Source of the DNA: Sulfuricaulis limicola
GTDB taxonomy: Bacteria; Pseudomonadota; Gammaproteobacteria; Acidiferrobacterales; Sulfurifustaceae
Direction of reading: 5' to 3'
Length of the DNA: 64,000 nt
Assembly (NCBI RefSeq): GCF_002355735.1
Contig: NZ_AP014879.1
Location: forward strand, 310,001 to 374,000
Shown here in pieces: positions 1 through 64,000 of this stretch (position 1 is its first letter; each line of letters starts with the position of its first letter). Below the pieces are notes generated by a model that worked only from the letters and a program-made list of their open reading frames with translations, was not told the DNA's origin and made no database searches. The position numbers were made by a program, and so were the translations under genes.

Positions 1-88
1 CCGCCGAAAAATAAATTTCCCTCTTTTCCGCAAGTGTTTGCCGTCACGGCAGGAATATCCCCAAAGACCCGGGAGAACGGGCCGGCGT

Positions 89-102
89 TTGATTCAGATC
101 AA
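89..102. promoter_or_regulatory. FNR binding site (perfect)
   Basis: The bases read TTGAT-TCAG-ATCAA, a perfect FNR/ANR palindrome. It ends 28 bp before the proposed ATG of the cytochrome c' gene at 131. An FNR with intact cluster cysteines is encoded at 8764-9528, so anaerobic control of the cytochrome is a reasonable inference. Confidence 0.75.
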
Positions 103-130
103 ACATCTTCCGGTCGGCACCGGCTACGTT

Positions 131-613
131 ATGGCGATGATTAAAAACGCCGTGGTGTATCGGATCATCATCGGACTGCTGCTGCTCACCATCGCCGGTC
201 TGGTGCTCAAGTTCGTGGTGCTGGGCCGGACCGGCGCCGAGGTGGACGGAAGAACGACGATCCTGCTCGAACCGTCCGAGCGCGCCGTGGTGCTGGGCGA
301 AATGCGCCAGTTCCTGAGCGGCATCCAGCAGATGCTGGAAGCCGCGGAACGCAACGATGCTGCCGCGATCGCGAAGCTCGCGCGTCCGCTCGGGATGGCG
401 GCGGCGCATGCCGTGCCCGCCGGACTGGCCGCGAAGCTTCCACTGGAATTCAAGACGCTGGGACACAGCGTGCACCAGGATTTCGACCGCATCGCCATGG
501 ACGCCGAGGCCATGAACGACGTACGGCTGTCGTTGCGCCAGCTGGGCGAAACCATGAAGAAATGCGTGGCGTGTCATGCCGCTTACCAGATCGCGCCCGC
601 GTCCGGACCCTAG
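131..613 (+). CDS. membrane-anchored cytochrome c'-like protein
   Basis: This 160-residue protein has one hydrophobic segment at about residues 8-28, which would act as a signal anchor, followed by a helical periplasmic domain. Its only haem motif, CVACH (residues 145-149), lies at the extreme C-terminus. That layout (four-helix fold, C-terminal CXXCH) is typical of cytochrome c' and c-556 proteins, which bind gases such as NO or carry single electrons. The ATG at 131 is chosen because the hydrophobic segment begins just after it; the ATG at 137 is an alternative, and neither has a strong ribosome binding site. The perfect FNR site just upstream suggests expression at low oxygen. A related C-terminal-haem cytochrome lies in the arsenic operon at 37158-37595. 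The physiological ligand is not known from sequence. Confidence 0.75.
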   Translation: MAMIKNAVVYRIIIGLLLLTIAGLVLKFVVLGRTGAEVDGRTTILLEPSERAVVLGEMRQFLSGIQQMLEAAERNDAAAIAKLARPLGMAAAHAVPAGLAAKLPLEFKTLGHSVHQDFDRIAMDAEAMNDVRLSLRQLGETMKKCVACHAAYQIAPASGP

Positions 614-691
614 CGCCGGTTTCTCCACCCCCGCCGATTTTCACCGACTTTTCCGCCACCGCGCCGGGCGGGTGGCCTGGCGGCCGTTCCT

Positions 692-705
692 TTGATCTGC
701 ATCAA
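692..705. promoter_or_regulatory. FNR binding site (perfect)
   Basis: The bases read TTGAT-CTGC-ATCAA, a perfect FNR palindrome 53 bp before the radical SAM start codon. An AT-rich TAAAAT stretch near 728-733 could be the -10 element. That spacing would put the FNR site near -41.5, the class II activator position. It probably drives the radical SAM gene and possibly ubiU-ubiV behind it. Confidence 0.8.
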
Positions 706-758
706 GCGCGCATCCTTGCGATGTGCCTAAAATCCGGCATTCTCGGAGGACCAGTCAA

Positions 759-1394
759 ATGCCTGAAACCAGGGTAGTGGCGCGACAGATCAACACGGAA
801 CAGGTGGTCGGTTATACCCTGCGCGACAGCCGCTATCTCAATATCACCAACCGCTGCAGCTTGCGCTGCGCGTTCTGCCCCAAGTTCAACGACCAGTGGA
901 CGGTGCAGGATTACCCGCTGCGGCTCGAACATGAGCCCACGATCGAGGAGATCATCGCTGCCGTCGGCAAGCCGGAGGATTATCGCGAGATCGTGTTTTG
1001 CGGGCTGGGCGAACCGACCTTGCGGCTGTACGCGCTGCTGGAGGTGGCGACACGCCTGCGCCACCGCGCCAGGCGCATTCGCATCAACACCGACGGCCTG
1101 GCCAACCTCGTGTACGGGCGTGACGTGACGCCCGACATGGAGGGCCTGATCGACGCGCTGTCGGTGTCGCTCAACGCCCAGAACGCCGAAATTTACAACC
1201 TGCATTGCCGCCCGAAACTGCCCGGGTCCTGGGAGGCCATGCTGGATTTCGTGAAACACGCGCGTGATTTCGTTCCGGAAATCACCCTGACCGCCATCGA
1301 CGGCCTGTCCGGGGTGGATATCGCCGCTTGCGAGAAAATCGCGCAGCGGCTCGGCGTAGGTTTCCGCCGCCGCGTGCTCGATGTAGTCGGCTGA
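759..1394 (+). CDS. radical SAM protein, TatD-linked-like family
   Basis: This 211-residue protein has the radical SAM cluster motif CX3CX2C at Cys33, Cys37 and Cys40 and a GGE-like motif as GLGEPT (residues 82-87). Such enzymes use a 4Fe-4S cluster and S-adenosylmethionine to make a 5'-deoxyadenosyl radical. Length and local motifs resemble the small family often annotated as TatD-associated radical SAM proteins, but no tatD gene is present here and the substrate is unknown. The ATG at 759 is preceded by GGAGGA at 745-750, which decides the start. It sits behind a perfect FNR site and immediately upstream of ubiU and ubiV on the same strand, so a role in anaerobic metabolism is inferred. Confidence 0.75.
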   Translation: MPETRVVARQINTEQVVGYTLRDSRYLNITNRCSLRCAFCPKFNDQWTVQDYPLRLEHEPTIEEIIAAVGKPEDYREIVFCGLGEPTLRLYALLEVATRLRHRARRIRINTDGLANLVYGRDVTPDMEGLIDALSVSLNAQNAEIYNLHCRPKLPGSWEAMLDFVKHARDFVPEITLTAIDGLSGVDIAACEKIAQRLGVGFRRRVLDVVG

Positions 1395-1421
1395 AAGCAA
1401 CAAAGCTTCTAAAAACTGAAC

Positions 1422-1585
1422 ATGATTTTGAACCGCCAAGGCGCCACAATTTTGCCGGGAGCAAAATTGGGCGCGCTTCAGCGCGCCCCGAAGGGGTGCG
1501 CGCCAGGGATGGCGCGCATCAAGGTCGCCAAGAAAAACTGTTTTTCGAGAATTGAAAACTTGGCGCTCTTGGCATCTTGGCGGTT
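1422..1585. repeat. intergenic hairpin repeat, CGCCAAG family, copy 1 with nested insert
   Basis: The left arm (1431-1446) contains CCGCCAAGGCGCCA and the right arm (1559-1585) carries three complementary CTTGGCG-type units. The 25 nt at 1422-1446 are identical to 22556-22580. Unlike that copy, this one has about 75 bp (roughly 1447-1521) inside the left arm. The insert holds two further palindromes: CAATTTTGC/GCAAAATTG (1448-1470) and a GGGCGCGC/GCGCGCCC hairpin. It occupies the whole gap between the radical SAM gene and ubiU. Confidence 0.85.
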
Positions 1586-1619
1586 AATTTCTTTTTGTTA
1601 GGGAGATCCCGGATACATC

Positions 1620-2615
1620 ATGGAACTCGTCTGCCCCGCGGGGAGCATGCCGGCGCTCAAGGCCGCGGTGGACAATGGCGCCGACGCCGTCTACCTCGGT
1701 TTTCGTGACGGCACCAACGCGCGCAATTTCCCCGGCCTCAATTTCGACGTGGAAGAGGCGCACCGCGCCGTGAGCTATGCGCACCAGCGCGGCGCGCGCG
1801 TGTTCCTGGCGGTCAACACCTTCCCGCGTCCGTCGCAGTGGCACAAGTGGTGCCGCGCCGTGGACCAGGCGGCCACGCTCGGCATCGATGCGCTGATCCT
1901 CGCCGACCCCGGGCTCATGGATTACACCGCCCGCACCTATCCCGAGCTGCGGCTGCATCTCTCGGTGCAGGGCTCAGCCACCAGCCACGAGGCGATCGAT
2001 TTTTACGTGCGCCATTTCGGCGTACGGCGCGTGGTGTTGCCGCGGGTGCTGTCGCTCACGCAGGTGCAGAACGTCATGAAACGCGTGAATGCGGAGGTGG
2101 AGGTTTTCGGCTTCGGCAGCCTGTGCGTCATGGTCGAGGGGCGTTGCACGCTGTCATCCTACGTCACCGGCGAGTCGCCGAACTCGAGCGGCGTGTGTTC
2201 GCCGGCGAAGCACGTGAAATGGGAGGAATCGGCCAGCGGCCGGCGCTCACGTCTGAACGGCGTGCTGATCGATGTTTATGCGCCGGAGGAACCCGCCGGC
2301 TATCCCACGCTGTGCAAGGGCCGCTTCGAAGTCGGCGGCAACGTTTATTACGCCATGGAGGAGCCGACCAGCCTCAACGTGCTCGACATCCTGCCGCAGC
2401 TGTATCGCGCCGGGGTGGCGGCGATCAAGGTCGAGGGCCGGCAACGCAGCCCGGCTTACGTGGCGCAGGTCACGCGCACCCTGCGCGAGGCCATCGATGC
2501 CTGCGCCGCCGCGCCGGAGGCGTTCGCGCCCGAGCCGCGCTGGATCGAGCAGCTCGACAAGGTCGCCGAGGGTCGCACCCATACGCTGGGGGCGTATTCG
2601 AGGCCGTGGCAATAA
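1620..2615 (+). CDS. ubiU: UbiU, O2-independent ubiquinone hydroxylation protein (U32 family)
   Basis: UbiU and UbiV form a complex that hydroxylates ubiquinone precursors without oxygen. The 331-residue product starts with the U32 signature (ELVCPAGS) and has the four cysteines that ligate the 4Fe-4S cluster at residues 169, 176, 193 and 232, the same positions as in E. coli UbiU. The ATG at 1620 gives the full-length family start. It lies 89 bp upstream of ubiV, with a hairpin repeat between them, and ubiT lies just beyond ubiV. The nearest upstream FNR site is in front of the radical SAM gene, so co-transcription from there is likely but not shown. The assignment is strong because all three partners occur together. 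Confidence 0.95.
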   Translation: MELVCPAGSMPALKAAVDNGADAVYLGFRDGTNARNFPGLNFDVEEAHRAVSYAHQRGARVFLAVNTFPRPSQWHKWCRAVDQAATLGIDALILADPGLMDYTARTYPELRLHLSVQGSATSHEAIDFYVRHFGVRRVVLPRVLSLTQVQNVMKRVNAEVEVFGFGSLCVMVEGRCTLSSYVTGESPNSSGVCSPAKHVKWEESASGRRSRLNGVLIDVYAPEEPAGYPTLCKGRFEVGGNVYYAMEEPTSLNVLDILPQLYRAGVAAIKVEGRQRSPAYVAQVTRTLREAIDACAAAPEAFAPEPRWIEQLDKVAEGRTHTLGAYSRPWQ

Positions 2616-2630
2616 TATGGTTACGAGTGC

Positions 2631-2696
2631 AGAGTTCAGAGTACAAAGTTCAAACCGAAGCCGAACTCCGTACCTTGAACTTTGTACTTTGAACTT
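2631..2696. repeat. intergenic hairpin repeat, AGTTCAAAGTAC family
   Basis: The left arm (2631-2654) is built of GTTCA/GTACA units and the right arm (2673-2696) is its near-perfect reverse complement with about three mismatches; the loop is about 18 nt. It lies between ubiU and ubiV, ending 8 nt before the ubiV ATG, so it could affect ubiV translation. The unit sequence differs from the other families but the design is the same. Confidence 0.85.
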
Positions 2697-2704
2697 AATC
2701 TGAC

Positions 2705-3595
2705 ATGAAACTATCCCTCGGACCCATCCAGTACTTCTGGACCCGCGATCAGGTGTTCGACTTCTACGAACGCGTCGCGTCCGCGCCGGTGGACATCGTC
2801 TACCTGGGTGAGACGGTCTGTTCCAAGCGCCGCGCGCTGCGCCTGCCGGACTGGCTCGACATCGCCGCGCGCCTGAGCGCGGCGGGCAAGGAGGCGGTGC
2901 TGTCCACGCTCACGCTGATCGAGGCCGAATCGGAAGTTTCGTACATGCGCACGATCATCGAGAACGGCCGTTACCCGGTCGAGGCCAACGACATGGCGGC
3001 GGTCAACATGCTGGAGGGAGTTGCCCCGTTCATCGTCGGTCCGCATGTCAATGTCTACAACGCCGGCGCGCTCGATCTCATGGCGCGTGCCGGCGCCCGG
3101 CGCTGGGTAATGCCGCTGGAACTCGACCGCGAAACGCTGGCCGCGCTCCAGGCCGGCCGGACGGCTGGCCTGGAAACCGAGGTGTTCGTATTCGGACGCC
3201 TGCCGCTGTCCTTCTCCGCGCGCTGTTTCACCGCCCGCGCGCACAACCTGCCGAAGGACGACTGCGGTTTCCGCTGCGCCGATTATCCCGAGGGTATGCC
3301 GTTGCAGACGCGCGAGGGCCAGTCCTTCCTCCGTCTCAACGGCATCCAGGTGCAATCCGGCGAAACCTGCAACCTGGTCAACGAGGTCGGGGAACTGCGC
3401 GCGCTCGGCGTGGAGGTATTGCGGCTTTCGCCCCAGCCGCAGGGGATGTTCGAGATCATCGATGCCTTCCGGGGCGTCATGGACGGGCATCTGGAACCGT
3501 CCATGGCCGCCGTCCTGCTTGCGCCTTACCAGACCGCCGGGTTCTGCGACGGTTACTGGTACAGCGCGCCGGGCATGCAGCGGGTGCATGCCTGA
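2705..3595 (+). CDS. ubiV: UbiV, O2-independent ubiquinone hydroxylation protein (U32 family)
   Basis: UbiV is the partner of UbiU in anaerobic ubiquinone synthesis and also carries a 4Fe-4S cluster. The 296-residue product has a cluster-type cysteine set at residues 39, 174, 187 and 191; Cys39 in ETVCSKR and the CX12CX3C arrangement match the family. The ATG at 2705 lies directly after the hairpin repeat; no strong Shine-Dalgarno is visible, since the preceding bases are the right arm of the hairpin. It is convergent with ubiT, which ends 31 bp downstream of it on the other strand. Confidence in the assignment is high. Confidence 0.94.
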   Translation: MKLSLGPIQYFWTRDQVFDFYERVASAPVDIVYLGETVCSKRRALRLPDWLDIAARLSAAGKEAVLSTLTLIEAESEVSYMRTIIENGRYPVEANDMAAVNMLEGVAPFIVGPHVNVYNAGALDLMARAGARRWVMPLELDRETLAALQAGRTAGLETEVFVFGRLPLSFSARCFTARAHNLPKDDCGFRCADYPEGMPLQTREGQSFLRLNGIQVQSGETCNLVNEVGELRALGVEVLRLSPQPQGMFEIIDAFRGVMDGHLEPSMAAVLLAPYQTAGFCDGYWYSAPGMQRVHA

Positions 3596-3625
3596 AGGCG
3601 TGTCGTCGGCGATGGAAAAAGCGGG

Positions 3626-4105
3626 TTAGTGTGTGGCCAGGTTCTGGCCGATGACGCGCTGGATGACAGTGAAGGCCATGGCGCCGAGACTCGTTCCGAG
3701 TACGTCGCGGAAATGCGACTCCCAATCGTAGTCCAGCGCGTCGAGCAGGTTCTTCACATGCAGACCGGTGGCGGTATCGCCCTCGATGCACAGGCGGCGG
3801 CTGAAGAACAGCGTGTCCGGATCCTCGCGCCGGGTGGCGAGCTGCCAGTAATCCTCCACTTTGCCGCTGATGCGCACGTCGGCGTGTCCCGGCGCGGCCG
3901 GCCGCAGGCGTCCCTGTTCGATGCGGAAATGCAGTTCCGTGGCGGCATCCCGGATGTGGATGCACACGCATTTGCCGTCGATTTCCGGCAGCCGTGCCGC
4001 CAGCGGCTGGCCCCGCAGCAGGTGGTTGAATACCTGCGCGAACAGTTCCGTGTGCACGGCATCGGGGATGAAACGCAGCGGCAAAAGCAGGGGATGAGGC
4101 AGCAT
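3626..4105 (-). CDS. ubiT: UbiT, SCP2-domain accessory factor for anaerobic ubiquinone synthesis
   Basis: UbiT is a lipid-binding SCP2-domain protein that replaces UbiJ when ubiquinone is made without oxygen. The 159-residue product is the usual length and shows an SCP2-like core ([35 protein letters not shown]). The last motif, RRLxIEGDTxTGLxVKN, is typical of UbiT/YhbT. The gene points away from ubiD and shares with it a perfect FNR site 57 bp upstream of the ubiT start. The window also encodes UbiJ (49423-50031), so both the oxic and anoxic versions of the pathway are present. Confidence 0.9.
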
Positions 4106-4161
4106 GTCGGTCGGTCAATGGTGAACGCGGGCTTTATAACAGGTGTCGATGCCGCGCGATA

Positions 4162-4175
4162 TTGATCTGGATCAA
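4162..4175. promoter_or_regulatory. FNR binding site (perfect), divergent ubiT/ubiD
   Basis: The bases read TTGAT-CTGG-ATCAA. The site lies between the divergent genes ubiT (starts 4105, minus) and ubiD (starts 4213, plus), so one FNR dimer could act on either or both promoters. Confidence 0.8.
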
Positions 4176-4212
4176 GTCACGCGCCCGTCGCGGGTTCTAT
4201 GGTGAGGGCTTC

Positions 4213-5703
4213 ATGAAATTCAAGAACCTGCGCGAGTTCCTCGCGCACCTGGAAAAGCTCGGCGAGTTGCGGCGCATCCCGATCCCGGTCGATCCGCGCC
4301 TGGAGATCACCGAAATCTGCCAGCGCACCCTGCGCGCGCAGGGGCCGGCGCTGCTGTTCGAAAAGCCAAAGGGGTCGGATATCCCGCTGCTGGGCAACCT
4401 TTTCGGCACCACGCGCCGCGTGGCGCTGGCCATGGGGCGCGAATCCGTCGAGGAGCTGCGCGAGGTCGGCAAGCTGCTTTCTTTTTTGAAAGAACCGCAA
4501 CTGCCGCGCGGCATCGGCGATGCCATGGAGAAACTGCCGGAGTTCAAGCAGCTGCTGCATGTGGTGCCGCGGGTGGTGAGCGACGCGCCGTGCCGGCAAC
4601 ATGTCATCGAAGGCGGGGACGTGGACCTGTCGAAACTTCCCGTCCAGACTTGCTGGCCGGAGGACGCCGGCCCGCTCATCACCTTCGGCCTCGTGATCAC
4701 CAAGGGGCCGTACAAGGAACGACAGAACATCGGCATCTATCGCCAGCAGCTGATCGCGCGCAATAAAGTGATCATGCGCTGGCTGCCGCACCGCGGCGGC
4801 GCGGTGGATTTCCGCGAGTGGAAGGAAGCCCATCCCGGCCAGCGTTTTCCCGTGGTGGTCGCCATCGGGGCCGATCCGGCGACGTTGCTGGCGGCGGTGA
4901 CACCTATCCCGGATACGCTGTCGGAATTCCAGTTCGCCGGATTGTTGCGCGGGGCGCGCAGCGAGGTCGTCCCCTGCGGCTGCGCCACGCTGTACGTGCC
5001 GGCCTCGGCGGAGATCGTGTTCGAAGGTTATATCGACCCGGCCGAAGAGGCGCTGGAAGGGCCGTTCGGCGATCACACCGGCTATTACAACTCGCAGGAA
5101 AAATTTCCGGTGCTGACCATCGAACGCATCACGCATCGCGACCAGCCGATTTATCACAGCGCCTACATGGGCCGTTCGCCGCATGACGAGCCGTCGATCC
5201 TGGCGATGGCGCTCAACGAGGTGTTCATTCCGCTGCTGCAGAAGCAATTTCCCGAGATCGTGGATTTCTATCTGCCGCCGGAAGGCTGTTCCTACCGCGT
5301 GGCCTGCGTCAGCATCAAGAAGCGTTACGCCGGCCACGCGCGCCGCATCATGTTCGGCGTGTGGTCGTACCTGCGCCAGTTCAGCTACACCAAGTTCGTG
5401 ATCGTCACCGACGACGACATCAACGTGCGCGACTGGAAGGAGGTCGTGTGGGCCATGTCCACGCGCATGGACCCGGTGCGCGACACGCTGCTGGTGGAGA
5501 ACACCCCTATTGATTATCTGGATTTTGCCAGTCCGGTATCGGGCCTCGGCGGCAAGATGGGACTGGATGCCACCAACAAGTGGCCGGGCGAGACCACGCG
5601 CGCCTGGGGCCGGCCGATCGCCATGAGTCCCGAGGTGGTGCAGCGGGTAGATGAGCTGTGGCGCCGGCTCGGCATCGAGACAGTTACGCCTACGCACCCA
5701 TAA
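4213..5703 (+). CDS. ubiD: UbiD, 4-hydroxy-3-polyprenylbenzoate decarboxylase
   Basis: UbiD removes the carboxylate of 3-polyprenyl-4-hydroxybenzoate using prenylated FMN supplied by UbiX, an early step of ubiquinone synthesis. The 496-residue product matches the family in length and has characteristic stretches: [16 protein letters not shown] near the N-terminus, [11 protein letters not shown] near the prFMN/Mn site, and the late [16 protein letters not shown] motif. The ATG at 4213 ([15 protein letters not shown]) is chosen over an in-frame ATG at 4162, which would overlap the FNR palindrome. The association with ubiT/U/V and FNR sites suggests increased demand for ubiquinone synthesis under low oxygen. 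ubiX is not in the window. Confidence 0.96.
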
Positions 5704-5755
5704 GTCCGGGCGAGCCGGATTTTCGCCTGTTTCCGCTTTCTTTCGGCATTTATTA

Positions 5756-5769
5756 TTGATACAAGTCAT
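5756..5769. promoter_or_regulatory. possible degenerate FNR site
   Basis: The bases read TTGAT-ACAA-GTCAT: one perfect half and a poor second half. It lies 64 bp before hemN, a gene commonly controlled by FNR. By sequence alone it is weak. Confidence 0.35.
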
Positions 5770-5832
5770 GGTATTCCTGCCGTCCGACGCTATGTTAGAC
5801 GGGTATTTCCACCAACCTGACGGGTATCGCGC

Positions 5833-7215
5833 TTGAATCAGCAGATCATTTTCGACGCCGAATTGCTGCGCCGCTACGACAAGAGCGGGCCGCGTTATAC
5901 GTCGTATCCGACGGCGGTGCAGTTCAGCGCGGCTTTCACCGAAGCCGATTACCGGGCGCAGGCGCAACGCAGCAACGCTACGCCACGCCCGCTGTCACTG
6001 TATTTTCATCTCCCCTTCTGCGACACCGTGTGTTTCTACTGTGCCTGCAACAAGGTCGTCACCAAGGACCGCCAGCGCGCCTCGCCCTATCTCGAGCGCC
6101 TGCATCGCGAGATTGCGCTGCAGGCGAAGCTGTTCGACCGTGTGCGCACGGTGGAGCAGCTGCATTGGGGCGGCGGCACGCCGACCTTCATCAGCCACGA
6201 GGAGATGCGCGCGCTGATGACGGTCACGCGCGAACATTTCCGCCTGCGCGACGACGACAAGGGCGAGTACGGCATCGAGGTGGACCCGCGCGAGATACGG
6301 CCGGAAACGCTGGCGGTGTTGCGCGAGCTCGGCTTCAACCGCCTGAGCATGGGCGTGCAGGATTTTGAGCCCGTGGTGCAGAAGGCGGTCAACCGCATTC
6401 AAACCGAGGCCGAAACCTTCGCCGTGCTCACGGAGGCGCGCGCGCTGGGTTTCCGTTCCATCAGCATGGACCTGATTTACGGGCTGCCGCACCAGACGGT
6501 CGAGAGCTTCGGACGCACCCTGGAAAAGATCATCGGCGTCGGCCCGGACCGGCTGTCGGTATTTAATTACGCGCACCTGCCCGAGATGTTCAAACCGCAG
6601 CGCCGGATTAACGCAGCCGATCTGCCGAGCCCGCAGGAGAAGCTCAATATCCTGCAGCTCACCATCGAGCGCCTGACGCGGGCCGGGTATGTGTACATCG
6701 GCATGGACCATTTCGCGCGCCCGGACGACGAACTGGCGCAGGCGCAACGCAACGGCACGCTGTACCGCAATTTCCAGGGTTACTCCACGCATGCCGAATG
6801 CGACCTGGTCGGCATGGGCATCACGGCGATCGGCATGGTGGGCGACTGCTATAGCCAGAACCGCAAAACGCTGGAGGACTACTACGCCGCGCTCGACACC
6901 GGGCAACTGCCGGTCATGCGCGGGTTTGTCCTCGGCGCGGACGACAAACTGCGTCGCGCCATCATCACGCAGCTGATCTGTCATTTCACGCTCGATCTGG
7001 ATGCCACCGGACGTGCGCATGGCGTAAGCTTCGCGGATTACTTTGCCGCGGAACTTGCCGATCTCAGGATCATGCAGCAGGACGGCCTGATCGAAATGGA
7101 CGAAAAGTCGATACGCGTGCAACCCGCGGGCAAGCTGCTGATCCGCAATATTTGCATGGTGTTCGACCGCTACCTGCGCGAAAAGCAGGAGCAGCGCTTT
7201 TCAAAGGTGATTTGA
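5833..7215 (+). CDS. hemN: HemN, oxygen-independent coproporphyrinogen III dehydrogenase
   Basis: HemN is a radical SAM enzyme that decarboxylates two propionates of coproporphyrinogen III in anaerobic haem synthesis. The 460-residue product has the HemN signature CX3CX2CXC at Cys63, Cys67, Cys70 and Cys72, preceded by the YFHLPFC context, and GGGTPTF for SAM binding. The C-terminal winged-helix HemN_C domain is present, so this is HemN rather than HemW. The start appears to be TTG at 5833, giving NQQIIFDAELLRRYDKSGPRYTSYP; no ATG in frame lies nearby. A hairpin with a GC-rich stem follows the stop. Together with hemB (16604) it contributes to haem for the cytochromes in the window. Confidence 0.95.
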   Translation: MNQQIIFDAELLRRYDKSGPRYTSYPTAVQFSAAFTEADYRAQAQRSNATPRPLSLYFHLPFCDTVCFYCACNKVVTKDRQRASPYLERLHREIALQAKLFDRVRTVEQLHWGGGTPTFISHEEMRALMTVTREHFRLRDDDKGEYGIEVDPREIRPETLAVLRELGFNRLSMGVQDFEPVVQKAVNRIQTEAETFAVLTEARALGFRSISMDLIYGLPHQTVESFGRTLEKIIGVGPDRLSVFNYAHLPEMFKPQRRINAADLPSPQEKLNILQLTIERLTRAGYVYIGMDHFARPDDELAQAQRNGTLYRNFQGYSTHAECDLVGMGITAIGMVGDCYSQNRKTLEDYYAALDTGQLPVMRGFVLGADDKLRRAIITQLICHFTLDLDATGRAHGVSFADYFAAELADLRIMQQDGLIEMDEKSIRVQPAGKLLIRNICMVFDRYLREKQEQRFSKVI

Positions 7216-7250
7216 CGCGACTGATTGCGTCCACCTGTTGTCGAAGATGC

Positions 7251-7270
7251 CCAAGCCCCTCGGGGCTTGG
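7251..7270. terminator. hairpin after hemN
   Basis: A nearly perfect palindrome, CCAAGCCCC-TC-GGGGCTTGG, lies 36 bp after the hemN stop. There is no strong T run after it on the plus strand, so it may be a weak terminator or an mRNA-stabilising hairpin. Confidence 0.5.
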
Positions 7271-7307
7271 TATTACGTTCAATCAAAAATCAGAAGGAGC
7301 AACTCAA

Positions 7308-7952
7308 ATGAAAAAGACTCTGCCTCTCGCCATTCTCACTGCTGCTGTTTCGCTCGCTGGCCAATCGGCGTTGGCACATCCGGTCGGTCAGGCCACTCCC
7401 GGATATGTAGGCGACTCCCGTGGAATGCTGGTGACGGATTCATCCGGAAACTGCGTGCGTACTTCGTCCTGGGCCCCGGCGCTGGCCACGGAGGCCTGCG
7501 ACGCCAGCCTGGTCAAGAAGGCCGCTCCGGCCCCGGCCCCGGCGAAAGCCGAACCCGCCCCGGCGCCCAAGCCGGCGCCGCAACCGGTGGCCGAGAAGGT
7601 CAGCCTGACGGCCGGCGCCCTGTTTGACGTCAACAAGGCCGATCTCAAGCCAGCGGGCAAATCGGAACTGGATGCGCTGGCGGCCAAGCTCAAGGGTGCG
7701 CAGGTCGAGCAGATCACCGTGACCGGCCATACTGATTCTTCGGGATCGAAGCAACTCAATCAGAGCCTGTCTGAACGCCGCGCTGACGCGGTCAAGGCCT
7801 ATCTCGTATCGAAAGGTCTGGATGGCAGCCGCATTGATGCCAAGGGAGCGGGTGACACCCAGCCGGTCGCCAGCAACAAGACCGCCGATGGGCGCGCCCA
7901 GAACCGCCGCGTGGAAATCGACATCCGGGCGCAACGCACGACATCCAATTAA
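7308..7952 (+). CDS. OmpA-family peptidoglycan-binding protein with Pro/Ala linker
   Basis: The 214-residue product begins with a Sec signal peptide (about residues 1-24, cleavage after ALAH or ALA). A short N-terminal region with two cysteines (NCVRTSS, TEACDAS) follows, then an Ala/Pro/Lys-rich linker at about 67-90, and then a C-terminal OmpA domain. The OmpA domain has the peptidoglycan-contact motif TGHTDSSGSKQLNQSLSERRA and ends with NRRVEIDI. There is no N-terminal eight-stranded barrel, so it is a small OmpA-like envelope protein, tethered to peptidoglycan rather than a porin. AAGGAGC precedes the ATG at 7308 and fixes the start. The linker length and low complexity are normal for such proteins. 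Confidence 0.88.
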   Translation: MKKTLPLAILTAAVSLAGQSALAHPVGQATPGYVGDSRGMLVTDSSGNCVRTSSWAPALATEACDASLVKKAAPAPAPAKAEPAPAPKPAPQPVAEKVSLTAGALFDVNKADLKPAGKSELDALAAKLKGAQVEQITVTGHTDSSGSKQLNQSLSERRADAVKAYLVSKGLDGSRIDAKGAGDTQPVASNKTADGRAQNRRVEIDIRAQRTTSN

Positions 7953-8002
7953 CCAGTCACCGGTCAATCACTTCCGGATAACCAGAACCAAGGAGGACGC
8001 AC

Positions 8003-8437
8003 ATGTTGGAAGAATTCAAAAAATTCGCCATGCGCGGCAACGTGGTGGACATGGCCGTGGGCATCGTCATCGGCGCGGCGTTCGGCAAGATCGTCAGCTC
8101 GTTCGTGAGTGACGTGCTGATGCCGCCCATTGGCCTCGCGCTGGGTGGCATGGATTTCAGCGGTCTGTTCGTCACGCTCGGCAGCGGCAGCTATGCCACG
8201 CTCGCCGCGGCCAAAGCCGCCGGTGCTCCGACGTTGAACTACGGTCTGTTCATCAATGCGCTGATCGACTTCATCATCGTTGCGTTTGCGTTGTTCATGG
8301 TGATCAAGGCGATGAACCGGCTGAAGAAGGAAGAGGCCCCGGCCAAGGCGCCCGAGGTAAAGACCTGTCCGGAATGCCTCTCGGAGATTCCGCTCGCCGC
8401 CAAGCGTTGCAAGTTCTGCAGCGCCGCGCTCAAGTAA
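8003..8437 (+). CDS. mscL: MscL large-conductance mechanosensitive channel with zinc-ribbon-like tail
   Basis: MscL opens under membrane tension and releases solutes during hypo-osmotic shock. The 144-residue product has the N-terminal amphipathic helix, the pore helix TM1 with [21 protein letters not shown], and TM2 at about residues 75-98. Beyond the usual cytoplasmic helix the C-terminus carries [18 protein letters not shown], a four-cysteine zinc-ribbon-like knuckle (two CXXC pairs). The knuckle is absent from E. coli MscL but occurs in some homologues. AAGGAGG lies just upstream of the ATG. A strong hairpin follows the stop codon. Confidence 0.95.
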
Positions 8438-8460
8438 TCCAGAGAGGCGCGACCCTCGAA

Positions 8461-8492
8461 ACCGGGCCCGGTACAAGCATTCCGGGCCCGGT
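8461..8492 (+). terminator. hairpin terminator-like element after mscL
   Basis: An 11-bp perfect stem (ACCGGGCCCGG at 8461-8471 and its complement at 8482-8492) with a 10-nt loop lies 24 bp after mscL. No clear T run follows. The rest of the 326-bp gap to fnr is AT-richer and holds an imperfect TCAAT/ATTGA inverted repeat at 8615-8629, but no FNR consensus and no gene that I can recognise. Confidence 0.55.
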
Positions 8493-8763
8493 GTAGTGGA
8501 AGCCGCCGTTTATCGGGCGCGTTACTGCCGTGGCGCCCGAACTTCCCGTTGTATCATGCGTTAACAAGCATTTACCTTTGTGTGGAACTGCAAGTACGCG
8601 GTATGGCGCACACATCAATTACTTATTGAATGTGCGGGAAATTTTTCGTTTGCCGAAATGGCTGCGCAGGCTCATGAAATGGTTTTATGGGGCTGATTGG
8701 ATGTAATAGACCTTGCCGGGCAATTTTGTTACAAAGAGCATCCCCAGCATAAGGAAAGGCCCG

Positions 8764-9528
8764 GTGCAAAAACGCGAAGCGGCGACGGTTATCAACATTT
8801 CCAGCATCAAGGCGGCCTGCAAGGATTGCACGCTCCAGGAATTGTGCCTGCCGTTGGGCCTCAATGAGGTCGACGTCGCCGCCCTCGACAAGGTCATCAA
8901 GCGCCGGCGTACCCTGAAAAAGAGTGAAATGCTTTACCGCTTCGGTGACCCCCTGCGCGCGCTTTATGCCATTCGCAGCGGCGCACTCAAGACCACCGGC
9001 CTGATCGAAGACGGCCGCGCCCAGGTCACCGGTTTTTACCTGCCCGGCGAATTGCTCGGGATCGACGCCATCAACACCGACAAGCACCCGTGCAGCGCCG
9101 AGGCCCTCGAAACCTCGGAGGTCTGTGAAATTCCCTATGGCGCGCTGGAAGAACTGGCCACCAAGATCCCCGGCCTGCAGCATCAATTGCTGCGCATCAT
9201 GAGCCGCGAGATCGTGCGCGACGAGGAAATGCTCATGATGCTGGGCCGCATGAGCGCCGAGGAGCGCCTGGCTTCCTGCCTGATGAGTTTTTCCCGTCGC
9301 CTGTCCCGGCTCGGCGGCGCGCCGGCCGAATTCAAGCTCAGCATGTCGCGCCAGGATCTGGGCGATTATCTGGGTCTCGCGCTCGAGACGGTGAGCCGCC
9401 TGTTGTCGCGTTTCCACGACGAAGGCCTGATCGAGGTGCACGGCCGGCAGATCACGCTGCGCGACCTTAACCGCCTGCGTAACATGGCCGCCGGCAACGG
9501 TCGCGAGCACAACGCCTCGGCCCAATAA
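8764..9528 (+). CDS. fnr: FNR, oxygen-sensing Fe-S transcription regulator (Crp/Fnr family)
   Basis: FNR dimerises and binds DNA only when its oxygen-labile 4Fe-4S cluster is intact. Counting from the GTG at 8764, the N-terminal cluster cysteines are 19, 22 and 28 (CKDCTLQELC), one residue off E. coli FNR Cys20/23/29. A further cysteine in the cNMP-binding-like domain (HPCSAE or VCEIPY region) can supply the fourth ligand. The C-terminal helix-turn-helix contains the DNA-reading segment GDYLGLALETVSRLLSRF with E..SR, which recognises TTGAT half sites. The GTG at 8764 is preferred because AAGGAAAGG lies just before it; an in-frame TTG at 8713 has no ribosome binding site. Its predicted targets are abundant in this window. 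Confidence 0.95.
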   Translation: MQKREAATVINISSIKAACKDCTLQELCLPLGLNEVDVAALDKVIKRRRTLKKSEMLYRFGDPLRALYAIRSGALKTTGLIEDGRAQVTGFYLPGELLGIDAINTDKHPCSAEALETSEVCEIPYGALEELATKIPGLQHQLLRIMSREIVRDEEMLMMLGRMSAEERLASCLMSFSRRLSRLGGAPAEFKLSMSRQDLGDYLGLALETVSRLLSRFHDEGLIEVHGRQITLRDLNRLRNMAAGNGREHNASAQ

Positions 9529-9610
9529 TTCGTCAACCTGCTTTTTGTCGCAGGGTTGACAAGCCGGCCGGCTTGCCCTAGCTTGACCTTCTTTTCCCGA
9601 CCGACCCGTC

Positions 9611-10579
9611 ATGCCAGATACCGCCACGATCGCCGCGCTCTTCGAGCTGCCATTCAACGATCTCCTGTACCGCGCCCAGGGCGTGCATCGGAGCCACTTC
9701 GATCCGAACGCGGTGCAGCTCTCCACGCTGCTGTCCATCAAGACCGGCGGCTGTTCCGAGGATTGCGGCTACTGCTCGCAGTCGGCGCGTTTCCACACCG
9801 ATGTCCCCAGTCAGCCCCTCATGTCCCGGGACGAGGTCATCGCCGCCGCGCGCGCGGCCAAGGCGCGCGGCGCCACCCGTTTCTGCATGGGCGCGGCCTG
9901 GCGCGGACCGAAGGAAAAAGACCTGGCGCAGGTAACGGACATGATCCGCGCGGTCAAGGACCTCGGCATGGAAACCTGCGCCACGTTGGGATTGTTGCGC
10001 GAAGGCCAGGCCGAACAGCTGGCGCAGGCCGGTCTGGATTACTATAACCACAATCTCGATACCTCGCGCGCCCATTACGACAACATCGTTCACACCCACA
10101 GCTTCGACAGCCGGATGGAAACACTCAAAAAGGTGCGCTCCGCCGGACTCAAAGTCTGCTGCGGCGGTATCATGGGCATGGGGGAATCGCGTGAAGACCG
10201 GATTCAGTTCATCGCCGAGCTGGCGGCGCTCGACCCGCCGCCGGAATCGGTGCCGATCAACCTGCTGGTGCATATCCCCGGCACGCCGTTATCCGATAAA
10301 CCTGCGCTGGACCCGATCGAATTCGTGCGCACCATCGCGGTCGCGCGCATCAGCATGCCGGCCTCGTTCGTGCGCCTGTCCGCCGGCCGCAGCGCCATGC
10401 CGGACCATCTGCAGGCCCTGTGTTTCCTGGCCGGCGCCAATTCCATTTTCTACGGCGACCGGTTGTTGACCACGCCCAACCCGGAATCCGACGCCGATCT
10501 CAGGCTGTTCGAGAAGCTGGGTATTTACCCCATGACTGCCGAGATCGCCGCGCCGCCACGCAAAGCCGCCGAAGCCTGA
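9611..10579 (+). CDS. bioB: BioB, biotin synthase
   Basis: BioB inserts sulfur into dethiobiotin using a radical SAM 4Fe-4S cluster and a sacrificial 2Fe-2S cluster. The 322-residue product has CX3CX2C at Cys48, Cys52 and Cys55 ([15 protein letters not shown]), the YYNHNLDTS motif and [10 protein letters not shown], all diagnostic. The 2Fe-2S ligands are met by the cysteines around ETCATLG and VCCGG, with Arg in RLSAGR. It stands alone here, with no other bio genes alongside, and is convergent with the phosphodiesterase gene 26 bp downstream. Confidence 0.97.
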
Positions 10580-10605
10580 TTGCTCTCTGCTCCGGATCTC
10601 CGGAG

Positions 10606-11166
10606 TCAGGCCCGCATGATTTTCGGGTCGGTCTGCGTGCCCGAGGCCGGTTCCGGCAGCAGCACCGCCCTGATTTCAAATTCCATATTCTCCAAATCGC
10701 CCAGCACATAAGTCGCCGGCGCGCTCACGCCGCCGACGGTGCCGGGATCGACCCGAAGCGTTTCGCCGCCTTTGATGTTTTTAATCCGCTCGATGACGGC
10801 GTGATGCTCGTGGCCGTTGCACACCAGGTCGTAATCGCCGGTGACGGCCATGGCCTTGGCGTAATGCGGGTAATGCACGACAAAAATCCGTTTGCCCGCC
10901 AGCGTGAACGAGCCGTCCTGGCCGTAGTAATGCACCCGGTTTTCCGGCTTGTGCGCCAGCTTCGAAAGATGAAACAGATCGCCCTGGTTGTTGCCGTGTA
11001 CCAGATGCACCGGCAGCCCCAGCGGGGTGATGGCGTGCAGCGTGCTGGGCGCCACCAGGTCGCCGCAATGAATCACGGCCTGCGCCCCGAGCGATTTGGC
11101 TTCCGTCACCGCGGCGGCCAGGTGGTCGCGATGGTCGTGGCTGTCGGAGACGATGCAGATTTTCAT
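10606..11166 (-). CDS. YfcE/MJ0936-type metallophosphoesterase
   Basis: The 186-residue product is a compact calcineurin-like phosphodiesterase. The metal motifs are SDSHDH (residues about 7-12), HCGDL, HGNNQGD, HYPHY and NGHEHH, in the normal order for the YfcE/MJ0936 group that cleaves phosphodiesters such as bis-pNPP in vitro. The physiological substrate is unknown. The ATG at 11166 begins at KICIVSDSHDH, the usual N-terminus; the frame is open further upstream, but that would run through the hppA terminator hairpin. Confidence 0.85.
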   Translation of the reverse strand: MKICIVSDSHDHRDHLAAAVTEAKSLGAQAVIHCGDLVAPSTLHAITPLGLPVHLVHGNNQGDLFHLSKLAHKPENRVHYYGQDGSFTLAGKRIFVVHYPHYAKAMAVTGDYDLVCNGHEHHAVIERIKNIKGGETLRVDPGTVGGVSAPATYVLGDLENMEFEIRAVLLPEPASGTQTDPKIMRA

Positions 11167-11187
11167 GACGTTATTGTATCTCCCAAA

Positions 11188-11217
11188 AACAAAGGCCGGC
11201 GAGCGCCGGCCTTTGTT
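11188..11217 (-). terminator. intrinsic terminator of hppA
   Basis: A 13-bp stem (AACAAAGGCCGGC at 11188-11200, loop GAGC, complement at 11205-11217) lies 16 bp after the hppA stop. On the minus strand it is followed by a T-rich tail, a good intrinsic terminator. Confidence 0.85.
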
Positions 11218-11233
11218 CACGAATGAAGCGTGG

Positions 11234-13258
<2,025 letters not shown>

Positions 13259-13351
13259 GTGCTTCCTCCCGTGAGATGAACATCGCTGCGCCGCGGGGCG
13301 CGTTGATTACGACACACTGCTGAAACTAACTGAAACAGACGAATCGCAACA

Positions 13352-13365
13352 TTGATTAAAATCAA
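13352..13365. promoter_or_regulatory. FNR binding site (perfect) upstream of hppA
   Basis: The bases read TTGAT-TAAA-ATCAA, in the 121-bp gap between the 70-aa gene and hppA. If functional, it would give hppA its own oxygen-controlled promoter, separate from the PPi-PFK gene. Confidence 0.75.
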
Positions 13366-13379
13366 CCTTGGCAAGATAT

Positions 13380-13592
13380 TCATTTTTTGGTGGCCAGGCC
13401 GCCTTCGAAACGCATGCCCGGCTCGAAATTGAACACCTTGTCCAGATCCAGTTCACGGATCAGCCGGTCCACCGCCGCCTGGCCGTGCTCGCGATTGACC
13501 TCCGCGAGAATCAGCTTGGCCGAGTTGGCGTTGTAGAACCCGCCGAAATCCGCCTGCACTTTAAGCATTTCCCTTGCTTTGTCCAGCGTCAT
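13380..13592 (-). CDS. conserved small hypothetical protein (70 aa)
   Basis: This 70-residue product contains no signal peptide or membrane segment and is predicted mostly helical, with a basic end (ATKK). I cannot assign a family. It starts 67 bp after the PPi-PFK gene and lies 121 bp before hppA, all on the minus strand. Codon use and base composition look like its neighbours. A link to PPi or sugar-phosphate metabolism is suggested only by position. Confidence 0.7.
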   Translation of the reverse strand: MTLDKAREMLKVQADFGGFYNANSAKLILAEVNREHGQAAVDRLIRELDLDKVFNFEPGMRFEGGLATKK

Positions 13593-13659
13593 AAAAACTT
13601 ATGCTGGCCAGGAAGACAAATCTTATATCGCATTGCGGCGTTCCCGGCGGTTCATGCGA

Positions 13660-14928
13660 TTACAGTTTGAATTCGCCGAGCTTCTTCTTCGCGGCGACAT
13701 TTTTCAGCCGCACGTACTGCGGCATGCCGTTTTTGTACGGCGGGTAGTCTTCGCCCTGGATCAGCGGCTCCAGATAGGTGCGGCACTTGGCGGTGATGCC
13801 GAAGCCGTCGTCGGTGATGAAGTCCTTGGGCATCATTTTTTCCACGTTCGCCACCTTGTTGAGCGGCGCCACGCCGACTTTCCATTTATAAGGCTTGCTC
13901 GACACGCGCTCGACCGTCGGCATCACGGAATTCTTGCCCTTGACGGCCAGCTCGACCGCCGCCTTGCCCATGGCGTAGGCCTGGTCCACGTCGCTCTTGG
14001 AGGCGATGTGGCGCGCCGCGCGCTGCAGATAATCCGCGACGCCCCAGTGATACTTGAGGCCGAGCCCTTCCTTGATGATGGAGGCCACGACGGGGGCCAC
14101 GCCGCCGAGTTGTGCATGGCCGAAGGCATCCTTGAGGCCCTGGTCGGCGAGGAACTTGCCATCCGGACTCTTCACGCCTTCCGACACCACCACCGTGCAA
14201 TAACCGTATTTCTTGACGTTGGCGTCCACGGTGGCGAGGAATTTTGCCTTGTCGAAGCTGACCTCGGGGAACAAGATCACGATCGGGATTTCGGTGTCCT
14301 GGGTGGAAGCCAGACCGCCCGCCGCGGCGATCCAGCCGGCGTGCCGGCCCATGACTTCGAGAATGAAAACCTTGGTCGAGGTCTTGGCCATCGAAGCGAC
14401 ATCGAATGACGCCTCGCGCGTCGAGACCGCGATGTATTTGGCCACCGAGCCGAAGCCCGGGCAGTTGTCAGTGATGGGCAGGTCGTTGTCCACGGTCTTG
14501 GGCACGTGGATTGCCTGGATCGGATAGCCCAGGGTCTCGGACAGTTGCGAAACTTTCAGACAGGTATCGGCCGAGTCGCCGCCGCCGTTGTAGAAGAAGT
14601 AGCCGATGTCGTGCGCCTTGAATACCTCGATCAGGCGGTCGTATTCGCGTTTGTTCTGCTCCAGGCTTTTCAGCTTGTAGCGGCAGGAACCGAACGCGCC
14701 CGAAGGCGTGTGGCGCAGCGCCTTGATCGCCGCCACCGATTCCTTGCTGGTGTCGATCAGGTCCTCGGTGAGTGCGCCGATGATGCCGTTGCGGCCGGCA
14801 TAGACCTTGCCGATTTTCTTCGGATACTTGCGCGCGGTCTCGAGCACGCCGCAGGCCGAGGCGTTGATGACCGCCGTGACGCCGCCGGACTGGGCGTAGA
14901 ACGCGTTTTTGGGTTTGCCTTTTGCCAT
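13660..14928 (-). CDS. pfp: PPi-dependent 6-phosphofructokinase
   Basis: This enzyme phosphorylates fructose 6-phosphate with PPi, and the reaction is reversible, so it works in glycolysis and gluconeogenesis. The 422-residue product has GGGDS at residues 115-119 and PKTVDND at 143-149. The Asp in place of the ATP-enzyme Gly and the Lys of PKT are the usual marks of PPi specificity. MGRHAGWIA and PEVSF follow as expected. The ATG at 14928 begins AKGKPKNAFYAQSGGVTAVIN, the normal N-terminus. It starts 4 bp after the 139-aa gene. With hppA in the same strand group, PPi made or used by one enzyme can serve the other. A pfp-hpp arrangement is known from methanotrophs. Confidence 0.92.
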   Translation of the reverse strand: MAKGKPKNAFYAQSGGVTAVINASACGVLETARKYPKKIGKVYAGRNGIIGALTEDLIDTSKESVAAIKALRHTPSGAFGSCRYKLKSLEQNKREYDRLIEVFKAHDIGYFFYNGGGDSADTCLKVSQLSETLGYPIQAIHVPKTVDNDLPITDNCPGFGSVAKYIAVSTREASFDVASMAKTSTKVFILEVMGRHAGWIAAAGGLASTQDTEIPIVILFPEVSFDKAKFLATVDANVKKYGYCTVVVSEGVKSPDGKFLADQGLKDAFGHAQLGGVAPVVASIIKEGLGLKYHWGVADYLQRAARHIASKSDVDQAYAMGKAAVELAVKGKNSVMPTVERVSSKPYKWKVGVAPLNKVANVEKMMPKDFITDDGFGITAKCRTYLEPLIQGEDYPPYKNGMPQYVRLKNVAAKKKLGEFKL

Positions 14929-14932
14929 TGCT

Positions 14933-15352
14933 TCAATCTCCCCAGAAGAGTGGTGATGTATCGGGTTTTTCCGGCGCGTCCTTGTCGGTCTGCGCCGGTG
15001 TTTGATCGGTGCTGATTTTCTGCTTGCGAATGTGATCGGACTCGACCTGCAACACACTGATCACGCAATCGCCAATCTCGTCGTAGCTGTCGATGCCGGT
15101 GCCGAGCTGGTGCTCGGGATGATAATAGAAGTAGGCGCGGAAACGCTTGGGGCCGGTTTTGACGATGGTGAAGTTCGCGCCCTTGGCGCTCCAGAACAGG
15201 GCCGGGCACCAGGCCATGCCGTCGGCGCCGCCGAGCATGACCTCGGTGTCGGCCATTTGCGGTTCGACTTCCTTGCCGTAACGTTCCTTCAGTGTGCTGC
15301 GCACGGCCCAGAGCTCGGTCTCGGTAAAATCCGGAATTTTGTTATGACTCAT
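14933..15352 (-). CDS. conserved hypothetical protein upstream of PPi-PFK (139 aa)
   Basis: The 139-residue product has no signal peptide or membrane segment. It contains a short aromatic-rich core (MAWCPALFWSAKG, RFRAYFYYHPEHQ) and ends in a polar, charged tail. I do not recognise a catalytic motif. It is the first gene of the minus-strand group leading to PPi-PFK, ending only 4 bp before that start, so translational coupling is likely. Its composition is like its neighbours. A regulatory or accessory role for the kinase is a guess from position. Confidence 0.75.
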   Translation of the reverse strand: MSHNKIPDFTETELWAVRSTLKERYGKEVEPQMADTEVMLGGADGMAWCPALFWSAKGANFTIVKTGPKRFRAYFYYHPEHQLGTGIDSYDEIGDCVISVLQVESDHIRKQKISTDQTPAQTDKDAPEKPDTSPLFWGD

Positions 15353-15569
15353 CGGCGGAATTCAGGGCGATACCGCGCCTGCGAAAACGAGCTTAACCAA
15401 GTTTCCCTCCTTGGAACACGCGGAAAGATGAATCCGGCAATAGGGCCCATTTATAGGGCTGGACCATTGACGCCGGGGTGGGCAAATTGTAGTTTACGCG
15501 CCCCTGACATTGAACCAGGGGAATTTCCTCAGGAATACGCACCACCAAGAACTTAAAAGCGAGAATGCC

Positions 15570-16508
15570 ATGAGAATCGTGCTTTTGGGAGCGCCGGGGT
15601 CCGGCAAGGGAACGCAAGCTAAGTTATTGGTTGAGAAGTACAAAATTCCCCAGATGTCCACGGGCGACCTGCTGCGCGCGGAAGTCGCAGCCGGCACCGA
15701 TCTGGGAAAAAAGGCCAAGGCTGCCATGGATTCCGGGCAGCTGGTCACCGACGACATCGTGCTTGGCATGATCCAGGCGCGACTCGCCAAGCCCGACGCC
15801 AAAAACGGTTTCATTCTCGACGGTTTTCCGCGCAACATCCCGCAGGCCCAGGCGCTCGACGCCATGCTGGCGCGGCTCGGCCAGCCCTTGCAGCTGGCGC
15901 TGCTGGTGGATGTCGATACCGACGTATTGATGAAACGGCTCACCGGCCGGCGCACCTGCGGCTCCTGCGGCGCGATCTACAACATTCATTTCTCGGCCCC
16001 GAAGACCTCGAACAAGTGCGACAAGTGCGGCGGCAGTCTCACGCACCGGTCCGACGACAACGAGCAGACAGTGGGTAAGCGCCTGGCCGTGTACCAGCAG
16101 CAGACCGCCCCGCTCGCCAACTATTACAAGGCGCAGGGTAAGCTGCGCACCGTGCGCGGCGTGGGCACGGTGAGCGCCATCTTCAAGAACGCGACCGACA
16201 TCATCGAATCACAGATCCGGCCGCTGGCGGACGTGATGAGCAAGATCGAGTCGGCGGCGGCGCGCCAGGCGGCCAAGGCCAAGGCCGAGGAAGCCAGGGT
16301 CAAGGCGGCAGCGAAGGCGGCCAAAGCTGCCAAGGCCGCCAAAGCGGCGAAACCGGCACCCGCCGCCAAACCCAAAGCCAAGCCGGTTCCGGTAGCCAAG
16401 GCCAAGCCGGCTGCGAAAAAGGCGGCGCCGAAAAAGGCTGCGCCCAAGGCCAAGCCGAAGAAAGCCGCCAAGGCCGCACCCAAAGCCAAGGCCAAGAAGG
16501 TCAAGTAA
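15570..16508 (+). CDS. adk: adenylate kinase with Zn-type lid and histone-H1-like C-terminal tail
   Basis: Adenylate kinase interconverts ATP+AMP and 2 ADP. Residues 1 to about 218 are a full long-lid enzyme: P-loop GAPGSGKGT, DGFPR, and a lid with four cysteines at 130, 133, 150 and 153 that should bind zinc. The E. coli lid lacks these. Residues about 226-312 form an Ala/Lys/Pro-rich tail of AKAAK and PKAKP repeats, resembling histone H1 or bacterial H1-like proteins, which the normal 215-220-residue enzyme lacks. The tail is in frame with no gap, so it is a real extension unless there is a sequencing artefact. The ATG at 15570 begins at the canonical RIVLLGAPG. It may give nucleic-acid or membrane binding, but its role is unknown. 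Confidence 0.93.
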   Translation: MRIVLLGAPGSGKGTQAKLLVEKYKIPQMSTGDLLRAEVAAGTDLGKKAKAAMDSGQLVTDDIVLGMIQARLAKPDAKNGFILDGFPRNIPQAQALDAMLARLGQPLQLALLVDVDTDVLMKRLTGRRTCGSCGAIYNIHFSAPKTSNKCDKCGGSLTHRSDDNEQTVGKRLAVYQQQTAPLANYYKAQGKLRTVRGVGTVSAIFKNATDIIESQIRPLADVMSKIESAAARQAAKAKAEEARVKAAAKAAKAAKAAKAAKPAPAAKPKAKPVPVAKAKPAAKKAAPKKAAPKAKPKKAAKAAPKAKAKKVK

Positions 16509-16594
16509 ATTACAAAGCGAATGGACAGGATTAGCAGGATTAAAAAATATGCACTTAAAAAAATCCTGTTAATCCTGTCTATTTTTTTGTAATT
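16508..16594. repeat. intergenic hairpin repeat, GGACAGGATT family
   Basis: The left arm holds GACAGGATT and AGCAGGATT units (16524-16541) and the right arm (16562-16579) is the reverse complement with one mismatch. An outer pair, AATTACAAA (16508-16516) and TTTGTAATT (16586-16594), extends the stem. It starts at the adk stop codon and fills the gap before hemB. It could end adk transcription. Confidence 0.85.
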
Positions 16595-16603
16595 GGATCT
16601 TAA

Positions 16604-17617
<1,014 letters not shown>

Positions 17618-17651
17618 TCCGGCCGCCCGCAAAACGCGGCACGCTGTCCTC

Positions 17652-18488
17652 ATGAATTACCGCCATATCTTCCACGCTGGCAATTTCGCCGATGTCTTCA
17701 AGCACGTCGTGATTTCGCTGTTGCTCAAGTCGCTGCACCGCAAAGATACGCCGTTTTGCTACCTCGACACCCACGCCGGCGTAGGCCGCTACGATCTCAG
17801 CAGCGCCGCGGCGCAGAAAACCGGGGAGTATCGTGACGGCATCAAGCGTCTCCTGAATGTTCAACCCATTCCCGAACTGGCGGACTATCTGGCGGCGGTG
17901 CGCGCGCTGAATGACGCGGACACGCTGCGGTATTACCCCGGCTCGCCGCGCATCGCGCGGTTTTTCCTGAGACCGCAGGACCGCGCGATACTGCTCGAGC
18001 TTCAACCGGAGGAATGCACGCAACTGAAGACTGAATTTGCCGGCGACCGGCAGGTGATTGTTCAGGAGCAGGATGGATATGCCGGCCTCAAGGCATATTT
18101 GCCGCCAAAAGAAAGGCGTGGCCTGGTTTTGATTGATCCGCCCTACGAATCGGACCAGGAGTTCGATCAGGCGATTGAAGCAATGCGTCTGGCCCACGTG
18201 CGCTGGGACTCCGGGATATACGCCTTGTGGTATCCGATCAAGAGCCGCTCCCCGGTGGAGCGCTTGCACCGGCGGCTGGTCGCCACTGGCATCCGCAAAA
18301 TCCTGCTGGCGGAATTCAGTCCCTGGCCCGAGGATACCGCCTTCCGCCTCAACGGTTGCGGCATGGTCGTGATCAATCCACCCTGGAAGCTGGATGAAAC
18401 GCTGCAATCGCTGTTGCCGGCCTTGCTGGAGATATTGCGGCAGCATCCGGCCGGCCGTGCCACGACCAGCTGGCTGGTTCCGGAATAG
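17652..18488 (+). CDS. rlmJ: RlmJ, 23S rRNA (adenine-2030-N6)-methyltransferase
   Basis: RlmJ methylates A2030 in 23S rRNA. The 278-residue product has the family N-terminus NYRHIFHAGNFADVFKH, the SAM-binding segment CYLDTHAGVGRYDL, and the N6-adenine methyltransferase motif DPPYE at about residues 160-164. Length and motif order match E. coli RlmJ (YhiR). It lies 34 bp after hemB and may share its transcript. Confidence 0.94.
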   Translation: MNYRHIFHAGNFADVFKHVVISLLLKSLHRKDTPFCYLDTHAGVGRYDLSSAAAQKTGEYRDGIKRLLNVQPIPELADYLAAVRALNDADTLRYYPGSPRIARFFLRPQDRAILLELQPEECTQLKTEFAGDRQVIVQEQDGYAGLKAYLPPKERRGLVLIDPPYESDQEFDQAIEAMRLAHVRWDSGIYALWYPIKSRSPVERLHRRLVATGIRKILLAEFSPWPEDTAFRLNGCGMVVINPPWKLDETLQSLLPALLEILRQHPAGRATTSWLVPE

Positions 18489-18705
18489 TGCCATGGGCGT
18501 TGCCGGCGCCGCTGCTGACCAGCGGTAAAAGCGCAACGGCATCCATCTGTTACAAACAGCCGTCGACAGCGCGCCCGTAAACGAGTATTTTATCGGCCAA
18601 TAACCTGTGGTTTTTCAATAATAAAGACGTGTTTGCCGGTTTTCCGGCGTGGAGGTACCGGTGGTCAAAGGCTTACCGGCTATGCATGAGGGGAACATCA
18701 ACGCC

Positions 18706-19020
18706 ATGAACGAGAGGCGCGACAGTCAGCGCGTGCCGGTTACGCTCGATGCCGTGCTGAATTATCAGGCGCAGGTCATGATCTGTACCATCCGCGACAT
18801 CAGCCTGAATGGCGCTTTCATCGAAGGCACGCCGGAAGGACTGCCGTATTTCAATGCCCCGGTGGAGCTGGGCCTGACCCTGACTTCCGCCGGCGAAACC
18901 AAACAACACCGTATTCCCGCCAAGATCCGCCGCATTACCGACAACGGCGTCGGCCTGACCTTCGGCGATGTCGGCATGGACGCCTATTTCAGCTTGGTCA
19001 ATCTGGTTTATAACGCCTGA
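18706..19020 (+). CDS. PilZ domain protein (c-di-GMP binding)
   Basis: The 104-residue product is a stand-alone PilZ domain. Counting from the ATG at 18706, the c-di-GMP motifs are RDSQR (residues 5-9, the RxxxR pattern) and DISLNG (31-36, the D/NxSxxG pattern). Both are complete, so binding is expected. Alternative in-frame starts are ATG 18682 and GTG 18649. An intrinsic terminator overlaps the stop codon. The next plus-strand gene is a PAS-GGDEF-EAL protein, so this looks like a small c-di-GMP locus. The output target is unknown. Confidence 0.88.
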   Translation: MNERRDSQRVPVTLDAVLNYQAQVMICTIRDISLNGAFIEGTPEGLPYFNAPVELGLTLTSAGETKQHRIPAKIRRITDNGVGLTFGDVGMDAYFSLVNLVYNA

Positions 19021-19036
19021 GCTTCGGCGTTTTTTC
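19012..19036 (+). terminator. intrinsic terminator of the PilZ gene
   Basis: AACGCC (19012-19017) pairs with GGCGTT (19026-19031) and is followed by a run of T. The left arm overlaps the last codons of the PilZ gene. Confidence 0.75.
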
Positions 19037-19059
19037 GCCAATGTCCCGTCTGTACCCCC

Positions 19060-19270
19060 GGCCCCGTTTGGTAGCAGTGGGGCCGAATCAGGTCCGGTTG
19101 CCGTTTTATGTAAGCCTGGCGCCATTTTCCGGCGCAAAAACGGCAACCATTGCCTCAAGCTGTTTCTGATGGCCGTACCCTAACTCCCCGTTTCTGCGCC
19201 ATTTTTCGCCGATCACTGCCGGAGCACCACTTAAGGCACGTCCCTTGCACGGAATAGACCTCAAGGGACG
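19060..19270 (+). other. hairpin-rich leader region upstream of the GGDEF/EAL gene
   Basis: The 389-bp gap between the PilZ gene and the GGDEF/EAL gene contains no gene I can support. It has three successive stem-loops: GGCCCC/GGGGCC (19060-19065 with 19079-19084), a two-tier hairpin with 12-bp outer arms (19096-19107 with 19137-19148) and a 5-bp inner stem (19119-19123 with 19131-19135), and CGTCCCTTG/CAAGGGACG (19239-19247 with 19262-19270). It may be a structured 5' leader or small RNA. I could not match it to the class I c-di-GMP riboswitch consensus. Confidence 0.4.
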
Positions 19271-19409
19271 GGGATAACCGTTAATTGTGTGTCACTTCGG
19301 ATAAGGGATGCGCCTGCAGCTGGCAGGGGCGGAGAAGCGGCGCGCAAGGTTGTCAGCGATGAAACCATGAAGACACCTGTCGTCCGCGACCGGGTGCCTG
19401 TGTTTTTTC

Positions 19410-21812
19410 ATGTTTCGACACAAGTCAAAGACTCTCATCGCCTCGGGCTTCGTTCTGGTGCTGGCGCTCACGGTCGCGCTGGCGGGCGTCGGCCTCACGC
19501 GCATGACCGCGATTCACAATCACCTCAAGCTCGTCACCGAAAGGCATAACGCCAAGGCCGACATCATTTTTTCGATGCGCCATATCGCGCGCGAGCGCGC
19601 GCTCAGCACCTACGCCATGTTCATCATGGACGATCCCTTCGACCGCGAAGAGGAATTGCGCCGGTTCACCGAGATGGCCGGTGAGTTCATGCGCTTGCGT
19701 GACCGCCTGCTCGAGATCGGCCTGAAGGAGAACGAACGCATCGCCCTCGACAAGGTGCTGGAGCAGGTGCGCCTCTACCAGCCGCTGCACCTGGCGCTGG
19801 TGGACAAGATCACCCACGAGCGCCGGGCTGACGTGAAGGATGAAATCCTGCGTCACGACCTGCTGCGGCAGCGCACCATGCTGGGCCAGCTGGACGAGAT
19901 GGTGGAGCTGGAGCGCGTCGAGATCGGCAAGGCCACGGCGCAGGCGGCGCGGGAATACAACTCGGCCTGCCTGGTCATGGTCCTCCTGACCGCCATTATC
20001 ATGGTGTCGGGTTTTTTCATCGCTTCCTATGTCATTCATCGCACGCGGCAGGTGGAACAGGCCCTGGCGCGGGAGAAGGAGCACGCCGAGATCACGCTGC
20101 ATTCGGTGGGCGACGCCGTCATCGCCGCCGACGAGCAGGGCAACGTCAATTACCTGAATCCCGCCGCCGAGCAGATGACCGGCTGGCGCAACGCCGAGGC
20201 GCGCGGCCAGCCGTTGCGCAACATCTACCACATCATCAACGAAACCACGCGCAAGGCGCTCGAGCATCCGGCGATGCTCGGTGTCCTGGATACGCCCATC
20301 GCCGGGCTGAACAAGCATACCCTGCTGATCAGTCGCCGCGGGTGGGAGCTGGCCGTCGAGGACAACGCCGCGCCGATCCGCAACAGCGACGGCGAGAACG
20401 TCGGCGCCATCCTGGTGTTCCGCGACGTCACCGAGCAGCGCCAGATGCAGAAACAGCTGAGCTGGCAGGCCAGCCATGACCCGCTCACCGGCCTGGCCAA
20501 CCGGCGCGAGTTCGAGGTGCTGCTGGAGCGCCTGATCGCCAGCGCCAAGGAGCAGGACAAGCATCACGCCCTGCTGTATCTCGACCTCGACCAGTTCAAG
20601 GTCATCAACGACACCTGCGGGCACGTGGCCGGCGACGAACTGCTGCGGCAGATCGCCGGGCTCATGCGGCCGCTGATCCGCGACAGCGACACCCTGACCC
20701 GTCTCGGCGGCGACGAGTTCGGCATCCTGCTCGAGGGTTGCTACATCCCGCAGGCGGAACAGATCGCCCACAAGGTGCTGGAGTTGCTGGAGGATTTTCG
20801 TTTCGTGTGGCAGGACAAGAGCTTCCGTGTCGGCGTGTCCATCGGCCTGGTCGGCATTCACGCCGGCAGCGGCTCGGCCTCGAGCGCGTTGAGCGTCGCC
20901 GACGGCGCCTGCTACATGGCCAAGGACAAGGGTCGCAACCGCGTCTGGGTGCACCAGGACGACGACCGCGAAGCGGCGCACCGGCAGGGAGAAATGGAAT
21001 GGGTGTCGCGCATCATGCGCGCGTTCGACGAAGACCGCTTCGTCCTGTATTACCAGCGCGTGATGCCGCTCGCCGCGGACGCGGAGGACTACCAGTGCCG
21101 GGAAGTGTTGGTGCGCATGCGCGCCGAAAACGGCGAACTGATTCCGCCCATGGCGTTCATCCCGGCCGCCGAGCGCTATGGCATGATGAGCACGGTGGAC
21201 CGCTGGGTCGTCAAAACCGCCTTTACCTGGCTGGCCGGCCATCCCTCCGGGGAACGGCTGGCGATCAATCTTTCCAGCCAGTCGCTGGGCGACGAGGATT
21301 TCCTGAATTTCGTGATGGAGCAGTTCCGCACCACGCGCCTGTCGCCGCGGCGCATCTGTTTCGAGATCACCGAAACCGCGGCCATCGCCAACTGGAACCG
21401 CGCCACTCATTTCATTGCTGCGTTGCGCGCTCACGGTTGCCGCTTCGCCCTCGATGATTTCGGCAGCGGCATGTCGTCCTTCGGTTACCTGAAAGGTCTG
21501 GCGATCGACTTCATCAAGATCGACGGCGCGTTCGTGCGCGACATGATCGATGACGAGGTCGACTTTGCCATGGTCGAGGCGGTCAATCGCATCGGTCACG
21601 TCATGGGCATCCGCACCACGGCGGAGTACGTGGAGAACGACCAGATACTCGAGAAGCTGCGGGAGCTGGGCGTGGATTATGCCCAGGGCTACGGCCTGCA
21701 CATGCCGCAACCGCTCGAGGTGATCACCGAGTTGCCCGCGGGGAAAACGGCGAATTCCAAAGAGAAACCGTTCGACCTCGATTTTCCGGTGATAGGTCGC
21801 CCCGCGGTCTAG
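19410..21812 (+). CDS. membrane PAS-GGDEF-EAL c-di-GMP enzyme
   Basis: The 800-residue product has TM1 at about 10-30, a helical periplasmic sensor to about 185, TM2 at 187-209, a PAS domain at about 225-345, a GGDEF domain and an EAL domain. GGDEF is intact at 433-437, and the inhibitory I-site RxxD is present as RDSD (424-427). The EAL signature reads EVLVR (565-569), with NLSS, EITET, DDFGSG and KIDG all present, so phosphodiesterase residues look complete. Both activities are possible; the sign cannot be told from sequence. The ATG at 19410 places a basic stretch before TM1. The gene ends in a CTAG shared with the convergent rsmE stop. Confidence 0.92.
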   Translation: MFRHKSKTLIASGFVLVLALTVALAGVGLTRMTAIHNHLKLVTERHNAKADIIFSMRHIARERALSTYAMFIMDDPFDREEELRRFTEMAGEFMRLRDRLLEIGLKENERIALDKVLEQVRLYQPLHLALVDKITHERRADVKDEILRHDLLRQRTMLGQLDEMVELERVEIGKATAQAAREYNSACLVMVLLTAIIMVSGFFIASYVIHRTRQVEQALAREKEHAEITLHSVGDAVIAADEQGNVNYLNPAAEQMTGWRNAEARGQPLRNIYHIINETTRKALEHPAMLGVLDTPIAGLNKHTLLISRRGWELAVEDNAAPIRNSDGENVGAILVFRDVTEQRQMQKQLSWQASHDPLTGLANRREFEVLLERLIASAKEQDKHHALLYLDLDQFKVINDTCGHVAGDELLRQIAGLMRPLIRDSDTLTRLGGDEFGILLEGCYIPQAEQIAHKVLELLEDFRFVWQDKSFRVGVSIGLVGIHAGSGSASSALSVADGACYMAKDKGRNRVWVHQDDDREAAHRQGEMEWVSRIMRAFDEDRFVLYYQRVMPLAADAEDYQCREVLVRMRAENGELIPPMAFIPAAERYGMMSTVDRWVVKTAFTWLAGHPSGERLAINLSSQSLGDEDFLNFVMEQFRTTRLSPRRICFEITETAAIANWNRATHFIAALRAHGCRFALDDFGSGMSSFGYLKGLAIDFIKIDGAFVRDMIDDEVDFAMVEAVNRIGHVMGIRTTAEYVENDQILEKLRELGVDYAQGYGLHMPQPLEVITELPAGKTANSKEKPFDLDFPVIGRPAV

Positions 21813-22543
21813 CTGCCGGACCCGGCGTTCAGGGCAAAGGCCGCGACCAGCGCCACCGCCGCGGTTTCTATGCGCAGTATGGAAACCCCCAGCGTCAGCG
21901 ACCTTGCGCCGGCGGCGACAGCCTGTTCGATCTCGGCCTCTGTAAATCCGCCTTCGGGCCCGACCAGCAGCGTCACGTCATTCACTCGCTCATTAATCGC
22001 CGCGGTAACGCTTACGGCCTGTACCGCGGGGTGGGCGAGCCATACCAGGCTTCCCTCCGCTGTCGCGCGCCGGGTGACATCCGGTGCCGTGGATGCTGCT
22101 TCAATCGCCGGAAGATACAGTCGGCGACTCTGCTTGCAGGCCTCGAGGCAGATTTTCCGCCAGCGCGCCGGGCTGTTGGCGCCGGGTTTGACCACGCTGC
22201 GCGCACACAGGAGCGGGGTGAAACGGGTCATGCCCAATTGCGTCGCCATGTCGAGCAGCACCTGCTGGCGGTCCCCTTTGGGCAGGGCGCAGGCGAGATG
22301 CAGCGTCGGCCGGCGCGGGGGTTCAGTGCGTCGTTCCTCGATGCGCAATTCCAGTGTCTGCCCGCGCGCGGTGGTTCGGAGCAGCGTGGCGCGCGCGGTG
22401 CCGCCGTGTCCGTCGAACAGCCACAGCGTATCCCCGTCGTGCAGCCGGCGCGCCGCCGCGGCGTGGCGCGCCTCGTCGCCCGTCAGCAGCAGCGTCGCGC
22501 CGGGTTCGGCGAGTTGCTCGGAATAGAACAAGGGTTCGGTCAT
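21809..22543 (-). CDS. rsmE: RsmE, 16S rRNA (uracil-1498-N3)-methyltransferase
   Basis: RsmE methylates U1498 of 16S rRNA. The 244-residue product shows the SPOUT-class C-terminal knot: LLVGPEGGFTEAEIEQA and LGVSILRIETAAVALVAA, plus the GDEARHA motif in the N-terminal PUA-like part. The ATG at 22543 begins TEPLFYSEQL; an upstream in-frame ATG at 22573 would run into the hairpin repeat. The stop codon overlaps that of the convergent GGDEF/EAL gene by four bases. It lies after rsmJ on the same strand, separated by hairpin repeat copy 2. Confidence 0.93.
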   Translation of the reverse strand: MTEPLFYSEQLAEPGATLLLTGDEARHAAAARRLHDGDTLWLFDGHGGTARATLLRTTARGQTLELRIEERRTEPPRRPTLHLACALPKGDRQQVLLDMATQLGMTRFTPLLCARSVVKPGANSPARWRKICLEACKQSRRLYLPAIEAASTAPDVTRRATAEGSLVWLAHPAVQAVSVTAAINERVNDVTLLVGPEGGFTEAEIEQAVAAGARSLTLGVSILRIETAAVALVAAFALNAGSGS

Positions 22544-22555
22544 ATATTCATAAAT

Positions 22556-22642
22556 ATGATTTTGAACCGCCAAGGCGCCAAGCCCGCCAAGAAAGAATAA
22601 TTTTCAAGAATAAAAAACTTGGCGTTCTTGGCGTCTTGGCGG
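22556..22642. repeat. intergenic hairpin repeat, CGCCAAG family, copy 2 (uninterrupted)
   Basis: The left arm carries three CGCCAAG-type units (22566-22592) and the right arm (22618-22642) three CTTGGCG-type units. It shares 25 identical nt (22556-22580) with copy 1 at 1422. It lies between the codirectional genes rsmJ (ends 22659) and rsmE (starts 22543). Confidence 0.88.
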
Positions 22643-22658
22643 TGGATGTTAACAGTTC

Positions 22659-23465
22659 TTAGTTTCGTACAAGATATACGTCGTAGCGCACCAGTTTTCC
22701 CGTCAGGCTCATGCTCGGGTCCGGCGCGAGCGGCGGGGCATCGTCGGGGCGCTTCACCACCACGCGGTCGCGGGCGATGCCGCGGCTGATCGTCAGCAGT
22801 TCCGGCGCATCGGTATCGTCGCCGACCAGCTCGCGCAGCAGGCGCATTTCCTTTTTCACCGCCGCGGACTTGCGGCGTTTCGGCGGAAACATGGGATCGA
22901 GATAAATTGCGTCGGGGCGCGGCGCGATGGCGGGCAGCAGCGCGCGGGCGTCGCCGCCCACCAGTTCCAGGCGCCCGGTCAGCAGGGCTCCGGTCAACGC
23001 CGTCAGGCGCTGCAGACCGTCCCGGGCCAGCGCCGCGACCACGGGCGAACGCTCGATGGCGGTGACGCGGAAACCCATGAGCGCCAGCAGCAGCGCATCC
23101 TGGGCATAGCCGGCGGTGGCGTCCACGATGACGCGGGTTTTTTTGCCAAAGGCACGCGCCAGCGGCTGGCGGCGCGAGAGATTCGCGCTGTAAGGCCGAA
23201 GGTCGAGATGCGAGAAATCCACGTATACGGGATGTATGCGCGGATCACGGCGGTTTCGCAGTTCAAGATGTTCGGGCGTGAGGGCCAGCAGCAGATCGAA
23301 GCCGGCCTCCGCGGTTTCTGCCAGCGGCAACATCAGTTCCCGCGCCAGTTCCGTGGTGTGTGCCCTGCTTGCGTCATCGTCTCCGGCCAGAACCGCGATG
23401 CTGGCCGGCGCGTGCCGGGCGGCGCCGAAGGCGGGAGCGGAACGGCGGGCCGGGAGCGAGGTCAT
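22659..23465 (-). CDS. rsmJ: RsmJ, 16S rRNA (guanine-1516-N2)-methyltransferase
   Basis: RsmJ methylates G1516 of 16S rRNA. The 268-residue product has the SAM motif VIVDATAGYAQDALLLALMG, the acidic IERSP loop and the active-site-like IYLDPMFPPKRRKSA, all matching the YhiQ/RsmJ family. The N-terminal SRAHTTELARELMLPL part fits as well. The ATG at 23465 is chosen because the upstream frame is low-complexity and overlaps a terminator. A bidirectional terminator hairpin lies upstream at 23530-23558. Confidence 0.9.
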   Translation of the reverse strand: MTSLPARRSAPAFGAARHAPASIAVLAGDDDASRAHTTELARELMLPLAETAEAGFDLLLALTPEHLELRNRRDPRIHPVYVDFSHLDLRPYSANLSRRQPLARAFGKKTRVIVDATAGYAQDALLLALMGFRVTAIERSPVVAALARDGLQRLTALTGALLTGRLELVGGDARALLPAIAPRPDAIYLDPMFPPKRRKSAAVKKEMRLLRELVGDDTDAPELLTISRGIARDRVVVKRPDDAPPLAPDPSMSLTGKLVRYDVYLVRN

Positions 23466-23529
23466 GGTGCGGCAAGCATAAACATTCCCCGGTGGCGGCG
23501 CACCATGCCCGATCGGCCGTGGCGGGAAA

Positions 23530-23558
23530 CAGAAAACCCCGCCAGGCGGGGTTTTCTG
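23530..23558. terminator. bidirectional terminator
   Basis: CAGAAAACCCCGCC and its complement form a strong stem with T runs on both strands. It sits 23 bp after the stop of the DUF1269-like gene (minus) and before rsmJ. Confidence 0.8.
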
Positions 23559-23581
23559 TCCGGTCAAGAACGGAGGATTTT

Positions 23582-24094
23582 TTAAGGGAATGCCGGGATG
23601 GTCGGGTCGCGTCCGCGCGCGGCGGCATCCGGATACTGCTCGCGTATCATGTCGCTGATTTCCCCGATCTGGTCCTTGGGCACGTCGACCATCAGCAGGA
23701 TTTTTCCCTGTTCGATGTCGCGGGAGAATTTCCGCAGGCGGGTGTTGGGAACATCCGCCGCAATCATGCCGGAGGCCCACACGCCGACGATGGCGCCGAT
23801 CAGGCTCATGGCCAGGATCACGCCGAGTCCCATCGCCAGGCCGGAGGGCGGAAACATCATGGCGACGACGCCGGCGACGGCTCCGGTGGCGCCGCCCACG
23901 ACCAGGCCCAGGGCGAGGCCGTGGAGCTCATCGCTTTTCTGGAGCATGGTGGCTTCGGGCAGGTCGTTCAGCGACACGCCTTCCCGGGCCAGAAAAAACA
24001 CATGCTCTTGTTCGATGCGGGCCAGCAGCAGCTTGTTGAATACCGCTTTCGCGGTCTTGACGTCGGGGAGCAGAAAATAAAGCCGTCTTCTCAT
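23582..24094 (-). CDS. DUF1269-like membrane protein with glycine-zipper segment
   Basis: The 170-residue product starts with a soluble RRRLYFLLPDV alpha/beta domain. Two hydrophobic, glycine-rich segments follow at about 65-115 (GLALGLVVGGATGAVAGVVAMMF and GLGVILAMSLIGAIVGVWASGM), then a soluble C-terminal part. This is the layout of DUF1269 proteins, whose function is unknown. GGAGGAGG lies 5 nt before the ATG at 24094 and fixes the start. It is transcribed away from typA and ends before a strong terminator, so it is probably a single-gene unit. Confidence 0.8.
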   Translation of the reverse strand: MRRRLYFLLPDVKTAKAVFNKLLLARIEQEHVFFLAREGVSLNDLPEATMLQKSDELHGLALGLVVGGATGAVAGVVAMMFPPSGLAMGLGVILAMSLIGAIVGVWASGMIAADVPNTRLRKFSRDIEQGKILLMVDVPKDQIGEISDMIREQYPDAAARGRDPTIPAFP

Positions 24095-24262
24095 CGCAAC
24101 CTCCTCCCGCCATGGCGGACTGGTGTCAGACAGAGACCACTTTACATCTGTGGCTACGGACAAAGCATAGCCGAAGCACGCCGGCATCCCAACGAGATGC
24201 CGTACTTTTAGTATCAGATTTTCCGGGAAACTGCCGCGACGGGTGTCGTTACGCCAGTGGAA

Positions 24263-26083
<1,821 letters not shown>

Positions 26084-26166
26084 TGGATTTACCGTTTACG
26101 TGGGGGTCACAGCCAAAAGGCCGCGCATTATACACGTTTACCGGGGGAAAAGCCTACCGGGGCAGG

Positions 26167-27042
26167 CTAGTGGCGCGTCGGAGTGGCCGGGGTGCTGTGC
26201 AGGCTGGCAAACAGCTGTTCCGCGTCGATCCGGTCGAATTCGTAGCGGCTGCCGCAGAACTCGCAGTCCACCCGGACCGCCCCCTGTTCCGCCAGGATCG
26301 AGTGGATTTCGCCGTGCCCGAGCATGCGCAGCACCGACTCGACCCGGTCGCGCGAGCAGGAGCAGCGGAAGCTCACCGGCGCGCGCGAGAACAGGCGGAT
26401 GTCCTCTTCATGGTACAGGCGGCGGATGATCTCGGGCACCGGCAGCGCCAGCAGTTCCTCGCGCGTGATGGTCGAGCCCAGATGCACGGCGCGATTCCAG
26501 GCGTCGTCGTCCAGCTGCGGGTCCCCGGGCAGCCGTTGCAGCAGCATCCCGGCTGCCTGGTTGGGATCGGAGGCGAGCCACAGGCGCGTGGCCAGCTGCT
26601 CCGAGCGCGCGAAATAATTTTCAAACGCCTCGGCCACGGTCAGCCCTTCGAGATTCACGATGGCCTGGTAGCGTTCCCTGCCTTTCTGCGGGTCGATGGT
26701 CACGGCGAGACGACCGTCGCCGACCAGTTCGGAAAGCGGCGCATCCGGCACGGCGCCGTTCCACTGCGCGATGGCGCGCATGGTGCGGTCGCTGGTGCAC
26801 TCGACCACCAGCAAATTGACCGGCCCGTTGCCCTGCACCTGCATGATCAGCCGGCCGTCGAACTTGAGCGTGGAAGTGAGCAGTGCCGCCGCGGCCATCA
26901 GTTCACCGAGAATGTCGCGCACGCGCGGCGGGTAGTCGCGCCGTTCGAGCACCGCCTGCCAGGTGGCGTCGAGATGCACGATCTCGCCGCGGATCGGGGC
27001 GTTCTCGAAGATGAAGCGTTGCAGCGAATCGCCGGTGGTCAT
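26167..27042 (-). CDS. hslO: HslO (Hsp33), redox-activated holdase chaperone
   Basis: Hsp33 unfolds when its zinc is lost on oxidation and then protects other proteins. The 291-residue product has the four zinc cysteines: CSC at 227 and 229, and CEFC at 260 and 263. This is the CXC...CXXC redox switch in its normal C-terminal position. The N-terminal Hsp33 domain is complete. The ATG at 27042 begins TTGDSLQRFIFENAPIRGE, the usual start; an upstream GTG/ATG extension has no support. A thioredoxin gene lies upstream on the same strand. Confidence 0.94.
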   Translation of the reverse strand: MTTGDSLQRFIFENAPIRGEIVHLDATWQAVLERRDYPPRVRDILGELMAAAALLTSTLKFDGRLIMQVQGNGPVNLLVVECTSDRTMRAIAQWNGAVPDAPLSELVGDGRLAVTIDPQKGRERYQAIVNLEGLTVAEAFENYFARSEQLATRLWLASDPNQAAGMLLQRLPGDPQLDDDAWNRAVHLGSTITREELLALPVPEIIRRLYHEEDIRLFSRAPVSFRCSCSRDRVESVLRMLGHGEIHSILAEQGAVRVDCEFCGSRYEFDRIDAEQLFASLHSTPATPTRH

Positions 27043-27126
27043 GGCAGTCCCTTCATCCTCAGTATAACCCCCGGGCATGCCGGTGGAGGAAGTGACGGGA
27101 AAAAGCGATTTCCAAGAGAGTGCGCG

Positions 27127-27507
27127 TCAGCCTTTGTTCGCGGCGCTGGCCTGCTCCTTTTCAATCTCGCGGCGGACTTCATTCATGTCCAGCGCCTTGG
27201 CTTTCTCGATGACCTGCTCGAGGGCCGCGGCCGGGAGCGCGCCGGGTTGGGCGAAGATGATGATCTTCTCGCGGAAAATCATCAGGGTCGGGATCGAGCG
27301 GATCTGGAAATAACCGGCCAGCGCCTGCTGTTCCTCGGTGTTGACCTTGGCGAACACGACATCCGGGTGTTTTTCCGAGGCTGCCTCGTACGCGGGCGCG
27401 AACGAGCGGCAGGGCCCGCACCAGGGCGCCCAGAAATCCACGATCACCATGCTGTTGCCGTTTACGACCTGATTGAAATTTTCCTGCGTTACTTCGATGG
27501 TAGCCAC
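27127..27507 (-). CDS. thioredoxin
   Basis: The 126-residue product has the WCGPC active site at Cys30-Cys33, the cis-proline in IPTLMIF and the thioredoxin fold throughout. Residues beyond about 105 form a charged helical extension (ALDMNEVRREIEKEQAS) not present in E. coli TrxA. I prefer the GTG at 27507, preceded by GGAGAT, over the ATG at 27528. It lies next to hslO, so both may act under oxidative stress. It is probably a general disulfide reductase. Confidence 0.9.
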   Translation of the reverse strand: MATIEVTQENFNQVVNGNSMVIVDFWAPWCGPCRSFAPAYEAASEKHPDVVFAKVNTEEQQALAGYFQIRSIPTLMIFREKIIIFAQPGALPAAALEQVIEKAKALDMNEVRREIEKEQASAANKG

Positions 27508-27635
27508 ATTATCTCCAGCGGGCATCACGCGGACGCCCTGATTTCGGGTTAAAGAAAAACTTTACCGCCAGACGCGGCGTCTTTGAACATGAATAAGGGC
27601 ATATCCGGGAATATCAAGCCGCGGCACCGGTGTTG

Positions 27636-28709
<1,074 letters not shown>

Positions 28710-28724
28710 GCGGACACTCCCGGC

Positions 28725-29366
28725 TCAGGAGTATTTGACGATCATGCTGGAAATGGCATTGGCCGCGTCCTCGCATTTGTCGGTGGCGGTTTCGAGGGCG
28801 GACAGGACCTCCTTGGTCTTGATGAGCATGATCGCATCCTTCTCCTCGTCGAACAGCTGGGCGATGGCCATGTCGAAGATATCGTCGGCATGGTTCTCGA
28901 TGCTGTTGATTTTCACGCAGGCTTCGCGGATGAGTTCCGGCTTCTTGATGTCCTTCAGGTTCGAGACGGCGGCGTGCAGTTCCTGCGCGCCCTGCAGGAC
29001 CAGATCGGCCAGCTTGCACATGGACGGAGGAATCTCGGTGAGCTTGTAGAGATCGATGCGTTTCGCCGCGCCGTGGATGAAATCCACCACGTCGTCGAGC
29101 GAGGCCACCATGGCATGGATGTCTTCGCGGTCGAACGGGGTGATGAAATTGGTGCTGAGTTCGTTGAGCGTTTCATGGGTCAGGTTGTCGCCGATGTGCT
29201 CCAGGTGCTCGATTTCCCGGATGAGTTCCTTGCGCTTGTCGGCCGAGGCGGTATTGACCATCTCGACCAGTGCCCGGGACGTGGCCAACAGATTGGCCGA
29301 GGCCTTTTCAAAGAGCCGAAAGAATTTCTTGTCCTGCGGTATCAGGAAACTCAGGAAGTTGGCCAT
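28725..29366 (-). CDS. DUF47 PhoU-like Pit accessory protein
   Basis: The 213-residue, all-helical product belongs to the DUF47 family, related to PhoU. It has two repeats with acidic metal-binding motifs (EIEHLEHIGDNLTHE and SIENHADDIFD), in the ExxxD pattern seen in PhoU proteins. Such proteins sit next to pit genes and are thought to control Pit activity. The ATG at 29366 begins ANFLSFLIPQDKKFF, the common start. Gene order DUF47-pit supports the call. Confidence 0.9.
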   Translation of the reverse strand: MANFLSFLIPQDKKFFRLFEKASANLLATSRALVEMVNTASADKRKELIREIEHLEHIGDNLTHETLNELSTNFITPFDREDIHAMVASLDDVVDFIHGAAKRIDLYKLTEIPPSMCKLADLVLQGAQELHAAVSNLKDIKKPELIREACVKINSIENHADDIFDMAIAQLFDEEKDAIMLIKTKEVLSALETATDKCEDAANAISSMIVKYS

Positions 29367-29553
29367 GGCTGTTGTCCGAAGCAGGTGGCGCGAAGTGCCA
29401 ACGCCGGGAAAAATTATCGTGATTTATGGCAGGCGAATGATAAGCGATTTCCGGCCAAAGTCAGCCTGCATTTGTTACGCTGCCGGCAATGGCGTCTGGC
29501 AATGCCGGGCATGACGCAAAAACAAATCTTGGAATGATTCCAGGGGGGGGCGG

Positions 29554-30270
29554 TTATCGCCCGTGTCCGAGGATTTCCTTCTCGATCTGTTCGAGGCTGG
29601 TGTGGCGCACGTCCTTGCCCTTCACCAGGTAAATGATGTATTCGCAGATGTTGCAGGAATGGTCGCCGATGCGCTCGAGCGCGCGCGCCGCCCAGATGAC
29701 GTTGAGCACGCGCGTAATCGTGCGCGGGTCTTCCATCATGTAGGTGATGAGCTGGCGCATGGCGCCGTCGTATTTCTGGTCGATCTTGATGTCCTCGCGC
29801 GCCACCCGCACCGCCGCCTCGATATCGAGGCGCGCGAACGCGTCGAGCGCGTCGTGCAGCATGTGCCGCACATATCCGCCGAGCGCCTGGATCTCGGCGT
29901 AATTGTTTTTGGGGCGTTCCTCGGCCGCGAGCCGGACGGCCATGCGCGCGATTTTCTCGGCCTCGTCGCCGATACGCTCGAGGTCGGTGATGGTCTTGAT
30001 GACTGCCACCACGAGTCGCAGATCACTGGCCGCCGGCTGACGCCGGGCAATGATATGGTTGCATTCCTCGTCGATGGTGACTTCCATCTTGTTGACCTGG
30101 GTGTCGTGCATGATGACCTTTTCACCCAGCGCTGTGTCGCCCTTGATCAGCGCCTCGATGGCCTGTTCGATCTGCTGTTCCACGAGTCCGCCCATTTGCA
30201 GCACGCGCGAACGGATATCCTCCAGTTCGGCGCTGAATTGGCGGGAAATATGGGTATGCATTTGCTCCAT
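29554..30270 (-). CDS. phoU: PhoU, phosphate signalling regulator
   Basis: PhoU connects the PstSCAB transporter to the PhoR kinase and keeps the pathway off when phosphate is plentiful. The 238-residue product consists of two three-helix PhoU repeats with the metal-binding patterns ITDLERIGDEAEKIA and AARALERIGDHSCNI. The ATG at 30270 has GGAGGA 8 nt upstream. It is the last gene of pstSCAB-phoU and starts 22 bp after pstB. A run of eight G (29543-29550) lies just after the stop. Confidence 0.95.
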   Translation of the reverse strand: MEQMHTHISRQFSAELEDIRSRVLQMGGLVEQQIEQAIEALIKGDTALGEKVIMHDTQVNKMEVTIDEECNHIIARRQPAASDLRLVVAVIKTITDLERIGDEAEKIARMAVRLAAEERPKNNYAEIQALGGYVRHMLHDALDAFARLDIEAAVRVAREDIKIDQKYDGAMRQLITYMMEDPRTITRVLNVIWAARALERIGDHSCNICEYIIYLVKGKDVRHTSLEQIEKEILGHGR

Positions 30271-30292
30271 TGGTTGGCTCCTCCGGTCGGCG

Positions 30293-31060
30293 TCAACCAT
30301 AACGACCGGTGATGTAATCTTCCGTCTGCTTCTTCGACGGATTGGTGAAGATGGTGTTGGTGTCGCCGAATTCCACCGCCTCTCCCAGATACATGAAGGC
30401 GGTGAAATCGGATACGCGCGCCGCCTGTTGCATGTTGTGCGTAACGATGACGATAGTATAGTTCTTTTTGAGTTCGTAGATCAGTTCCTCGATCTTCAGC
30501 GTCGAGATCGGGTCGAGCGCCGAGGCAGGTTCGTCGAGCAGCATCACTTCCGGTTTCACGGCGATGGCGCGCGCGATGCACAGCCGCTGCTGCTGGCCGC
30601 CGGAGAGGCTCATGCCGCTCTGGCGCAGCTTGTCCTTGACCTCGCCCCACAGCGCCGCCTGTGTTATCGCCCATTCCACGCGATCGTCCATCTCCGAACG
30701 CGACAGCTTTTCATACAGGCGCACGCCGAAGGCGATGTTCTCGTAGATGGACATGGGAAACGGTGTCGGTTTCTGGAACACCATGCCGACCCGCGCCCGC
30801 AGCCGGAACAGGTCCGTTCCCGGCGCCAGGACGTTTTTGCCGTCCAGCAGGATGTCGCCGGTGGCGCGCTGGCCCGGATAGAGCTCGTACATGCGGTTGA
30901 AAGTGCGCAGCAGCGTGGACTTGCCGCAGCCGGAAGGCCCGATGAAGGCGGTGACCATGTTGGTGGCGATATCCAGGCTGATGTTCTTGAGCGCCTGGTA
31001 TTTGCCGTAAAAGAAATTCAGGTCGCGCACCTGAATCTTGCTGTTGATGTCGTTCGCCAT
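30293..31060 (-). CDS. pstB: PstB, phosphate ABC transporter ATPase
   Basis: PstB powers high-affinity phosphate import. The 255-residue product has Walker A GPSGCGKS, the signature LSGGQQQR, Walker B VMLLDEP and the H-loop THNMQQ. The family-typical N-terminus with [16 protein letters not shown] is present. The ATG at 31060 overlaps the pstA stop (ATGA). phoU follows 22 bp later. Confidence 0.96.
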
Positions 31061-31905
31061 CAGTGTTCCAGTCGCGCGTTGCGCAACAGGGTCCGCGCCA
31101 GGATGCTCAGCGCCAGCACGCTCAGGGTGATCAGGAGCGAACCGGCCCAAGCCAGCGTGTGCCATTCCGGATACGGGCTCATGGCAAACTGGAAGATCAC
31201 CACCGGCAGGTTGGCCATGGGCTGCGTCAGGTCGGTGCTCCAGAACTGGTTGCTGAGCGCGGTAAACAGCAGCGGCGCGGTTTCGCCGGCAATGCGCGCG
31301 ACCGCCAGCAGCACGCCGGTGAGGATGCCGGAAAGCGCCGCGCGGTAGGCCACGAGCGAGATCATTTTCCAGCGCGGCGCGCCCAGCGCCAGCGCCGCCT
31401 CGCGCAGCGGGTTCGGCACCAGCCGCAGCATCTCCTCGGTGGTGCGGATCACGACTGGCAGCATGATGATGGCGAGTGCGACCGCGCCGGCGAGCGCGGA
31501 GAAATGTCCCATCCGGATCACGACCATCTCGTAAACAAAAAGACCGATAATGATCGACGGCGCGGACAGCAGGATGTCGTTGATGAAACGGATGGTCGCG
31601 GCCACCCAGGTGCGGCCGCCGTATTCCGCGAGATAGGTGCCGGCGAGAATGCCGACAGGCGTGCCGATCACGGTCGCCAGCCCCACCATGATCAGGCTGC
31701 CGACGATGGCATTGGCCAGCCCGCCGGTGGCGCCGGGCGCCGGCGTGTTCAGATGAAACAGATTCCAGTCGAAGGCCGCCACGCCATAGCTCAGGGTGGT
31801 CCAGAGTATCCAGAACAGCCAGAACAGGCCGAAGATGGTGGCGAGCAGTGAACCCGTGAGGTTCACGATATTGACGGTGCGTCGCCGAAAGTAGCGCAGG
31901 TCCAT
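31060..31905 (-). CDS. pstA: PstA, phosphate ABC transporter permease
   Basis: PstA is one of the two permease subunits of the Pst transporter. The 281-residue product has six predicted membrane segments and the permease EAA-type loop ([27 protein letters not shown]). It lies between pstC and pstB in the usual order, 3 bp after pstC, and overlaps pstB. Confidence 0.95.
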
Positions 31906-31908
31906 GGA

Positions 31909-32880
31909 TCAGCTTTTGGCGCTGTCGCGCGACTCCAGCCCGAGCAGCAACAGCTTGGCCAGCGCCAGCACGACGAAGGTGATCATGAACAGTACCAGTC
32001 CGAGCGCGATCAACGCGGAAGTATGCATGTCGCCCACGGCTTCGTTGAATTCGTTCGCCAGCGTCGAGGCGATGGAATTTCCCGGCTCGAACAGCGAGGC
32101 GCTCAGCCGGTGGGTGTTGCCGATGACGAAGGTCACGGCCATGGTTTCGCCGAGGGCGCGTCCGAGGCCAAGGAAAATGCCGCCGACGGCGCCGACGCGC
32201 GTGTACGGCAGCACCACGTTCCACACGACTTCCCAGTGCGTGGCGCCGACGCCGTAGGCCGACTCCTTGAGAAACTTGGGTGTGGTAAGAAACACGTCGC
32301 GCATGAGCGCGGTGATAAAGGGAATGATCATGATGCCGAGAATGATGCCGGCGGGCAGCATGCCGATGCCGAGCGGTGCGCCCTGGAACAGGGCGCCGAT
32401 GAGCGCGGTGTCGCCGAATCGCGCCTGCAGCCAGGGCTGGACATGCTGCGACATGACGGGCGCGAACACGAACAGCCCCCACATGCCATAGATGATGCTG
32501 GGAATGGCCGCGAGCAGTTCGACCGCGGTGCCGATCGGGCGACGCATCCATCCCGGCGCGACCTCGGTGAGAAATACCGCGATGCCGAAGCTCATCGGCA
32601 CGGCGATAAGCAGCGCAATCAGGGAGCTGACCAGTGTCCCGTAGATGGGCACGAGCGCGCCAAATTGTTCGGTCACCGGATTCCATTCGTCGGTCACGAG
32701 GAACTTCGGGCCGAACGCGACCAGGGCCTGCCAGCCGCCGGTGAACAGGGACACGATGATCCCGCCGAGAATCACCAGCACCAGCCAGGCCGAGCCGGTG
32801 GTCAGGGCCTGGAAGAAACGGTCCATCAGGCGTTGCCGCCCGCTGATGGTGTCGGAAATGTGCGAATGGACGATGTTCAT
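31909..32880 (-). CDS. pstC: PstC, phosphate ABC transporter permease
   Basis: PstC is the first permease subunit. The 323-residue product has six membrane segments, the family motif GIWGL-like [12 protein letters not shown], and the EAA loop ([26 protein letters not shown]) followed by [11 protein letters not shown]. It lies 70 bp after pstS, and a strong hairpin sits between the two. Confidence 0.95.
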
Positions 32881-32897
32881 TATTATGAAAAGAGAAA

Positions 32898-32919
32898 GCG
32901 GGGTCCTGACGGACCCCGC
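32898..32919 (-). terminator. pstS-pstC intercistronic hairpin
   Basis: GCGGGGTCC (32898-32906) pairs with GGACCCCGC (32911-32919). On the minus strand a T-rich stretch follows. It probably acts as a partial terminator or 3' stabiliser, giving more PstS than permease. Confidence 0.75.
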
Positions 32920-32950
32920 TGCACACGGCCTATTTCAAGTGAGGCAAATT

Positions 32951-34027
32951 CTACTTCTGGACCATGCTGTCGGTCCAGACAGCTTTTCCGCTCGCATCCT
33001 TGATCTCGTTTTTCCACGTTTCCTCGACCAGTTTGACGACGCTGGCCGGCATGGGCACGTAATCCAGTTGCTCGGCGAGCTTGTCGCCGTGGTGATAGGC
33101 CCAGTTGAAAAACTTCAGCACCTGCTGGGCGGTTTCGTTTTTTTCCTGTTTTTTGTACACCAGGATGAACGTCGCACCCGTGATCGGCCAGCTCTTCGCG
33201 CCCGGCTGATCGGTCAGCATCAGATTGAAGCCCGGCGTGCCTTTCCAGTCGGCGCCCGCGGCCGCGGCCTGGAACGTTTCGCTGTCCGGCTTCACGAACT
33301 GGCCGGCCTTGTTCTGCAGCTGGGCAAACGTCATCCTGTTCTGCAGCGCGTAGGCATACTCGACGTAGCCGATCGCGCCCTTCAGGCGCTGCACGTACGA
33401 GGCCACACCCTCGTTGCCTTTGCCACTCACGCCGGTGGGCCAGGCGACCGAGGTGTTGTTGCCGATTTTTTCCTTGAATCCGGTGCTGACCTTGGACATA
33501 TAGTGCGTGAAGATGAAAGTAGTGCCGGAACCGTCAGCGCGCGACACGACGGTGATTTTGCTGTTCGGCAGTTTCACGCCCGGATTGAGCTTCTGGAGCG
33601 CGGCGTCATCCCAACTGGTGATCTTGCCGAGGTAAATATCGGCGAGCACCGCGCCGGTAAGTTTCAGTTCGCCCGGCTTCACGCCTTCCAGGTTCACCAC
33701 CGGCACCACGCCGCCCATGACCATGGGGAACTGCGTCAATCCGATCTCGTTGAGTTTTTCCACTGTGAGCGGCGCATCCGAGGCGCCGAAGTCCACGGTC
33801 CTGGCGGTGATCTGCTTGATGCCGCCGCCCGAGCCGATGGACTGGTAATTCATGCTGATGCCGGTCTTGGCCTTGTAGGCCTCGGCCCATTTGGCATAGA
33901 TCGGGTAAGGGAAGGTCGCGCCCGCGCCGTTGATGGTTTCGGCCGCCTGCGTGAAACCGGCGGTCATGCCGAGCGCCATCGCCGCGGCAGTCACTGTGGC
34001 TTTAAATCGTTTGGGAAAGATACGCAT
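32951..34027 (-). CDS. pstS: PstS, periplasmic phosphate-binding protein
   Basis: PstS captures phosphate in the periplasm for PstCAB. The product has a Sec signal peptide ending at TQAA and the mature start ETINGAGATFPYPIYAKWAEAY. Phosphate-binding motifs include SIGSGGGIKQI, DFGASDAPL and VVSRADGSGTTFIFT. The total is about 358 residues. ATG 34027 or ATG 34036 can both be used; 34027 has GGAG 11 nt upstream and gives a normal signal peptide. A PHO box lies about 63 bp upstream at 34090-34107. Confidence 0.95.
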   Translation of the reverse strand: MRIFPKRFKATVTAAAMALGMTAGFTQAAETINGAGATFPYPIYAKWAEAYKAKTGISMNYQSIGSGGGIKQITARTVDFGASDAPLTVEKLNEIGLTQFPMVMGGVVPVVNLEGVKPGELKLTGAVLADIYLGKITSWDDAALQKLNPGVKLPNSKITVVSRADGSGTTFIFTHYMSKVSTGFKEKIGNNTSVAWPTGVSGKGNEGVASYVQRLKGAIGYVEYAYALQNRMTFAQLQNKAGQFVKPDSETFQAAAAGADWKGTPGFNLMLTDQPGAKSWPITGATFILVYKKQEKNETAQQVLKFFNWAYHHGDKLAEQLDYVPMPASVVKLVEETWKNEIKDASGKAVWTDSMVQK

Positions 34028-34089
34028 TTTTGTCATGTCTCCATAATGTCGATAGTCGCTGAATGCGGGGCGCATCATGCCCGGCGAAT

Positions 34090-34107
34090 GTGACGGAGAT
34101 ATGACAG
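34090..34107 (-). promoter_or_regulatory. PHO box for pstSCAB-phoU
   Basis: On the minus strand the bases read CTGTCATATCTCCGTCAC: two CTGTCAY-type 7-mers 11 bp apart, very close to the PhoB consensus. A CATGAT sequence about 11 bp downstream could be the -10 box. phoB is encoded at 47329-48018. Confidence 0.85.
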
Positions 34108-34233
34108 CGATCGCCCGCCACGAACTGCTTGAAATCCGGGGTTTCGCCTGTCTTGAGGGCCGGCCGTTGCTAGGCTGTCAGCAGCTGGATGACGCGGTGG
34201 TGACGAAGTGCCTGGTTTGCGGGGCGACACATC

Positions 34234-34281
34234 CCTGCGTCATTGCCGGTTCGTTTTTCAACGAACCGGCAATGACGCAGG
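34234..34281. repeat. perfect 22-bp intergenic hairpin
   Basis: Two exact 22-nt arms (34234-34255 and 34260-34281, beginning CCTGCGTCATTGCC) flank a 4-nt TTTC loop. It lies 19 bp after the stop of the YeeE-type gene (minus) and upstream of the pst promoter. It may act as a terminator, though no long T run follows on the minus strand. The 264-bp gap holds no gene I can support. Confidence 0.85.
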
Positions 34282-34300
34282 CGAAATGGCGGATCGGGTG

Positions 34301-34900
34301 TTAACTGCCGGAAGCCAGTTCCTTGGCGCTGATCTTCCCGCCGCGCCGGGATTCAAACCAGTTGCCGATAAGGAAACCGCCCGCCGCCATGCCGGCCAGC
34401 AGCAGCAGCCACAGCCAGGTCGGCAGACCGGTCAGCCCGGAGAGGGTCTGGCCCGCCGGCCCCTTGCCCGCCTGATATACCGTCTGCAGCGAGTCGTACG
34501 ACAAGCTGAACACCGTCATGCCTATCATCATGCCGAGCATGAAGAACAGGGCGTCGAGACGGCCGGCGAACAGGCCGACCACGGAAGTGCCGGGGCAGTA
34601 TCCGCCGATGGCCATGCCCGCGCCCAGCAGCGCGCCACCCAGCGCCATGGCCCAGAAGAACATGGTGGGGATTTTCAGGGCGTCGAAGCGCAGCCACCCG
34701 GCTACGTCGAACAGCCACAAGCCGATCGCCGCCACGACGATGGCGGTGAACATGACCCGGAACACGGTCCAGTCGCGCAGCGCGAACTGGGCGGTCAGCT
34801 TGCGCGGGCTGCTGAGCCCCGCGGACTCGATGAAATAGCCGAACAGGACGCCGGCCAGCACAAGAAGCGGGATGCCCGGATTTTCGAATGGAAAGTTCAT
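34301..34900 (-). CDS. YeeE/YedE sulfur transporter, second half
   Basis: The 199-residue product has about five membrane segments and the signature GGYCPGTSVVG, whose cysteine is essential for thiosulfate or sulfur-compound uptake in YeeE/TsuA and related proteins. In fused members both halves are in one chain; here they are separate genes overlapping by 4 bp (ATGA). The ATG at 34900 begins NFPFENPGIPLL. Substrate is not provable from sequence; thiosulfate or another small sulfur anion is likely. Confidence 0.85.
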   Translation of the reverse strand: MNFPFENPGIPLLVLAGVLFGYFIESAGLSSPRKLTAQFALRDWTVFRVMFTAIVVAAIGLWLFDVAGWLRFDALKIPTMFFWAMALGGALLGAGMAIGGYCPGTSVVGLFAGRLDALFFMLGMMIGMTVFSLSYDSLQTVYQAGKGPAGQTLSGLTGLPTWLWLLLLAGMAAGGFLIGNWFESRRGGKISAKELASGS

Positions 34901-35415
34901 TGCCAGATCCTCCCTGCCACGGCCGCTACCAGCAGTCCGGCGGCGAAAAATGCGATCAGAAAGACGAAGGACGCTACCGCCAGCACCGCGCCGCCCGACA
35001 GGCCCAGGCTGCTGGTGCAACCACCCGCGAGCGATGCGCCGAAGCCGCTAAGTATGCCGCCGCCCACGGCAAACCCCATGCGCGCGCCCGCGCTTGTGTG
35101 CGGTCCGCGTTCGATCTTGAAGCGAAAGCGCCCCGCAATGAGGCTGCCCGCCAGGCCGCCAATGGCCGCGCCGGCGAGTTCCCAGCTGAGCCAGGAGTTC
35201 AGCGGATGCGTCGCACCCAGGTAGTTGCCGAGATAGGAATTCATCTCGGTCCAGTCGGGCGCCGCCAGAGTTCCCAGCCAGGCCAGCACATTGGTGAAGA
35301 AGCCGCTCGCGCCGAGGCCGTGCCCGGAGATCAGAAACATCCCCATCAGTGTCAGACCCAGCCCCACGCCGGCGGCCAATGGCGGGAAAAACTCCCGCGG
35401 TTTATGTTCAGTCAC
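34897..35415 (-). CDS. YeeE/YedE sulfur transporter, first half
   Basis: The 172-residue product has about four membrane segments and the matching signature GASLAGGCTSSLGLSGGAVLA, with the conserved cysteine. It is the partner of the next gene, which it overlaps by 4 bp. It starts with TEHKPREFFPPLAAG. Two FNR sites lie within 140 bp upstream, suggesting low-oxygen induction. Confidence 0.85.
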   Translation of the reverse strand: MTEHKPREFFPPLAAGVGLGLTLMGMFLISGHGLGASGFFTNVLAWLGTLAAPDWTEMNSYLGNYLGATHPLNSWLSWELAGAAIGGLAGSLIAGRFRFKIERGPHTSAGARMGFAVGGGILSGFGASLAGGCTSSLGLSGGAVLAVASFVFLIAFFAAGLLVAAVAGRIWQ

Positions 35416-35478
35416 GATGAACCTCCTTTTGATGGCACATGACGATGAATAATCTAGATTCGTTCGCGTGACGGAATA

Positions 35479-35492
35479 TTGATCTGCGTCAA
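35479..35492. promoter_or_regulatory. FNR site (9 of 10 positions)
   Basis: The bases read TTGAT-CTGC-GTCAA. It lies 64 bp upstream of the YeeE first-half start and 60 bp from a second FNR site. Confidence 0.65.
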
Positions 35493-35538
35493 TCCTGCTT
35501 GTGACAAAGCACGTTTAGTTTTGGAAAAACCGTGAGTA

Positions 35539-35552
35539 TTGATCTTTATCAA
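35539..35552. promoter_or_regulatory. FNR site (perfect)
   Basis: The bases read TTGAT-CTTT-ATCAA. It lies between the end of acr3 (35591) and the YeeE pair. Its 60-bp distance from the site at 35479 is close to six helical turns. A small CCTGATC/GATCAGG palindrome at 35568-35583 lies just after acr3. Confidence 0.75.
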
Positions 35553-35590
35553 CCATGTCGACGCCGGCCTGATCGTGATCAGGGGAGTGG

Positions 35591-36712
35591 TTATCGGGCG
35601 ATGTGGATGGCCGGGCAGCATTCAGCGTAACCGGGAATACCCGGCCTGGCTTCGTACCAGCCGCGGCTGGCGTTGACGATTTTGACGACGGAGAGCATGA
35701 CTGGCACTTCGATCAGCACTCCCACCACTGTCGCCAGCGCCGCGCCGGACTGGAAGCCGAACAGACTGATGGCGGCGGCCACGGCGAGTTCGAAGAAGTT
35801 GCTGGCCCCGATCAGCGCCGAGGGACCGGCCACGCAATGCGCCACACGGAAGCGGCGGTTGAGCAGGTAGGCCAGCCCGGAGTTGAAATACACCTGGATC
35901 AGGATCGGCACCGCCAGCAGGGCGATGACCAGCGGCTGGGCCAGGATTTGCTCGCCCTGGAAGCCGAACAGCAGCACCAGCGTCGCCAGCAGCGCCGCCA
36001 GCGACGGCGCGTGCAGGCGCGCGAGCATGCGTTCCAGGGCCGCGGCCCCGCCGCGCCGGAGCAGTTGCGTACGCCAAGCCTGCGCCGCCACCACCGGGAT
36101 GACTATATATAGTACGACCGACAGCAGCAGGGTGTCCCATGGCACCGTGATCGCCGACAGCCCCAGCAGCAGGCCCACGATCGGCGCGAAGCCGAAAATC
36201 ATGATCGTGTCATTCAGCGCCACCTGCGTGAGCGTGAAATTCGGCTCGCCGCGGGACAATCGGCTCCACACGAACACCATGGCGGTGCAGGGCGCGGCCG
36301 CCAGCAGGATCAGGCCGGCGACATAGGAATCGAGCTGCTCGGCCGGCAGCCAGCCGGCGAAGGCGTGGCGGATGAACACCCAGGCGAGCAGCGCCATCGA
36401 GAACGGCTTGACGCCCCAGTTGATGAACAGCGTCACGCCCACGCCCTTCCAGTGACGGCGCACCTCGCGCAGTGCGCCGAAGTCCACCTTGAGCAGCATC
36501 GGGATGATCATCAGCCAGATCAGCAGCGCCACCGGCAGGTTCACGCGCGCCAGTTCCATTTTGCCGATCGCCTGGAACGGCCCCGGGAACAGATGCCCGA
36601 GAGCCACGCCCGCGGCGATGCAGGCGAACACCCACAGCGTCAGGTAGCGCTCGAACGCGCCCATGGGATTGCCCGCGGCACGCTTGCCGGTGACTTCGCA
36701 TTGCGCGCTCAT
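35591..36712 (-). CDS. acr3: Acr3-type arsenite efflux permease
   Basis: Acr3 exports arsenite. The 373-residue product has ten predicted membrane segments and the conserved transport motifs AAAPCTAMVFVWS (with the essential Cys) and ALIGASNFFELAVAAA. It ends in a short cysteine-rich tail (ECCPAIHIAR), which is not seen in all homologues. Its start overlaps the arsC stop by 4 bp, so the two are co-translated. It is the last gene of the run that begins at arsR (43506). Confidence 0.93.
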   Translation of the reverse strand: MSAQCEVTGKRAAGNPMGAFERYLTLWVFACIAAGVALGHLFPGPFQAIGKMELARVNLPVALLIWLMIIPMLLKVDFGALREVRRHWKGVGVTLFINWGVKPFSMALLAWVFIRHAFAGWLPAEQLDSYVAGLILLAAAPCTAMVFVWSRLSRGEPNFTLTQVALNDTIMIFGFAPIVGLLLGLSAITVPWDTLLLSVVLYIVIPVVAAQAWRTQLLRRGGAAALERMLARLHAPSLAALLATLVLLFGFQGEQILAQPLVIALLAVPILIQVYFNSGLAYLLNRRFRVAHCVAGPSALIGASNFFELAVAAAISLFGFQSGAALATVVGVLIEVPVMLSVVKIVNASRGWYEARPGIPGYAECCPAIHIAR

Positions 36713-37137
36713 GGCTTCAGCCCGCCGATCAGATTCTCGACCCGGCCTTTGACCTCATCGCGTGTGGCGCGGAACTTTTTCATGATCTCGTCTTCGGTGC
36801 CGGTCGCTTTCGCCGGGTCTTCCAGCGGCCAGTGTTTTTTCTGCACGCCGGGCGGCAAAACGGGGCAATGTTCGTCGGCATGACCGCAGACGGTCACGAC
36901 CAGATCGGCCGACGCCAGCATCTCCGGTGTCACGCGCGTGGATTCCTGGTGCGAGATGTCCACGCCGGCCTCGCGCATGACCGCGATGGCGCGCGGGTTC
37001 TTGCCATGCGCCTCGATGCCGGCGGACATGGCCTCGACCCGGTCCCGGCCCAGATGATTGGCCCAGCCCTCGGCCATCTGCGAGCGGCAGGAATTGCCGG
37101 TGCAGAGAAACAGGATTTTTGTCTTGCGTTGGTGCAT
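36709..37137 (-). CDS. arsC: ArsC, thioredoxin/LMW-PTP-type arsenate reductase
   Basis: ArsC reduces arsenate to arsenite for export. The 142-residue product has the LMW-phosphatase loop FLCTGNSCRSQMAEG near the N-terminus and the resolving cysteines VCGHADEHCPV, which identify the thioredoxin-coupled type. The ATG at 37137 has GAGGAACGC just before it. The alternative ATG at 37161 overlaps the upstream cytochrome stop. A thioredoxin-like gene in the same run (41278) could be an electron donor. Confidence 0.93.
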   Translation of the reverse strand: MHQRKTKILFLCTGNSCRSQMAEGWANHLGRDRVEAMSAGIEAHGKNPRAIAVMREAGVDISHQESTRVTPEMLASADLVVTVCGHADEHCPVLPPGVQKKHWPLEDPAKATGTEDEIMKKFRATRDEVKGRVENLIGGLKP

Positions 37138-37157
37138 GCGTTCCTCGTTTAGTGATG

Positions 37158-37595
37158 TCATTTCAGCCGGTAGCCGGCATGGCAGGCGACGCATTGCTGC
37201 GTCACTTCCGACAGCGCCTGCAACGCCGGGCGCAAATCGCGGCGTACGCCCGCTTCTTCGGCCACGCGCGCGAAGCGGCTCGCGGCGCGGTGCATATTGG
37301 TCCCGATGTCCTGCATCGGCTTCGGCATGTAAGGGGCCATGTGCCCGGCGCCGTGCGACTCGAGCGAACTCATGCCGATACGTTGCTCGGCGATCTGGGC
37401 CGCGCGCCCGGCCTCGTCGCGCGCCAGCGCGGCCTGGATCTCGTGCAGCGCCGCGAGATGGTCGCGCATGTTCGCCAGCATGTGCGCGCGCATCGGCGGC
37501 GGCAGTTCGATCGCCACGCGCGCGTCCGGCACGGCCAAAGCGGTGGGCCCGAAGAACAGGGCAGCGAGCGCCATGGTGCTGATGATTCTTTTCAT
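37158..37595 (-). CDS. periplasmic cytochrome c'-like protein
   Basis: The 145-residue product has a Sec signal peptide (about 1-21, ending ALA) and a helical domain with CVACH at 135-139, near the C-terminus. This is the same layout as the cytochrome at 131-613, and the haem-site residues (QCVACHAGYR versus KCVACHAAYQ) suggest a shared origin. It lies between the rhodanese and arsC genes with small gaps. It might pass electrons in arsenic or sulfur chemistry; this is inferred from position only. Confidence 0.85.
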   Translation of the reverse strand: MKRIISTMALAALFFGPTALAVPDARVAIELPPPMRAHMLANMRDHLAALHEIQAALARDEAGRAAQIAEQRIGMSSLESHGAGHMAPYMPKPMQDIGTNMHRAASRFARVAEEAGVRRDLRPALQALSEVTQQCVACHAGYRLK

Positions 37596-37614
37596 GTGAT
37601 CTTGTCTCCTGGCT

Positions 37615-38547
37615 TCACAGATCGAAATCTCCATCGTAGGGTTTGTCGCCCACGACCACCGGCAGCGACAGATTATTGCCCCAGTCGTCCCAGCCGCCGT
37701 TGTACACGCGCACGTCACGATAGCCGAGGGTCTTTAGTTGCAGCCAGGCGAGGGTGGAACGGAAGCCGTCGTGGCAGTAGGCGTAGACGGTTTTGTCTTT
37801 CGGCACATCGCGGTAGAGCGCCGCCAGTTCGTCCGCTGCTTTCCAGGCCTGGTTCTGGCCATCCACGCCTTCTAGACTCACGATATTGATTGCTCCGGGA
37901 ATGTGTCCACCCTGGATCGAGTGCTGCACCAGCTTGCCGCTGTACATGTCGCGCGGGCGCGCGTCGAGCAGCACGATGCCGGGATCGCGCCGCGCCACCA
38001 CGTCGCTGTAGACGCCGGTCCACTCGACCGCCATTTTGCGATTGGCCGGCTTGAGCGTGACGTTGCCGCGCGGGCGCTTAGCCGGCTCTTTCGACAGCTT
38101 GTTGAACGCGGTCCAGCCGAGGGCGCCGCCGTTGAGGATTTTCACGCGCCGCATGTCGAAGCCATACAGCTCGAGCAGATAATAGAGTCGCGAGGCGAGC
38201 GCCGTCATCGAGTCGTCGTAGATCACGAGGGTCGAGTCGTTGTTGACGCCCCAGGCGCGCAGCGTCGCCTGGAACGCCTCGCGCACGGGAAAGCGCATGG
38301 TCGGATGTCCGAAGTTGTCGCCCAGATCCTTGAAGCGCTGCACCTGCACCGCGCCCGGAATGTGCCCGACCGTGGAGTAACGATGCGGGTGGTAACGCAC
38401 CTCCAGCACCACGAGTTTCGGATCCTGAATGTGCTGTTCCAGCCATTCGGCGTTTACCAGGAAATCCGCCGCCCGGACGCCGGCCGGCGCCAGCAGGCAC
38501 AGCAGCGCGACGATCAGAAATACATTTGTTCGGAATGTTGTTTTCAC
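37615..38547 (-). CDS. periplasmic two-domain sulfurtransferase (rhodanese)
   Basis: The 310-residue product has a signal peptide (about 1-27, ending VRA) and two rhodanese domains. The N-terminal domain lacks the active cysteine; the C-terminal domain has CHDGFRS with Cys258. This is the arrangement of thiosulfate sulfurtransferases. The GTG at 38547 follows GGAGG and overlaps the stop of the ATP-grasp gene by 4 bp. Sulfane sulfur handling in the periplasm is likely; whether it deals with thioarsenic is unknown. Confidence 0.88.
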   Translation of the reverse strand: MKTTFRTNVFLIVALLCLLAPAGVRAADFLVNAEWLEQHIQDPKLVVLEVRYHPHRYSTVGHIPGAVQVQRFKDLGDNFGHPTMRFPVREAFQATLRAWGVNNDSTLVIYDDSMTALASRLYYLLELYGFDMRRVKILNGGALGWTAFNKLSKEPAKRPRGNVTLKPANRKMAVEWTGVYSDVVARRDPGIVLLDARPRDMYSGKLVQHSIQGGHIPGAINIVSLEGVDGQNQAWKAADELAALYRDVPKDKTVYAYCHDGFRSTLAWLQLKTLGYRDVRVYNGGWDDWGNNLSLPVVVGDKPYDGDFDL

Positions 38548-39917
38548 GCGCCCTCCGGACAGTTCCTCGTCGCCTGCATCCAGGCCGCGAGGGTAGTCAG
38601 GTTCTCCGGCACCACCACGACCGGTGCGAAGCCGCCGCCGGGGGTACGGAAGTTCGTGGTCTGGCCCTGGTACAGGCGCGCGGCCAGCGCCTGGATCGCG
38701 CCGTCGTAGACATAGGCGCGGATGTCGAGCTTGAGATCCTGGGTGTCGCCATTCACCTGCAAGGCGCGTTCGCTCGGCGGCACGGTTTCCTGGGCCACGT
38801 AATCCGCGCCGAGAATCTCCGACCACACGCGCTTGGTGAGTTTGTCGCCGCGGTAGGCGGCCTTGCTGCCGTAACCCGCCGCCGGCTTGAAGAAATAACG
38901 CCGACGTTCGGCCCATAACGCCTCGGCGTGTGCGGCGTCCACAGCCACGGTCCGGGGCACGCCGCGCATCAACGTTTCGATCGTTGTCGCTGGCAGATCG
39001 AGGGCGCGCAGGAAATCCGGGTCCGAAAGCGACACCAGGTTGCGCTTGTCGGCATACAGCGCGTGCGCGCGTGGGTGCGGCGTGAGCACCACCGCGCCGG
39101 CTTCATAGGCCGCACGCAGGGCGGCGTGCTCCGGTGCCGCGAGATAAAAATCCGTCAGGCGGTTATAGACCAGGTCGATGTGTTGCGCGCCGTGCCACAG
39201 CGCGCTGTCGCGCCAGACCAGCTCGCGCGCATCTGCAATTACAGCTTCGAGGTTGTTGCGCTCGAACAAGGCGCGGAACAGCAGGAACTCCGGATACAGA
39301 TATTGTTCCGCGGGCGCGTCGTCCACGATGGCGATGCGCACGAGCGGCTGATCGCCGCGGCTGCGGCGCCACTCGGCCCGGAACATTTCAACGATATTGT
39401 TCTCGATCTGTCCGGTATTTCCGGACGATGCCACGAACGGTTCGGCCTCGGTACAGCAGGCATGCTGCGCCCGCGTCAGCGCCGCCACCAGCAGCGCCCC
39501 GCCGGCATTGGTGTTGATCTCGATCAGCCGCGGCCCTCCGGGATCGAGATGGAAATCGTAACCCAGGAACACGCCGCGCGGGCCGGGGTCGAGGCGCGCG
39601 ATGCCCGGAGTGCGCGCGAGTATTTGCTCCTGGTACCCGGGCAGGCGCACGACGGATTCGATGGCCTGGATGGTCGCGTCCATGGCGCGCGCCTGGGCGG
39701 CCGACACGAACACCGGCGTGGCTGAAAAAGCGTGCGGACGTTCGCTCCAGGGCGGTTGCGCCAGCGCCGCCGCGTCCGGCGCCAGACCCAGCGCCTGCGC
39801 CAGGCGCGGGGTGTCGAGCGTGCGGCACAGGCAATCGCGGTTGAGTTGCGCGGCCAGGTCGGGCGCGGTATCGCCGTTCATTATCGTGGCCGGAGATGTT
39901 TTCGATATATCGTTCAT
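38544..39917 (-). CDS. ATP-grasp-like ligase of unknown substrate
   Basis: The 457-residue product has ATP-grasp-like motifs: LIEINTNAGGALL, a metal-binding type loop, near residues 155-167; a glycine-rich ATP loop FFKPAAGYGSKAA near 345-357; and DIRAYVYDG near the end. The order (metal loop before the ATP loop) fits the circularly permuted ATP-grasp enzymes related to glutathionylspermidine synthase. No signal peptide is seen. It overlaps both the OsmC gene and the rhodanese gene by 4 bp. Such enzymes join a carboxylate to an amine or thiol; the substrate is unknown. Confidence 0.7.
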   Translation of the reverse strand: MNDISKTSPATIMNGDTAPDLAAQLNRDCLCRTLDTPRLAQALGLAPDAAALAQPPWSERPHAFSATPVFVSAAQARAMDATIQAIESVVRLPGYQEQILARTPGIARLDPGPRGVFLGYDFHLDPGGPRLIEINTNAGGALLVAALTRAQHACCTEAEPFVASSGNTGQIENNIVEMFRAEWRRSRGDQPLVRIAIVDDAPAEQYLYPEFLLFRALFERNNLEAVIADARELVWRDSALWHGAQHIDLVYNRLTDFYLAAPEHAALRAAYEAGAVVLTPHPRAHALYADKRNLVSLSDPDFLRALDLPATTIETLMRGVPRTVAVDAAHAEALWAERRRYFFKPAAGYGSKAAYRGDKLTKRVWSEILGADYVAQETVPPSERALQVNGDTQDLKLDIRAYVYDGAIQALAARLYQGQTTNFRTPGGGFAPVVVVPENLTTLAAWMQATRNCPEGA

Positions 39918-40330
39918 GACTTTTTCCCGGCGGCGCGCCGGATAGTGCCGGTGATGGTGGTGCCGGCCGCCAGCGTGTTGTACACCGTGCCGTACTTCAT
40001 TACGTTCTGGTGCAGCAACTCCAGGCGCCGGTCGTTCTCGTCGGTATCCACGGTCAGCGTGTACTCGACGCTGGCCATTTTGGGCGGGGAGTCCTGGCGC
40101 ACGCCGCGCAACGTAATCTCGACGCCACGGAGCTTGAAATGCAGCATCGGTGTGACCCGCTCGATGCCCTTGATCATGCACCCGGCGAGCGCGGCCAGCA
40201 GCAGCTCGGCCGGGTTGAAGGCATCCATGCGCCCGTCGACGTCGGTATCGAGCAACAGCTCCGCTTCCTTGCAGGAGGCGAGGCTCCCGTGCGCGTCCAG
40301 TCGTTCAGCGTTGACACCGTATTCAAGCAT
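39914..40330 (-). CDS. OsmC-family protein lacking the second catalytic cysteine
   Basis: The 138-residue product has the OsmC fold (NPAELLLAALAGCMIKGIERV) with Cys51 in the peroxidatic position and an extra Cys20. Where OsmC and Ohr peroxidases have a resolving cysteine, this protein reads MKYGTVYNTL, with no Cys. It is therefore unlikely to be a standard two-Cys peroxidase and may bind a thiol or sulfane group instead. Its stop overlaps the ATP-grasp start. Confidence 0.85.
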   Translation of the reverse strand: MLEYGVNAERLDAHGSLASCKEAELLLDTDVDGRMDAFNPAELLLAALAGCMIKGIERVTPMLHFKLRGVEITLRGVRQDSPPKMASVEYTLTVDTDENDRRLELLHQNVMKYGTVYNTLAAGTTITGTIRRAAGKKS

Positions 40331-40372
40331 GATGATGTGCCTCGTGTTTCGTCCAGGTTTGTCGGCCGTGCC

Positions 40373-41209
40373 CTAACGGACAAGGACCCCGTGGCGCATC
40401 TTTGCCGCTACGGCCGGCGCTTCGTCGGCCGCAAGAATTTGCTGCACCGTGCTTCTCAGCCCAGTGATGAGATAGGTTCCGGGCGGCAGCGGGGTAAACT
40501 CCTGCCCACCGGCCAGGATCAGCGGAAGCTTGTAGTCCTCGGGATCACGGGTGCCGTGCAGCCGCCCATGCCCGGCGTGATCGCTCGTTACCACGATCAG
40601 GTGCGCGCCGCGTTTGCTGACGGCCTCGAACAGCGGCGCCAGCGCCATGTCGATGTAAGAAAGCTCGTCGAGATATTCCGGCGAGAGCCAGCCGTAGTCC
40701 GTGCCCGCGTTTTCGAGCCCGCTCACGTGCAGGAAAACAAAACGCCTGCCGTCCTTTGCGAAGAAGGCAAGGGTCTGGTCGACGCCGTCGTCCCGCGCCA
40801 GCGCATGCTTGTCCACCGCCTTGCTGACCAGATAGCCGAGTTTCGGCTTGGCGTAATAGAAGGCCGTGCGGAATCCGCGCCGCTTGGCGTCGTCAAACAA
40901 CGTCGGTTTCGCCACCGTCGGCATCCCCGGCTTCCAGTTATTGTCGGTTTTGCCGTTTTCCTCCGGCGTGAGTCCCGTCAGCATCGCTGTGTGCGCGATC
41001 AGGGTCTTCGGCGGGTCGACGCTCTTTCCTTCCAGGGTGTAACGCCCCGGCCGCATCAGGGCGTGCAGCGTCGGCGAGGTCTTTTTGCTTAGCGCGTCGG
41101 GATGCAGGGCATCGATCGAAACGATGAGCACGGTCTCGATATCGCGGGCAAACCCCGGCGCGGCGAACAGCAAACCGAGCAACAGGATCCCGAACGTACT
41201 CTTTGCCAT
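40373..41209 (-). CDS. periplasmic alkaline-phosphatase-superfamily hydrolase
   Basis: The 278-residue product has a signal peptide (ending FAR) and an alkaline phosphatase/nucleotide pyrophosphatase core: VSIDALHPDAL at the start, PPKTLIAHTAMLTG with the likely Thr nucleophile, HVSGLENAGTDYG, and VTSDHAGHG with the metal-binding Asp-His. It is smaller than usual phosphodiesterases. The ATG at 41209 is preceded by GGAGTGCGG. It lies between a thioredoxin-like gene and OsmC. Substrate unknown; a phosphonate, sulfate or phosphate ester are all possible. Confidence 0.8.
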   Translation of the reverse strand: MAKSTFGILLLGLLFAAPGFARDIETVLIVSIDALHPDALSKKTSPTLHALMRPGRYTLEGKSVDPPKTLIAHTAMLTGLTPEENGKTDNNWKPGMPTVAKPTLFDDAKRRGFRTAFYYAKPKLGYLVSKAVDKHALARDDGVDQTLAFFAKDGRRFVFLHVSGLENAGTDYGWLSPEYLDELSYIDMALAPLFEAVSKRGAHLIVVTSDHAGHGRLHGTRDPEDYKLPLILAGGQEFTPLPPGTYLITGLRSTVQQILAADEAPAVAAKMRHGVLVR

Positions 41210-41277
41210 GACCGCACTCCTCATCCTGGTTGATGCATGACGCGAACCCGGAGTGACGCCAGACATGGCGTCCCGGT

Positions 41278-41508
41278 TCACAGCCAGTTCTCCACCTTTT
41301 TCATGTCCGGCACGCCGCCGGCGTGCACCACCTTGCCGTCGATCACCACGCCGGGCGTGGACATGACGCCATAGGCCATGATGTCGGCGATGTTCTCGAC
41401 CTTTTCCAGATCGACCGCGACGCCCCTGGCGCGCGCCGCGTCCTCGATGAGTTTCACGGTGGCCTTGCAGTTGGCGCAGCCGGTGCCGAGTACCTTGATG
41501 TGTTTCAT
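41278..41508 (-). CDS. small thioredoxin-like protein (CXXC)
   Basis: The 76-residue product resembles the redox-active disulfide (MTH895) family. It begins KHIKVLGTGCANCKAT with a CXXC at about 11-14, has TPGVVID with the cis-proline, and ends soon after. It has no signal peptide. Such genes often accompany DUF318/ArsP permeases, as here (42152-43111). It may reduce ArsC or handle a bound metal. Confidence 0.88.
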   Translation of the reverse strand: MKHIKVLGTGCANCKATVKLIEDAARARGVAVDLEKVENIADIMAYGVMSTPGVVIDGKVVHAGGVPDMKKVENWL

Positions 41509-41544
41509 GTCGTGCCTCCTGGCCGTGCCTGAATATTCCGGCGT

Positions 41545-41835
41545 TCAGAATTTGTAAAAATGCGTGTTGAGATAGGCGGTGACATCGTCGACATCCTGTT
41601 CCGACAAGGTCGGGTTGTAGTAATCGCCCCAGCGCGCCACCTCCTGGCGCAACGCCGACAGTGACTTGATCTTGCGCTGCGGCGAGGTGTACAGACTGGT
41701 GCCGTGGCAGGGCAGGCACACTGCGTGCAGCTGCTCGCCGCGCGCCGGGTCACCGGCTCCGGTGGCGGAGCAGCCGGTCGCCGCCAAGCCGAGCACGAGC
41801 AGCGCCGCTGCTGTATGTCGTGCCAAAGTGCTCAT
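41545..41835 (-). CDS. small periplasmic c-type cytochrome
   Basis: The 96-residue product has a signal sequence with a possible lipobox-like ATGC at residues 19-22 and one haem motif, CLPCH (40-44), followed by a short class I cytochrome c domain. No obvious distal methionine appears after the motif except by position, so axial ligation is uncertain. It overlaps the upstream gene by 4 bp (ATGA). Confidence 0.85.
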   Translation of the reverse strand: MSTLARHTAAALLVLGLAATGCSATGAGDPARGEQLHAVCLPCHGTSLYTSPQRKIKSLSALRQEVARWGDYYNPTLSEQDVDDVTAYLNTHFYKF

Positions 41836-42155
41836 GGCGCAGCTCCCCCGCGCAACCGCTGACGCTGGCGTTGTGGTTCGCATTGCAACGCATCGATTCC
41901 GAGCGCGCGCGCCCGAGCCTGCATTTCGTTCCGGTGCGCCTGCCGCACCGCGGCCCGTTCCTGCGGCGTGCGCGTCGCGCGCATGCGCGCGCGGTAGGCC
42001 TCGCGTTCCACCGGGGTCATCAGGTCGGCGCAGTAGATCAGCTCGCGCGGCTCGGCGGCGGTTGCCGGCGCCGGATCCGTGCCCTGTGCCCGGACCGGCA
42101 ACATCCACAACGCGACCATGGCGAGGCCGCACCCAACGGCAGTCAGCTTGTTCAT
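41832..42155 (-). CDS. hypothetical secreted protein (107 aa)
   Basis: The 107-residue product has a signal peptide (about 1-23, ending VRA), one cysteine in LIYCADLM and another near the end (LQCEPQ), and a long Arg/Ala/Glu/Gln-rich helix. I recognise no family. It overlaps both neighbours by 4 bp, so it is translated with the permease and the cytochrome. It could be a periplasmic partner of the permease. Confidence 0.8.
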   Translation of the reverse strand: MNKLTAVGCGLAMVALWMLPVRAQGTDPAPATAAEPRELIYCADLMTPVEREAYRARMRATRTPQERAAVRQAHRNEMQARARALGIDALQCEPQRQRQRLRGGAAP

Positions 42156-43111
42156 GACGTTACCCCCAACTGGTTGAACAGCAGGCCCACGATCACGAAG
42201 GCCGTGGCCAAGTAGCCGGTGAACACCCCGAGCAACGGCCACTTCGCGACCTTGCGCAGGATCACCATTTCCGGCAGCGACAGCGCCGTTACCGCCATCA
42301 TGAAGGCCAGCACGGTGCCGAGCGGTACACCCTTTTGCAGCAGCACTTCGGCGATCGGGATGATGCCGACAGCGTCGGAATAGAGTGGCACCCCGACCGC
42401 CACGGCGCCGACGACCGAGAGGAATCCGCCATCGCCGGCGATACGCGCCACGAAATCCTGCGGCACGTAACCGTGAATCAGGGCACCGACGCCGACGCCG
42501 ATCAGGACAAACTTCCAGATGCGGCCGACGATCTCGCGCACCTGCGCCAAGGCGTATTCATGCCGGCCCTTGAGCGAGACGTCAGGTGCTGCGCGTTGCG
42601 CCTCGCCCACGTGGATTTTCCAGACGTATTCTTCGACCCAGCGTTCGGGGCGAAAGCGCTCGATCACGAAGCCGCCGACGAAGGCCACGGTCAGGCCGGT
42701 GGCGACATAGATCGCGGTCGTCTGCCAGCCAATCACCGATGCCAGCACCACGATCGCGACCTCGTTGATCATCGGGCTCGCGATCAGGAACGACAGCGTT
42801 ACGCCCAGAGGGATGCCGGCCTCGACGAAACCGATGAACAGCGGAATCGACGAGCAGGAGCAGAACGGCGTCACCGCCCCGAGCCCGACCGCCATGAAAC
42901 GCGCCGAGACGTTCGAGCGCGAGCGGATGAACTCGCGCACCCGTTCCGGTGCCAGCATGGCGCGCAGCAGGCCCATGACGTAAATCACCAGCGTCAGCAG
43001 CACCAGGATCTTGGTTACATCCATGACGAAGAAATGCAGCGCCGCGCCGAGAGCCGTGTCCCGCATGCCGGCGAGGTCGTAGACGATCCAGTTGGCGAGG
43101 GCTTCGAACAT
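42152..43111 (-). CDS. DUF318/ArsP_1-family permease
   Basis: The 319-residue product has about eight membrane segments and the signature TPFCSCSSIPLFIGF, with two cysteines that bind soft ligands in ArsP-type permeases, repeated in part as GVPLYSDAVGIIPI. ArsP exports trivalent methyl- or aromatic arsenicals in some bacteria; other members' substrates are unknown. It follows arsR by 44 bp, so an arsenic-related substrate is a fair inference. Confidence 0.85.
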   Translation of the reverse strand: MFEALANWIVYDLAGMRDTALGAALHFFVMDVTKILVLLTLVIYVMGLLRAMLAPERVREFIRSRSNVSARFMAVGLGAVTPFCSCSSIPLFIGFVEAGIPLGVTLSFLIASPMINEVAIVVLASVIGWQTTAIYVATGLTVAFVGGFVIERFRPERWVEEYVWKIHVGEAQRAAPDVSLKGRHEYALAQVREIVGRIWKFVLIGVGVGALIHGYVPQDFVARIAGDGGFLSVVGAVAVGVPLYSDAVGIIPIAEVLLQKGVPLGTVLAFMMAVTALSLPEMVILRKVAKWPLLGVFTGYLATAFVIVGLLFNQLGVTS

Positions 43112-43155
43112 GATTCATCCGGCGAAATCCTTGTTACATCGGTTGACGACGGTCG

Positions 43156-43506
43156 TCAGGCGCAGCAGCGCACCGGCGGCCGGGTCGGCGCGCCGCGCAG
43201 GCGCTTGCGGTCCTGCGCCAAGGGTTTGGCCGCGGCATTGGCCTGGCTCGCGGTGGTCAGAATTTCGCGTGACCAGGCCGGTAAATCAGGATTGAGACGA
43301 TAGTGGATCCACAGTCCCTCGCGCCGGTCGCTGACGATCCCGGCCTCGCGCAGCGTGGCCAGATGACGCGAGACCTTGGGCTGGGATTCCTTGAGTGCAT
43401 GGGTCAGTTCGCAGACACACAACTCGCCTTCCGTGGCCAGCAGCAGCAGGCAACGCAAACGCGTCGGGTCGGCCAGGAGCGGGAAGAAGTTTTCGACGGT
43501 AACCAT
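43156..43506 (-). CDS. arsR: ArsR-type arsenite-responsive repressor
   Basis: The 116-residue product is a winged-helix ArsR/SmtB repressor. ELCVCEL holds Cys30 and Cys32 at the As(III) site of the E. coli ArsR type, and the protein ends with a CC pair that might add a third ligand. QPKVSRHLATLREAGIV is the recognition helix. The ATG at 43506 is chosen because an upstream ATG at 43542 would lie within the palindromic operator. It is the first gene of a run that ends with arsC and acr3. Confidence 0.92.
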   Translation of the reverse strand: MVTVENFFPLLADPTRLRCLLLLATEGELCVCELTHALKESQPKVSRHLATLREAGIVSDRREGLWIHYRLNPDLPAWSREILTTASQANAAAKPLAQDRKRLRGAPTRPPVRCCA

Positions 43507-43514
43507 CAACCTAA

Positions 43515-43550
43515 ATATATGCCCGAACATATATATGTTCAAGCATATAT
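43515..43550. promoter_or_regulatory. palindromic operator upstream of arsR
   Basis: A 36-bp palindrome is centred on GAACATATATATGTTC (43525-43540) with outer arms ATATATGC (43515-43522) and GCATATAT (43543-43550); only two base pairs are mismatched. It lies 9 bp upstream of the arsR start, where an autoregulatory ArsR site is expected. AT-rich hexamers inside it could serve as the -10 box. Confidence 0.8.
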
Positions 43551-43650
43551 ATAAAACGCCTGATTTACCGGATATATCGGGGGGAAACCGTCATTGCGCG
43601 GCTGCTCATGGCGCCGGGCCAACGAATCCCGGCTGAAACAGCGAGAATGG

Positions 43651-44112
43651 CTAACGTGCGTCGCCAGTGGTTTCGGGCGAGAAGCGCGTCGTCACGATGC
43701 GCAGTCCGACCAGTACCAGGATGACACCGAGCCCGAGCAGCACCTTCTCGGGCGCGTACTCGCGGAACCACAGGCCCATGAGCTCACCGATCAGCACCAC
43801 CAGCGCGGTGTCGAGGATGAAGGTGACGCGCACGCGCCCGAGCTTGAGGTAGGACTGCAGGGTGCGTATGACTTCGAGCAGCGCCAGCATGATCAGCGTA
43901 TCGATGATGGCGCGCTCGGCGACGCTGGCCCAGCCGCTCGCCAGCACCTGGCGCAGGTCGAGGACGAGCGCAATCACGCCCGCGCCCATCCAGGCGCACA
44001 GCGCGATAATCGCGAGTCCCGTAAGCGAGCGCACCAGCACGAGGTAAAACCGGTCGGCAAGCTGAAGCCAACGATCGCCATCGTCGGCTGTCGACACGCG
44101 CTCTGTTGGCAT
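43651..44112 (-). CDS. psiE: PsiE-family phosphate-starvation membrane protein
   Basis: The 153-residue product has four predicted membrane segments and resembles PsiE, a membrane protein of unknown activity induced by phosphate starvation in E. coli. Motifs include DRFYLVLVRSLTG and LVVLIGELMGLWFREY. The ATG at 44112 begins PTERVSTADD; an upstream in-frame ATG at 44217 is possible. Phosphate control is suggested by three 11-bp repeats upstream and by the phoX-phoR-phoB neighbourhood. Confidence 0.8.
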   Translation of the reverse strand: MPTERVSTADDGDRWLQLADRFYLVLVRSLTGLAIIALCAWMGAGVIALVLDLRQVLASGWASVAERAIIDTLIMLALLEVIRTLQSYLKLGRVRVTFILDTALVVLIGELMGLWFREYAPEKVLLGLGVILVLVGLRIVTTRFSPETTGDAR

Positions 44113-44221
44113 GGTGGATGTTTCCTTGTCACCACGGCTGTCCGGTTCTGACAGAGAGTTGAGTTCGGGTCTCGTGAATTTTTGCGCCAAGTTGTGCATG
44201 GATGGAATATTAGTCATGGCT

Positions 44222-44249
44222 TATGAAGACTGGATGAAATGTTGATGAA
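44222..44249 (-). promoter_or_regulatory. three 11-bp direct repeats (PHO-box-like) upstream of psiE
   Basis: On the minus strand TTCATC, TTCATC and TTCATA occur at exact 11-bp steps (plus-strand positions 44244-44249, 44233-44238, 44222-44227). PhoB binds CTGTCAT repeats with the same 11-bp period. The match to consensus is only partial. Confidence 0.4.
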
Positions 44250-44274
44250 TTTTTGGTTTGAAAAGCGGAAAGCC

Positions 44275-44308
44275 GGCCAAAAAAAGAAAAGGCCGCGTAT
44301 GCGGCCTT
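44275..44308 (-). terminator. intrinsic terminator of phoX
   Basis: AAGGCCGC-GTAT-GCGGCCTT forms an 8-bp stem (44289-44308). On the minus strand it is followed by a long T-rich tail (44275-44290). Confidence 0.85.
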
Positions 44309-44392
44309 GTCAGTCAGGAGCTCCGGGGAGGAGATTGCCGGTTATACATCCATGCAGGCGCGGCTCCCGGCGCGCTTCTTGCTATCTGCTGC

Positions 44393-45904
44393 TTACCACC
44401 ACTGCCAGGCATCCTTCTTGCCGCGGAGCTTGAAGCCGGTGATCTTCAGCACATCGTCGGTCGGATAGCCGTCAGCCGCCGGCATGTTGGCGTCGTTGCT
44501 GTGCTGGATCGAGACATACGCGGTCGTGCCGGAGGCGTCGAACAGAAAGCCGGTCGGTTCGGCCGAGCTGTCCTTCACCGACAGTATTTTCACGCAGCCG
44601 TCAGTCTTGATGTCGCGGTCCATGCCGTCCGGCAGGCAGGCGAAAATGTCGCCGTTGTCGTGATCCTCGATCACGTAGACGTTGCCGGTTTTGGGCTGGA
44701 ACTCGAGATTGTCGAAGGAGTTGAAATCGGTATCGCCTTCGACAAAGCGGTTCACCGCCACCGTGCGCTGGGTATTGCTGGCGGTGAGCGGAGCGCGGTC
44801 CACGCCGCAAACGACTTCGGCGTAATTCGCGCCTTCCTCGTTGCCGGTGTTGGTCCAGCAGAAGCGTACTGCTTCCAGGTTGAGCTCGTCCTGGTACGCC
44901 GGATCCTGGTGCAGGTCCTCTGGCCGGTAGTAACCGGTGGCGCCGGCAGAATCAGCATCACTGCGCGCGGTGGCGGCGTTGACCGCTACCCACGCGGCGT
45001 TGCCGATTTCGCAACCCTGACCGTATTGCTGGTTGTTGTTCACGCAGGAGACCTGCATGGCATACACCGATCCGGCCGCGAGAGGCGATTCGGAGAGGTT
45101 GGCGAGGGGTCCCGATACCAGGCGCGGCATGGCCGGCACGAACTTGAAAATTGCGCCGCCATCGCGGTCGGCGCCACCCGTGCCCGGACGCAGCTCGTCG
45201 CCGGCGATCACCACGCCGGTCGGCAGCACCGCGAGGCCTTCCCAGGCCATCGTCGGCAGCGCCGTGCGCTTGGCGATGTTGGCCGGGTCGGTCACCGTGC
45301 CGCTGGCGCGGTCGATCACGGTCTGCTCGGTCACGCCGAGCGGGTTGAATATCTCGTAGGCGCCGCCGCTCGAGGTTTCCTCGGTGGCGAGGATCGTGCC
45401 CCAGGCCGTGGCGCGGATGCCGTCGCAACTGGTCATCCCGCGCAGGATGGTCTCGACCGCGCCGTTATCGAGATTAATACGCTGTACCGACGGGTTGAGC
45501 TTGTCGCCGGCGTCGTACACGTTTGGCATACCGCCATCGATCAGGAACTGGCGTCCGCCTTCGATGCAGCTGATGAGATGGGTCGGATTTTGCGCCGGAT
45601 AAAACGCCATCATGTCGGTGGCATTGGCGGCCTCGCGCGTCAGGTATTCCACTTTCAGGCCATGGGCGACCAGTGCCTGGTCGTAGGGTGGCTGAAGCGG
45701 TGTGCGGTACGGTCCGACCGTGGGCGGGGCCGAGGCTTCGAGCGGCTTTTCCACCCCGAACAGCTTTTCGGACTGTGCCTTGAGAAGTTGCTCGACCTTG
45801 AGGCCGAAATCGGCGTCATCGTCGGCCTGGGCCGCGAACGGGGCGAATGCCGTGGCCATGGCTACGGCAAACATGCAGGGTTTCAACAGCGGTACATGTT
45901 TCAT
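44393..45904 (-). CDS. phoX: PhoX-family (DUF839) alkaline phosphatase
   Basis: PhoX enzymes are Ca/Fe-dependent periplasmic phosphatases that release phosphate from organic esters. The 503-residue product belongs to the DUF839/PhoX beta-propeller family, with stretches such as AWEGLAVLPTGVVIAGDELRPG and EDHDNGDIFACLPDG. The signal peptide (ending AAQA) lacks a twin arginine, unlike many PhoX proteins, so it may use Sec. It has its own PHO box upstream (45981-45998) and lies just after phoR. This supports the phosphatase role. Confidence 0.82.
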   Translation of the reverse strand: MKHVPLLKPCMFAVAMATAFAPFAAQADDDADFGLKVEQLLKAQSEKLFGVEKPLEASAPPTVGPYRTPLQPPYDQALVAHGLKVEYLTREAANATDMMAFYPAQNPTHLISCIEGGRQFLIDGGMPNVYDAGDKLNPSVQRINLDNGAVETILRGMTSCDGIRATAWGTILATEETSSGGAYEIFNPLGVTEQTVIDRASGTVTDPANIAKRTALPTMAWEGLAVLPTGVVIAGDELRPGTGGADRDGGAIFKFVPAMPRLVSGPLANLSESPLAAGSVYAMQVSCVNNNQQYGQGCEIGNAAWVAVNAATARSDADSAGATGYYRPEDLHQDPAYQDELNLEAVRFCWTNTGNEEGANYAEVVCGVDRAPLTASNTQRTVAVNRFVEGDTDFNSFDNLEFQPKTGNVYVIEDHDNGDIFACLPDGMDRDIKTDGCVKILSVKDSSAEPTGFLFDASGTTAYVSIQHSNDANMPAADGYPTDDVLKITGFKLRGKKDAWQWW

Positions 45905-45980
45905 GATGTGACTCCTTGACGGGTTGAACGATTCCGCGCAGGAGCCTAGCGACGCGTTGTGACGCGCGCGTTATGCAAAC

Positions 45981-45998
45981 ACGACAGATTGGTGACAG
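45981..45998 (-). promoter_or_regulatory. PHO box for phoX
   Basis: On the minus strand the bases read CTGTCACCAATCTGTCGT: two CTGTCRY-type 7-mers 11 bp apart, very close to the PhoB consensus. CATAAC, about 11 bp downstream, could be the -10 box. It lies between the phoR stop and phoX, 77 bp before phoX. Confidence 0.85.
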
Positions 45999-46002
45999 CG
46001 AA

Positions 46003-47325
46003 TCAGGCGATGCCGGAAACGGGGTGGTCGACGCGCCGTGCGCGGGCGGTGGGAAAGACGCAGGTGAAGGTGCTGCCGACCCCGGGTTCGCTCTCGATAT
46101 CGAGACGGGCATCGTGACGCAACAACACGTGCTTGACGATGGACAGGCCGAGGCCGGTGCCGCCCGAAGCGCGCGAGCGCGCCGTGTCCACGCGGTAGAA
46201 GCGCTCCGTGAGATGCGGGACGTGCTCGAGCGCAATGCCTTCGCCGGTGTCGCTGACGCTGAAACAGGCGCTCCCGTCCGGCGCCGCCTTCCAGGCGAGC
46301 GCGATGCGGCCGCCGGCCGGGGTGTAGCGCACGGCGTTATTGACCAGGTTGGAAAACGCGCTGAGCAGCTCCTCGCGGCTTCCAAGCAGTCGCAGCGATT
46401 TGTCAGTCTCGACGGTGATGACATGATGCTGCTCGCCGCTCAGCAGCTCCGCCTGTTCCTTGAGCCCGGCCAGCAGCGCCGTTACGTCCACGGTTTCGTC
46501 GTGGGTGCGCGGCGCCGCGGTCTCCAGTTTCGACAGCATGAGCAGATCGTCCACCAGCCGCTGCATGCGTACGGCCTGTTCCTGCATGGTCGCAAGGTAT
46601 TTTTTCAGATCCTCCATGCGTATCTGGTCCATATGGCCCAGGGTCTCGACGAAACCGCCGAGCACGGTGAGCGGCGTGCGCAATTCGTGCGAGACGTTGG
46701 CGACGAAATGGCGGCGCATCTGTTCGAGGCGCGCGAGGCGTGTGACGTCGCGTCCGATCACGAGCTTTTGCAGGCTGCCGAACGGGGTGACCTGGATCGA
46801 GAGCTTGATTTCACTGTTTTCCGGAGAGTCGATCTCCAGCAGTTCGGAATAGTCGCCGTGTTGCAGGTATTGAACGAAATCGGGATCGCGCAGCAGGTTG
46901 AACAGGCGCGTGCCGGCATCGCGCGGGTAGCGGATGCCGAACAGGCGTCCGGCGGAGGGGTTGGCCCATTCGATATCGCTTTCCTGCGACAGGATGACCA
47001 TCGCATCCGGCATGGCCGCGGCGGCGCTCTGGAACCGGGTCAGCATGTCGTTCAGCCGGTCCTCGCGGTTTTCCGTCTGCTTCATGAGCTGGCGGATTTC
47101 GTCGAACACGTCGCCCCACAGACCCCCGGCATCGGGAATTTCAGCCTGCTGGCGGTTACGCAGCCAGTGCCGCAGCCGCTGCAAATGGCGCAGCGTGAAA
47201 AAGATGTAGAGACCGAAACCGATGGCGGCGATGAGGAAAAGGCGGCCGGTGATGAGACCGAGCACGAGGCTGGTGATGGCGATGCCAACCAGAATCCAGA
47301 TTTCACGCCAGATGGTTTGCGGCAC
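46003..47325 (-). CDS. phoR: PhoR, phosphate-sensing histidine kinase
   Basis: PhoR phosphorylates PhoB when phosphate is scarce. The 440-residue product has two closely spaced N-terminal membrane segments (about 9-45), a PAS domain (about 95-195), the HisKA box SHELRTPLT with His213, and the HATPase motifs NLVNNAVRYTP, SDTGEGIALEH and GTGLGLSIVKH. There is no large periplasmic domain, which is normal for PhoR. It starts 3 bp after phoB. Confidence 0.94.
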   Translation of the reverse strand: MPQTIWREIWILVGIAITSLVLGLITGRLFLIAAIGFGLYIFFTLRHLQRLRHWLRNRQQAEIPDAGGLWGDVFDEIRQLMKQTENREDRLNDMLTRFQSAAAAMPDAMVILSQESDIEWANPSAGRLFGIRYPRDAGTRLFNLLRDPDFVQYLQHGDYSELLEIDSPENSEIKLSIQVTPFGSLQKLVIGRDVTRLARLEQMRRHFVANVSHELRTPLTVLGGFVETLGHMDQIRMEDLKKYLATMQEQAVRMQRLVDDLLMLSKLETAAPRTHDETVDVTALLAGLKEQAELLSGEQHHVITVETDKSLRLLGSREELLSAFSNLVNNAVRYTPAGGRIALAWKAAPDGSACFSVSDTGEGIALEHVPHLTERFYRVDTARSRASGGTGLGLSIVKHVLLRHDARLDIESEPGVGSTFTCVFPTARARRVDHPVSGIA

Positions 47326-47328
47326 GTA

Positions 47329-48018
47329 TCAGTCCTGCGCCGAGAAGCGATAACCGGTGCCGCGTACGGTCTGGATCAGCCGGTCGTGGCCTGTGGGAGT
47401 CAGTATTTTGCGCAGACGTCTTATATGCACGTCCACCGTGCGTTCCTCGACGTACACGTTGTTGCCCCACACGTCGTTCAGCAGGCGCTCGCGGCTGTGC
47501 ACACGCTCGGGATGGGTCATGAAGAAGTGCAGCAGGCGGAATTCGGTCGGACCCAGGCTGAGGGCTTTATTCGCCGCCGTGACCCGGTGTGTCACCGGAT
47601 CCAGCGACAGCCCGCCGGTCTCGACGGCCAGTTCCGCCGCGTGCGGCGAGGTGCGCCGCAGCAATGCCCGGATGCGGGCCAGCAGCTCGCGCGTGGAAAA
47701 CGGCTTGGTGATGTAATCGTCCACGCCGCTGTCGAGCCCCCTGACCTTGTCCTCCTCCTCGGTGCGCGCGGTCAGCATGATGACCGGGATATCCTCGGTC
47801 AGCTTTTCGCGCCGCAGCTGGCGGGCGTAATCCATGCCGCTGACCTTCGGCAGCATCCAGTCGAGCAGGATCAGGTCGGGTTTGTCGGCCAGGATTTTTG
47901 TCCGGGCCTCGGCGGTGTCGCCGGCCTCGAGACAGTCGTAGCTGGCCTGGGCCAGCGCCAGGCACACCATCTGCCGGATGGCAGGTTCGTCGTCGACTAT
48001 GAGGATTTTACCGCGCAT
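47329..48018 (-). CDS. phoB: PhoB, phosphate response regulator
   Basis: PhoB is the OmpR-type activator of the phosphate regulon. The 229-residue product has the receiver residues DDE (9-11), the phosphorylated Asp53 in LLDWMLP, and a C-terminal winged helix with [26 protein letters not shown] and [14 protein letters not shown]. The ATG at 48018 begins [11 protein letters not shown], the normal N-terminus. A weak PHO box lies upstream. Confidence 0.95.
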
Positions 48019-48063
48019 GCGGGGAATTGCCGGGCCTTGTGTCCCTCGGGGTGGCGCCATTTC

Positions 48064-48081
48064 ATACCATAATTATGACAT
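48064..48081 (-). promoter_or_regulatory. possible degenerate PHO box upstream of phoB
   Basis: On the minus strand the bases read ATGTCATAATTATGGTAT: the first 7-mer fits CTGTCAT in six of seven positions, and the second only in four. phoB autoregulation is common, but this site alone is weak. Confidence 0.4.
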
Positions 48082-48174
48082 TTTGGTTACCATATGACCT
48101 TTCGAAGACCATGGCTGAATTCCCTCCCGGAGCCAGTATAGTAGCGCCCTCATTATTCCCCGGACAGCACCAGC

Positions 48175-48555
48175 ATGACCCAGATTACCGTCAGACCGAC
48201 CGACATCAAGCTGCACCAGAAATCGCGCATTCTCGAAGTGGCGTTCGACGACGGCAGCCATTTCAAGCTGCCTTGCGAATATCTCAGGGTGTATTCGCCT
48301 TCGGCCGAGGTCCGCGGCCACGCGCCGGGACAGGAGGTGCTCCAGATCGGCAAGGAAAACGTGAACATCACCCACATCGAGCCGGTCGGCACCTACGCCA
48401 TCTGCCTGTTTTTCGACGACGGCCATAGCACCGGGATCTATTCCTGGGACTGGCTGCATCAGCTGGGCATGAACCAGGACAAGCTCTGGAACCAGTATCT
48501 GGAACGGCTCGCCAAGGCCGGCCACCAGCGCAAGCCCGCCAAAGTCGCAGAGTAA
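48175..48555 (+). CDS. DUF971 protein
   Basis: The 126-residue product belongs to DUF971, the fold of the gamma-butyrobetaine hydroxylase N-terminal domain (TVRPTDIKLHQKSRILEVAFDDG and GIYSWDWLHQLG). No catalytic function is established for free-standing members. It lies immediately upstream of ubiE, with 6 bp between stop and start, an arrangement common in related proteobacteria. It is divergent from phoB. Confidence 0.9.
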   Translation: MTQITVRPTDIKLHQKSRILEVAFDDGSHFKLPCEYLRVYSPSAEVRGHAPGQEVLQIGKENVNITHIEPVGTYAICLFFDDGHSTGIYSWDWLHQLGMNQDKLWNQYLERLAKAGHQRKPAKVAE

Positions 48556-48561
48556 TTGCTT

Positions 48562-49323
48562 ATGCCGGAACCCGGCTCACACGAACGCAAAACGCACTTC
48601 GGTTTCCGCGAAGTGCCGGAATCCGAGAAAGACGGCCTCGTCGCCGGCGTGTTTCATTCGGTCGCCGGCAAGTACGACCTGATGAACGACCTGATGTCGC
48701 TCGGCGCGCATCGCCTGTGGAAGCAGTTCGCGACCGAGGCCAGCGGCGTGCGCGGCGGTTTCCGCGTGCTCGACGTCGCCGGCGGTACCGGCGACATGGC
48801 GGCGAAGTTCGCCTTGCGTGTCGGCAGGCGCGGTCAGGTGGTGATCGCCGACATCAACAGCTCCATGCTGGAAGTCGGGCGCGGGCGCCTGGCGGATCAG
48901 GGCTTCGCGGGCAATGTGGATTTCGTGCAGGCCAACGCCGAGAACTTGCCGTTTCCGGAAAATTATTTCGACCGCGTCAGCATCGCCTTCGGGCTGCGCA
49001 ACGTGACGCATATCGACCGCGCCCTGGCGTCCATGTTCCGGGTGCTGAAGCCGGGCGGGGCGCTGCTGGTGCTGGAGTTCTCGCGGCCCGTGGTGCCGGG
49101 ACTGAACCAGTTGTATGACGCCTACTCGTTCAACGTGCTGCCGTGGCTGGGACGCGTGGTGGCGCGGGACGAGGGCAGTTACCGCTATCTCGCGGAGTCG
49201 ATCCGCAAGCATCCCGATCAGGAGACGCTCAAGGGGATGATGGAGCGAGCGGGGTTCGAGCGTGTGCAATATTTCAATTTGACCGGCGGCATCGTCGCCC
49301 TGCACAAAGGATATAAATACTGA
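48562..49323 (+). CDS. ubiE: UbiE, ubiquinone/menaquinone C-methyltransferase
   Basis: UbiE methylates 2-polyprenyl-6-methoxy-benzoquinol in ubiquinone synthesis. The 253-residue product has [24 protein letters not shown], the SAM motif [12 protein letters not shown] and [10 protein letters not shown], all UbiE signatures. The ATG at 48562 is preferred to a TTG 6 bp upstream. The order ubiE-ubiJ-ubiB is as in E. coli; a hairpin repeat interrupts the ubiE-ubiJ gap. Confidence 0.95.
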
Positions 49324-49408
49324 TTCACCGCAGAGAGCGCAGAGGACGCAGAGATTATAAAATAAACTGATTTGCCGCTCTCTGCGATCTCTGCGTACTC
49401 CGCGGTGA
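49324..49408. repeat. intergenic hairpin repeat, CGCAGAG subfamily
   Basis: The left arm (49324-49353) holds CACCGCAGAG, AGCGCAGAG and GACGCAGAG units; the right arm (49376-49408) is the near-complement. It starts 1 bp after the ubiE stop and ends 14 bp before ubiJ. Confidence 0.87.
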
Positions 49409-49422
49409 GATTTCTTACAAAT

Positions 49423-50031
49423 ATGTTTTCGTCTTTTACGACAATATTGGAACAGGCCATCAATCGCGCGCTGCGGCTCGACCCCGATACGCTGGCGCGG
49501 TTGGCCGGGCTCGAGGGCAAGGTGATACGTCTGCGGGCCGCCGGCGATTCCCCGTTTGAAATTTTCGTACTGCCGGACGCCTCCGGGCTGCGGCTGCGCA
49601 CAGGGCACGATCGTGAACCGGATGTGACCCTTACCGGCGATATTCCCGTGATATTCCGCTTTGCGCTGCGCCGGTTTGTTCCGGATGTCGTGGCCGCGGG
49701 CGAGGTACAGGTCAGCGGCGACATCGATCTCGGGCAGCGTTTCCAGCGCATCCTGGAGCAAACCGATATCGACTGGGAAGAGCAGGCGGCGCGCGTTGTG
49801 GGTGATGTGCCGGCGCATCAGCTGGGCAACGCCCTGCGCCACCTGGGCGGCTGGTCGCGGCAGACGCTGCACACGCTGCGCCAGGATCTCGGTGAATACC
49901 TTCAGGAAGAAAGCCGCCTGTTGCCCGTGCGCCCGCGCGCGAACGCGTTTCGACATTCGGTGGAGACGCTGGAGCGTGAACTGGAGAACCTGGAACGGCG
50001 CCTGGCACGTTTGCGCGAGATGGCACCATGA
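49423..50031 (+). CDS. ubiJ: UbiJ, SCP2-domain ubiquinone synthesis factor
   Basis: UbiJ binds ubiquinone intermediates and is part of the aerobic Ubi complex. The 202-residue product has an SCP2 domain (about 20-115) with VTLTGDIPVIFRFALRR and VQVSGDIDLGQRF, and a C-terminal coiled coil (HSVETLERELENLERRLARL). The ATG at 49423 begins FSSFTTILEQAIN. It overlaps ubiB by 4 bp. Confidence 0.92.
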   Translation: MFSSFTTILEQAINRALRLDPDTLARLAGLEGKVIRLRAAGDSPFEIFVLPDASGLRLRTGHDREPDVTLTGDIPVIFRFALRRFVPDVVAAGEVQVSGDIDLGQRFQRILEQTDIDWEEQAARVVGDVPAHQLGNALRHLGGWSRQTLHTLRQDLGEYLQEESRLLPVRPRANAFRHSVETLERELENLERRLARLREMAP

Positions 50032-51686
50032 CGCGTTTGCGCCAGCTTGGCCGGTTGCTGCGCATCACCCGGGTTTTCGTGCGCCACGATCTCGACGAGT
50101 TCGTCACCGCCATTCATCTGTTCCGTCCCTATCGCCTGCTGCTGCGGATGGCGCCATGGCGGCTGTTCGCGCGGCGCAACGTCCCGCGCGGCGTGCGGCT
50201 GCGCGAGGCGCTGGAGGAACTGGGACCGGTGTTCGTGAAATTCGGCCAGATGCTGTCCACCCGCCCGGACCTGTTGCCGGAAGATATTGCGGAAGAACTC
50301 GCCAGGCTCCAGGACCGCGTGCCGCCGTTTTCCGCCGAAGCATCGGTGCGGCTGATCGAGCAGGCCCTGGGCGGCAAGCTTGAGACCTGGTTCAGCGAGT
50401 TCAGCCGCGAGCCGATCGCCTCGGCCTCGGTGGCGCAGGTGCATATCGCGCGGCTGCACGACGGCGCCGAAGTGGCGGTCAAGGTGCTGCGCCCCGGCAT
50501 CGAATCGGTCATCGAACGCGATCTGGAGCTGCTGTATCTGCTGGCGCGCCTGGCCCTCCGCTATGCGCCGCCGGCGCGCCGCTTCCGGCCGGTCGAGGTG
50601 GTGGATGAATTCAGCAAGACCATTCACGACGAGCTCGACCTGCGGGTGGAATCGGCCAACGCCAGCCGCCTGCGCGCCAATTTCGAGGGTTCCACGCTGT
50701 TGCACGTGCCCAAGGTGTACTGGGACCTGACGCGCCGCACGGTGATGGTGCTGGAGCGCATTCACGGCATTCCCATCGGCAACGTCGAAGGCCTGAAAGC
50801 CGCCGGCATCGACATGCGGATGCTGGCGCACAACGGCGTGGAGATTTTCTTCACCCAGGCGTTCCGCGACGGGTTTTTCCACGCCGACATGCACCCCGGC
50901 AATATATTCGTTTCGCCCGAGGGCCAGTACCGGGCCGTGGATTTCGGCATCATGGGCACGCTCGGCGAGAAGGACAAGCGTTACCTGGCGGAGAATTTCC
51001 TGGCGTTCTTCAACCGCGACTACCATGCCGTGGCCGATTCTCATCTGCGCGCCGGCTGGGTCGCGCCGGGCACCAATCTGGTCGAGTTCGAGGCCGCCAT
51101 CCGCACCGTCTGCGAGCCGGTGTTCGCCCGGCCCATCAAGGAGATCTCCTTCGGCCGGTTCCTGCTGCACCTGTTTCAGACCGCGCGCCGTTTCAACATG
51201 GAAGTCCAGCCGCAGCTGGTGCTGCTGCAAAAGACCCTGTTCAATATCGAAGGGCTGGGTCGGCGGCTGTATCCCGATCTCGACCTGTGGGAGACCGCCA
51301 AACCCTATCTCGAGCGCTGGATGAGCGAGCACATGGGCCCGCGCGCCTTTCTCAAGAGCCTGCGCCGGGAATTCCCCAAGTGGTGGGCGATGTTGCCGGA
51401 AATTCCGTCGCTGCTGCACGAAAGCCTGCGGCGCGCCGGCGAGACCGACGCGGCGCAGGAGGCGCGGGTCAGAGAACTTGAGGAACTGCGCCGGCAGCTG
51501 CGCCACCAGCAGCGCCGGCTGTATTTCGCCATTGCCGGCAGTGGCTCGCTGATCGCCGGCGCCGTATTTCTGGGCATGGGCATGCCAGTTTCCGGCGTCT
51601 GGGCGTGGGAACAGCTGACGGGGTGGGCCCTGGCGGCGGCGGGAGCCTTCCTATTGCTGCGTGGCTGGCCGCGCCGAAATCCATGA
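50028..51686 (+). CDS. ubiB: UbiB, ubiquinone synthesis ATPase/kinase-like protein
   Basis: UbiB is a membrane-bound atypical kinase-like ATPase required for ubiquinone synthesis. The 552-residue product has the KxGQ motif KFGQMLSTRPDLLP, the Ala-rich SASVAQVH loop, VKVLRPG with the ATP lysine, and HADMHPGNIF and DFGIMG. Two C-terminal membrane segments occur at about 500-545. Length and layout match E. coli UbiB (546 residues). Confidence 0.96.
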   Translation: MTRLRQLGRLLRITRVFVRHDLDEFVTAIHLFRPYRLLLRMAPWRLFARRNVPRGVRLREALEELGPVFVKFGQMLSTRPDLLPEDIAEELARLQDRVPPFSAEASVRLIEQALGGKLETWFSEFSREPIASASVAQVHIARLHDGAEVAVKVLRPGIESVIERDLELLYLLARLALRYAPPARRFRPVEVVDEFSKTIHDELDLRVESANASRLRANFEGSTLLHVPKVYWDLTRRTVMVLERIHGIPIGNVEGLKAAGIDMRMLAHNGVEIFFTQAFRDGFFHADMHPGNIFVSPEGQYRAVDFGIMGTLGEKDKRYLAENFLAFFNRDYHAVADSHLRAGWVAPGTNLVEFEAAIRTVCEPVFARPIKEISFGRFLLHLFQTARRFNMEVQPQLVLLQKTLFNIEGLGRRLYPDLDLWETAKPYLERWMSEHMGPRAFLKSLRREFPKWWAMLPEIPSLLHESLRRAGETDAAQEARVRELEELRRQLRHQQRRLYFAIAGSGSLIAGAVFLGMGMPVSGVWAWEQLTGWALAAAGAFLLLRGWPRRNP

Positions 51687-51755
51687 TCAACGGTATGCCG
51701 ACTGTTGTTGCATTTATGCTAGAATTTCACCTAATTGCAACAAATCCATGATCCG

Positions 51756-52640
51756 ATGAAGCGGGTAAAGGTCAACCAAGCGGTTCTGGCGGGCGCGGCA
51801 TTGATACTGACCGCGGGCCCGGCCCTGTCTGCGCCGACGGGCAAGCTTTCCTGGCTCAACGATACCTCCTTCGCGGGCGTTGGTCCGGTAGGGGCGCCGG
51901 AAATACGTCCCCTGAATTCGGCGGATTACACCTCCTTCGGCATCAACCTTTACAGCTCCCGGCAGGGCGCCGTGGAAGAGGCCTATCCGGAAGATGCCCG
52001 CGGCATCGCCCCGGAGGCCAATACCGTCCGTCTTTACGGCGAGGTCGAATCGTCCCGTTCCGGGACCGGCAGTTTTGCTTCCCTGGAGGATTCTTCTCCG
52101 GGCCGGGTCAACGTTTTTGGCGTGGCTTGGCAGCATCGCCTGAATGCCATGAACACTTTTGCGGTGTCGGCGGAATATGGCGAAGGTGCGGCGGTCTATC
52201 CCCAGTCGCTGGACACGCTCGATACCCGTGCCGCGTTTTCCTGGACCAGCGTGCTTCCCAGCGCCGTCAGGCCAAGCGTAACCGGCAGCGTTTTCCTCGG
52301 CGATGAAATGGCGCGTGAGGAAATCTACCGGCATCTGGGCCGCCGGTATTATGGTTTTACCGTCGGCGGCAGCCTGACGCTGTTCCAGTCGCACACGCCC
52401 TACGTGTCGTTCAGGATGCAGCGCAGCGTGTATGAAACCTCGGAAGACTCGCTGTTGGTTGCGCCACGCACCGGCGATCGCTCGTTGCTGTCGGCGGGCT
52501 GGAAATGGCAGGCGGGCCGTGATTTAAGCCTGCAGGCCGAGGCGAGTTACGGTTTGGGTGAGGCGTCCAGCAGCAGCCTGGATCCCTACAGCCTGGAGCG
52601 CAGCCGTATCCTCTTCGGCACGCGCTTCGGGTTTAAATAA
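51756..52640 (+). CDS. outer-membrane beta-barrel-like protein
   Basis: The 294-residue product has a signal peptide (ending ALSA) and alternating hydrophobic strands with many aromatic girdle residues. It ends FGTRFGFK, close to the aromatic C-terminus of barrel proteins. It shows no lipoprotein signal. I cannot assign a family; it could be a small porin-like or assembly protein. It stands alone after ubiB and ends before a hairpin repeat. Confidence 0.75.
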   Translation: MKRVKVNQAVLAGAALILTAGPALSAPTGKLSWLNDTSFAGVGPVGAPEIRPLNSADYTSFGINLYSSRQGAVEEAYPEDARGIAPEANTVRLYGEVESSRSGTGSFASLEDSSPGRVNVFGVAWQHRLNAMNTFAVSAEYGEGAAVYPQSLDTLDTRAAFSWTSVLPSAVRPSVTGSVFLGDEMAREEIYRHLGRRYYGFTVGGSLTLFQSHTPYVSFRMQRSVYETSEDSLLVAPRTGDRSLLSAGWKWQAGRDLSLQAEASYGLGEASSSSLDPYSLERSRILFGTRFGFK

Positions 52641-52655
52641 AATTCAAAAACTTTA

Positions 52656-52727
52656 GCCACAGAGATCACAGAGGGCACAGAGAAAGAAATTGGTTTTTTA
52701 CTCTGTGCCCTCTGTGATCTCTGTGGC
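52656..52727. repeat. intergenic hairpin repeat, CACAGAG subfamily, perfect stem
   Basis: Two exactly complementary 27-nt arms (52656-52682 and 52701-52727) are built from three CACAGAG units, separated by an 18-nt loop. It lies between the convergent outer-membrane protein and DJ-1 genes and may end both transcripts. Confidence 0.95.
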
Positions 52728-52737
52728 CAGTTTTTTC

Positions 52738-53286
52738 CTAACGCTGTAAACCGGCCTCGACTTGGTCGCGTTTTTCCTTCCCGGCCAGCAGTGCAATCAG
52801 TTCCAGCGCAAAATCCATGGCAGTGCCGGGACCGCGCGAGGTGATGACCCGGCCGTCGGTGACGACGGCGCTGTTCTCCAGTCGCACGTTCGGCCATTGC
52901 GCAGGATCGAGTGTACCGGGGAAAGAGGTGGCGCGTTTTCCTTCGAGCACGCCGGCGCGGGCCAGGACCCTGGGTGCGGCGCAGATGGCGGCGGTGAAGC
53001 GTTTATCCCGCGCCATTTTTCCGGCCAGCGCGAGAATACGCGTGTCCTGCTCCAGGTGGGTGGCGCCGGGCTGGCCGCCGGGCAGCACCAGCATGTCGTA
53101 TTCGCGCGCGAGCGCCTGATCGAGCGTGGTGTCCGGCAACAGCACCGTGCCGCGGCTGCCTTTTACCGGCGCGGTGTCCAGACCGGCCGTGACCACTTCG
53201 ATGCCGGCGCGCCGCAACAGATCGACGACAGTGACCGCCTCCAGTTCTTCCACGCCTTGCGCCAGAGGAACCAGGACGGTCGCCAT
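52738..53286 (-). CDS. DJ-1/YajL-family protein
   Basis: The 182-residue product has the DJ-1/PfpI fold with the nucleophile cysteine in FTAAICAAPRV and the acidic partner in VEELEAVT at the N-terminus. Members are glyoxalases, deglycase-like enzymes or redox chaperones; YajL is the closest by length and motif. It begins 11 bp after ctpA ends, as the last gene of a gpmI-envC-ctpA run. Confidence 0.9.
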   Translation of the reverse strand: MATVLVPLAQGVEELEAVTVVDLLRRAGIEVVTAGLDTAPVKGSRGTVLLPDTTLDQALAREYDMLVLPGGQPGATHLEQDTRILALAGKMARDKRFTAAICAAPRVLARAGVLEGKRATSFPGTLDPAQWPNVRLENSAVVTDGRVITSRGPGTAMDFALELIALLAGKEKRDQVEAGLQR

Positions 53287-53297
53287 TCCTGTGCCTC

Positions 53298-54644
53298 TCA
53301 GTTGCTTTGCGCCCTGAAGAAACTGATGCCCTTGAGCAGGTTCAGCGCTTCCTGCAGCTGATAGTCCTCCGCCGCCGGGGCTTTGCCGGTTTCGTCCTTT
53401 TTCTTTTCGTCTTTCCTGTCTTCCTTTTTCGGCTCTTCCTTCGGCTTGGCCATTTCATCGCCGTTTTCCAGATGCCGCGCCAGATCGGCCTCGCGCAGAC
53501 GATCGCCGGCTTCGCTCTTGGTGATGCGGGCCTCCTCGGCGACGATATCCGGCTCGATGCCGGAGGCCTGGATCGAGCGTCCGCTCGGAGTGTAATAGCG
53601 TGCGGTCGTGATCTTGAGCGCGGCGCCGTTGCTGACCGGAATGATGGTCTGCACCGAGCCCTTGCCGAAGCTCTTCGTGCCCATGATGACGGCGCGTTTG
53701 TGGTCCTGCAGCGCCCCGGCGACGATTTCCGAGGCGGAGGCCGAGCCGCCGTTGATCAGCACCACGATCGGCGCTCCATTCAGCACGTCACCCGGGTTGG
53801 CGGCCAGTTTCATTCTGGAATCCGCCACGCGGCCTTCGGTGTAAACGATCAGCCCCTTGTCGAGGAAGGCGTCGCTCACGCCGACGGCGGCATTCAGCAC
53901 GCCGCCGGGATTGTTGCGCAGATCGAGCACCATGCCGCGGAGCCGGCCCTTGTTGTCCGCCTCCAGTTTCCGGATGACATCGGTGAGCCCCTTGTCGGTG
54001 CCGGCCTGAAACTGGGTGATGCGCACGTAACCGAAACCAGGCTCGAGCATGCGGCTTTTCACGCTCTGGATCTTGATGACCGCGCGCGTGAGCGTGATCT
54101 TGAGCGGCTTGGGAGCGCCTTCGCGCGCAATGGTGAGCGTGATGTCGGTGCCCGGCTTGCCGCGCATCATGCGCACGGCATCGGTCAGCGTCATGCCTTT
54201 CACGGCCTTGTCGTCCAGGCGGATGATGAGATCGCCGGTCTTGACCCCGCCGCGCGCGGCGGGGGTGTCCTCGATCGGGGAGACGACCTTGACGAAGCCG
54301 TTTTCCATCGTGACTTCGATGCCGAGGCCGCCGAACTGGCCTTCGGTCTCCACGCGCATGTCACGGAAGCTGTCCGCGTCCAGGTAGGCCGAATGCGGGT
54401 CCAGCCCCGAGAGCATGCCTTGAACGGCGTCTTCGAGAAGCTTTTTGTCCTCGACCGGCTCGACGTAGTCGGCCTTGATGCGGCTGAAGACCTCGGTGAA
54501 GGTGCGCAGCTCGTCGAGTGGCAGCGGCGTAGCCGATTCCTTGCCCGGTTCGCGCTCGGCCAGGACACCCATGTCGAGGATGACGGCGGCGCCGACGAAC
54601 ATCCCGAGGAACAGGACCAGAATATAACGTGTTGCGAGTTTCAT
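53298..54644 (-). CDS. C-terminal processing peptidase, S41 family
   Basis: The 448-residue product has an N-terminal signal anchor (about 7-28), a PDZ domain (about 95-180) and an S41 catalytic domain with Ser in INGGSASASEIVAGAL and Lys in GTKSFGKGSVQT. Such Ctp proteases trim periplasmic proteins and cell-wall enzymes. The C-terminus is a Lys/Glu-rich low-complexity linker. It follows envC by 61 bp, a common pairing in which EnvC activates amidases. Confidence 0.92.
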   Translation of the reverse strand: MKLATRYILVLFLGMFVGAAVILDMGVLAEREPGKESATPLPLDELRTFTEVFSRIKADYVEPVEDKKLLEDAVQGMLSGLDPHSAYLDADSFRDMRVETEGQFGGLGIEVTMENGFVKVVSPIEDTPAARGGVKTGDLIIRLDDKAVKGMTLTDAVRMMRGKPGTDITLTIAREGAPKPLKITLTRAVIKIQSVKSRMLEPGFGYVRITQFQAGTDKGLTDVIRKLEADNKGRLRGMVLDLRNNPGGVLNAAVGVSDAFLDKGLIVYTEGRVADSRMKLAANPGDVLNGAPIVVLINGGSASASEIVAGALQDHKRAVIMGTKSFGKGSVQTIIPVSNGAALKITTARYYTPSGRSIQASGIEPDIVAEEARITKSEAGDRLREADLARHLENGDEMAKPKEEPKKEDRKDEKKKDETGKAPAAEDYQLQEALNLLKGISFFRAQSN

Positions 54645-54705
54645 TTAGATGATGCTCCGTTTGATGAACCGCCCGTGATGCGCCGGGCGGGAATAATAGC
54701 GGTCG

Positions 54706-55908
54706 TTATCGTGCTTTGCACCAGATCAGCGGATCGCGTGGTTGTCCGTTCTGGCGAATCTCGAAATAAACCGCCGGTTGCGCCATGTCACCGGTATTGC
54801 CCAGGCTGGCGACGATTTCGCCGGCCTCGACCCATTCGCCAACTCCCTTGTGCAGACTCTGATTATGGCCGTACAGCGTCATATAGCCATCTCCGTGGTC
54901 CAGAATCAAGAGTAGCCCAAAACCCCTCAGCCAGTCGGCGAACACCACGCGCCCGCGAAACACGGATATGACGTTTTGGCCCTCGCGGCCGCCGATCAGC
55001 AGACCGCGCCATTTGAGGTTGCCCAGGTTCTTGCTGCCACCGTAGCGCGCGAGCAGCGGGCCGCGGGTCGGCAGTGGCAGGCGTCCCCGCAGTTTGGCAA
55101 AGGGGGTGCCGGCGCGGGGCGGCAGGTTCGGTTCGGGCAGAACCGTTTTCAGCTCCTCGATCAGCTGCTCGAGGCGCTTTTCGTCCGCGCGCAGCCGTTC
55201 CATCTGCTGCGACTGGCCGCGCACCTCGCGGTTGAGGCTGGCGAGCAGTTCGCCGCGCCGCGCGCGCGAGGTTTCGAGCGCGGTTTTTTGTTCGTGCTGG
55301 CTGGTGCGCAAATCGTCCAGATCGCGGCGCTGCGCGCGTATCTGCTGTTCGAGCGTTTCCAGCCGGGAAAGGGTCATCTGCGTCTGGCTGATACGTTCGG
55401 TCCGTGCCCGGTTCAGATAGTCATAGTATGTAGCAACACGCGCGACGCGCGCCGGGTTTTCCTGGTTGAGCAGCAGCTTGAGGTACTCCTGGCGGCCCAT
55501 GTGATAAGCCATGTAAATCTGGCGCGCCAGCTGCTGCCGCTGCGCGCCAAGATTGCCGCGTTCCCGGGCGGCGCGGGCATTGAGGTCCGCCAGTCTTTTT
55601 TCATTGGCGCGCAGCTGCGCTTCGGTCATCCTGAGATTATTCATCAGGCCACCGATGCGGCGCTCCAGTCCGCGGACTTCCTCGCGCACGTCGTCGCGCC
55701 GGCCGCGGGTTTCATTGAGCCTTTCCTGGAGCGCCTCGATGCGTCCGCGCAGCTGTTTCAGTCTCGCCTCTTCTCCGCCGCGGCCATCGGCGGCGTGGGC
55801 CGGAAAAAGAACAGCGATCAGGAAAGCGAGCAGGACAGCCGCGATCGTCCGCCCGGATTGGCAAGCGTCCTTTTTCCGTCTCGGCGTGAAGACAGCGGAA
55901 GATATCAC
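54706..55908 (-). CDS. envC: EnvC, murein hydrolase activator
   Basis: EnvC activates cell-division amidases. The 400-residue product has a signal region (ending AHA), long coiled coils (about 35-250) and a C-terminal LytM (M23-like) domain with GYMTLYGHN and EIVASLGNTGDM. The canonical HxxxD zinc motif is not complete, as expected of a non-catalytic LytM domain. No ATG is in frame; the GTG at 55908, 8 bp after the gpmI stop, is the likely start. Confidence 0.9.
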   Translation of the reverse strand: MISSAVFTPRRKKDACQSGRTIAAVLLAFLIAVLFPAHAADGRGGEEARLKQLRGRIEALQERLNETRGRRDDVREEVRGLERRIGGLMNNLRMTEAQLRANEKRLADLNARAARERGNLGAQRQQLARQIYMAYHMGRQEYLKLLLNQENPARVARVATYYDYLNRARTERISQTQMTLSRLETLEQQIRAQRRDLDDLRTSQHEQKTALETSRARRGELLASLNREVRGQSQQMERLRADEKRLEQLIEELKTVLPEPNLPPRAGTPFAKLRGRLPLPTRGPLLARYGGSKNLGNLKWRGLLIGGREGQNVISVFRGRVVFADWLRGFGLLLILDHGDGYMTLYGHNQSLHKGVGEWVEAGEIVASLGNTGDMAQPAVYFEIRQNGQPRDPLIWCKAR

Positions 55909-55916
55909 CGCGTGCG

Positions 55917-57497
55917 TCAGGTGCGGCCCTCGGCGGTCGCCGCCGGCTGGCTCTGCAGGGTGACCAGCGGCCGGCCGGTCATCTCGGTCGGCAGCGGCAG
56001 GCCCAGGAGATAAAGCATGGTTGGCGCGATGTCCTCGAGCGCGCCGCTCGGCGCCAGCGTGGCCGGTCGGCCTATATATAGGAATGGCACCGGGTTGGTG
56101 GTGTGCGCGGTGTGCGGTTGGCCGGTCTCGAAGTCGAACATCTGTTCGGCGTTGCCGTGATCGGCGGTGATGAGCATCTCGCCCCCCGTTTCCTTGACCG
56201 CTTTGTAAATGTTCGCCAGACATTGATCCACCGCCTCGATGGCCTTCACGGTGGCCTCGAAATCGCCGGTATGGCCGACCATGTCGGGGTTGGCGTAATT
56301 GCAGATGATCACGTCGTAATGCCCCGCACGGATGGCCTTGACCACTTCTTCCGTGAGTTTCGGCGCGCTCATCTCCGGTTTGAGGTTGTAGGTGGGCACG
56401 TCGGTCGGGGAGGGGATCAACAAGCGGTCCTCGAATTCGAACGGCGTTTCCACGCCGCCGTTGAAGAAGAACGTCACGTGCGCGTATTTCTCGGTCTCCG
56501 CGATGCGCAACTGATGCCGGCCGAGGCTCGCCAGGTACGAGCCCATCACGTTGCGCAGGCGTTCCGGCGGAAATGCGACCGGCACGTGGAATTCGGAGTT
56601 GTATTCGGTGAGGCTCACGAAGGCGCCGAGCTTGGGCACCACCTCGCGCGGGAAGGCGTCGAAATTTTTCTCGATGAAGGGACGCGTGATCTGGCGCGCG
56701 CGGTCGGAGCGGAAATTCATGAATATGACGACGTCGCCATCGGCGATGCGCGCCGGTTTTTCGCCGGGCGGCACGATGGCGGTGGCCTTGACGAACTCGT
56801 CGGTTTCGCCGCGGGCATAGGCCATTTCCAGCGCTCCCGCCGCGGTCGCGGCGGTGAATTCCCCCTTGCCCTGCGTCATCAGGTCATAGGCGGCCTGGAC
56901 GCGCGGCCAGCGGTGATCGCGGTCCATGGCGTAGTGGCGGCCGATGATGGAAGCAAAACGGCCGTGTTTCAGGGCGGCGAATTTTTCCTGCATCGCCTTG
57001 ATCGAGGCGGCCGCGCTTTGCGGCGGGGTGTCGCGGCCGTCGAGAAAGGCGTGCAGATAGAGCCGGGTGGCGCCGCGGCGCGTCGCCAGTTCCGCCACGG
57101 CATGAATGTGTTCCTCGTGGCTGTGGACGCCGCCGGGTGAAAGCAGGCCCATGACGTGCACCGCGCTTCCGGTTTTAACCGCCAGATCGATGGTGTCGGT
57201 GAGGGTCTTGTTGGTGAAGAAGGTGCCGGTGCTGATCGCCCGGTTGATGCGCGTGTATTCCTGGTAAACCACCCGGCCGGCGCCGAGGTTGAGATGGCCG
57301 ACTTCCGAGTTGCCCATCTGGCTGGAGGGCAGGCCGACAGCGGCTTCCGAGGCGTGGATCAGGGTGTGGGGATACTGCTTCCAGAGCATGTCCCACACGG
57401 GTTTGCGCGCGGCGGCGATGGCGTTGTACTGGGTGTCCTGACGGTAACCCCAGCCATCCAATATGATCAGAACCAAGGGTTTAGGGATAAATGACAT
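55917..57497 (-). CDS. gpmI: GpmI, 2,3-bisphosphoglycerate-independent phosphoglycerate mutase
   Basis: GpmI interconverts 3- and 2-phosphoglycerate with two Mn ions. The 526-residue product has LIILDGWG with the metal Asp, [16 protein letters not shown] with the nucleophile Ser, [10 protein letters not shown], and [11 protein letters not shown] near the C-terminus. The ATG at 57497 begins [15 protein letters not shown]. It heads the run gpmI-envC-ctpA-DJ-1 and is divergent from the ArsR-type gene. Confidence 0.96.
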
Positions 57498-57550
57498 ACT
57501 CTAGGGCCCAAATATCGGTTATATCAGTCTTTTCAAAATTACTAATATTG

Positions 57551-57556
57551 TATAAT
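57551..57556 (+). promoter_or_regulatory. sigma-70-like -10 box
   Basis: TATAAT lies 57 bp upstream of the ArsR-type gene in an AT-rich stretch. No good TTGACA match is at the -35 position, so a regulated promoter is possible. Confidence 0.5.
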
Positions 57557-57612
57557 GTTTTCCCTCGCGCATCAGCCGTACCCGCTGATACCACGGCTCC
57601 AGAGAGGGGAGC

Positions 57613-57981
57613 GTGGGCGCAGAGCGATCCATGAGGCCTGAAGACATGAGCGCCGCCGCAGAAAAAGTCGAAGATGTCCTGATTACCAACGAAGATGACA
57701 TTCATCTTGCCTCCCGCTCCCTGAAAGCCATGGCGCACCCGCTGCGCCTGAAAATCCTCTGTATTCTGGGGGGACATACCGAGGTCAGCGTGCAGGATAT
57801 CGTCGAGCAGGTCGGCACCTCGCAAAGCAACATCTCGCAGCATCTTTCGATCCTGCGCGACAAGGGCATCCTGGCCGCGCGCAAGGACGCCAACAAGGTT
57901 TATTACCGCATCAGTGACCCGAAAATCCTGCAATTGATCGGCTCGCTGCGCGAGGCCTTTTGCAGCGCGGTCCGGCGCTGA
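57613..57981 (+). CDS. ArsR/SmtB-type regulator without visible metal cysteines
   Basis: The 122-residue product is a winged helix with SLKAMAHPLRLKILCILGG and TSQSNISQHLSILRDKGI. The alpha-3 site (VSVQDIVEQVG) has no cysteine pair, so it does not look like an arsenite sensor. It may sense a sulfide/persulfide or another signal. The GTG start follows AGGGGAG. It precedes rhodanese, grxC, secB and gpsA. Confidence 0.85.
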   Translation: MGAERSMRPEDMSAAAEKVEDVLITNEDDIHLASRSLKAMAHPLRLKILCILGGHTEVSVQDIVEQVGTSQSNISQHLSILRDKGILAARKDANKVYYRISDPKILQLIGSLREAFCSAVRR

Positions 57982-58079
57982 CCAGTTTGTTGAAAACCTG
58001 TCCCTGCACCCTGCCCAACAACCGGTGGAGCCCGGCAACCCCATGCCGGCCCGCCCACAACCTTTTCGACAACCAATAA

Positions 58080-58493
58080 ATGCTACAGTTCGTCATCAAT
58101 AACTGGTATCTGTTCGTCGCCCTGGCCGTCATCCTGTTTCTGCTGGCGACCGGCCCCATCAGCCAGCAGATGTACGGCATCCGCAACGCCAATGCCGCGC
58201 AGGCGATCCAGCTGCTGAACCGCGAGAACGGCGTGGTGGTGGACGTGTGCGAGCCCAAGGAATTCAGCGCCGGGCACGTGCCGAATGCGATCAACCTGCC
58301 GTTGTCGTCGCTGAAAGACCAGCTGCGCAATCTTGAGAAGCACAAAAACAAACCGATCATCGTCAGCTGTCGCAGCGGCAATCGCTCCCTCAAGGCGGCG
58401 GTGATCCTGCGCAAGCACGGATTCGCCACGGTTTACAATCTTGCCGGCGGTTTGCAGGCGTGGGAGCGCGACAATCTGCCGCTGGAGAAGTGA
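58080..58493 (+). CDS. membrane-anchored single-domain rhodanese (YibN-like)
   Basis: The 137-residue product has one N-terminal membrane segment (about 7-24) and a rhodanese domain with the active cysteine in VSCRSGNRS. The layout equals that of YibN, which lies next to grxC-secB-gpsA in E. coli as well. It starts 98 bp after the ArsR-type gene and overlaps no neighbour. Confidence 0.9.
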   Translation: MLQFVINNWYLFVALAVILFLLATGPISQQMYGIRNANAAQAIQLLNRENGVVVDVCEPKEFSAGHVPNAINLPLSSLKDQLRNLEKHKNKPIIVSCRSGNRSLKAAVILRKHGFATVYNLAGGLQAWERDNLPLEK

Positions 58494-58495
58494 GC

Positions 58496-58750
58496 GTGAC
58501 GAAAGTGCTGATGTACAGCAGCCGCCTTTGCCCCTATTGCCGCATGGCGGAACGGTTGCTGGAAAAGAAAGGGGCGCAGACCGAGAAGGTGATGGTGGAC
58601 GAAAACCCGGCGCGCCGTGACGAGATGATCCGGCGCGCGGGCCGGACCAGCGTGCCGCAGATTTTCATCGGCGAGACGCATGTCGGCGGATACTCGGAAC
58701 TGGCGGAGCTGGAACGCGCCGGCCAGCTGGACGCGTTGTTGAAGTCGTGA
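58496..58750 (+). CDS. grxC: GrxC, glutaredoxin 3
   Basis: The 84-residue product has the CPYC dithiol active site (residues 12-15), the TSVPQIFIG cis-proline loop and the GGYSEL motif of glutaredoxins. GrxC reduces protein disulfides and mixed disulfides with glutathione. The GTG at 58496 (with GGAGAAG upstream) or the GTG at 58490 may be used; both overlap or abut the rhodanese stop. Confidence 0.93.
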   Translation: MTKVLMYSSRLCPYCRMAERLLEKKGAQTEKVMVDENPARRDEMIRRAGRTSVPQIFIGETHVGGYSELAELERAGQLDALLKS

Positions 58751-58790
58751 TTTTTTTGTCAGACATAACCAGATAATGAGTGAGGGAAAG

Positions 58791-59261
58791 ATGGCGGAGC
58801 CTGGTCAGCAATCGAACACCGTTTTCAGCGTAGAGAAAATATACATCAAGGACGTATCCTATGAGGCGCCGGGCGTCCCCCTGGTTTTTTCGCAGTCGCA
58901 GAATTCCGGCGCGGAAATCGGCGTGCAGCTCGGCCTGGAACACAGCGCGCTCGCGGCGGAGCAGGGCCTGTATGAAGTGGCGCTGACCATAACCGCCACC
59001 GCCAGGCGCGATAACAAGAATATTTTCCTCGTGGAAGTGAAACAGGCGGGCATTTTTCGCATCGATGGTGTCAGCCCCGAAACACTGCAGCGCGCCCTTG
59101 AAATCAGTTGCGCCTACGTGCTGTTGCCGTTTGCGCGCGAGGCCGTGAACAATTTCGTCGAGAAGGGCGGGTTTCCGCAACTGCTGATTACCCCGATCAA
59201 TTTCGAGGCGTTGTACGAGCAGAAGCATTCAGCCCCGGCGAGCCAGCCCAGCATCAATTGA
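58791..59261 (+). CDS. secB: SecB, protein-export chaperone
   Basis: SecB binds unfolded precursors and delivers them to SecA. The 156-residue product has VEKIYIKDVSYEAPGVP, the SecB signature, and CAYVLLPFAREAVNNFVEKGGFP near the end. The ATG at 58791 has GAGGG just upstream; an ATG at 58776 is also in frame. It fits the proteobacterial grxC-secB-gpsA order. Confidence 0.95.
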   Translation: MAEPGQQSNTVFSVEKIYIKDVSYEAPGVPLVFSQSQNSGAEIGVQLGLEHSALAAEQGLYEVALTITATARRDNKNIFLVEVKQAGIFRIDGVSPETLQRALEISCAYVLLPFAREAVNNFVEKGGFPQLLITPINFEALYEQKHSAPASQPSIN

Positions 59262-59274
59262 CAAAGCGCGAGAC

Positions 59275-59352
59275 ATGAATCGTGAATCGTGAGAAACACA
59301 ATGGCATTGCTCACGCCTTGCCGTTCACGGTTCACGACTTGCGGTTCACGCC
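59275..59352. repeat. intergenic hairpin repeat, CGTGAATCGTGA family
   Basis: The left arm (59275-59294) holds CGTGAAT units and the right arm (59309-59350) repeated TTCACG units that are partly complementary. The last TTCACG ends 2 nt before the gpsA ATG, so the usual Shine-Dalgarno place is occupied by the repeat. Confidence 0.8.
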
Positions 59353-60360
59353 ATGACCGGCGGCGCCAAATCCACCATCACCGTCCTCGGGGCCGGATCC
59401 TGGGGCACGGCACTGGCATTACTGCTCGCGCGCAATGGCCATACGGCGCTGCTCTGGGGCAATGATCCCGCCGCCCAGGCGCGACTGGAACGGGAACGCC
59501 AGAACCGGGCTTATCTTCCCGACGTCGCTTTCCCCGCCAATCTGCGAATCGCCGCATCACTGGCCGAGGCGGCCGGCGCCTCGTCGCGTTTCCTCATGGC
59601 CGTCCCGAGCCATGCGTTTCGTGCCACCCTCACGACCTTGCTGCCGCATGTAGCGCACGACACCGTGCTTGCCTGGGCCACCAAAGGGCTCGAGCCCGGG
59701 AGCGGAAAATTGCTTAGCCAGGTTGCCGGGGAGGTGCTCGCCGGCCGCTGCTCGCCGGCGGTGATATCGGGACCGACGTTCGCGCGCGAGGTGGCCCTCA
59801 ACATGCCGACGGCGCTGACGGTCGCCTCGGAGAGTGAAACCGTGGCAGAAGACGTGGCCTCCTGGCTGCGTAACGAGCGAATGCGTGTTTATACCAGCCG
59901 CGATGTCGCCGGCGTGCAGCTGGGCGGGGCCATCAAGAACGTCATGGCCATCGCCGCCGGCATCAGCGATGGTCTCGGCTTCGGGGCCAACGCGCGCGCC
60001 GCGCTCATCACGCGCGGGCTGGCCGAGCTCACGCGTCTCGGCGTGGCCATGGGCGGGCAGAAGGAAACCTTCATGGGACTCACCGGCGCGGGCGACCTGA
60101 TACTGACCTGCACCGACAACGCCTCGCGCAACCGCCGCGTAGGGCTCGCGCTCGGGCAGGGAAAAAAACTGCCCGACATTCTTTCCGCGCTGGGTCAGGA
60201 GGCCGAGGGCGTGGCCACGGCGCGCGAACTGTATCAGCTCGCGAAGCGATTGAATGTCGAGATGCCGATCACCGAGCAGGTATATCGCGTGCTGTACGAG
60301 AAGCTGCCGCCCCAGGCCGCGGTCGAGACGCTGCTCAGTCGCGAGCCGCGGCAGGAATAA
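59353..60360 (+). CDS. gpsA: GpsA, NAD(P)-dependent glycerol-3-phosphate dehydrogenase
   Basis: GpsA makes sn-glycerol 3-phosphate for phospholipid synthesis. The 335-residue product has the Rossmann GAGSWGTALA, ISGPTFAREVA, GGAIKNVMAIAAGISDGLG with the catalytic Lys, and GLTGAGDLILTCT. The ATG follows the hairpin repeat directly, with no clear ribosome binding site. Confidence 0.96.
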   Translation: MTGGAKSTITVLGAGSWGTALALLLARNGHTALLWGNDPAAQARLERERQNRAYLPDVAFPANLRIAASLAEAAGASSRFLMAVPSHAFRATLTTLLPHVAHDTVLAWATKGLEPGSGKLLSQVAGEVLAGRCSPAVISGPTFAREVALNMPTALTVASESETVAEDVASWLRNERMRVYTSRDVAGVQLGGAIKNVMAIAAGISDGLGFGANARAALITRGLAELTRLGVAMGGQKETFMGLTGAGDLILTCTDNASRNRRVGLALGQGKKLPDILSALGQEAEGVATARELYQLAKRLNVEMPITEQVYRVLYEKLPPQAAVETLLSREPRQE

Positions 60361-60383
60361 ACGTCGCCCAGCTTCAATAGTTC

Positions 60384-60452
60384 AGCCACAGAGATCACAG
60401 AGCACACAGAGGTAAAAAAGAGGCAGCATTAACTCTGTGCCCTCTGTGCCCA
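60384..60452. repeat. intergenic hairpin repeat, CACAGAG subfamily, asymmetric copy
   Basis: The left arm (60384-60411) has three CACAGAG units; the right arm (60433-60449) keeps only two complementary units, CTCTGTGCC and CTCTGTGCC. Compared with the perfect copy at 52656, one 9-nt unit is missing from the right arm. It lies between the convergent gpsA and trmL genes. Confidence 0.85.
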
Positions 60453-60481
60453 TTTTTTATTTTGTTATGGATTCCAGGTAA

Positions 60482-60946
60482 TTACTTCCCGCCGCTGAAT
60501 CCCCGCTGCCGCCAGGCTTCGTAAACTGCCACGGCCACGGCATTGGAAAGATTCAAGCTGCGATTGCCGGGCTGCAGCGGCAAGCGCAGCTTGTGTTCCT
60601 CCGGAAGCGAGTCCAGCAAGGCTTGGGGCAAGCCGCGTGTTTCGGGACCGAAAAGCAGGGCGTCGTTCTCCTTATATTCCATTTCCGTATAGAGCCGTGT
60701 GGCACGCGTGGTGAAAGCGAGCAGCCGCGGCGGTTTCACGCTTTCGAGAAAGCCTTCGAGGCTCGCATGTGTCATTACCTCCGCCCACTCGCGGTAATCC
60801 AGCCCGGCGCGTCGCAATTCCCTGTCCTCCAGCCGGAAGCCGAGCGGTTCGATCAGGTGCAGGCGCGCGCCGGTGTTGGCGCACAGGCGCATGATGTTGC
60901 CGGTGTTGGGCGGAATCTCGGGTTGGTAGAGCACGACGTGAAACAT
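60482..60946 (-). CDS. trmL: TrmL, tRNA (cytidine/uridine-34-2'-O)-methyltransferase
   Basis: TrmL methylates the wobble base of some leucine tRNAs. The 154-residue product is a minimal SPOUT enzyme with the N-terminus VVLYQPEIPPNTGNIMR, ALLFGPETRGLP and SLNLSNAVAVAVYEAWRQ, all TrmL signatures. It follows gpsA in E. coli (with cysE between), so the order supports the call. It is divergent from the O-antigen-ligase-like gene. Confidence 0.94.
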   Translation of the reverse strand: MFHVVLYQPEIPPNTGNIMRLCANTGARLHLIEPLGFRLEDRELRRAGLDYREWAEVMTHASLEGFLESVKPPRLLAFTTRATRLYTEMEYKENDALLFGPETRGLPQALLDSLPEEHKLRLPLQPGNRSLNLSNAVAVAVYEAWRQRGFSGGK

Positions 60947-61055
60947 GTCCGGGTTTCCTTGGCGCGGGTTTGAACTGGTGTTTCATGGCGGATTGTATAT
61001 AAGTAGAGAAGGAACCCGCAGCCCCGCAACCGTCCGTTCAGGGAGGAACTCAACG

Positions 61056-62975
61056 GTGGTCAGAAAAAATACAACCGGCCTGCCGGCGGTGCACGTCAGC
61101 TCGCTGTTGTTCATCTGTGCCTTGCTGCCGGCGCTCCTGTTCAAGGGCCCGCAGATCGAATTGTTCGCCATCACCCAGATCGTGCTGGTGCTGTGGCTGG
61201 GCTGGATATTCCTCAATTCCTACAAATCGGGTTTGCATATTCCCAGAACAACTCTGGCGTTGTGCCTGACATTGCTCTGGCTGTGGCTGGCTCTGTCGAT
61301 TGCATGGAGTCTCGCGCCCGGCATCAGTGTCATCAATTTCTGGTGGGTCGGCAGCCTGGTACTGGTGTTCTGGCTTTATACCTTGACACCCGACCGCGAC
61401 ACCTTGTGGTTGAACGCCGCCGCGATCCTGCTGGTGATCGCCCTGGTGCTGGCGTTGATGGGGATTTATCAGGTCCTGGTGCTGGAGCAGCACGCCCGCT
61501 CCGTTTTTGAAACGCGCAACACGCACGCGGCTTTCCTCAATCTTGTGGCGCTGCCGGCCGCAGCATACTTTCTGCAGACGATTGCAGATAAAACCCTGCC
61601 ACGCCACTATTCCGTCGTATTGGGGGCAGTTCTGTTTTTCCTGTTTCTGTCCATTTTCCTGACAGCCAGCCGGGGGGCGACCCTGAGTCTCGCCATCAGC
61701 ATGGGTCTGCTGGTGGTGCTGAGTCTGCGTTGTGTTCCCCGGCGGGCCCTGATCCTGTTGCTGGGGCTGTTGGCAGCGGCCTTTCTGGCCACGAAGTTGT
61801 CACATGGTGAATTGAGCGAGCGCCTGCCCCAGCTGGTGCAGGATTCACCGCGTCGCCTCATTTGGGAATCCTCCTGGAATTTGTTGCAGGCGTCGCCATG
61901 GCAGGGCATCGGGCTCGGACTTTTTTATCTGGCCTATCCGCCGTATCGCAACCCGGCGGACAGTTCCGGCGGGTTTTTCGCGCACAATGACTACCTGCAA
62001 ATCTGGATCGAAACCGGTCTGCCGGGCCTGGTGCTGCTGCTGACGGTGCTGGTCACGGCGACGACGCTGTTCGTGCGTGCCCTGCGCAGGACGGGGCTGC
62101 GCGATCGCACACACCTCGAAATGACGGGCCTTTTCTGCGGGTTGATGACAGTGGCCGGACACAGCGTCGTGGATTTCAATCTGTATATATTGTCCATCAT
62201 GATGATGTCGGGCCTGGCGATGGGCCGGTTTCACGAACTGGCCCTCGGCAAGCTGAAAGCGTCAACGCTGACGCTGCGCCCCTCCCGGTTTGTCGGCAGG
62301 CAAGCCTATCGTCCGATTGTCCTGCTGCTCGTATTGCTGCCCATTTTTTATTTCCTGGCGCTGGGCATGGCCAACTCCTATTACGACCGGGGGATGGCGC
62401 AGGCACGTGAAGGCAAATTGCAGGAGGCTGACGAGAGCCTGGCCACCGCGCACCAGCTCACACCCTCGGATGACCGCATCCTGATAGCGCACGCCGACCT
62501 GTACCGGCACGCCGTCGCCACGCTCCCGGCGGATGATCCCGGAAGGAAAACGCTGTATGAAGACGCGCTGCGGTTCCTGGATCAGGCGCAGCAGGCCAAC
62601 GCGCTGCGAGGACTGACCTTCGTCATTCGCGGGCGGCTCTATCAGCAGAATCCGGCATTTGCCGGCGAGAGCGGGCAGACGCTTGCCATCGAGTCCTTCC
62701 GGCGCGCACTGGCGCTGAATCCGCGGCTGTTCCAGGGGCGGATGGATTACGTTTCCCTGTTGCTGCAGGCCGGCAACAAGCAACAGGCGCTTGAGAGCCT
62801 GGATGAAGGTGTCAGGCATGATTATCCCGTCATGCCGGAGTTGATCCCCTTCTACTCCCTGACTGCGAAACTCAGGCGCGAGGCCGGCAGGGCGGAAGAA
62901 GCCGGGGCCCTGGAAGCCAGGATCAGGGAACTCGAAAAACAGACTGTCTCCGCGTATCAACTTCGCGGATATTAG
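61056..62975 (+). CDS. O-antigen ligase/polymerase-like membrane protein with TPR tail
   Basis: The 639-residue product has about eleven membrane segments in residues 1-435 and a periplasmic loop of the Wzy_C/WaaL type (HNDYLQIWIETGLPGLVLLL). Its C-terminal soluble part (about 440-639) has TPR-like repeats (AQAREGKLQEADESLATAHQLTPSD and RRALALNPRLFQGRMDYVSLLLQAGNK). Proteins of this type ligate O-antigen to lipid A or glycosylate pilins (PglL/PilO-like). A PilB/MshE gene follows, so pilin glycosylation is one possibility. The GTG at 61056 follows GGGAGGAA. Confidence 0.82.
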   Translation: MVRKNTTGLPAVHVSSLLFICALLPALLFKGPQIELFAITQIVLVLWLGWIFLNSYKSGLHIPRTTLALCLTLLWLWLALSIAWSLAPGISVINFWWVGSLVLVFWLYTLTPDRDTLWLNAAAILLVIALVLALMGIYQVLVLEQHARSVFETRNTHAAFLNLVALPAAAYFLQTIADKTLPRHYSVVLGAVLFFLFLSIFLTASRGATLSLAISMGLLVVLSLRCVPRRALILLLGLLAAAFLATKLSHGELSERLPQLVQDSPRRLIWESSWNLLQASPWQGIGLGLFYLAYPPYRNPADSSGGFFAHNDYLQIWIETGLPGLVLLLTVLVTATTLFVRALRRTGLRDRTHLEMTGLFCGLMTVAGHSVVDFNLYILSIMMMSGLAMGRFHELALGKLKASTLTLRPSRFVGRQAYRPIVLLLVLLPIFYFLALGMANSYYDRGMAQAREGKLQEADESLATAHQLTPSDDRILIAHADLYRHAVATLPADDPGRKTLYEDALRFLDQAQQANALRGLTFVIRGRLYQQNPAFAGESGQTLAIESFRRALALNPRLFQGRMDYVSLLLQAGNKQQALESLDEGVRHDYPVMPELIPFYSLTAKLRREAGRAEEAGALEARIRELEKQTVSAYQLRGY

Positions 62976-63201
62976 CCCTATCCCCCGCGACACCCTTGGT
63001 TCCTGAAAGCTGGCTCGGTAATTGCTAGTGATACAAGGGTATTCAGGCCCCTGCTTGAAATTTGGAGGGGGTCGAGCATTACCCTGGTCGATAACCGGGA
63101 GCGCCTGTTTTTTCGACTATAGTGGGGTTAAGTCAATATTTTCAGTGAATTAGGCCGCCGATTTCGTTTCCGGGACAAGCAGCGGCTGACGGGGAATCAC
63201 G

Positions 63202-64000
63202 ATGGCATCGATAACCGAGATGAAACCCAAAAAGATTCGCATCGGCGACCTGCTGATTGCGAACAAGGTTATTTCGCAGGAGCAGCTCAACACCGCGCTG
63301 GCGGACCAGAAGAAGAGCGGTCGCAAGCTCGGGCGCGTGCTGGTGGAAAACGGTTTTATTTCCGAAGACCAGCTGCTCACTTTCCTGTCGCAGCAACTCA
63401 ACATGCCTTATATCGACCTGCGGCGCTATCACTACAAGCCCGAGGTCGTGCGCCTGATTCCCGAGACGCATGCGCGCCGCTTCCGCGCCATTGCGCTGGA
63501 GGACAGCCGCGAAAGCCTGCTGGTGGGCATGGCCGATCCTACCGACATTTTCGCCTACGATGAGTTGTCGCGCGTGCTGCGCCGTCCGCTGCGTTTCGCC
63601 GTGGTCAAGGAATCCGAACTGCTCAAGACCATCGACCGCGTCTACCGGCGCACCGAAGAGATCAGTGACCTGGCGCAGGAACTGCAACAGGAGCTGACCG
63701 CCCAGGGCGGCGGCGTGGACCTGGCGGCGCTGGCCGAGACGGAAGGCTTGACCGATGCCCCGGTCGTCAAATTGCTGCAGAGCATGTTCGAGGACGCGGT
63801 GCAGGTGAATGCCTCGGACATCCATATCGAACCGGACGAGAAGGAATTGCGCATCCGTTTCCGCCTCGACGGCGTATTGCGGGTGCAGACCATTGCCGAC
63901 CGGCGCATCGCCAGCGCGCTGGTATCGCGGGTGAAGCTGATGGCGAATCTCGATATCTCGGAGAAGCGCCTGCCGCAGGACGGCCGCACCAACATACGTA
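63202..64000 (+). CDS. PilB/MshE-type secretion ATPase, 3' end outside window
   Basis: The frame from the ATG at 63202 runs off the window end. Residues 13-36 and 42-65 are two 24-residue MshEN motifs separated by five residues (RIGDLL...ADQ and KLGRVL...SQQ), the c-di-GMP-binding N-terminal module of MshE and some PilB/GspE proteins. The start of the ATPase core is visible (SDIHIEPDEKELRIRFRLDGVL; QDGRTN at the edge). It powers type IV pilus or type II secretion assembly. The 226-bp gap upstream has a TATAGT-like -10 near 63117-63122 and no other gene. Confidence 0.9.
   Translation, partial: MASITEMKPKKIRIGDLLIANKVISQEQLNTALADQKKSGRKLGRVLVENGFISEDQLLTFLSQQLNMPYIDLRRYHYKPEVVRLIPETHARRFRAIALEDSRESLLVGMADPTDIFAYDELSRVLRRPLRFAVVKESELLKTIDRVYRRTEEISDLAQELQQELTAQGGGVDLAALAETEGLTDAPVVKLLQSMFEDAVQVNASDIHIEPDEKELRIRFRLDGVLRVQTIADRRIASALVSRVKLMANLDISEKRLPQDGRTNIR

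Follow-up and report, generated by a model that had tools for sequence, protein, structure and literature searches.

Most descriptions of bacterial metal resistance deal with efflux, reduction, oxidation and methylation. The ArsP methylarsenite permease exports trivalent organoarsenicals, glutathione synthetase (EC 6.3.2.3) converts gamma-glutamylcysteine and glycine to glutathione, and the canonical OsmC/Ohr hydroperoxide reductases have a second conserved cysteine. In the available parts of the sources, ArsP is treated in general without the words OsmC, rhodanese or ATP-grasp (PMC6205960), folE is described as an addition to ars operons (PMC9144182), algae and a different ATP-grasp protein are dealt with (PMC7826186), and Cp1B, the E-64 ligase, is placed in a peptide-like biosynthetic pathway (PMC12568646). 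The available parts of two further sources describe a sulfur-detoxification operon of YeeE/YedE and a persulfide dioxygenase under BigR (PMC7315123) and, in Nitratiruptor, an SO_0444 Cu/Zn efflux permease listed by a cytochrome c and a winged-helix regulator, with an ATP-grasp protein elsewhere in the same table that is also induced (PMC10092412).

Here, we analysed a stretch of 64,000 nucleotides of the sulfur bacterium Sulfuricaulis limicola (the window), in which arsenic genes are joined to a ligase with the predicted fold of glutathione synthetase.

The arsR-to-acr3 block and its surroundings

The preliminary description claimed twelve genes on one strand, led by arsR, and this block is real: in the ORF list of the window all 12 of 12 reading frames from arsR to acr3 lie on the minus strand at 35591-43550. 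For arsR, the start at 43506 is better placed than that at 43542, as judged by comparison with five related loci. The features are as follows.

47329-48060, minus strand: OmpR-type response regulator, likely phoB, upstream of the block
46003-47325, minus strand: phoR, upstream of the block
44393-45904, minus strand: phoX-like gene, upstream of the block
43651-44217, minus strand: psiE-like gene, upstream of the block
43525..43540, minus strand: perfect 16-bp palindrome GAACATATATATGTTC, likely ArsR operator, overlapping a sigma-70-like promoter match
43156..43506, minus strand: arsR, As(III)-type regulator, ELCVCEL motif, 116 aa, start by comparison
42152..43111, minus strand: ArsP_1 family permease (arsP), FCSC motif, Pfam E 3.9e-68
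41832..42155, minus strand: small exported protein (sec), 107 aa, no family match
41545..41835, minus strand: small c-type cytochrome (cytc, CLPCH), weakly SorB-like, below cut-off
41278..41508, minus strand: MTH895/ArsE family thioredoxin-like protein (trx), CxxC, TIGR00412 above cut-off
40373..41209, minus strand: exported type I phosphodiesterase-like hydrolase; alternative start GTG 41281
39914..40330, minus strand: OsmC family protein, one conserved cysteine (C51)
38544..39917, minus strand: ATP-grasp ligase, predicted glutathione synthetase/glutathionylspermidine synthase fold, CxC (C29, C31) and CC (C154, C155)
37615..38547, minus strand: exported two-domain rhodanese, active-site cysteine in the second domain (YCHDGFRS)
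37158..37595, minus strand: cytochrome c'-like protein (CVACH), Pfam below cut-off
36709..37137, minus strand: arsC, thioredoxin-type arsenate reductase, TIGR02691 above cut-off; alternative start 37161
35591..36712, minus strand: acr3 arsenite efflux transporter, TIGR00832 above cut-off
34897..35415, minus strand: YeeE/YedE half transporter (Sulf_transp), 175 bp after acr3
34301..34900, minus strand: second YeeE/YedE half (Sulf_transp / DUF6691), overlapping the first by 4 bp
32951..34078, minus strand: pstS
31909-32880 and 31060-31905, minus strand: two ABC permeases after pstS
29554-30300, minus strand: phoU, beyond the permeases

With the chosen starts, five junctions overlap by 4 bp (arsP/sec, sec/cytc, osmC/ligase, ligase/rhodanese, arsC/acr3), two more do so if earlier starts are taken (trx/hydrolase, cyt c'/arsC), and the remaining gaps measure 19 to 68 bp; the six overlaps and gaps below 70 bp counted previously thus hold within the choice of starts. 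The gene assignments proposed earlier also stood up: arsR, acr3 and arsC score above the NCBIfam cut-offs (ArsR in both PRK10141 and HTH_metalloreg; ArsC is of the LMWPc type), the permease, thioredoxin, hydrolase, OsmC protein and rhodanese matched ArsP_1, Thioredoxin_3, phosphodiesterase-type, OsmC and two-domain rhodanese models, and the ATP-grasp protein, a sub-threshold Pfam match, was confirmed by structure comparison. The two cytochromes both have the expected CXXCH motif, but their Pfam scores are below cut-off.

Gene order and an ArsR-type promoter support one arsR-led block. The putative promoter at which the block starts (TTGAAC-17-TATATT, 43542 to 43514) was found in a scanned stretch with 5 promoter-like sites against 2.1 expected, and the palindrome is 1 of 9 perfect ones of that size in the window. 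Related species have kept the predicted operator: four related loci (L051, L052, L053, L060) show the same AT-rich footprint ahead of arsR, and two others (L043, L069) a weaker one. All features of an arsenite-responsive ars operon are present, namely an upstream operator, an arsenate reductase, Acr3 and an ArsR with the CVC motif, within an ELCVCEL stretch that we take to be the As(III)-sensing, arsenite-type cysteine motif. The block sits inside the phosphate regulon (phoR-phoX-psiE on one side, pstS-permeases-phoU on the other), and the split YeeE/YedE pair after acr3 is a possible extension of the operon.

Among the accessory proteins, the permease belongs to the Pfam family ArsP_1, matches the SaoE and SO_0444 models below cut-off, and keeps both FCSC cysteines in 16 of 17 aligned sequences, with one gap. 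The 107-aa exported protein, without a family match in Pfam or NCBIfam, presumably resembles Spy/ZraP-type periplasmic proteins. Both thioredoxin cysteines, C11 and C14, are present in 21/21 aligned sequences. Compared with a solved relative, the hydrolase keeps the Thr, while Val-Asp is replaced by Leu-Glu and Asp-His by Asp-Tyr; a sequence search for a solved relative of the cytochrome c'-like protein gave none. In the OsmC alignment C51 is the only conserved cysteine (20/20 sequences with the region), the second one of two-cysteine hydroperoxide reductases is absent, and the C-terminal motif is KYGT(V/I)xNT or close to it.

Is the block a single unit by descent? A genome of the same genus has the order arsR-arsP-trx-osmC-ligase-rhodanese-cyt c'-arsC-acr3-pstS at 78-96% identity, and the gene order is therefore more than chance. 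Besides S. limicola, only one of the relatives examined, G279, has this rhodanese in the operon, and in G279 neither sec nor cytc nor the hydrolase was matched. The cassette is missing from G275, G277 and G207, where the order is arsR-ligase-arsC-acr3; in G207 a cyt c' lies beyond acr3. The block is a composite and not a single unit by descent: the core of the clade is arsR, ATP-grasp, arsC and acr3 beside pst, into which a cassette of ArsP-type permease, ArsE-type thioredoxin, one-cysteine OsmC and often rhodanese has been inserted, with the rhodanese and the cytochromes outside the conserved core. Other proteobacteria, too, have the cassette close to ars and metal genes, so the middle genes do occur next to ars genes elsewhere, a point on which the preliminary description had made its claim depend. 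A replacement of the congeners' ligase copy in this species, as a quick tree that set them apart would have it, was dropped, since a joint clade was not rejected by the AU test (p 0.55).

The ATP-grasp ligase

Against Pfam and NCBIfam the ligase had no match above cut-off, the best sub-threshold Pfam match being CP_ATPgrasp_2 (E 0.0028). Its AlphaFold model (pLDDT 90) found as first Foldseek matches the human, plant and yeast glutathione synthetases and the E. coli glutathionylspermidine synthetase (E 6.6e-16 to ~1e-12), and structure comparison with this group gave Z 22-28 (maximum 27.9) over 320-393 residues, the common fold covering model residues 20-436. This confident model has the fold that glutathionylspermidine synthase shares with glutathione synthetase of the eukaryotic type. 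Sequence searches of solved structures returned one chance-level match for the single ligase and none for a 29-row profile, and the 29 members together matched 13 families at E <= 1, none of them GSP_synth (PF03738). Since comparison of the ligase profile with a single GSP_synth protein gave no support for kinship, the kinship to this family rests on fold, not sequence.

No variation occurs at D121, E133, N135, K344, R400, R414 and Q419 across the 93 family members and the 19 more distant relatives, and N422 is kept in 111 of these 112 sequences. The ATP-grasp catalytic residues come in the expected order (D, E-x-N, KP-motif Lys, Q hinge, D-x-R, terminal N), as read from a by-eye comparison with the GSP protein, and presumably have the catalytic roles that we assign to them. 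All four cysteines (CxC and CC) are found in 88/93 members; in the 19 distant relatives CxC occurs once, in an unverified N-terminal stretch, CC never, and a lone Cys at position 154 once. These near-invariant cysteines mark the family off from its more distant relatives. Position 119 is Gly in 90/93, where a by-eye comparison places the R-x-D Arg of glutathionylspermidine synthase, which we take to be the substrate-carboxylate residue; therefore, glutathione itself may not be the substrate. The host genome encodes its own GshB, so ordinary glutathione can be made without the ligase.

How widespread is the ligase, and what are its neighbours? A back-translated single-protein search of genome contigs found no relative, and a profile search gave at least 586 confirmed stretches, 80 of which were returned. 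In 60 genomes, ligase (E <= 1e-10) and acr3 (E <= 1e-40) were each present in 22 and both in 16 by hand count (Fisher p 1.7e-5, kinship ignored). Of the 22 relatives in which the ligase was matched, 13 have it next to arsC, acr3 or both, G280 with no more than a fragment of it. Of 129 ligase loci, 79 had a metal or arsenic marker, against 1/20 control regions, with a marker panel drawn partly from plasmid ligase loci and hence biased for those 16 of 129; without plasmids the count is 64/113. The most even sample had a metal marker at 7/18 loci and an arsenic marker at only 2/18, so that the linkage to metal genes is partial there. On a 93-row tree, linkage to acr3/arsJ changed no fewer than 17 times. 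In many unrelated places a copy has arsenic, copper, mercury, zinc or RND resistance genes as neighbours; several others are surrounded by genes of the housekeeping type (bipA, queF, starch synthase, helicase). The linkage to arsenic, copper and mercury resistance genes hints at a metal-binding small molecule.

Members of the family are labelled 'hypothetical protein' in 20/20 plasmid records among the matches listed (20 of 32); with this annotation, and with no match above cut-off for the window's protein, the family would escape name-based resistance surveys. PADLOC gave nothing for the ligase or OsmC. In the listed papers of the openly searchable literature, we saw neither work on this family of ligases nor a link of the permease-thioredoxin-OsmC cassette to arsenic resistance.

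Proposed role and alternative readings

We tentatively favour, with some doubt remaining, an As(III)-induced resistance in which the ligase supplies a ligand that is small and probably carries a thiol, a reading built on the observed gene order, regulator type, fold, conserved cysteines and recurrent linkage. The genes would be co-transcribed as an As(III)-inducible operon built into the phosphate regulon: ArsR would release the promoter just upstream of arsR, arsenate entering via phosphate transport would be reduced by ArsC, and arsenite would be expelled by Acr3. The ligase, of a new glutathione-synthetase-fold family, would join a carboxylate and an amine using ATP, and its glutathione- or dipeptide-like product may hold As(III) until efflux, and likewise Cu(I), Hg(II) or Zn/Cd where the ligase lies in islands of another kind. 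The four family-specific cysteines may both tune the enzyme and bind metal or metalloid. Together with the exported rhodanese, the permease-thioredoxin-OsmC cassette would form a second, separately mobile set, which probably handles the sulfur/thiol side of the stress. That the ligase family is a mobile, general-purpose module whose undescribed thiol peptide serves As, Cu, Hg and Zn/Cd resistance alike, a bacterial phytochelatin counterpart with a four-cysteine metal gate, we consider unlikely.

An N-acetylglutaminylglutamine-amidotransferase-like gene lies in the ligase operon at 13/110 loci (11 after the ligase, 2 before), and the two copies scanned are far above the TIGR03104 cut-off. Such a partner suggests a peptide product, without pointing to a thiol, and the ligase might make an amidated peptide of this type as a protectant unrelated to metal binding. 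This seems distinctly improbable, given the other 97 operons without the gene, the arsC, acr3 and pst partners in the window's clade and the cysteines that mark the family. Rather unlikely, too, is that permease, thioredoxin and OsmC detoxify reactive sulfur (persulfide) and happen to be under ArsR: the OsmC gene elsewhere adjoins a rhodanese, an MBL-fold hydrolase, or CcdA, thioredoxin and TauE, and the BigR operon sets a precedent with YeeE/YedE, but the BigR model gave the window's ArsR, with what we take to be its arsenite-type motif, 47.8 bits against a cut-off of 155, and the single MBL protein that was scanned comes closest to SoxH-related quinoprotein-relay hydrolases, with a score under the cut-off for them.

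Somewhat more probable, though still on the unlikely side, is that ordinary metal and sulfur-stress genes have accreted behind one arsenic promoter, each acting alone without a joint pathway. The variation of the non-core genes between close relatives, the cassette without a ligase nearby and the ligase without ars genes all favour it; the ligase-arsC association, however, is kept across several genera, and on plasmid pSCD five of the extra genes (ligase, both YeeE halves, hydrolase, OsmC) have relatives in a stretch of ~26 kb. The original proposal of thioarsenate handling, in which rhodanese, thioredoxin and OsmC would remove or add sulfur on arsenic, we hold to be very unlikely. We know of no marker gene for such a pathway. 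It is favoured by the rhodanese and the split YeeE/YedE pair and, in the available part of the source, by a rhodanese-containing operon next to arx/ars in Thioalkalivibrio jannaschii that is strongly induced by arsenite (PMC6620896). Yet the block has no thioarsenate-specific gene, its rhodanese and cytochromes are outside the core, relatives of OsmC also neighbour genes for metals other than arsenic, the same ligase occurs in islands for copper, mercury and zinc, to which thioarsenate has no relevance, and the literature searched, including the best 10 of 421 papers, named no thioarsenate pathway of such genes. The idea of a thiol-conjugated arsenical gains indirect support from the glutathione-synthetase fold. 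Of the earlier interpretation, the gene block, the recurrence of the middle genes and the ligase are thus retained; the thioarsenate route and the single unit by descent are not.

If a dedicated ligase family is indeed common to arsenic, copper, mercury and zinc islands, as the favoured ligand-synthesis reading implies, small-ligand synthesis would be added to the described means of metal resistance, and one purified ligase would be enough to test it.

Comparison with known systems

The eukaryotic-type glutathione synthetases (human GSS 2hgs, soybean homoglutathione synthetase 3kal) are like the ligase in whole predicted fold, in the pattern and order of the ATP-grasp catalytic residues and in their ~450 residues, whereas identity is only 11-16% with no sequence-profile match, the ligase has four extra conserved cysteines and its host has GshB. 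Glutathionylspermidine synthetase, YgiC, YjfC and Cp1B share the fold (Z 23.6 to 27.9), but the ligase differs in lacking a Pfam GSP_synth match, in the Gly replacing the R-x-D Arg and in its genomic context. The permease of the window is of the same superfamily as the SO_0444 permease of Nitratiruptor, which stands next to a cytochrome c and a regulator in the available part of the source (PMC10092412), but scores below the SO_0444 cut-off. With the BigR persulfide operon, the block shares the split YeeE/YedE pair, an ArsR-family regulator and, in related cassettes, sulfur enzymes, whereas it has a presumed arsenite-type ArsR, arsenic genes and no dioxygenase among the identified genes. With the classical ars operons (arsR-arsC-acr3; arsP), finally, it has in common the regulator, the reductase, the efflux pump and the ArsP-type permease, and it differs from them by a ligase in its core, its setting in the pho regulon and its further accessory genes.

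An arsenic operon among phosphate genes

Twelve consecutive genes run on the minus strand from 43506, the arsR start set by alignment of related loci, down to 35591, with 4-bp overlaps at five junctions for the chosen starts, two further overlaps if earlier starts are taken, and gaps of 19-68 bp elsewhere. Their order and setting in the host genome, a single contig of 2,864,672 bases, are as follows.

Upstream of the operon, minus strand: psiE-, phoX- and phoR-like genes and an OmpR-type response regulator
Genes 1-6, minus strand: arsR, ArsP_1 permease, 107-aa exported protein, small cytochrome c, ArsE-type thioredoxin, exported phosphodiesterase-like hydrolase
Genes 7-12, minus strand: OsmC, ATP-grasp protein (38544-39917, the ligase), exported two-domain rhodanese, cytochrome c'-like protein, thioredoxin-type arsC, acr3
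175 bp past acr3, minus strand: split YeeE/YedE pair
Downstream of the YeeE/YedE pair: pstS, two ABC permeases and phoU (these four on the minus strand), and a PHO4 transporter

As pho genes flank it on both sides, the arsenic operon lies inside a phosphate regulon (27636-48060). Its ArsR scores above cut-off for PRK10141 and for the HTH_metalloreg model and far under cut-off for BigR, a sulfite/sulfide sensor, and carries an ELCVCEL motif that we take to be of the arsenite-sensing kind. The window has nine perfect 16-bp palindromes; the one at 43525-43540 overlaps a sigma-70-like promoter match. An almost identical AT-rich footprint is found upstream of arsR in four related loci (L051, L052, L053 and L060), and a weaker one in L043 and L069. 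On its plus strand, at about 57739-57873 (367739-367873 of the genome), the window encodes another ArsR-family regulator.

The operon and its OsmC cassette in other genomes

Is this gene set kept as a unit? We found that the operon is a composite. The same-genus locus L051 retains arsR, arsP, the thioredoxin, osmC, the ligase, the rhodanese, cytochrome c', arsC, acr3 and pstS at 78-96% identity, while the exported protein, the small cytochrome and the hydrolase gave no match there. Three loci of the same family (L052, L060 and L043) have the core arsR-ligase-arsC-acr3, which is followed by pstS in two of them, L052 and L060; in a fourth, L053, arsC was not found. Five same-order genomes carry the ligase and arsC directly ahead of pstS, with acr3 not adjoining.

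A class-wide draw of 274 genomes gave a ligase match in 10, and a set of 60 relatives gave one in 22. In 13 of these 22 it adjoins arsC and/or acr3, counting a fragment in the same-genus genome G280, and four of the remaining loci (L064, L066, L068 and L070) stop at or near a contig edge. The G280 fragment, a 53-residue C-terminal piece between arsR and arsC (L069, 9199 onward) and the only part matched, is probably a decaying copy. Among the same 60 genomes, the ligase and acr3 each occur in 22 and together in 16 by hand count (Fisher p 1.7e-5, kinship ignored).

A second recurring element is the cassette of ArsP-type permease, ArsE-type thioredoxin and one-cysteine OsmC. We compared 17 OsmC loci, drawn from 6 plasmid records chosen by hand out of 29, 10 other phylum-sample genomes and the genome G311. 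Within the fetched stretches, the permease is present at 8 of the 17 and the thioredoxin at 9, and some loci have a rhodanese (5), an MBL-fold hydrolase (2), a CDF transporter (6) or a P-type ATPase (2). The cassette lies close to arsenic genes in NT-26, Comamonas sp. C11 and Neotabrizicola. The OsmC genes of Agrobacterium CFBP6624 and Sulfuricella stand amid metal or efflux genes of other kinds, and the permease is not among them. One cysteine, C51, is kept in all 20 aligned OsmC proteins that cover the region. The second cysteine of classical OsmC is lacking here, so that a classical peroxidase role is unlikely for the window OsmC.

Recurrent and labile linkage of the ligase to metal genes

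Of 129 ligase loci, 79 have one or more of the metal and arsenic markers in our protein panel, as compared to 1 of 20 random 19-kb control regions from ten genomes. Part of the panel came from 16 plasmid loci among the 129, and 15 of these match; leaving all 16 out gives 64 of 113, a count that takes in the window. The most even sample (class and phylum draws) has a marker at 7 of 18 loci (Fisher p 0.016 against the controls) and an arsenic marker at 2. We viewed one stretch in each of 16 of the 32 plasmid records, picked from the top 20. By our reading, 14 of these stretches hold efflux genes of the copper, mercury, zinc or RND kind, e.g. mer on pMR68, cop on pHAL1, and cueR with a P-type ATPase on pCB4 and others; the case is weaker for KO116 and Phenylobacterium. 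Within about 26 kb, the Sulfuricella plasmid pSCD combines relatives of the ligase (62%), both YeeE halves (52% and 70%), the hydrolase (73%) and OsmC (about 65%). This plasmid (L036, L155) also bears an ATP synthase operon, Suf-like genes and RND systems.

Could the metal link be a single inherited accident? On a quick tree of 93 rows, 23 have acr3 or arsJ within 4 kb of the ligase, and this distribution requires at least 17 changes, equal to the minimum among 100 shuffles, which averaged 20.7. Thus, the link is recurrent and labile rather than inherited once.

Many ligase copies lie amid housekeeping genes, with dinG-like genes (labelled by eye) in 7 of 110 operons and moeA-like genes in 5; neighbours in the even sample include bipA, queF, starch synthase and a helicase. 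The dinG/mobB/moeA-type setting is a stable housekeeping position. At L076, L111, L115, L122, L139 and L145, a dinG-like gene precedes the ligase and/or a mobB/moeA-like gene follows it (labels by eye). Furthermore, a gene for a TIGR03104-type N-acetylglutaminylglutamine amidotransferase, an assignment verified in two copies (L040 and L140), lies within the ligase operon at 13 of 110 loci:

After the ligase, 11 loci: L040, L075, L091, L094, L099, L107, L110, L129, L131, L135, L140
Before the ligase, 2 loci: L066, L067

Two of these loci, L107 and L131, have a CDF transporter ahead of the ligase-amidotransferase pair.

Cysteines, possible product and fold of the ligase

Four cysteines mark the family: among 93 members, C29 is kept in 90, C31 in 92, C154 in 93 and C155 in 90, and all four jointly in 88. 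For comparison we took more remote relatives that share 36-43% identity with the window protein, namely the 19 whose loci were retrieved out of about 110 genomes with such matches. Their catalytic residues are identical to those of the family; the CxC occurs in one of them, within an N-terminal stretch that is unverified and that 14 of the 19 lack, the CC in none, and a lone Cys at 154 in one. A wider search matched 122 of 299 genomes, and this distant group accounts for the majority of them. The distant, largely cysteine-less group (L178-L196) is common in some proteobacterial families. In the literature matches listed, seen as titles and abstract starts, we did not find the ligase family, its four-cysteine signature or its recurrence in islands of arsenic, copper, mercury and zinc genes.

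Arsenate probably enters along with phosphate and is reduced by ArsC, which the thioredoxin could serve, and we propose that the ligase provides a small ligand holding As(III) until Acr3 exports the arsenite. We tentatively guess, with support from the context and the cysteines, that the ligase yields a thiol or metal ligand, and the housekeeping and amidotransferase settings leave room for a peptide that does not bind metal. Possible substrates for export by the ArsP-type permease are an organic arsenical or a conjugate, and the exported rhodanese, the cytochromes and the hydrolase are predicted to act in the periplasm. The preliminary description had proposed the handling of thioarsenate or of a thiol-conjugated arsenical; its thioarsenate idea is possible but unsupported.

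No Pfam, NCBIfam or PADLOC model matched the window ligase above cut-off, and a sequence search of solved structures gave none; among 29 family members, the best Pfam match was CP_ATPgrasp_2, in seven of them, at E 0.00024 at best. An AlphaFold2 model built on 65 sequences reached a mean pLDDT of 90 and a pTM of 0.90. The top Foldseek matches to it were human, plant and yeast glutathione synthetases, soon followed by E. coli glutathionylspermidine synthetase (E 6.6e-16 and weaker). By VIA-align, this group scored Z 22-28 over 320-393 residues; next came one putative gamma-glutamylcysteine synthetase at 13.5, followed by LysX, RimK and Ddl types at 8-10. The host genome encodes its own GshB, and a GSP_synth match was not found in it. 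A profile comparison of the ligase with a single GSP_synth protein gave no match; by eye, the motif order of the two is alike, whereas the Arg of R-x-D is Gly in the ligase. Because of its modelled fold, the window protein is very likely a carboxylate-amine ligase. The parts of the operon that could be assigned are members of known superfamilies.
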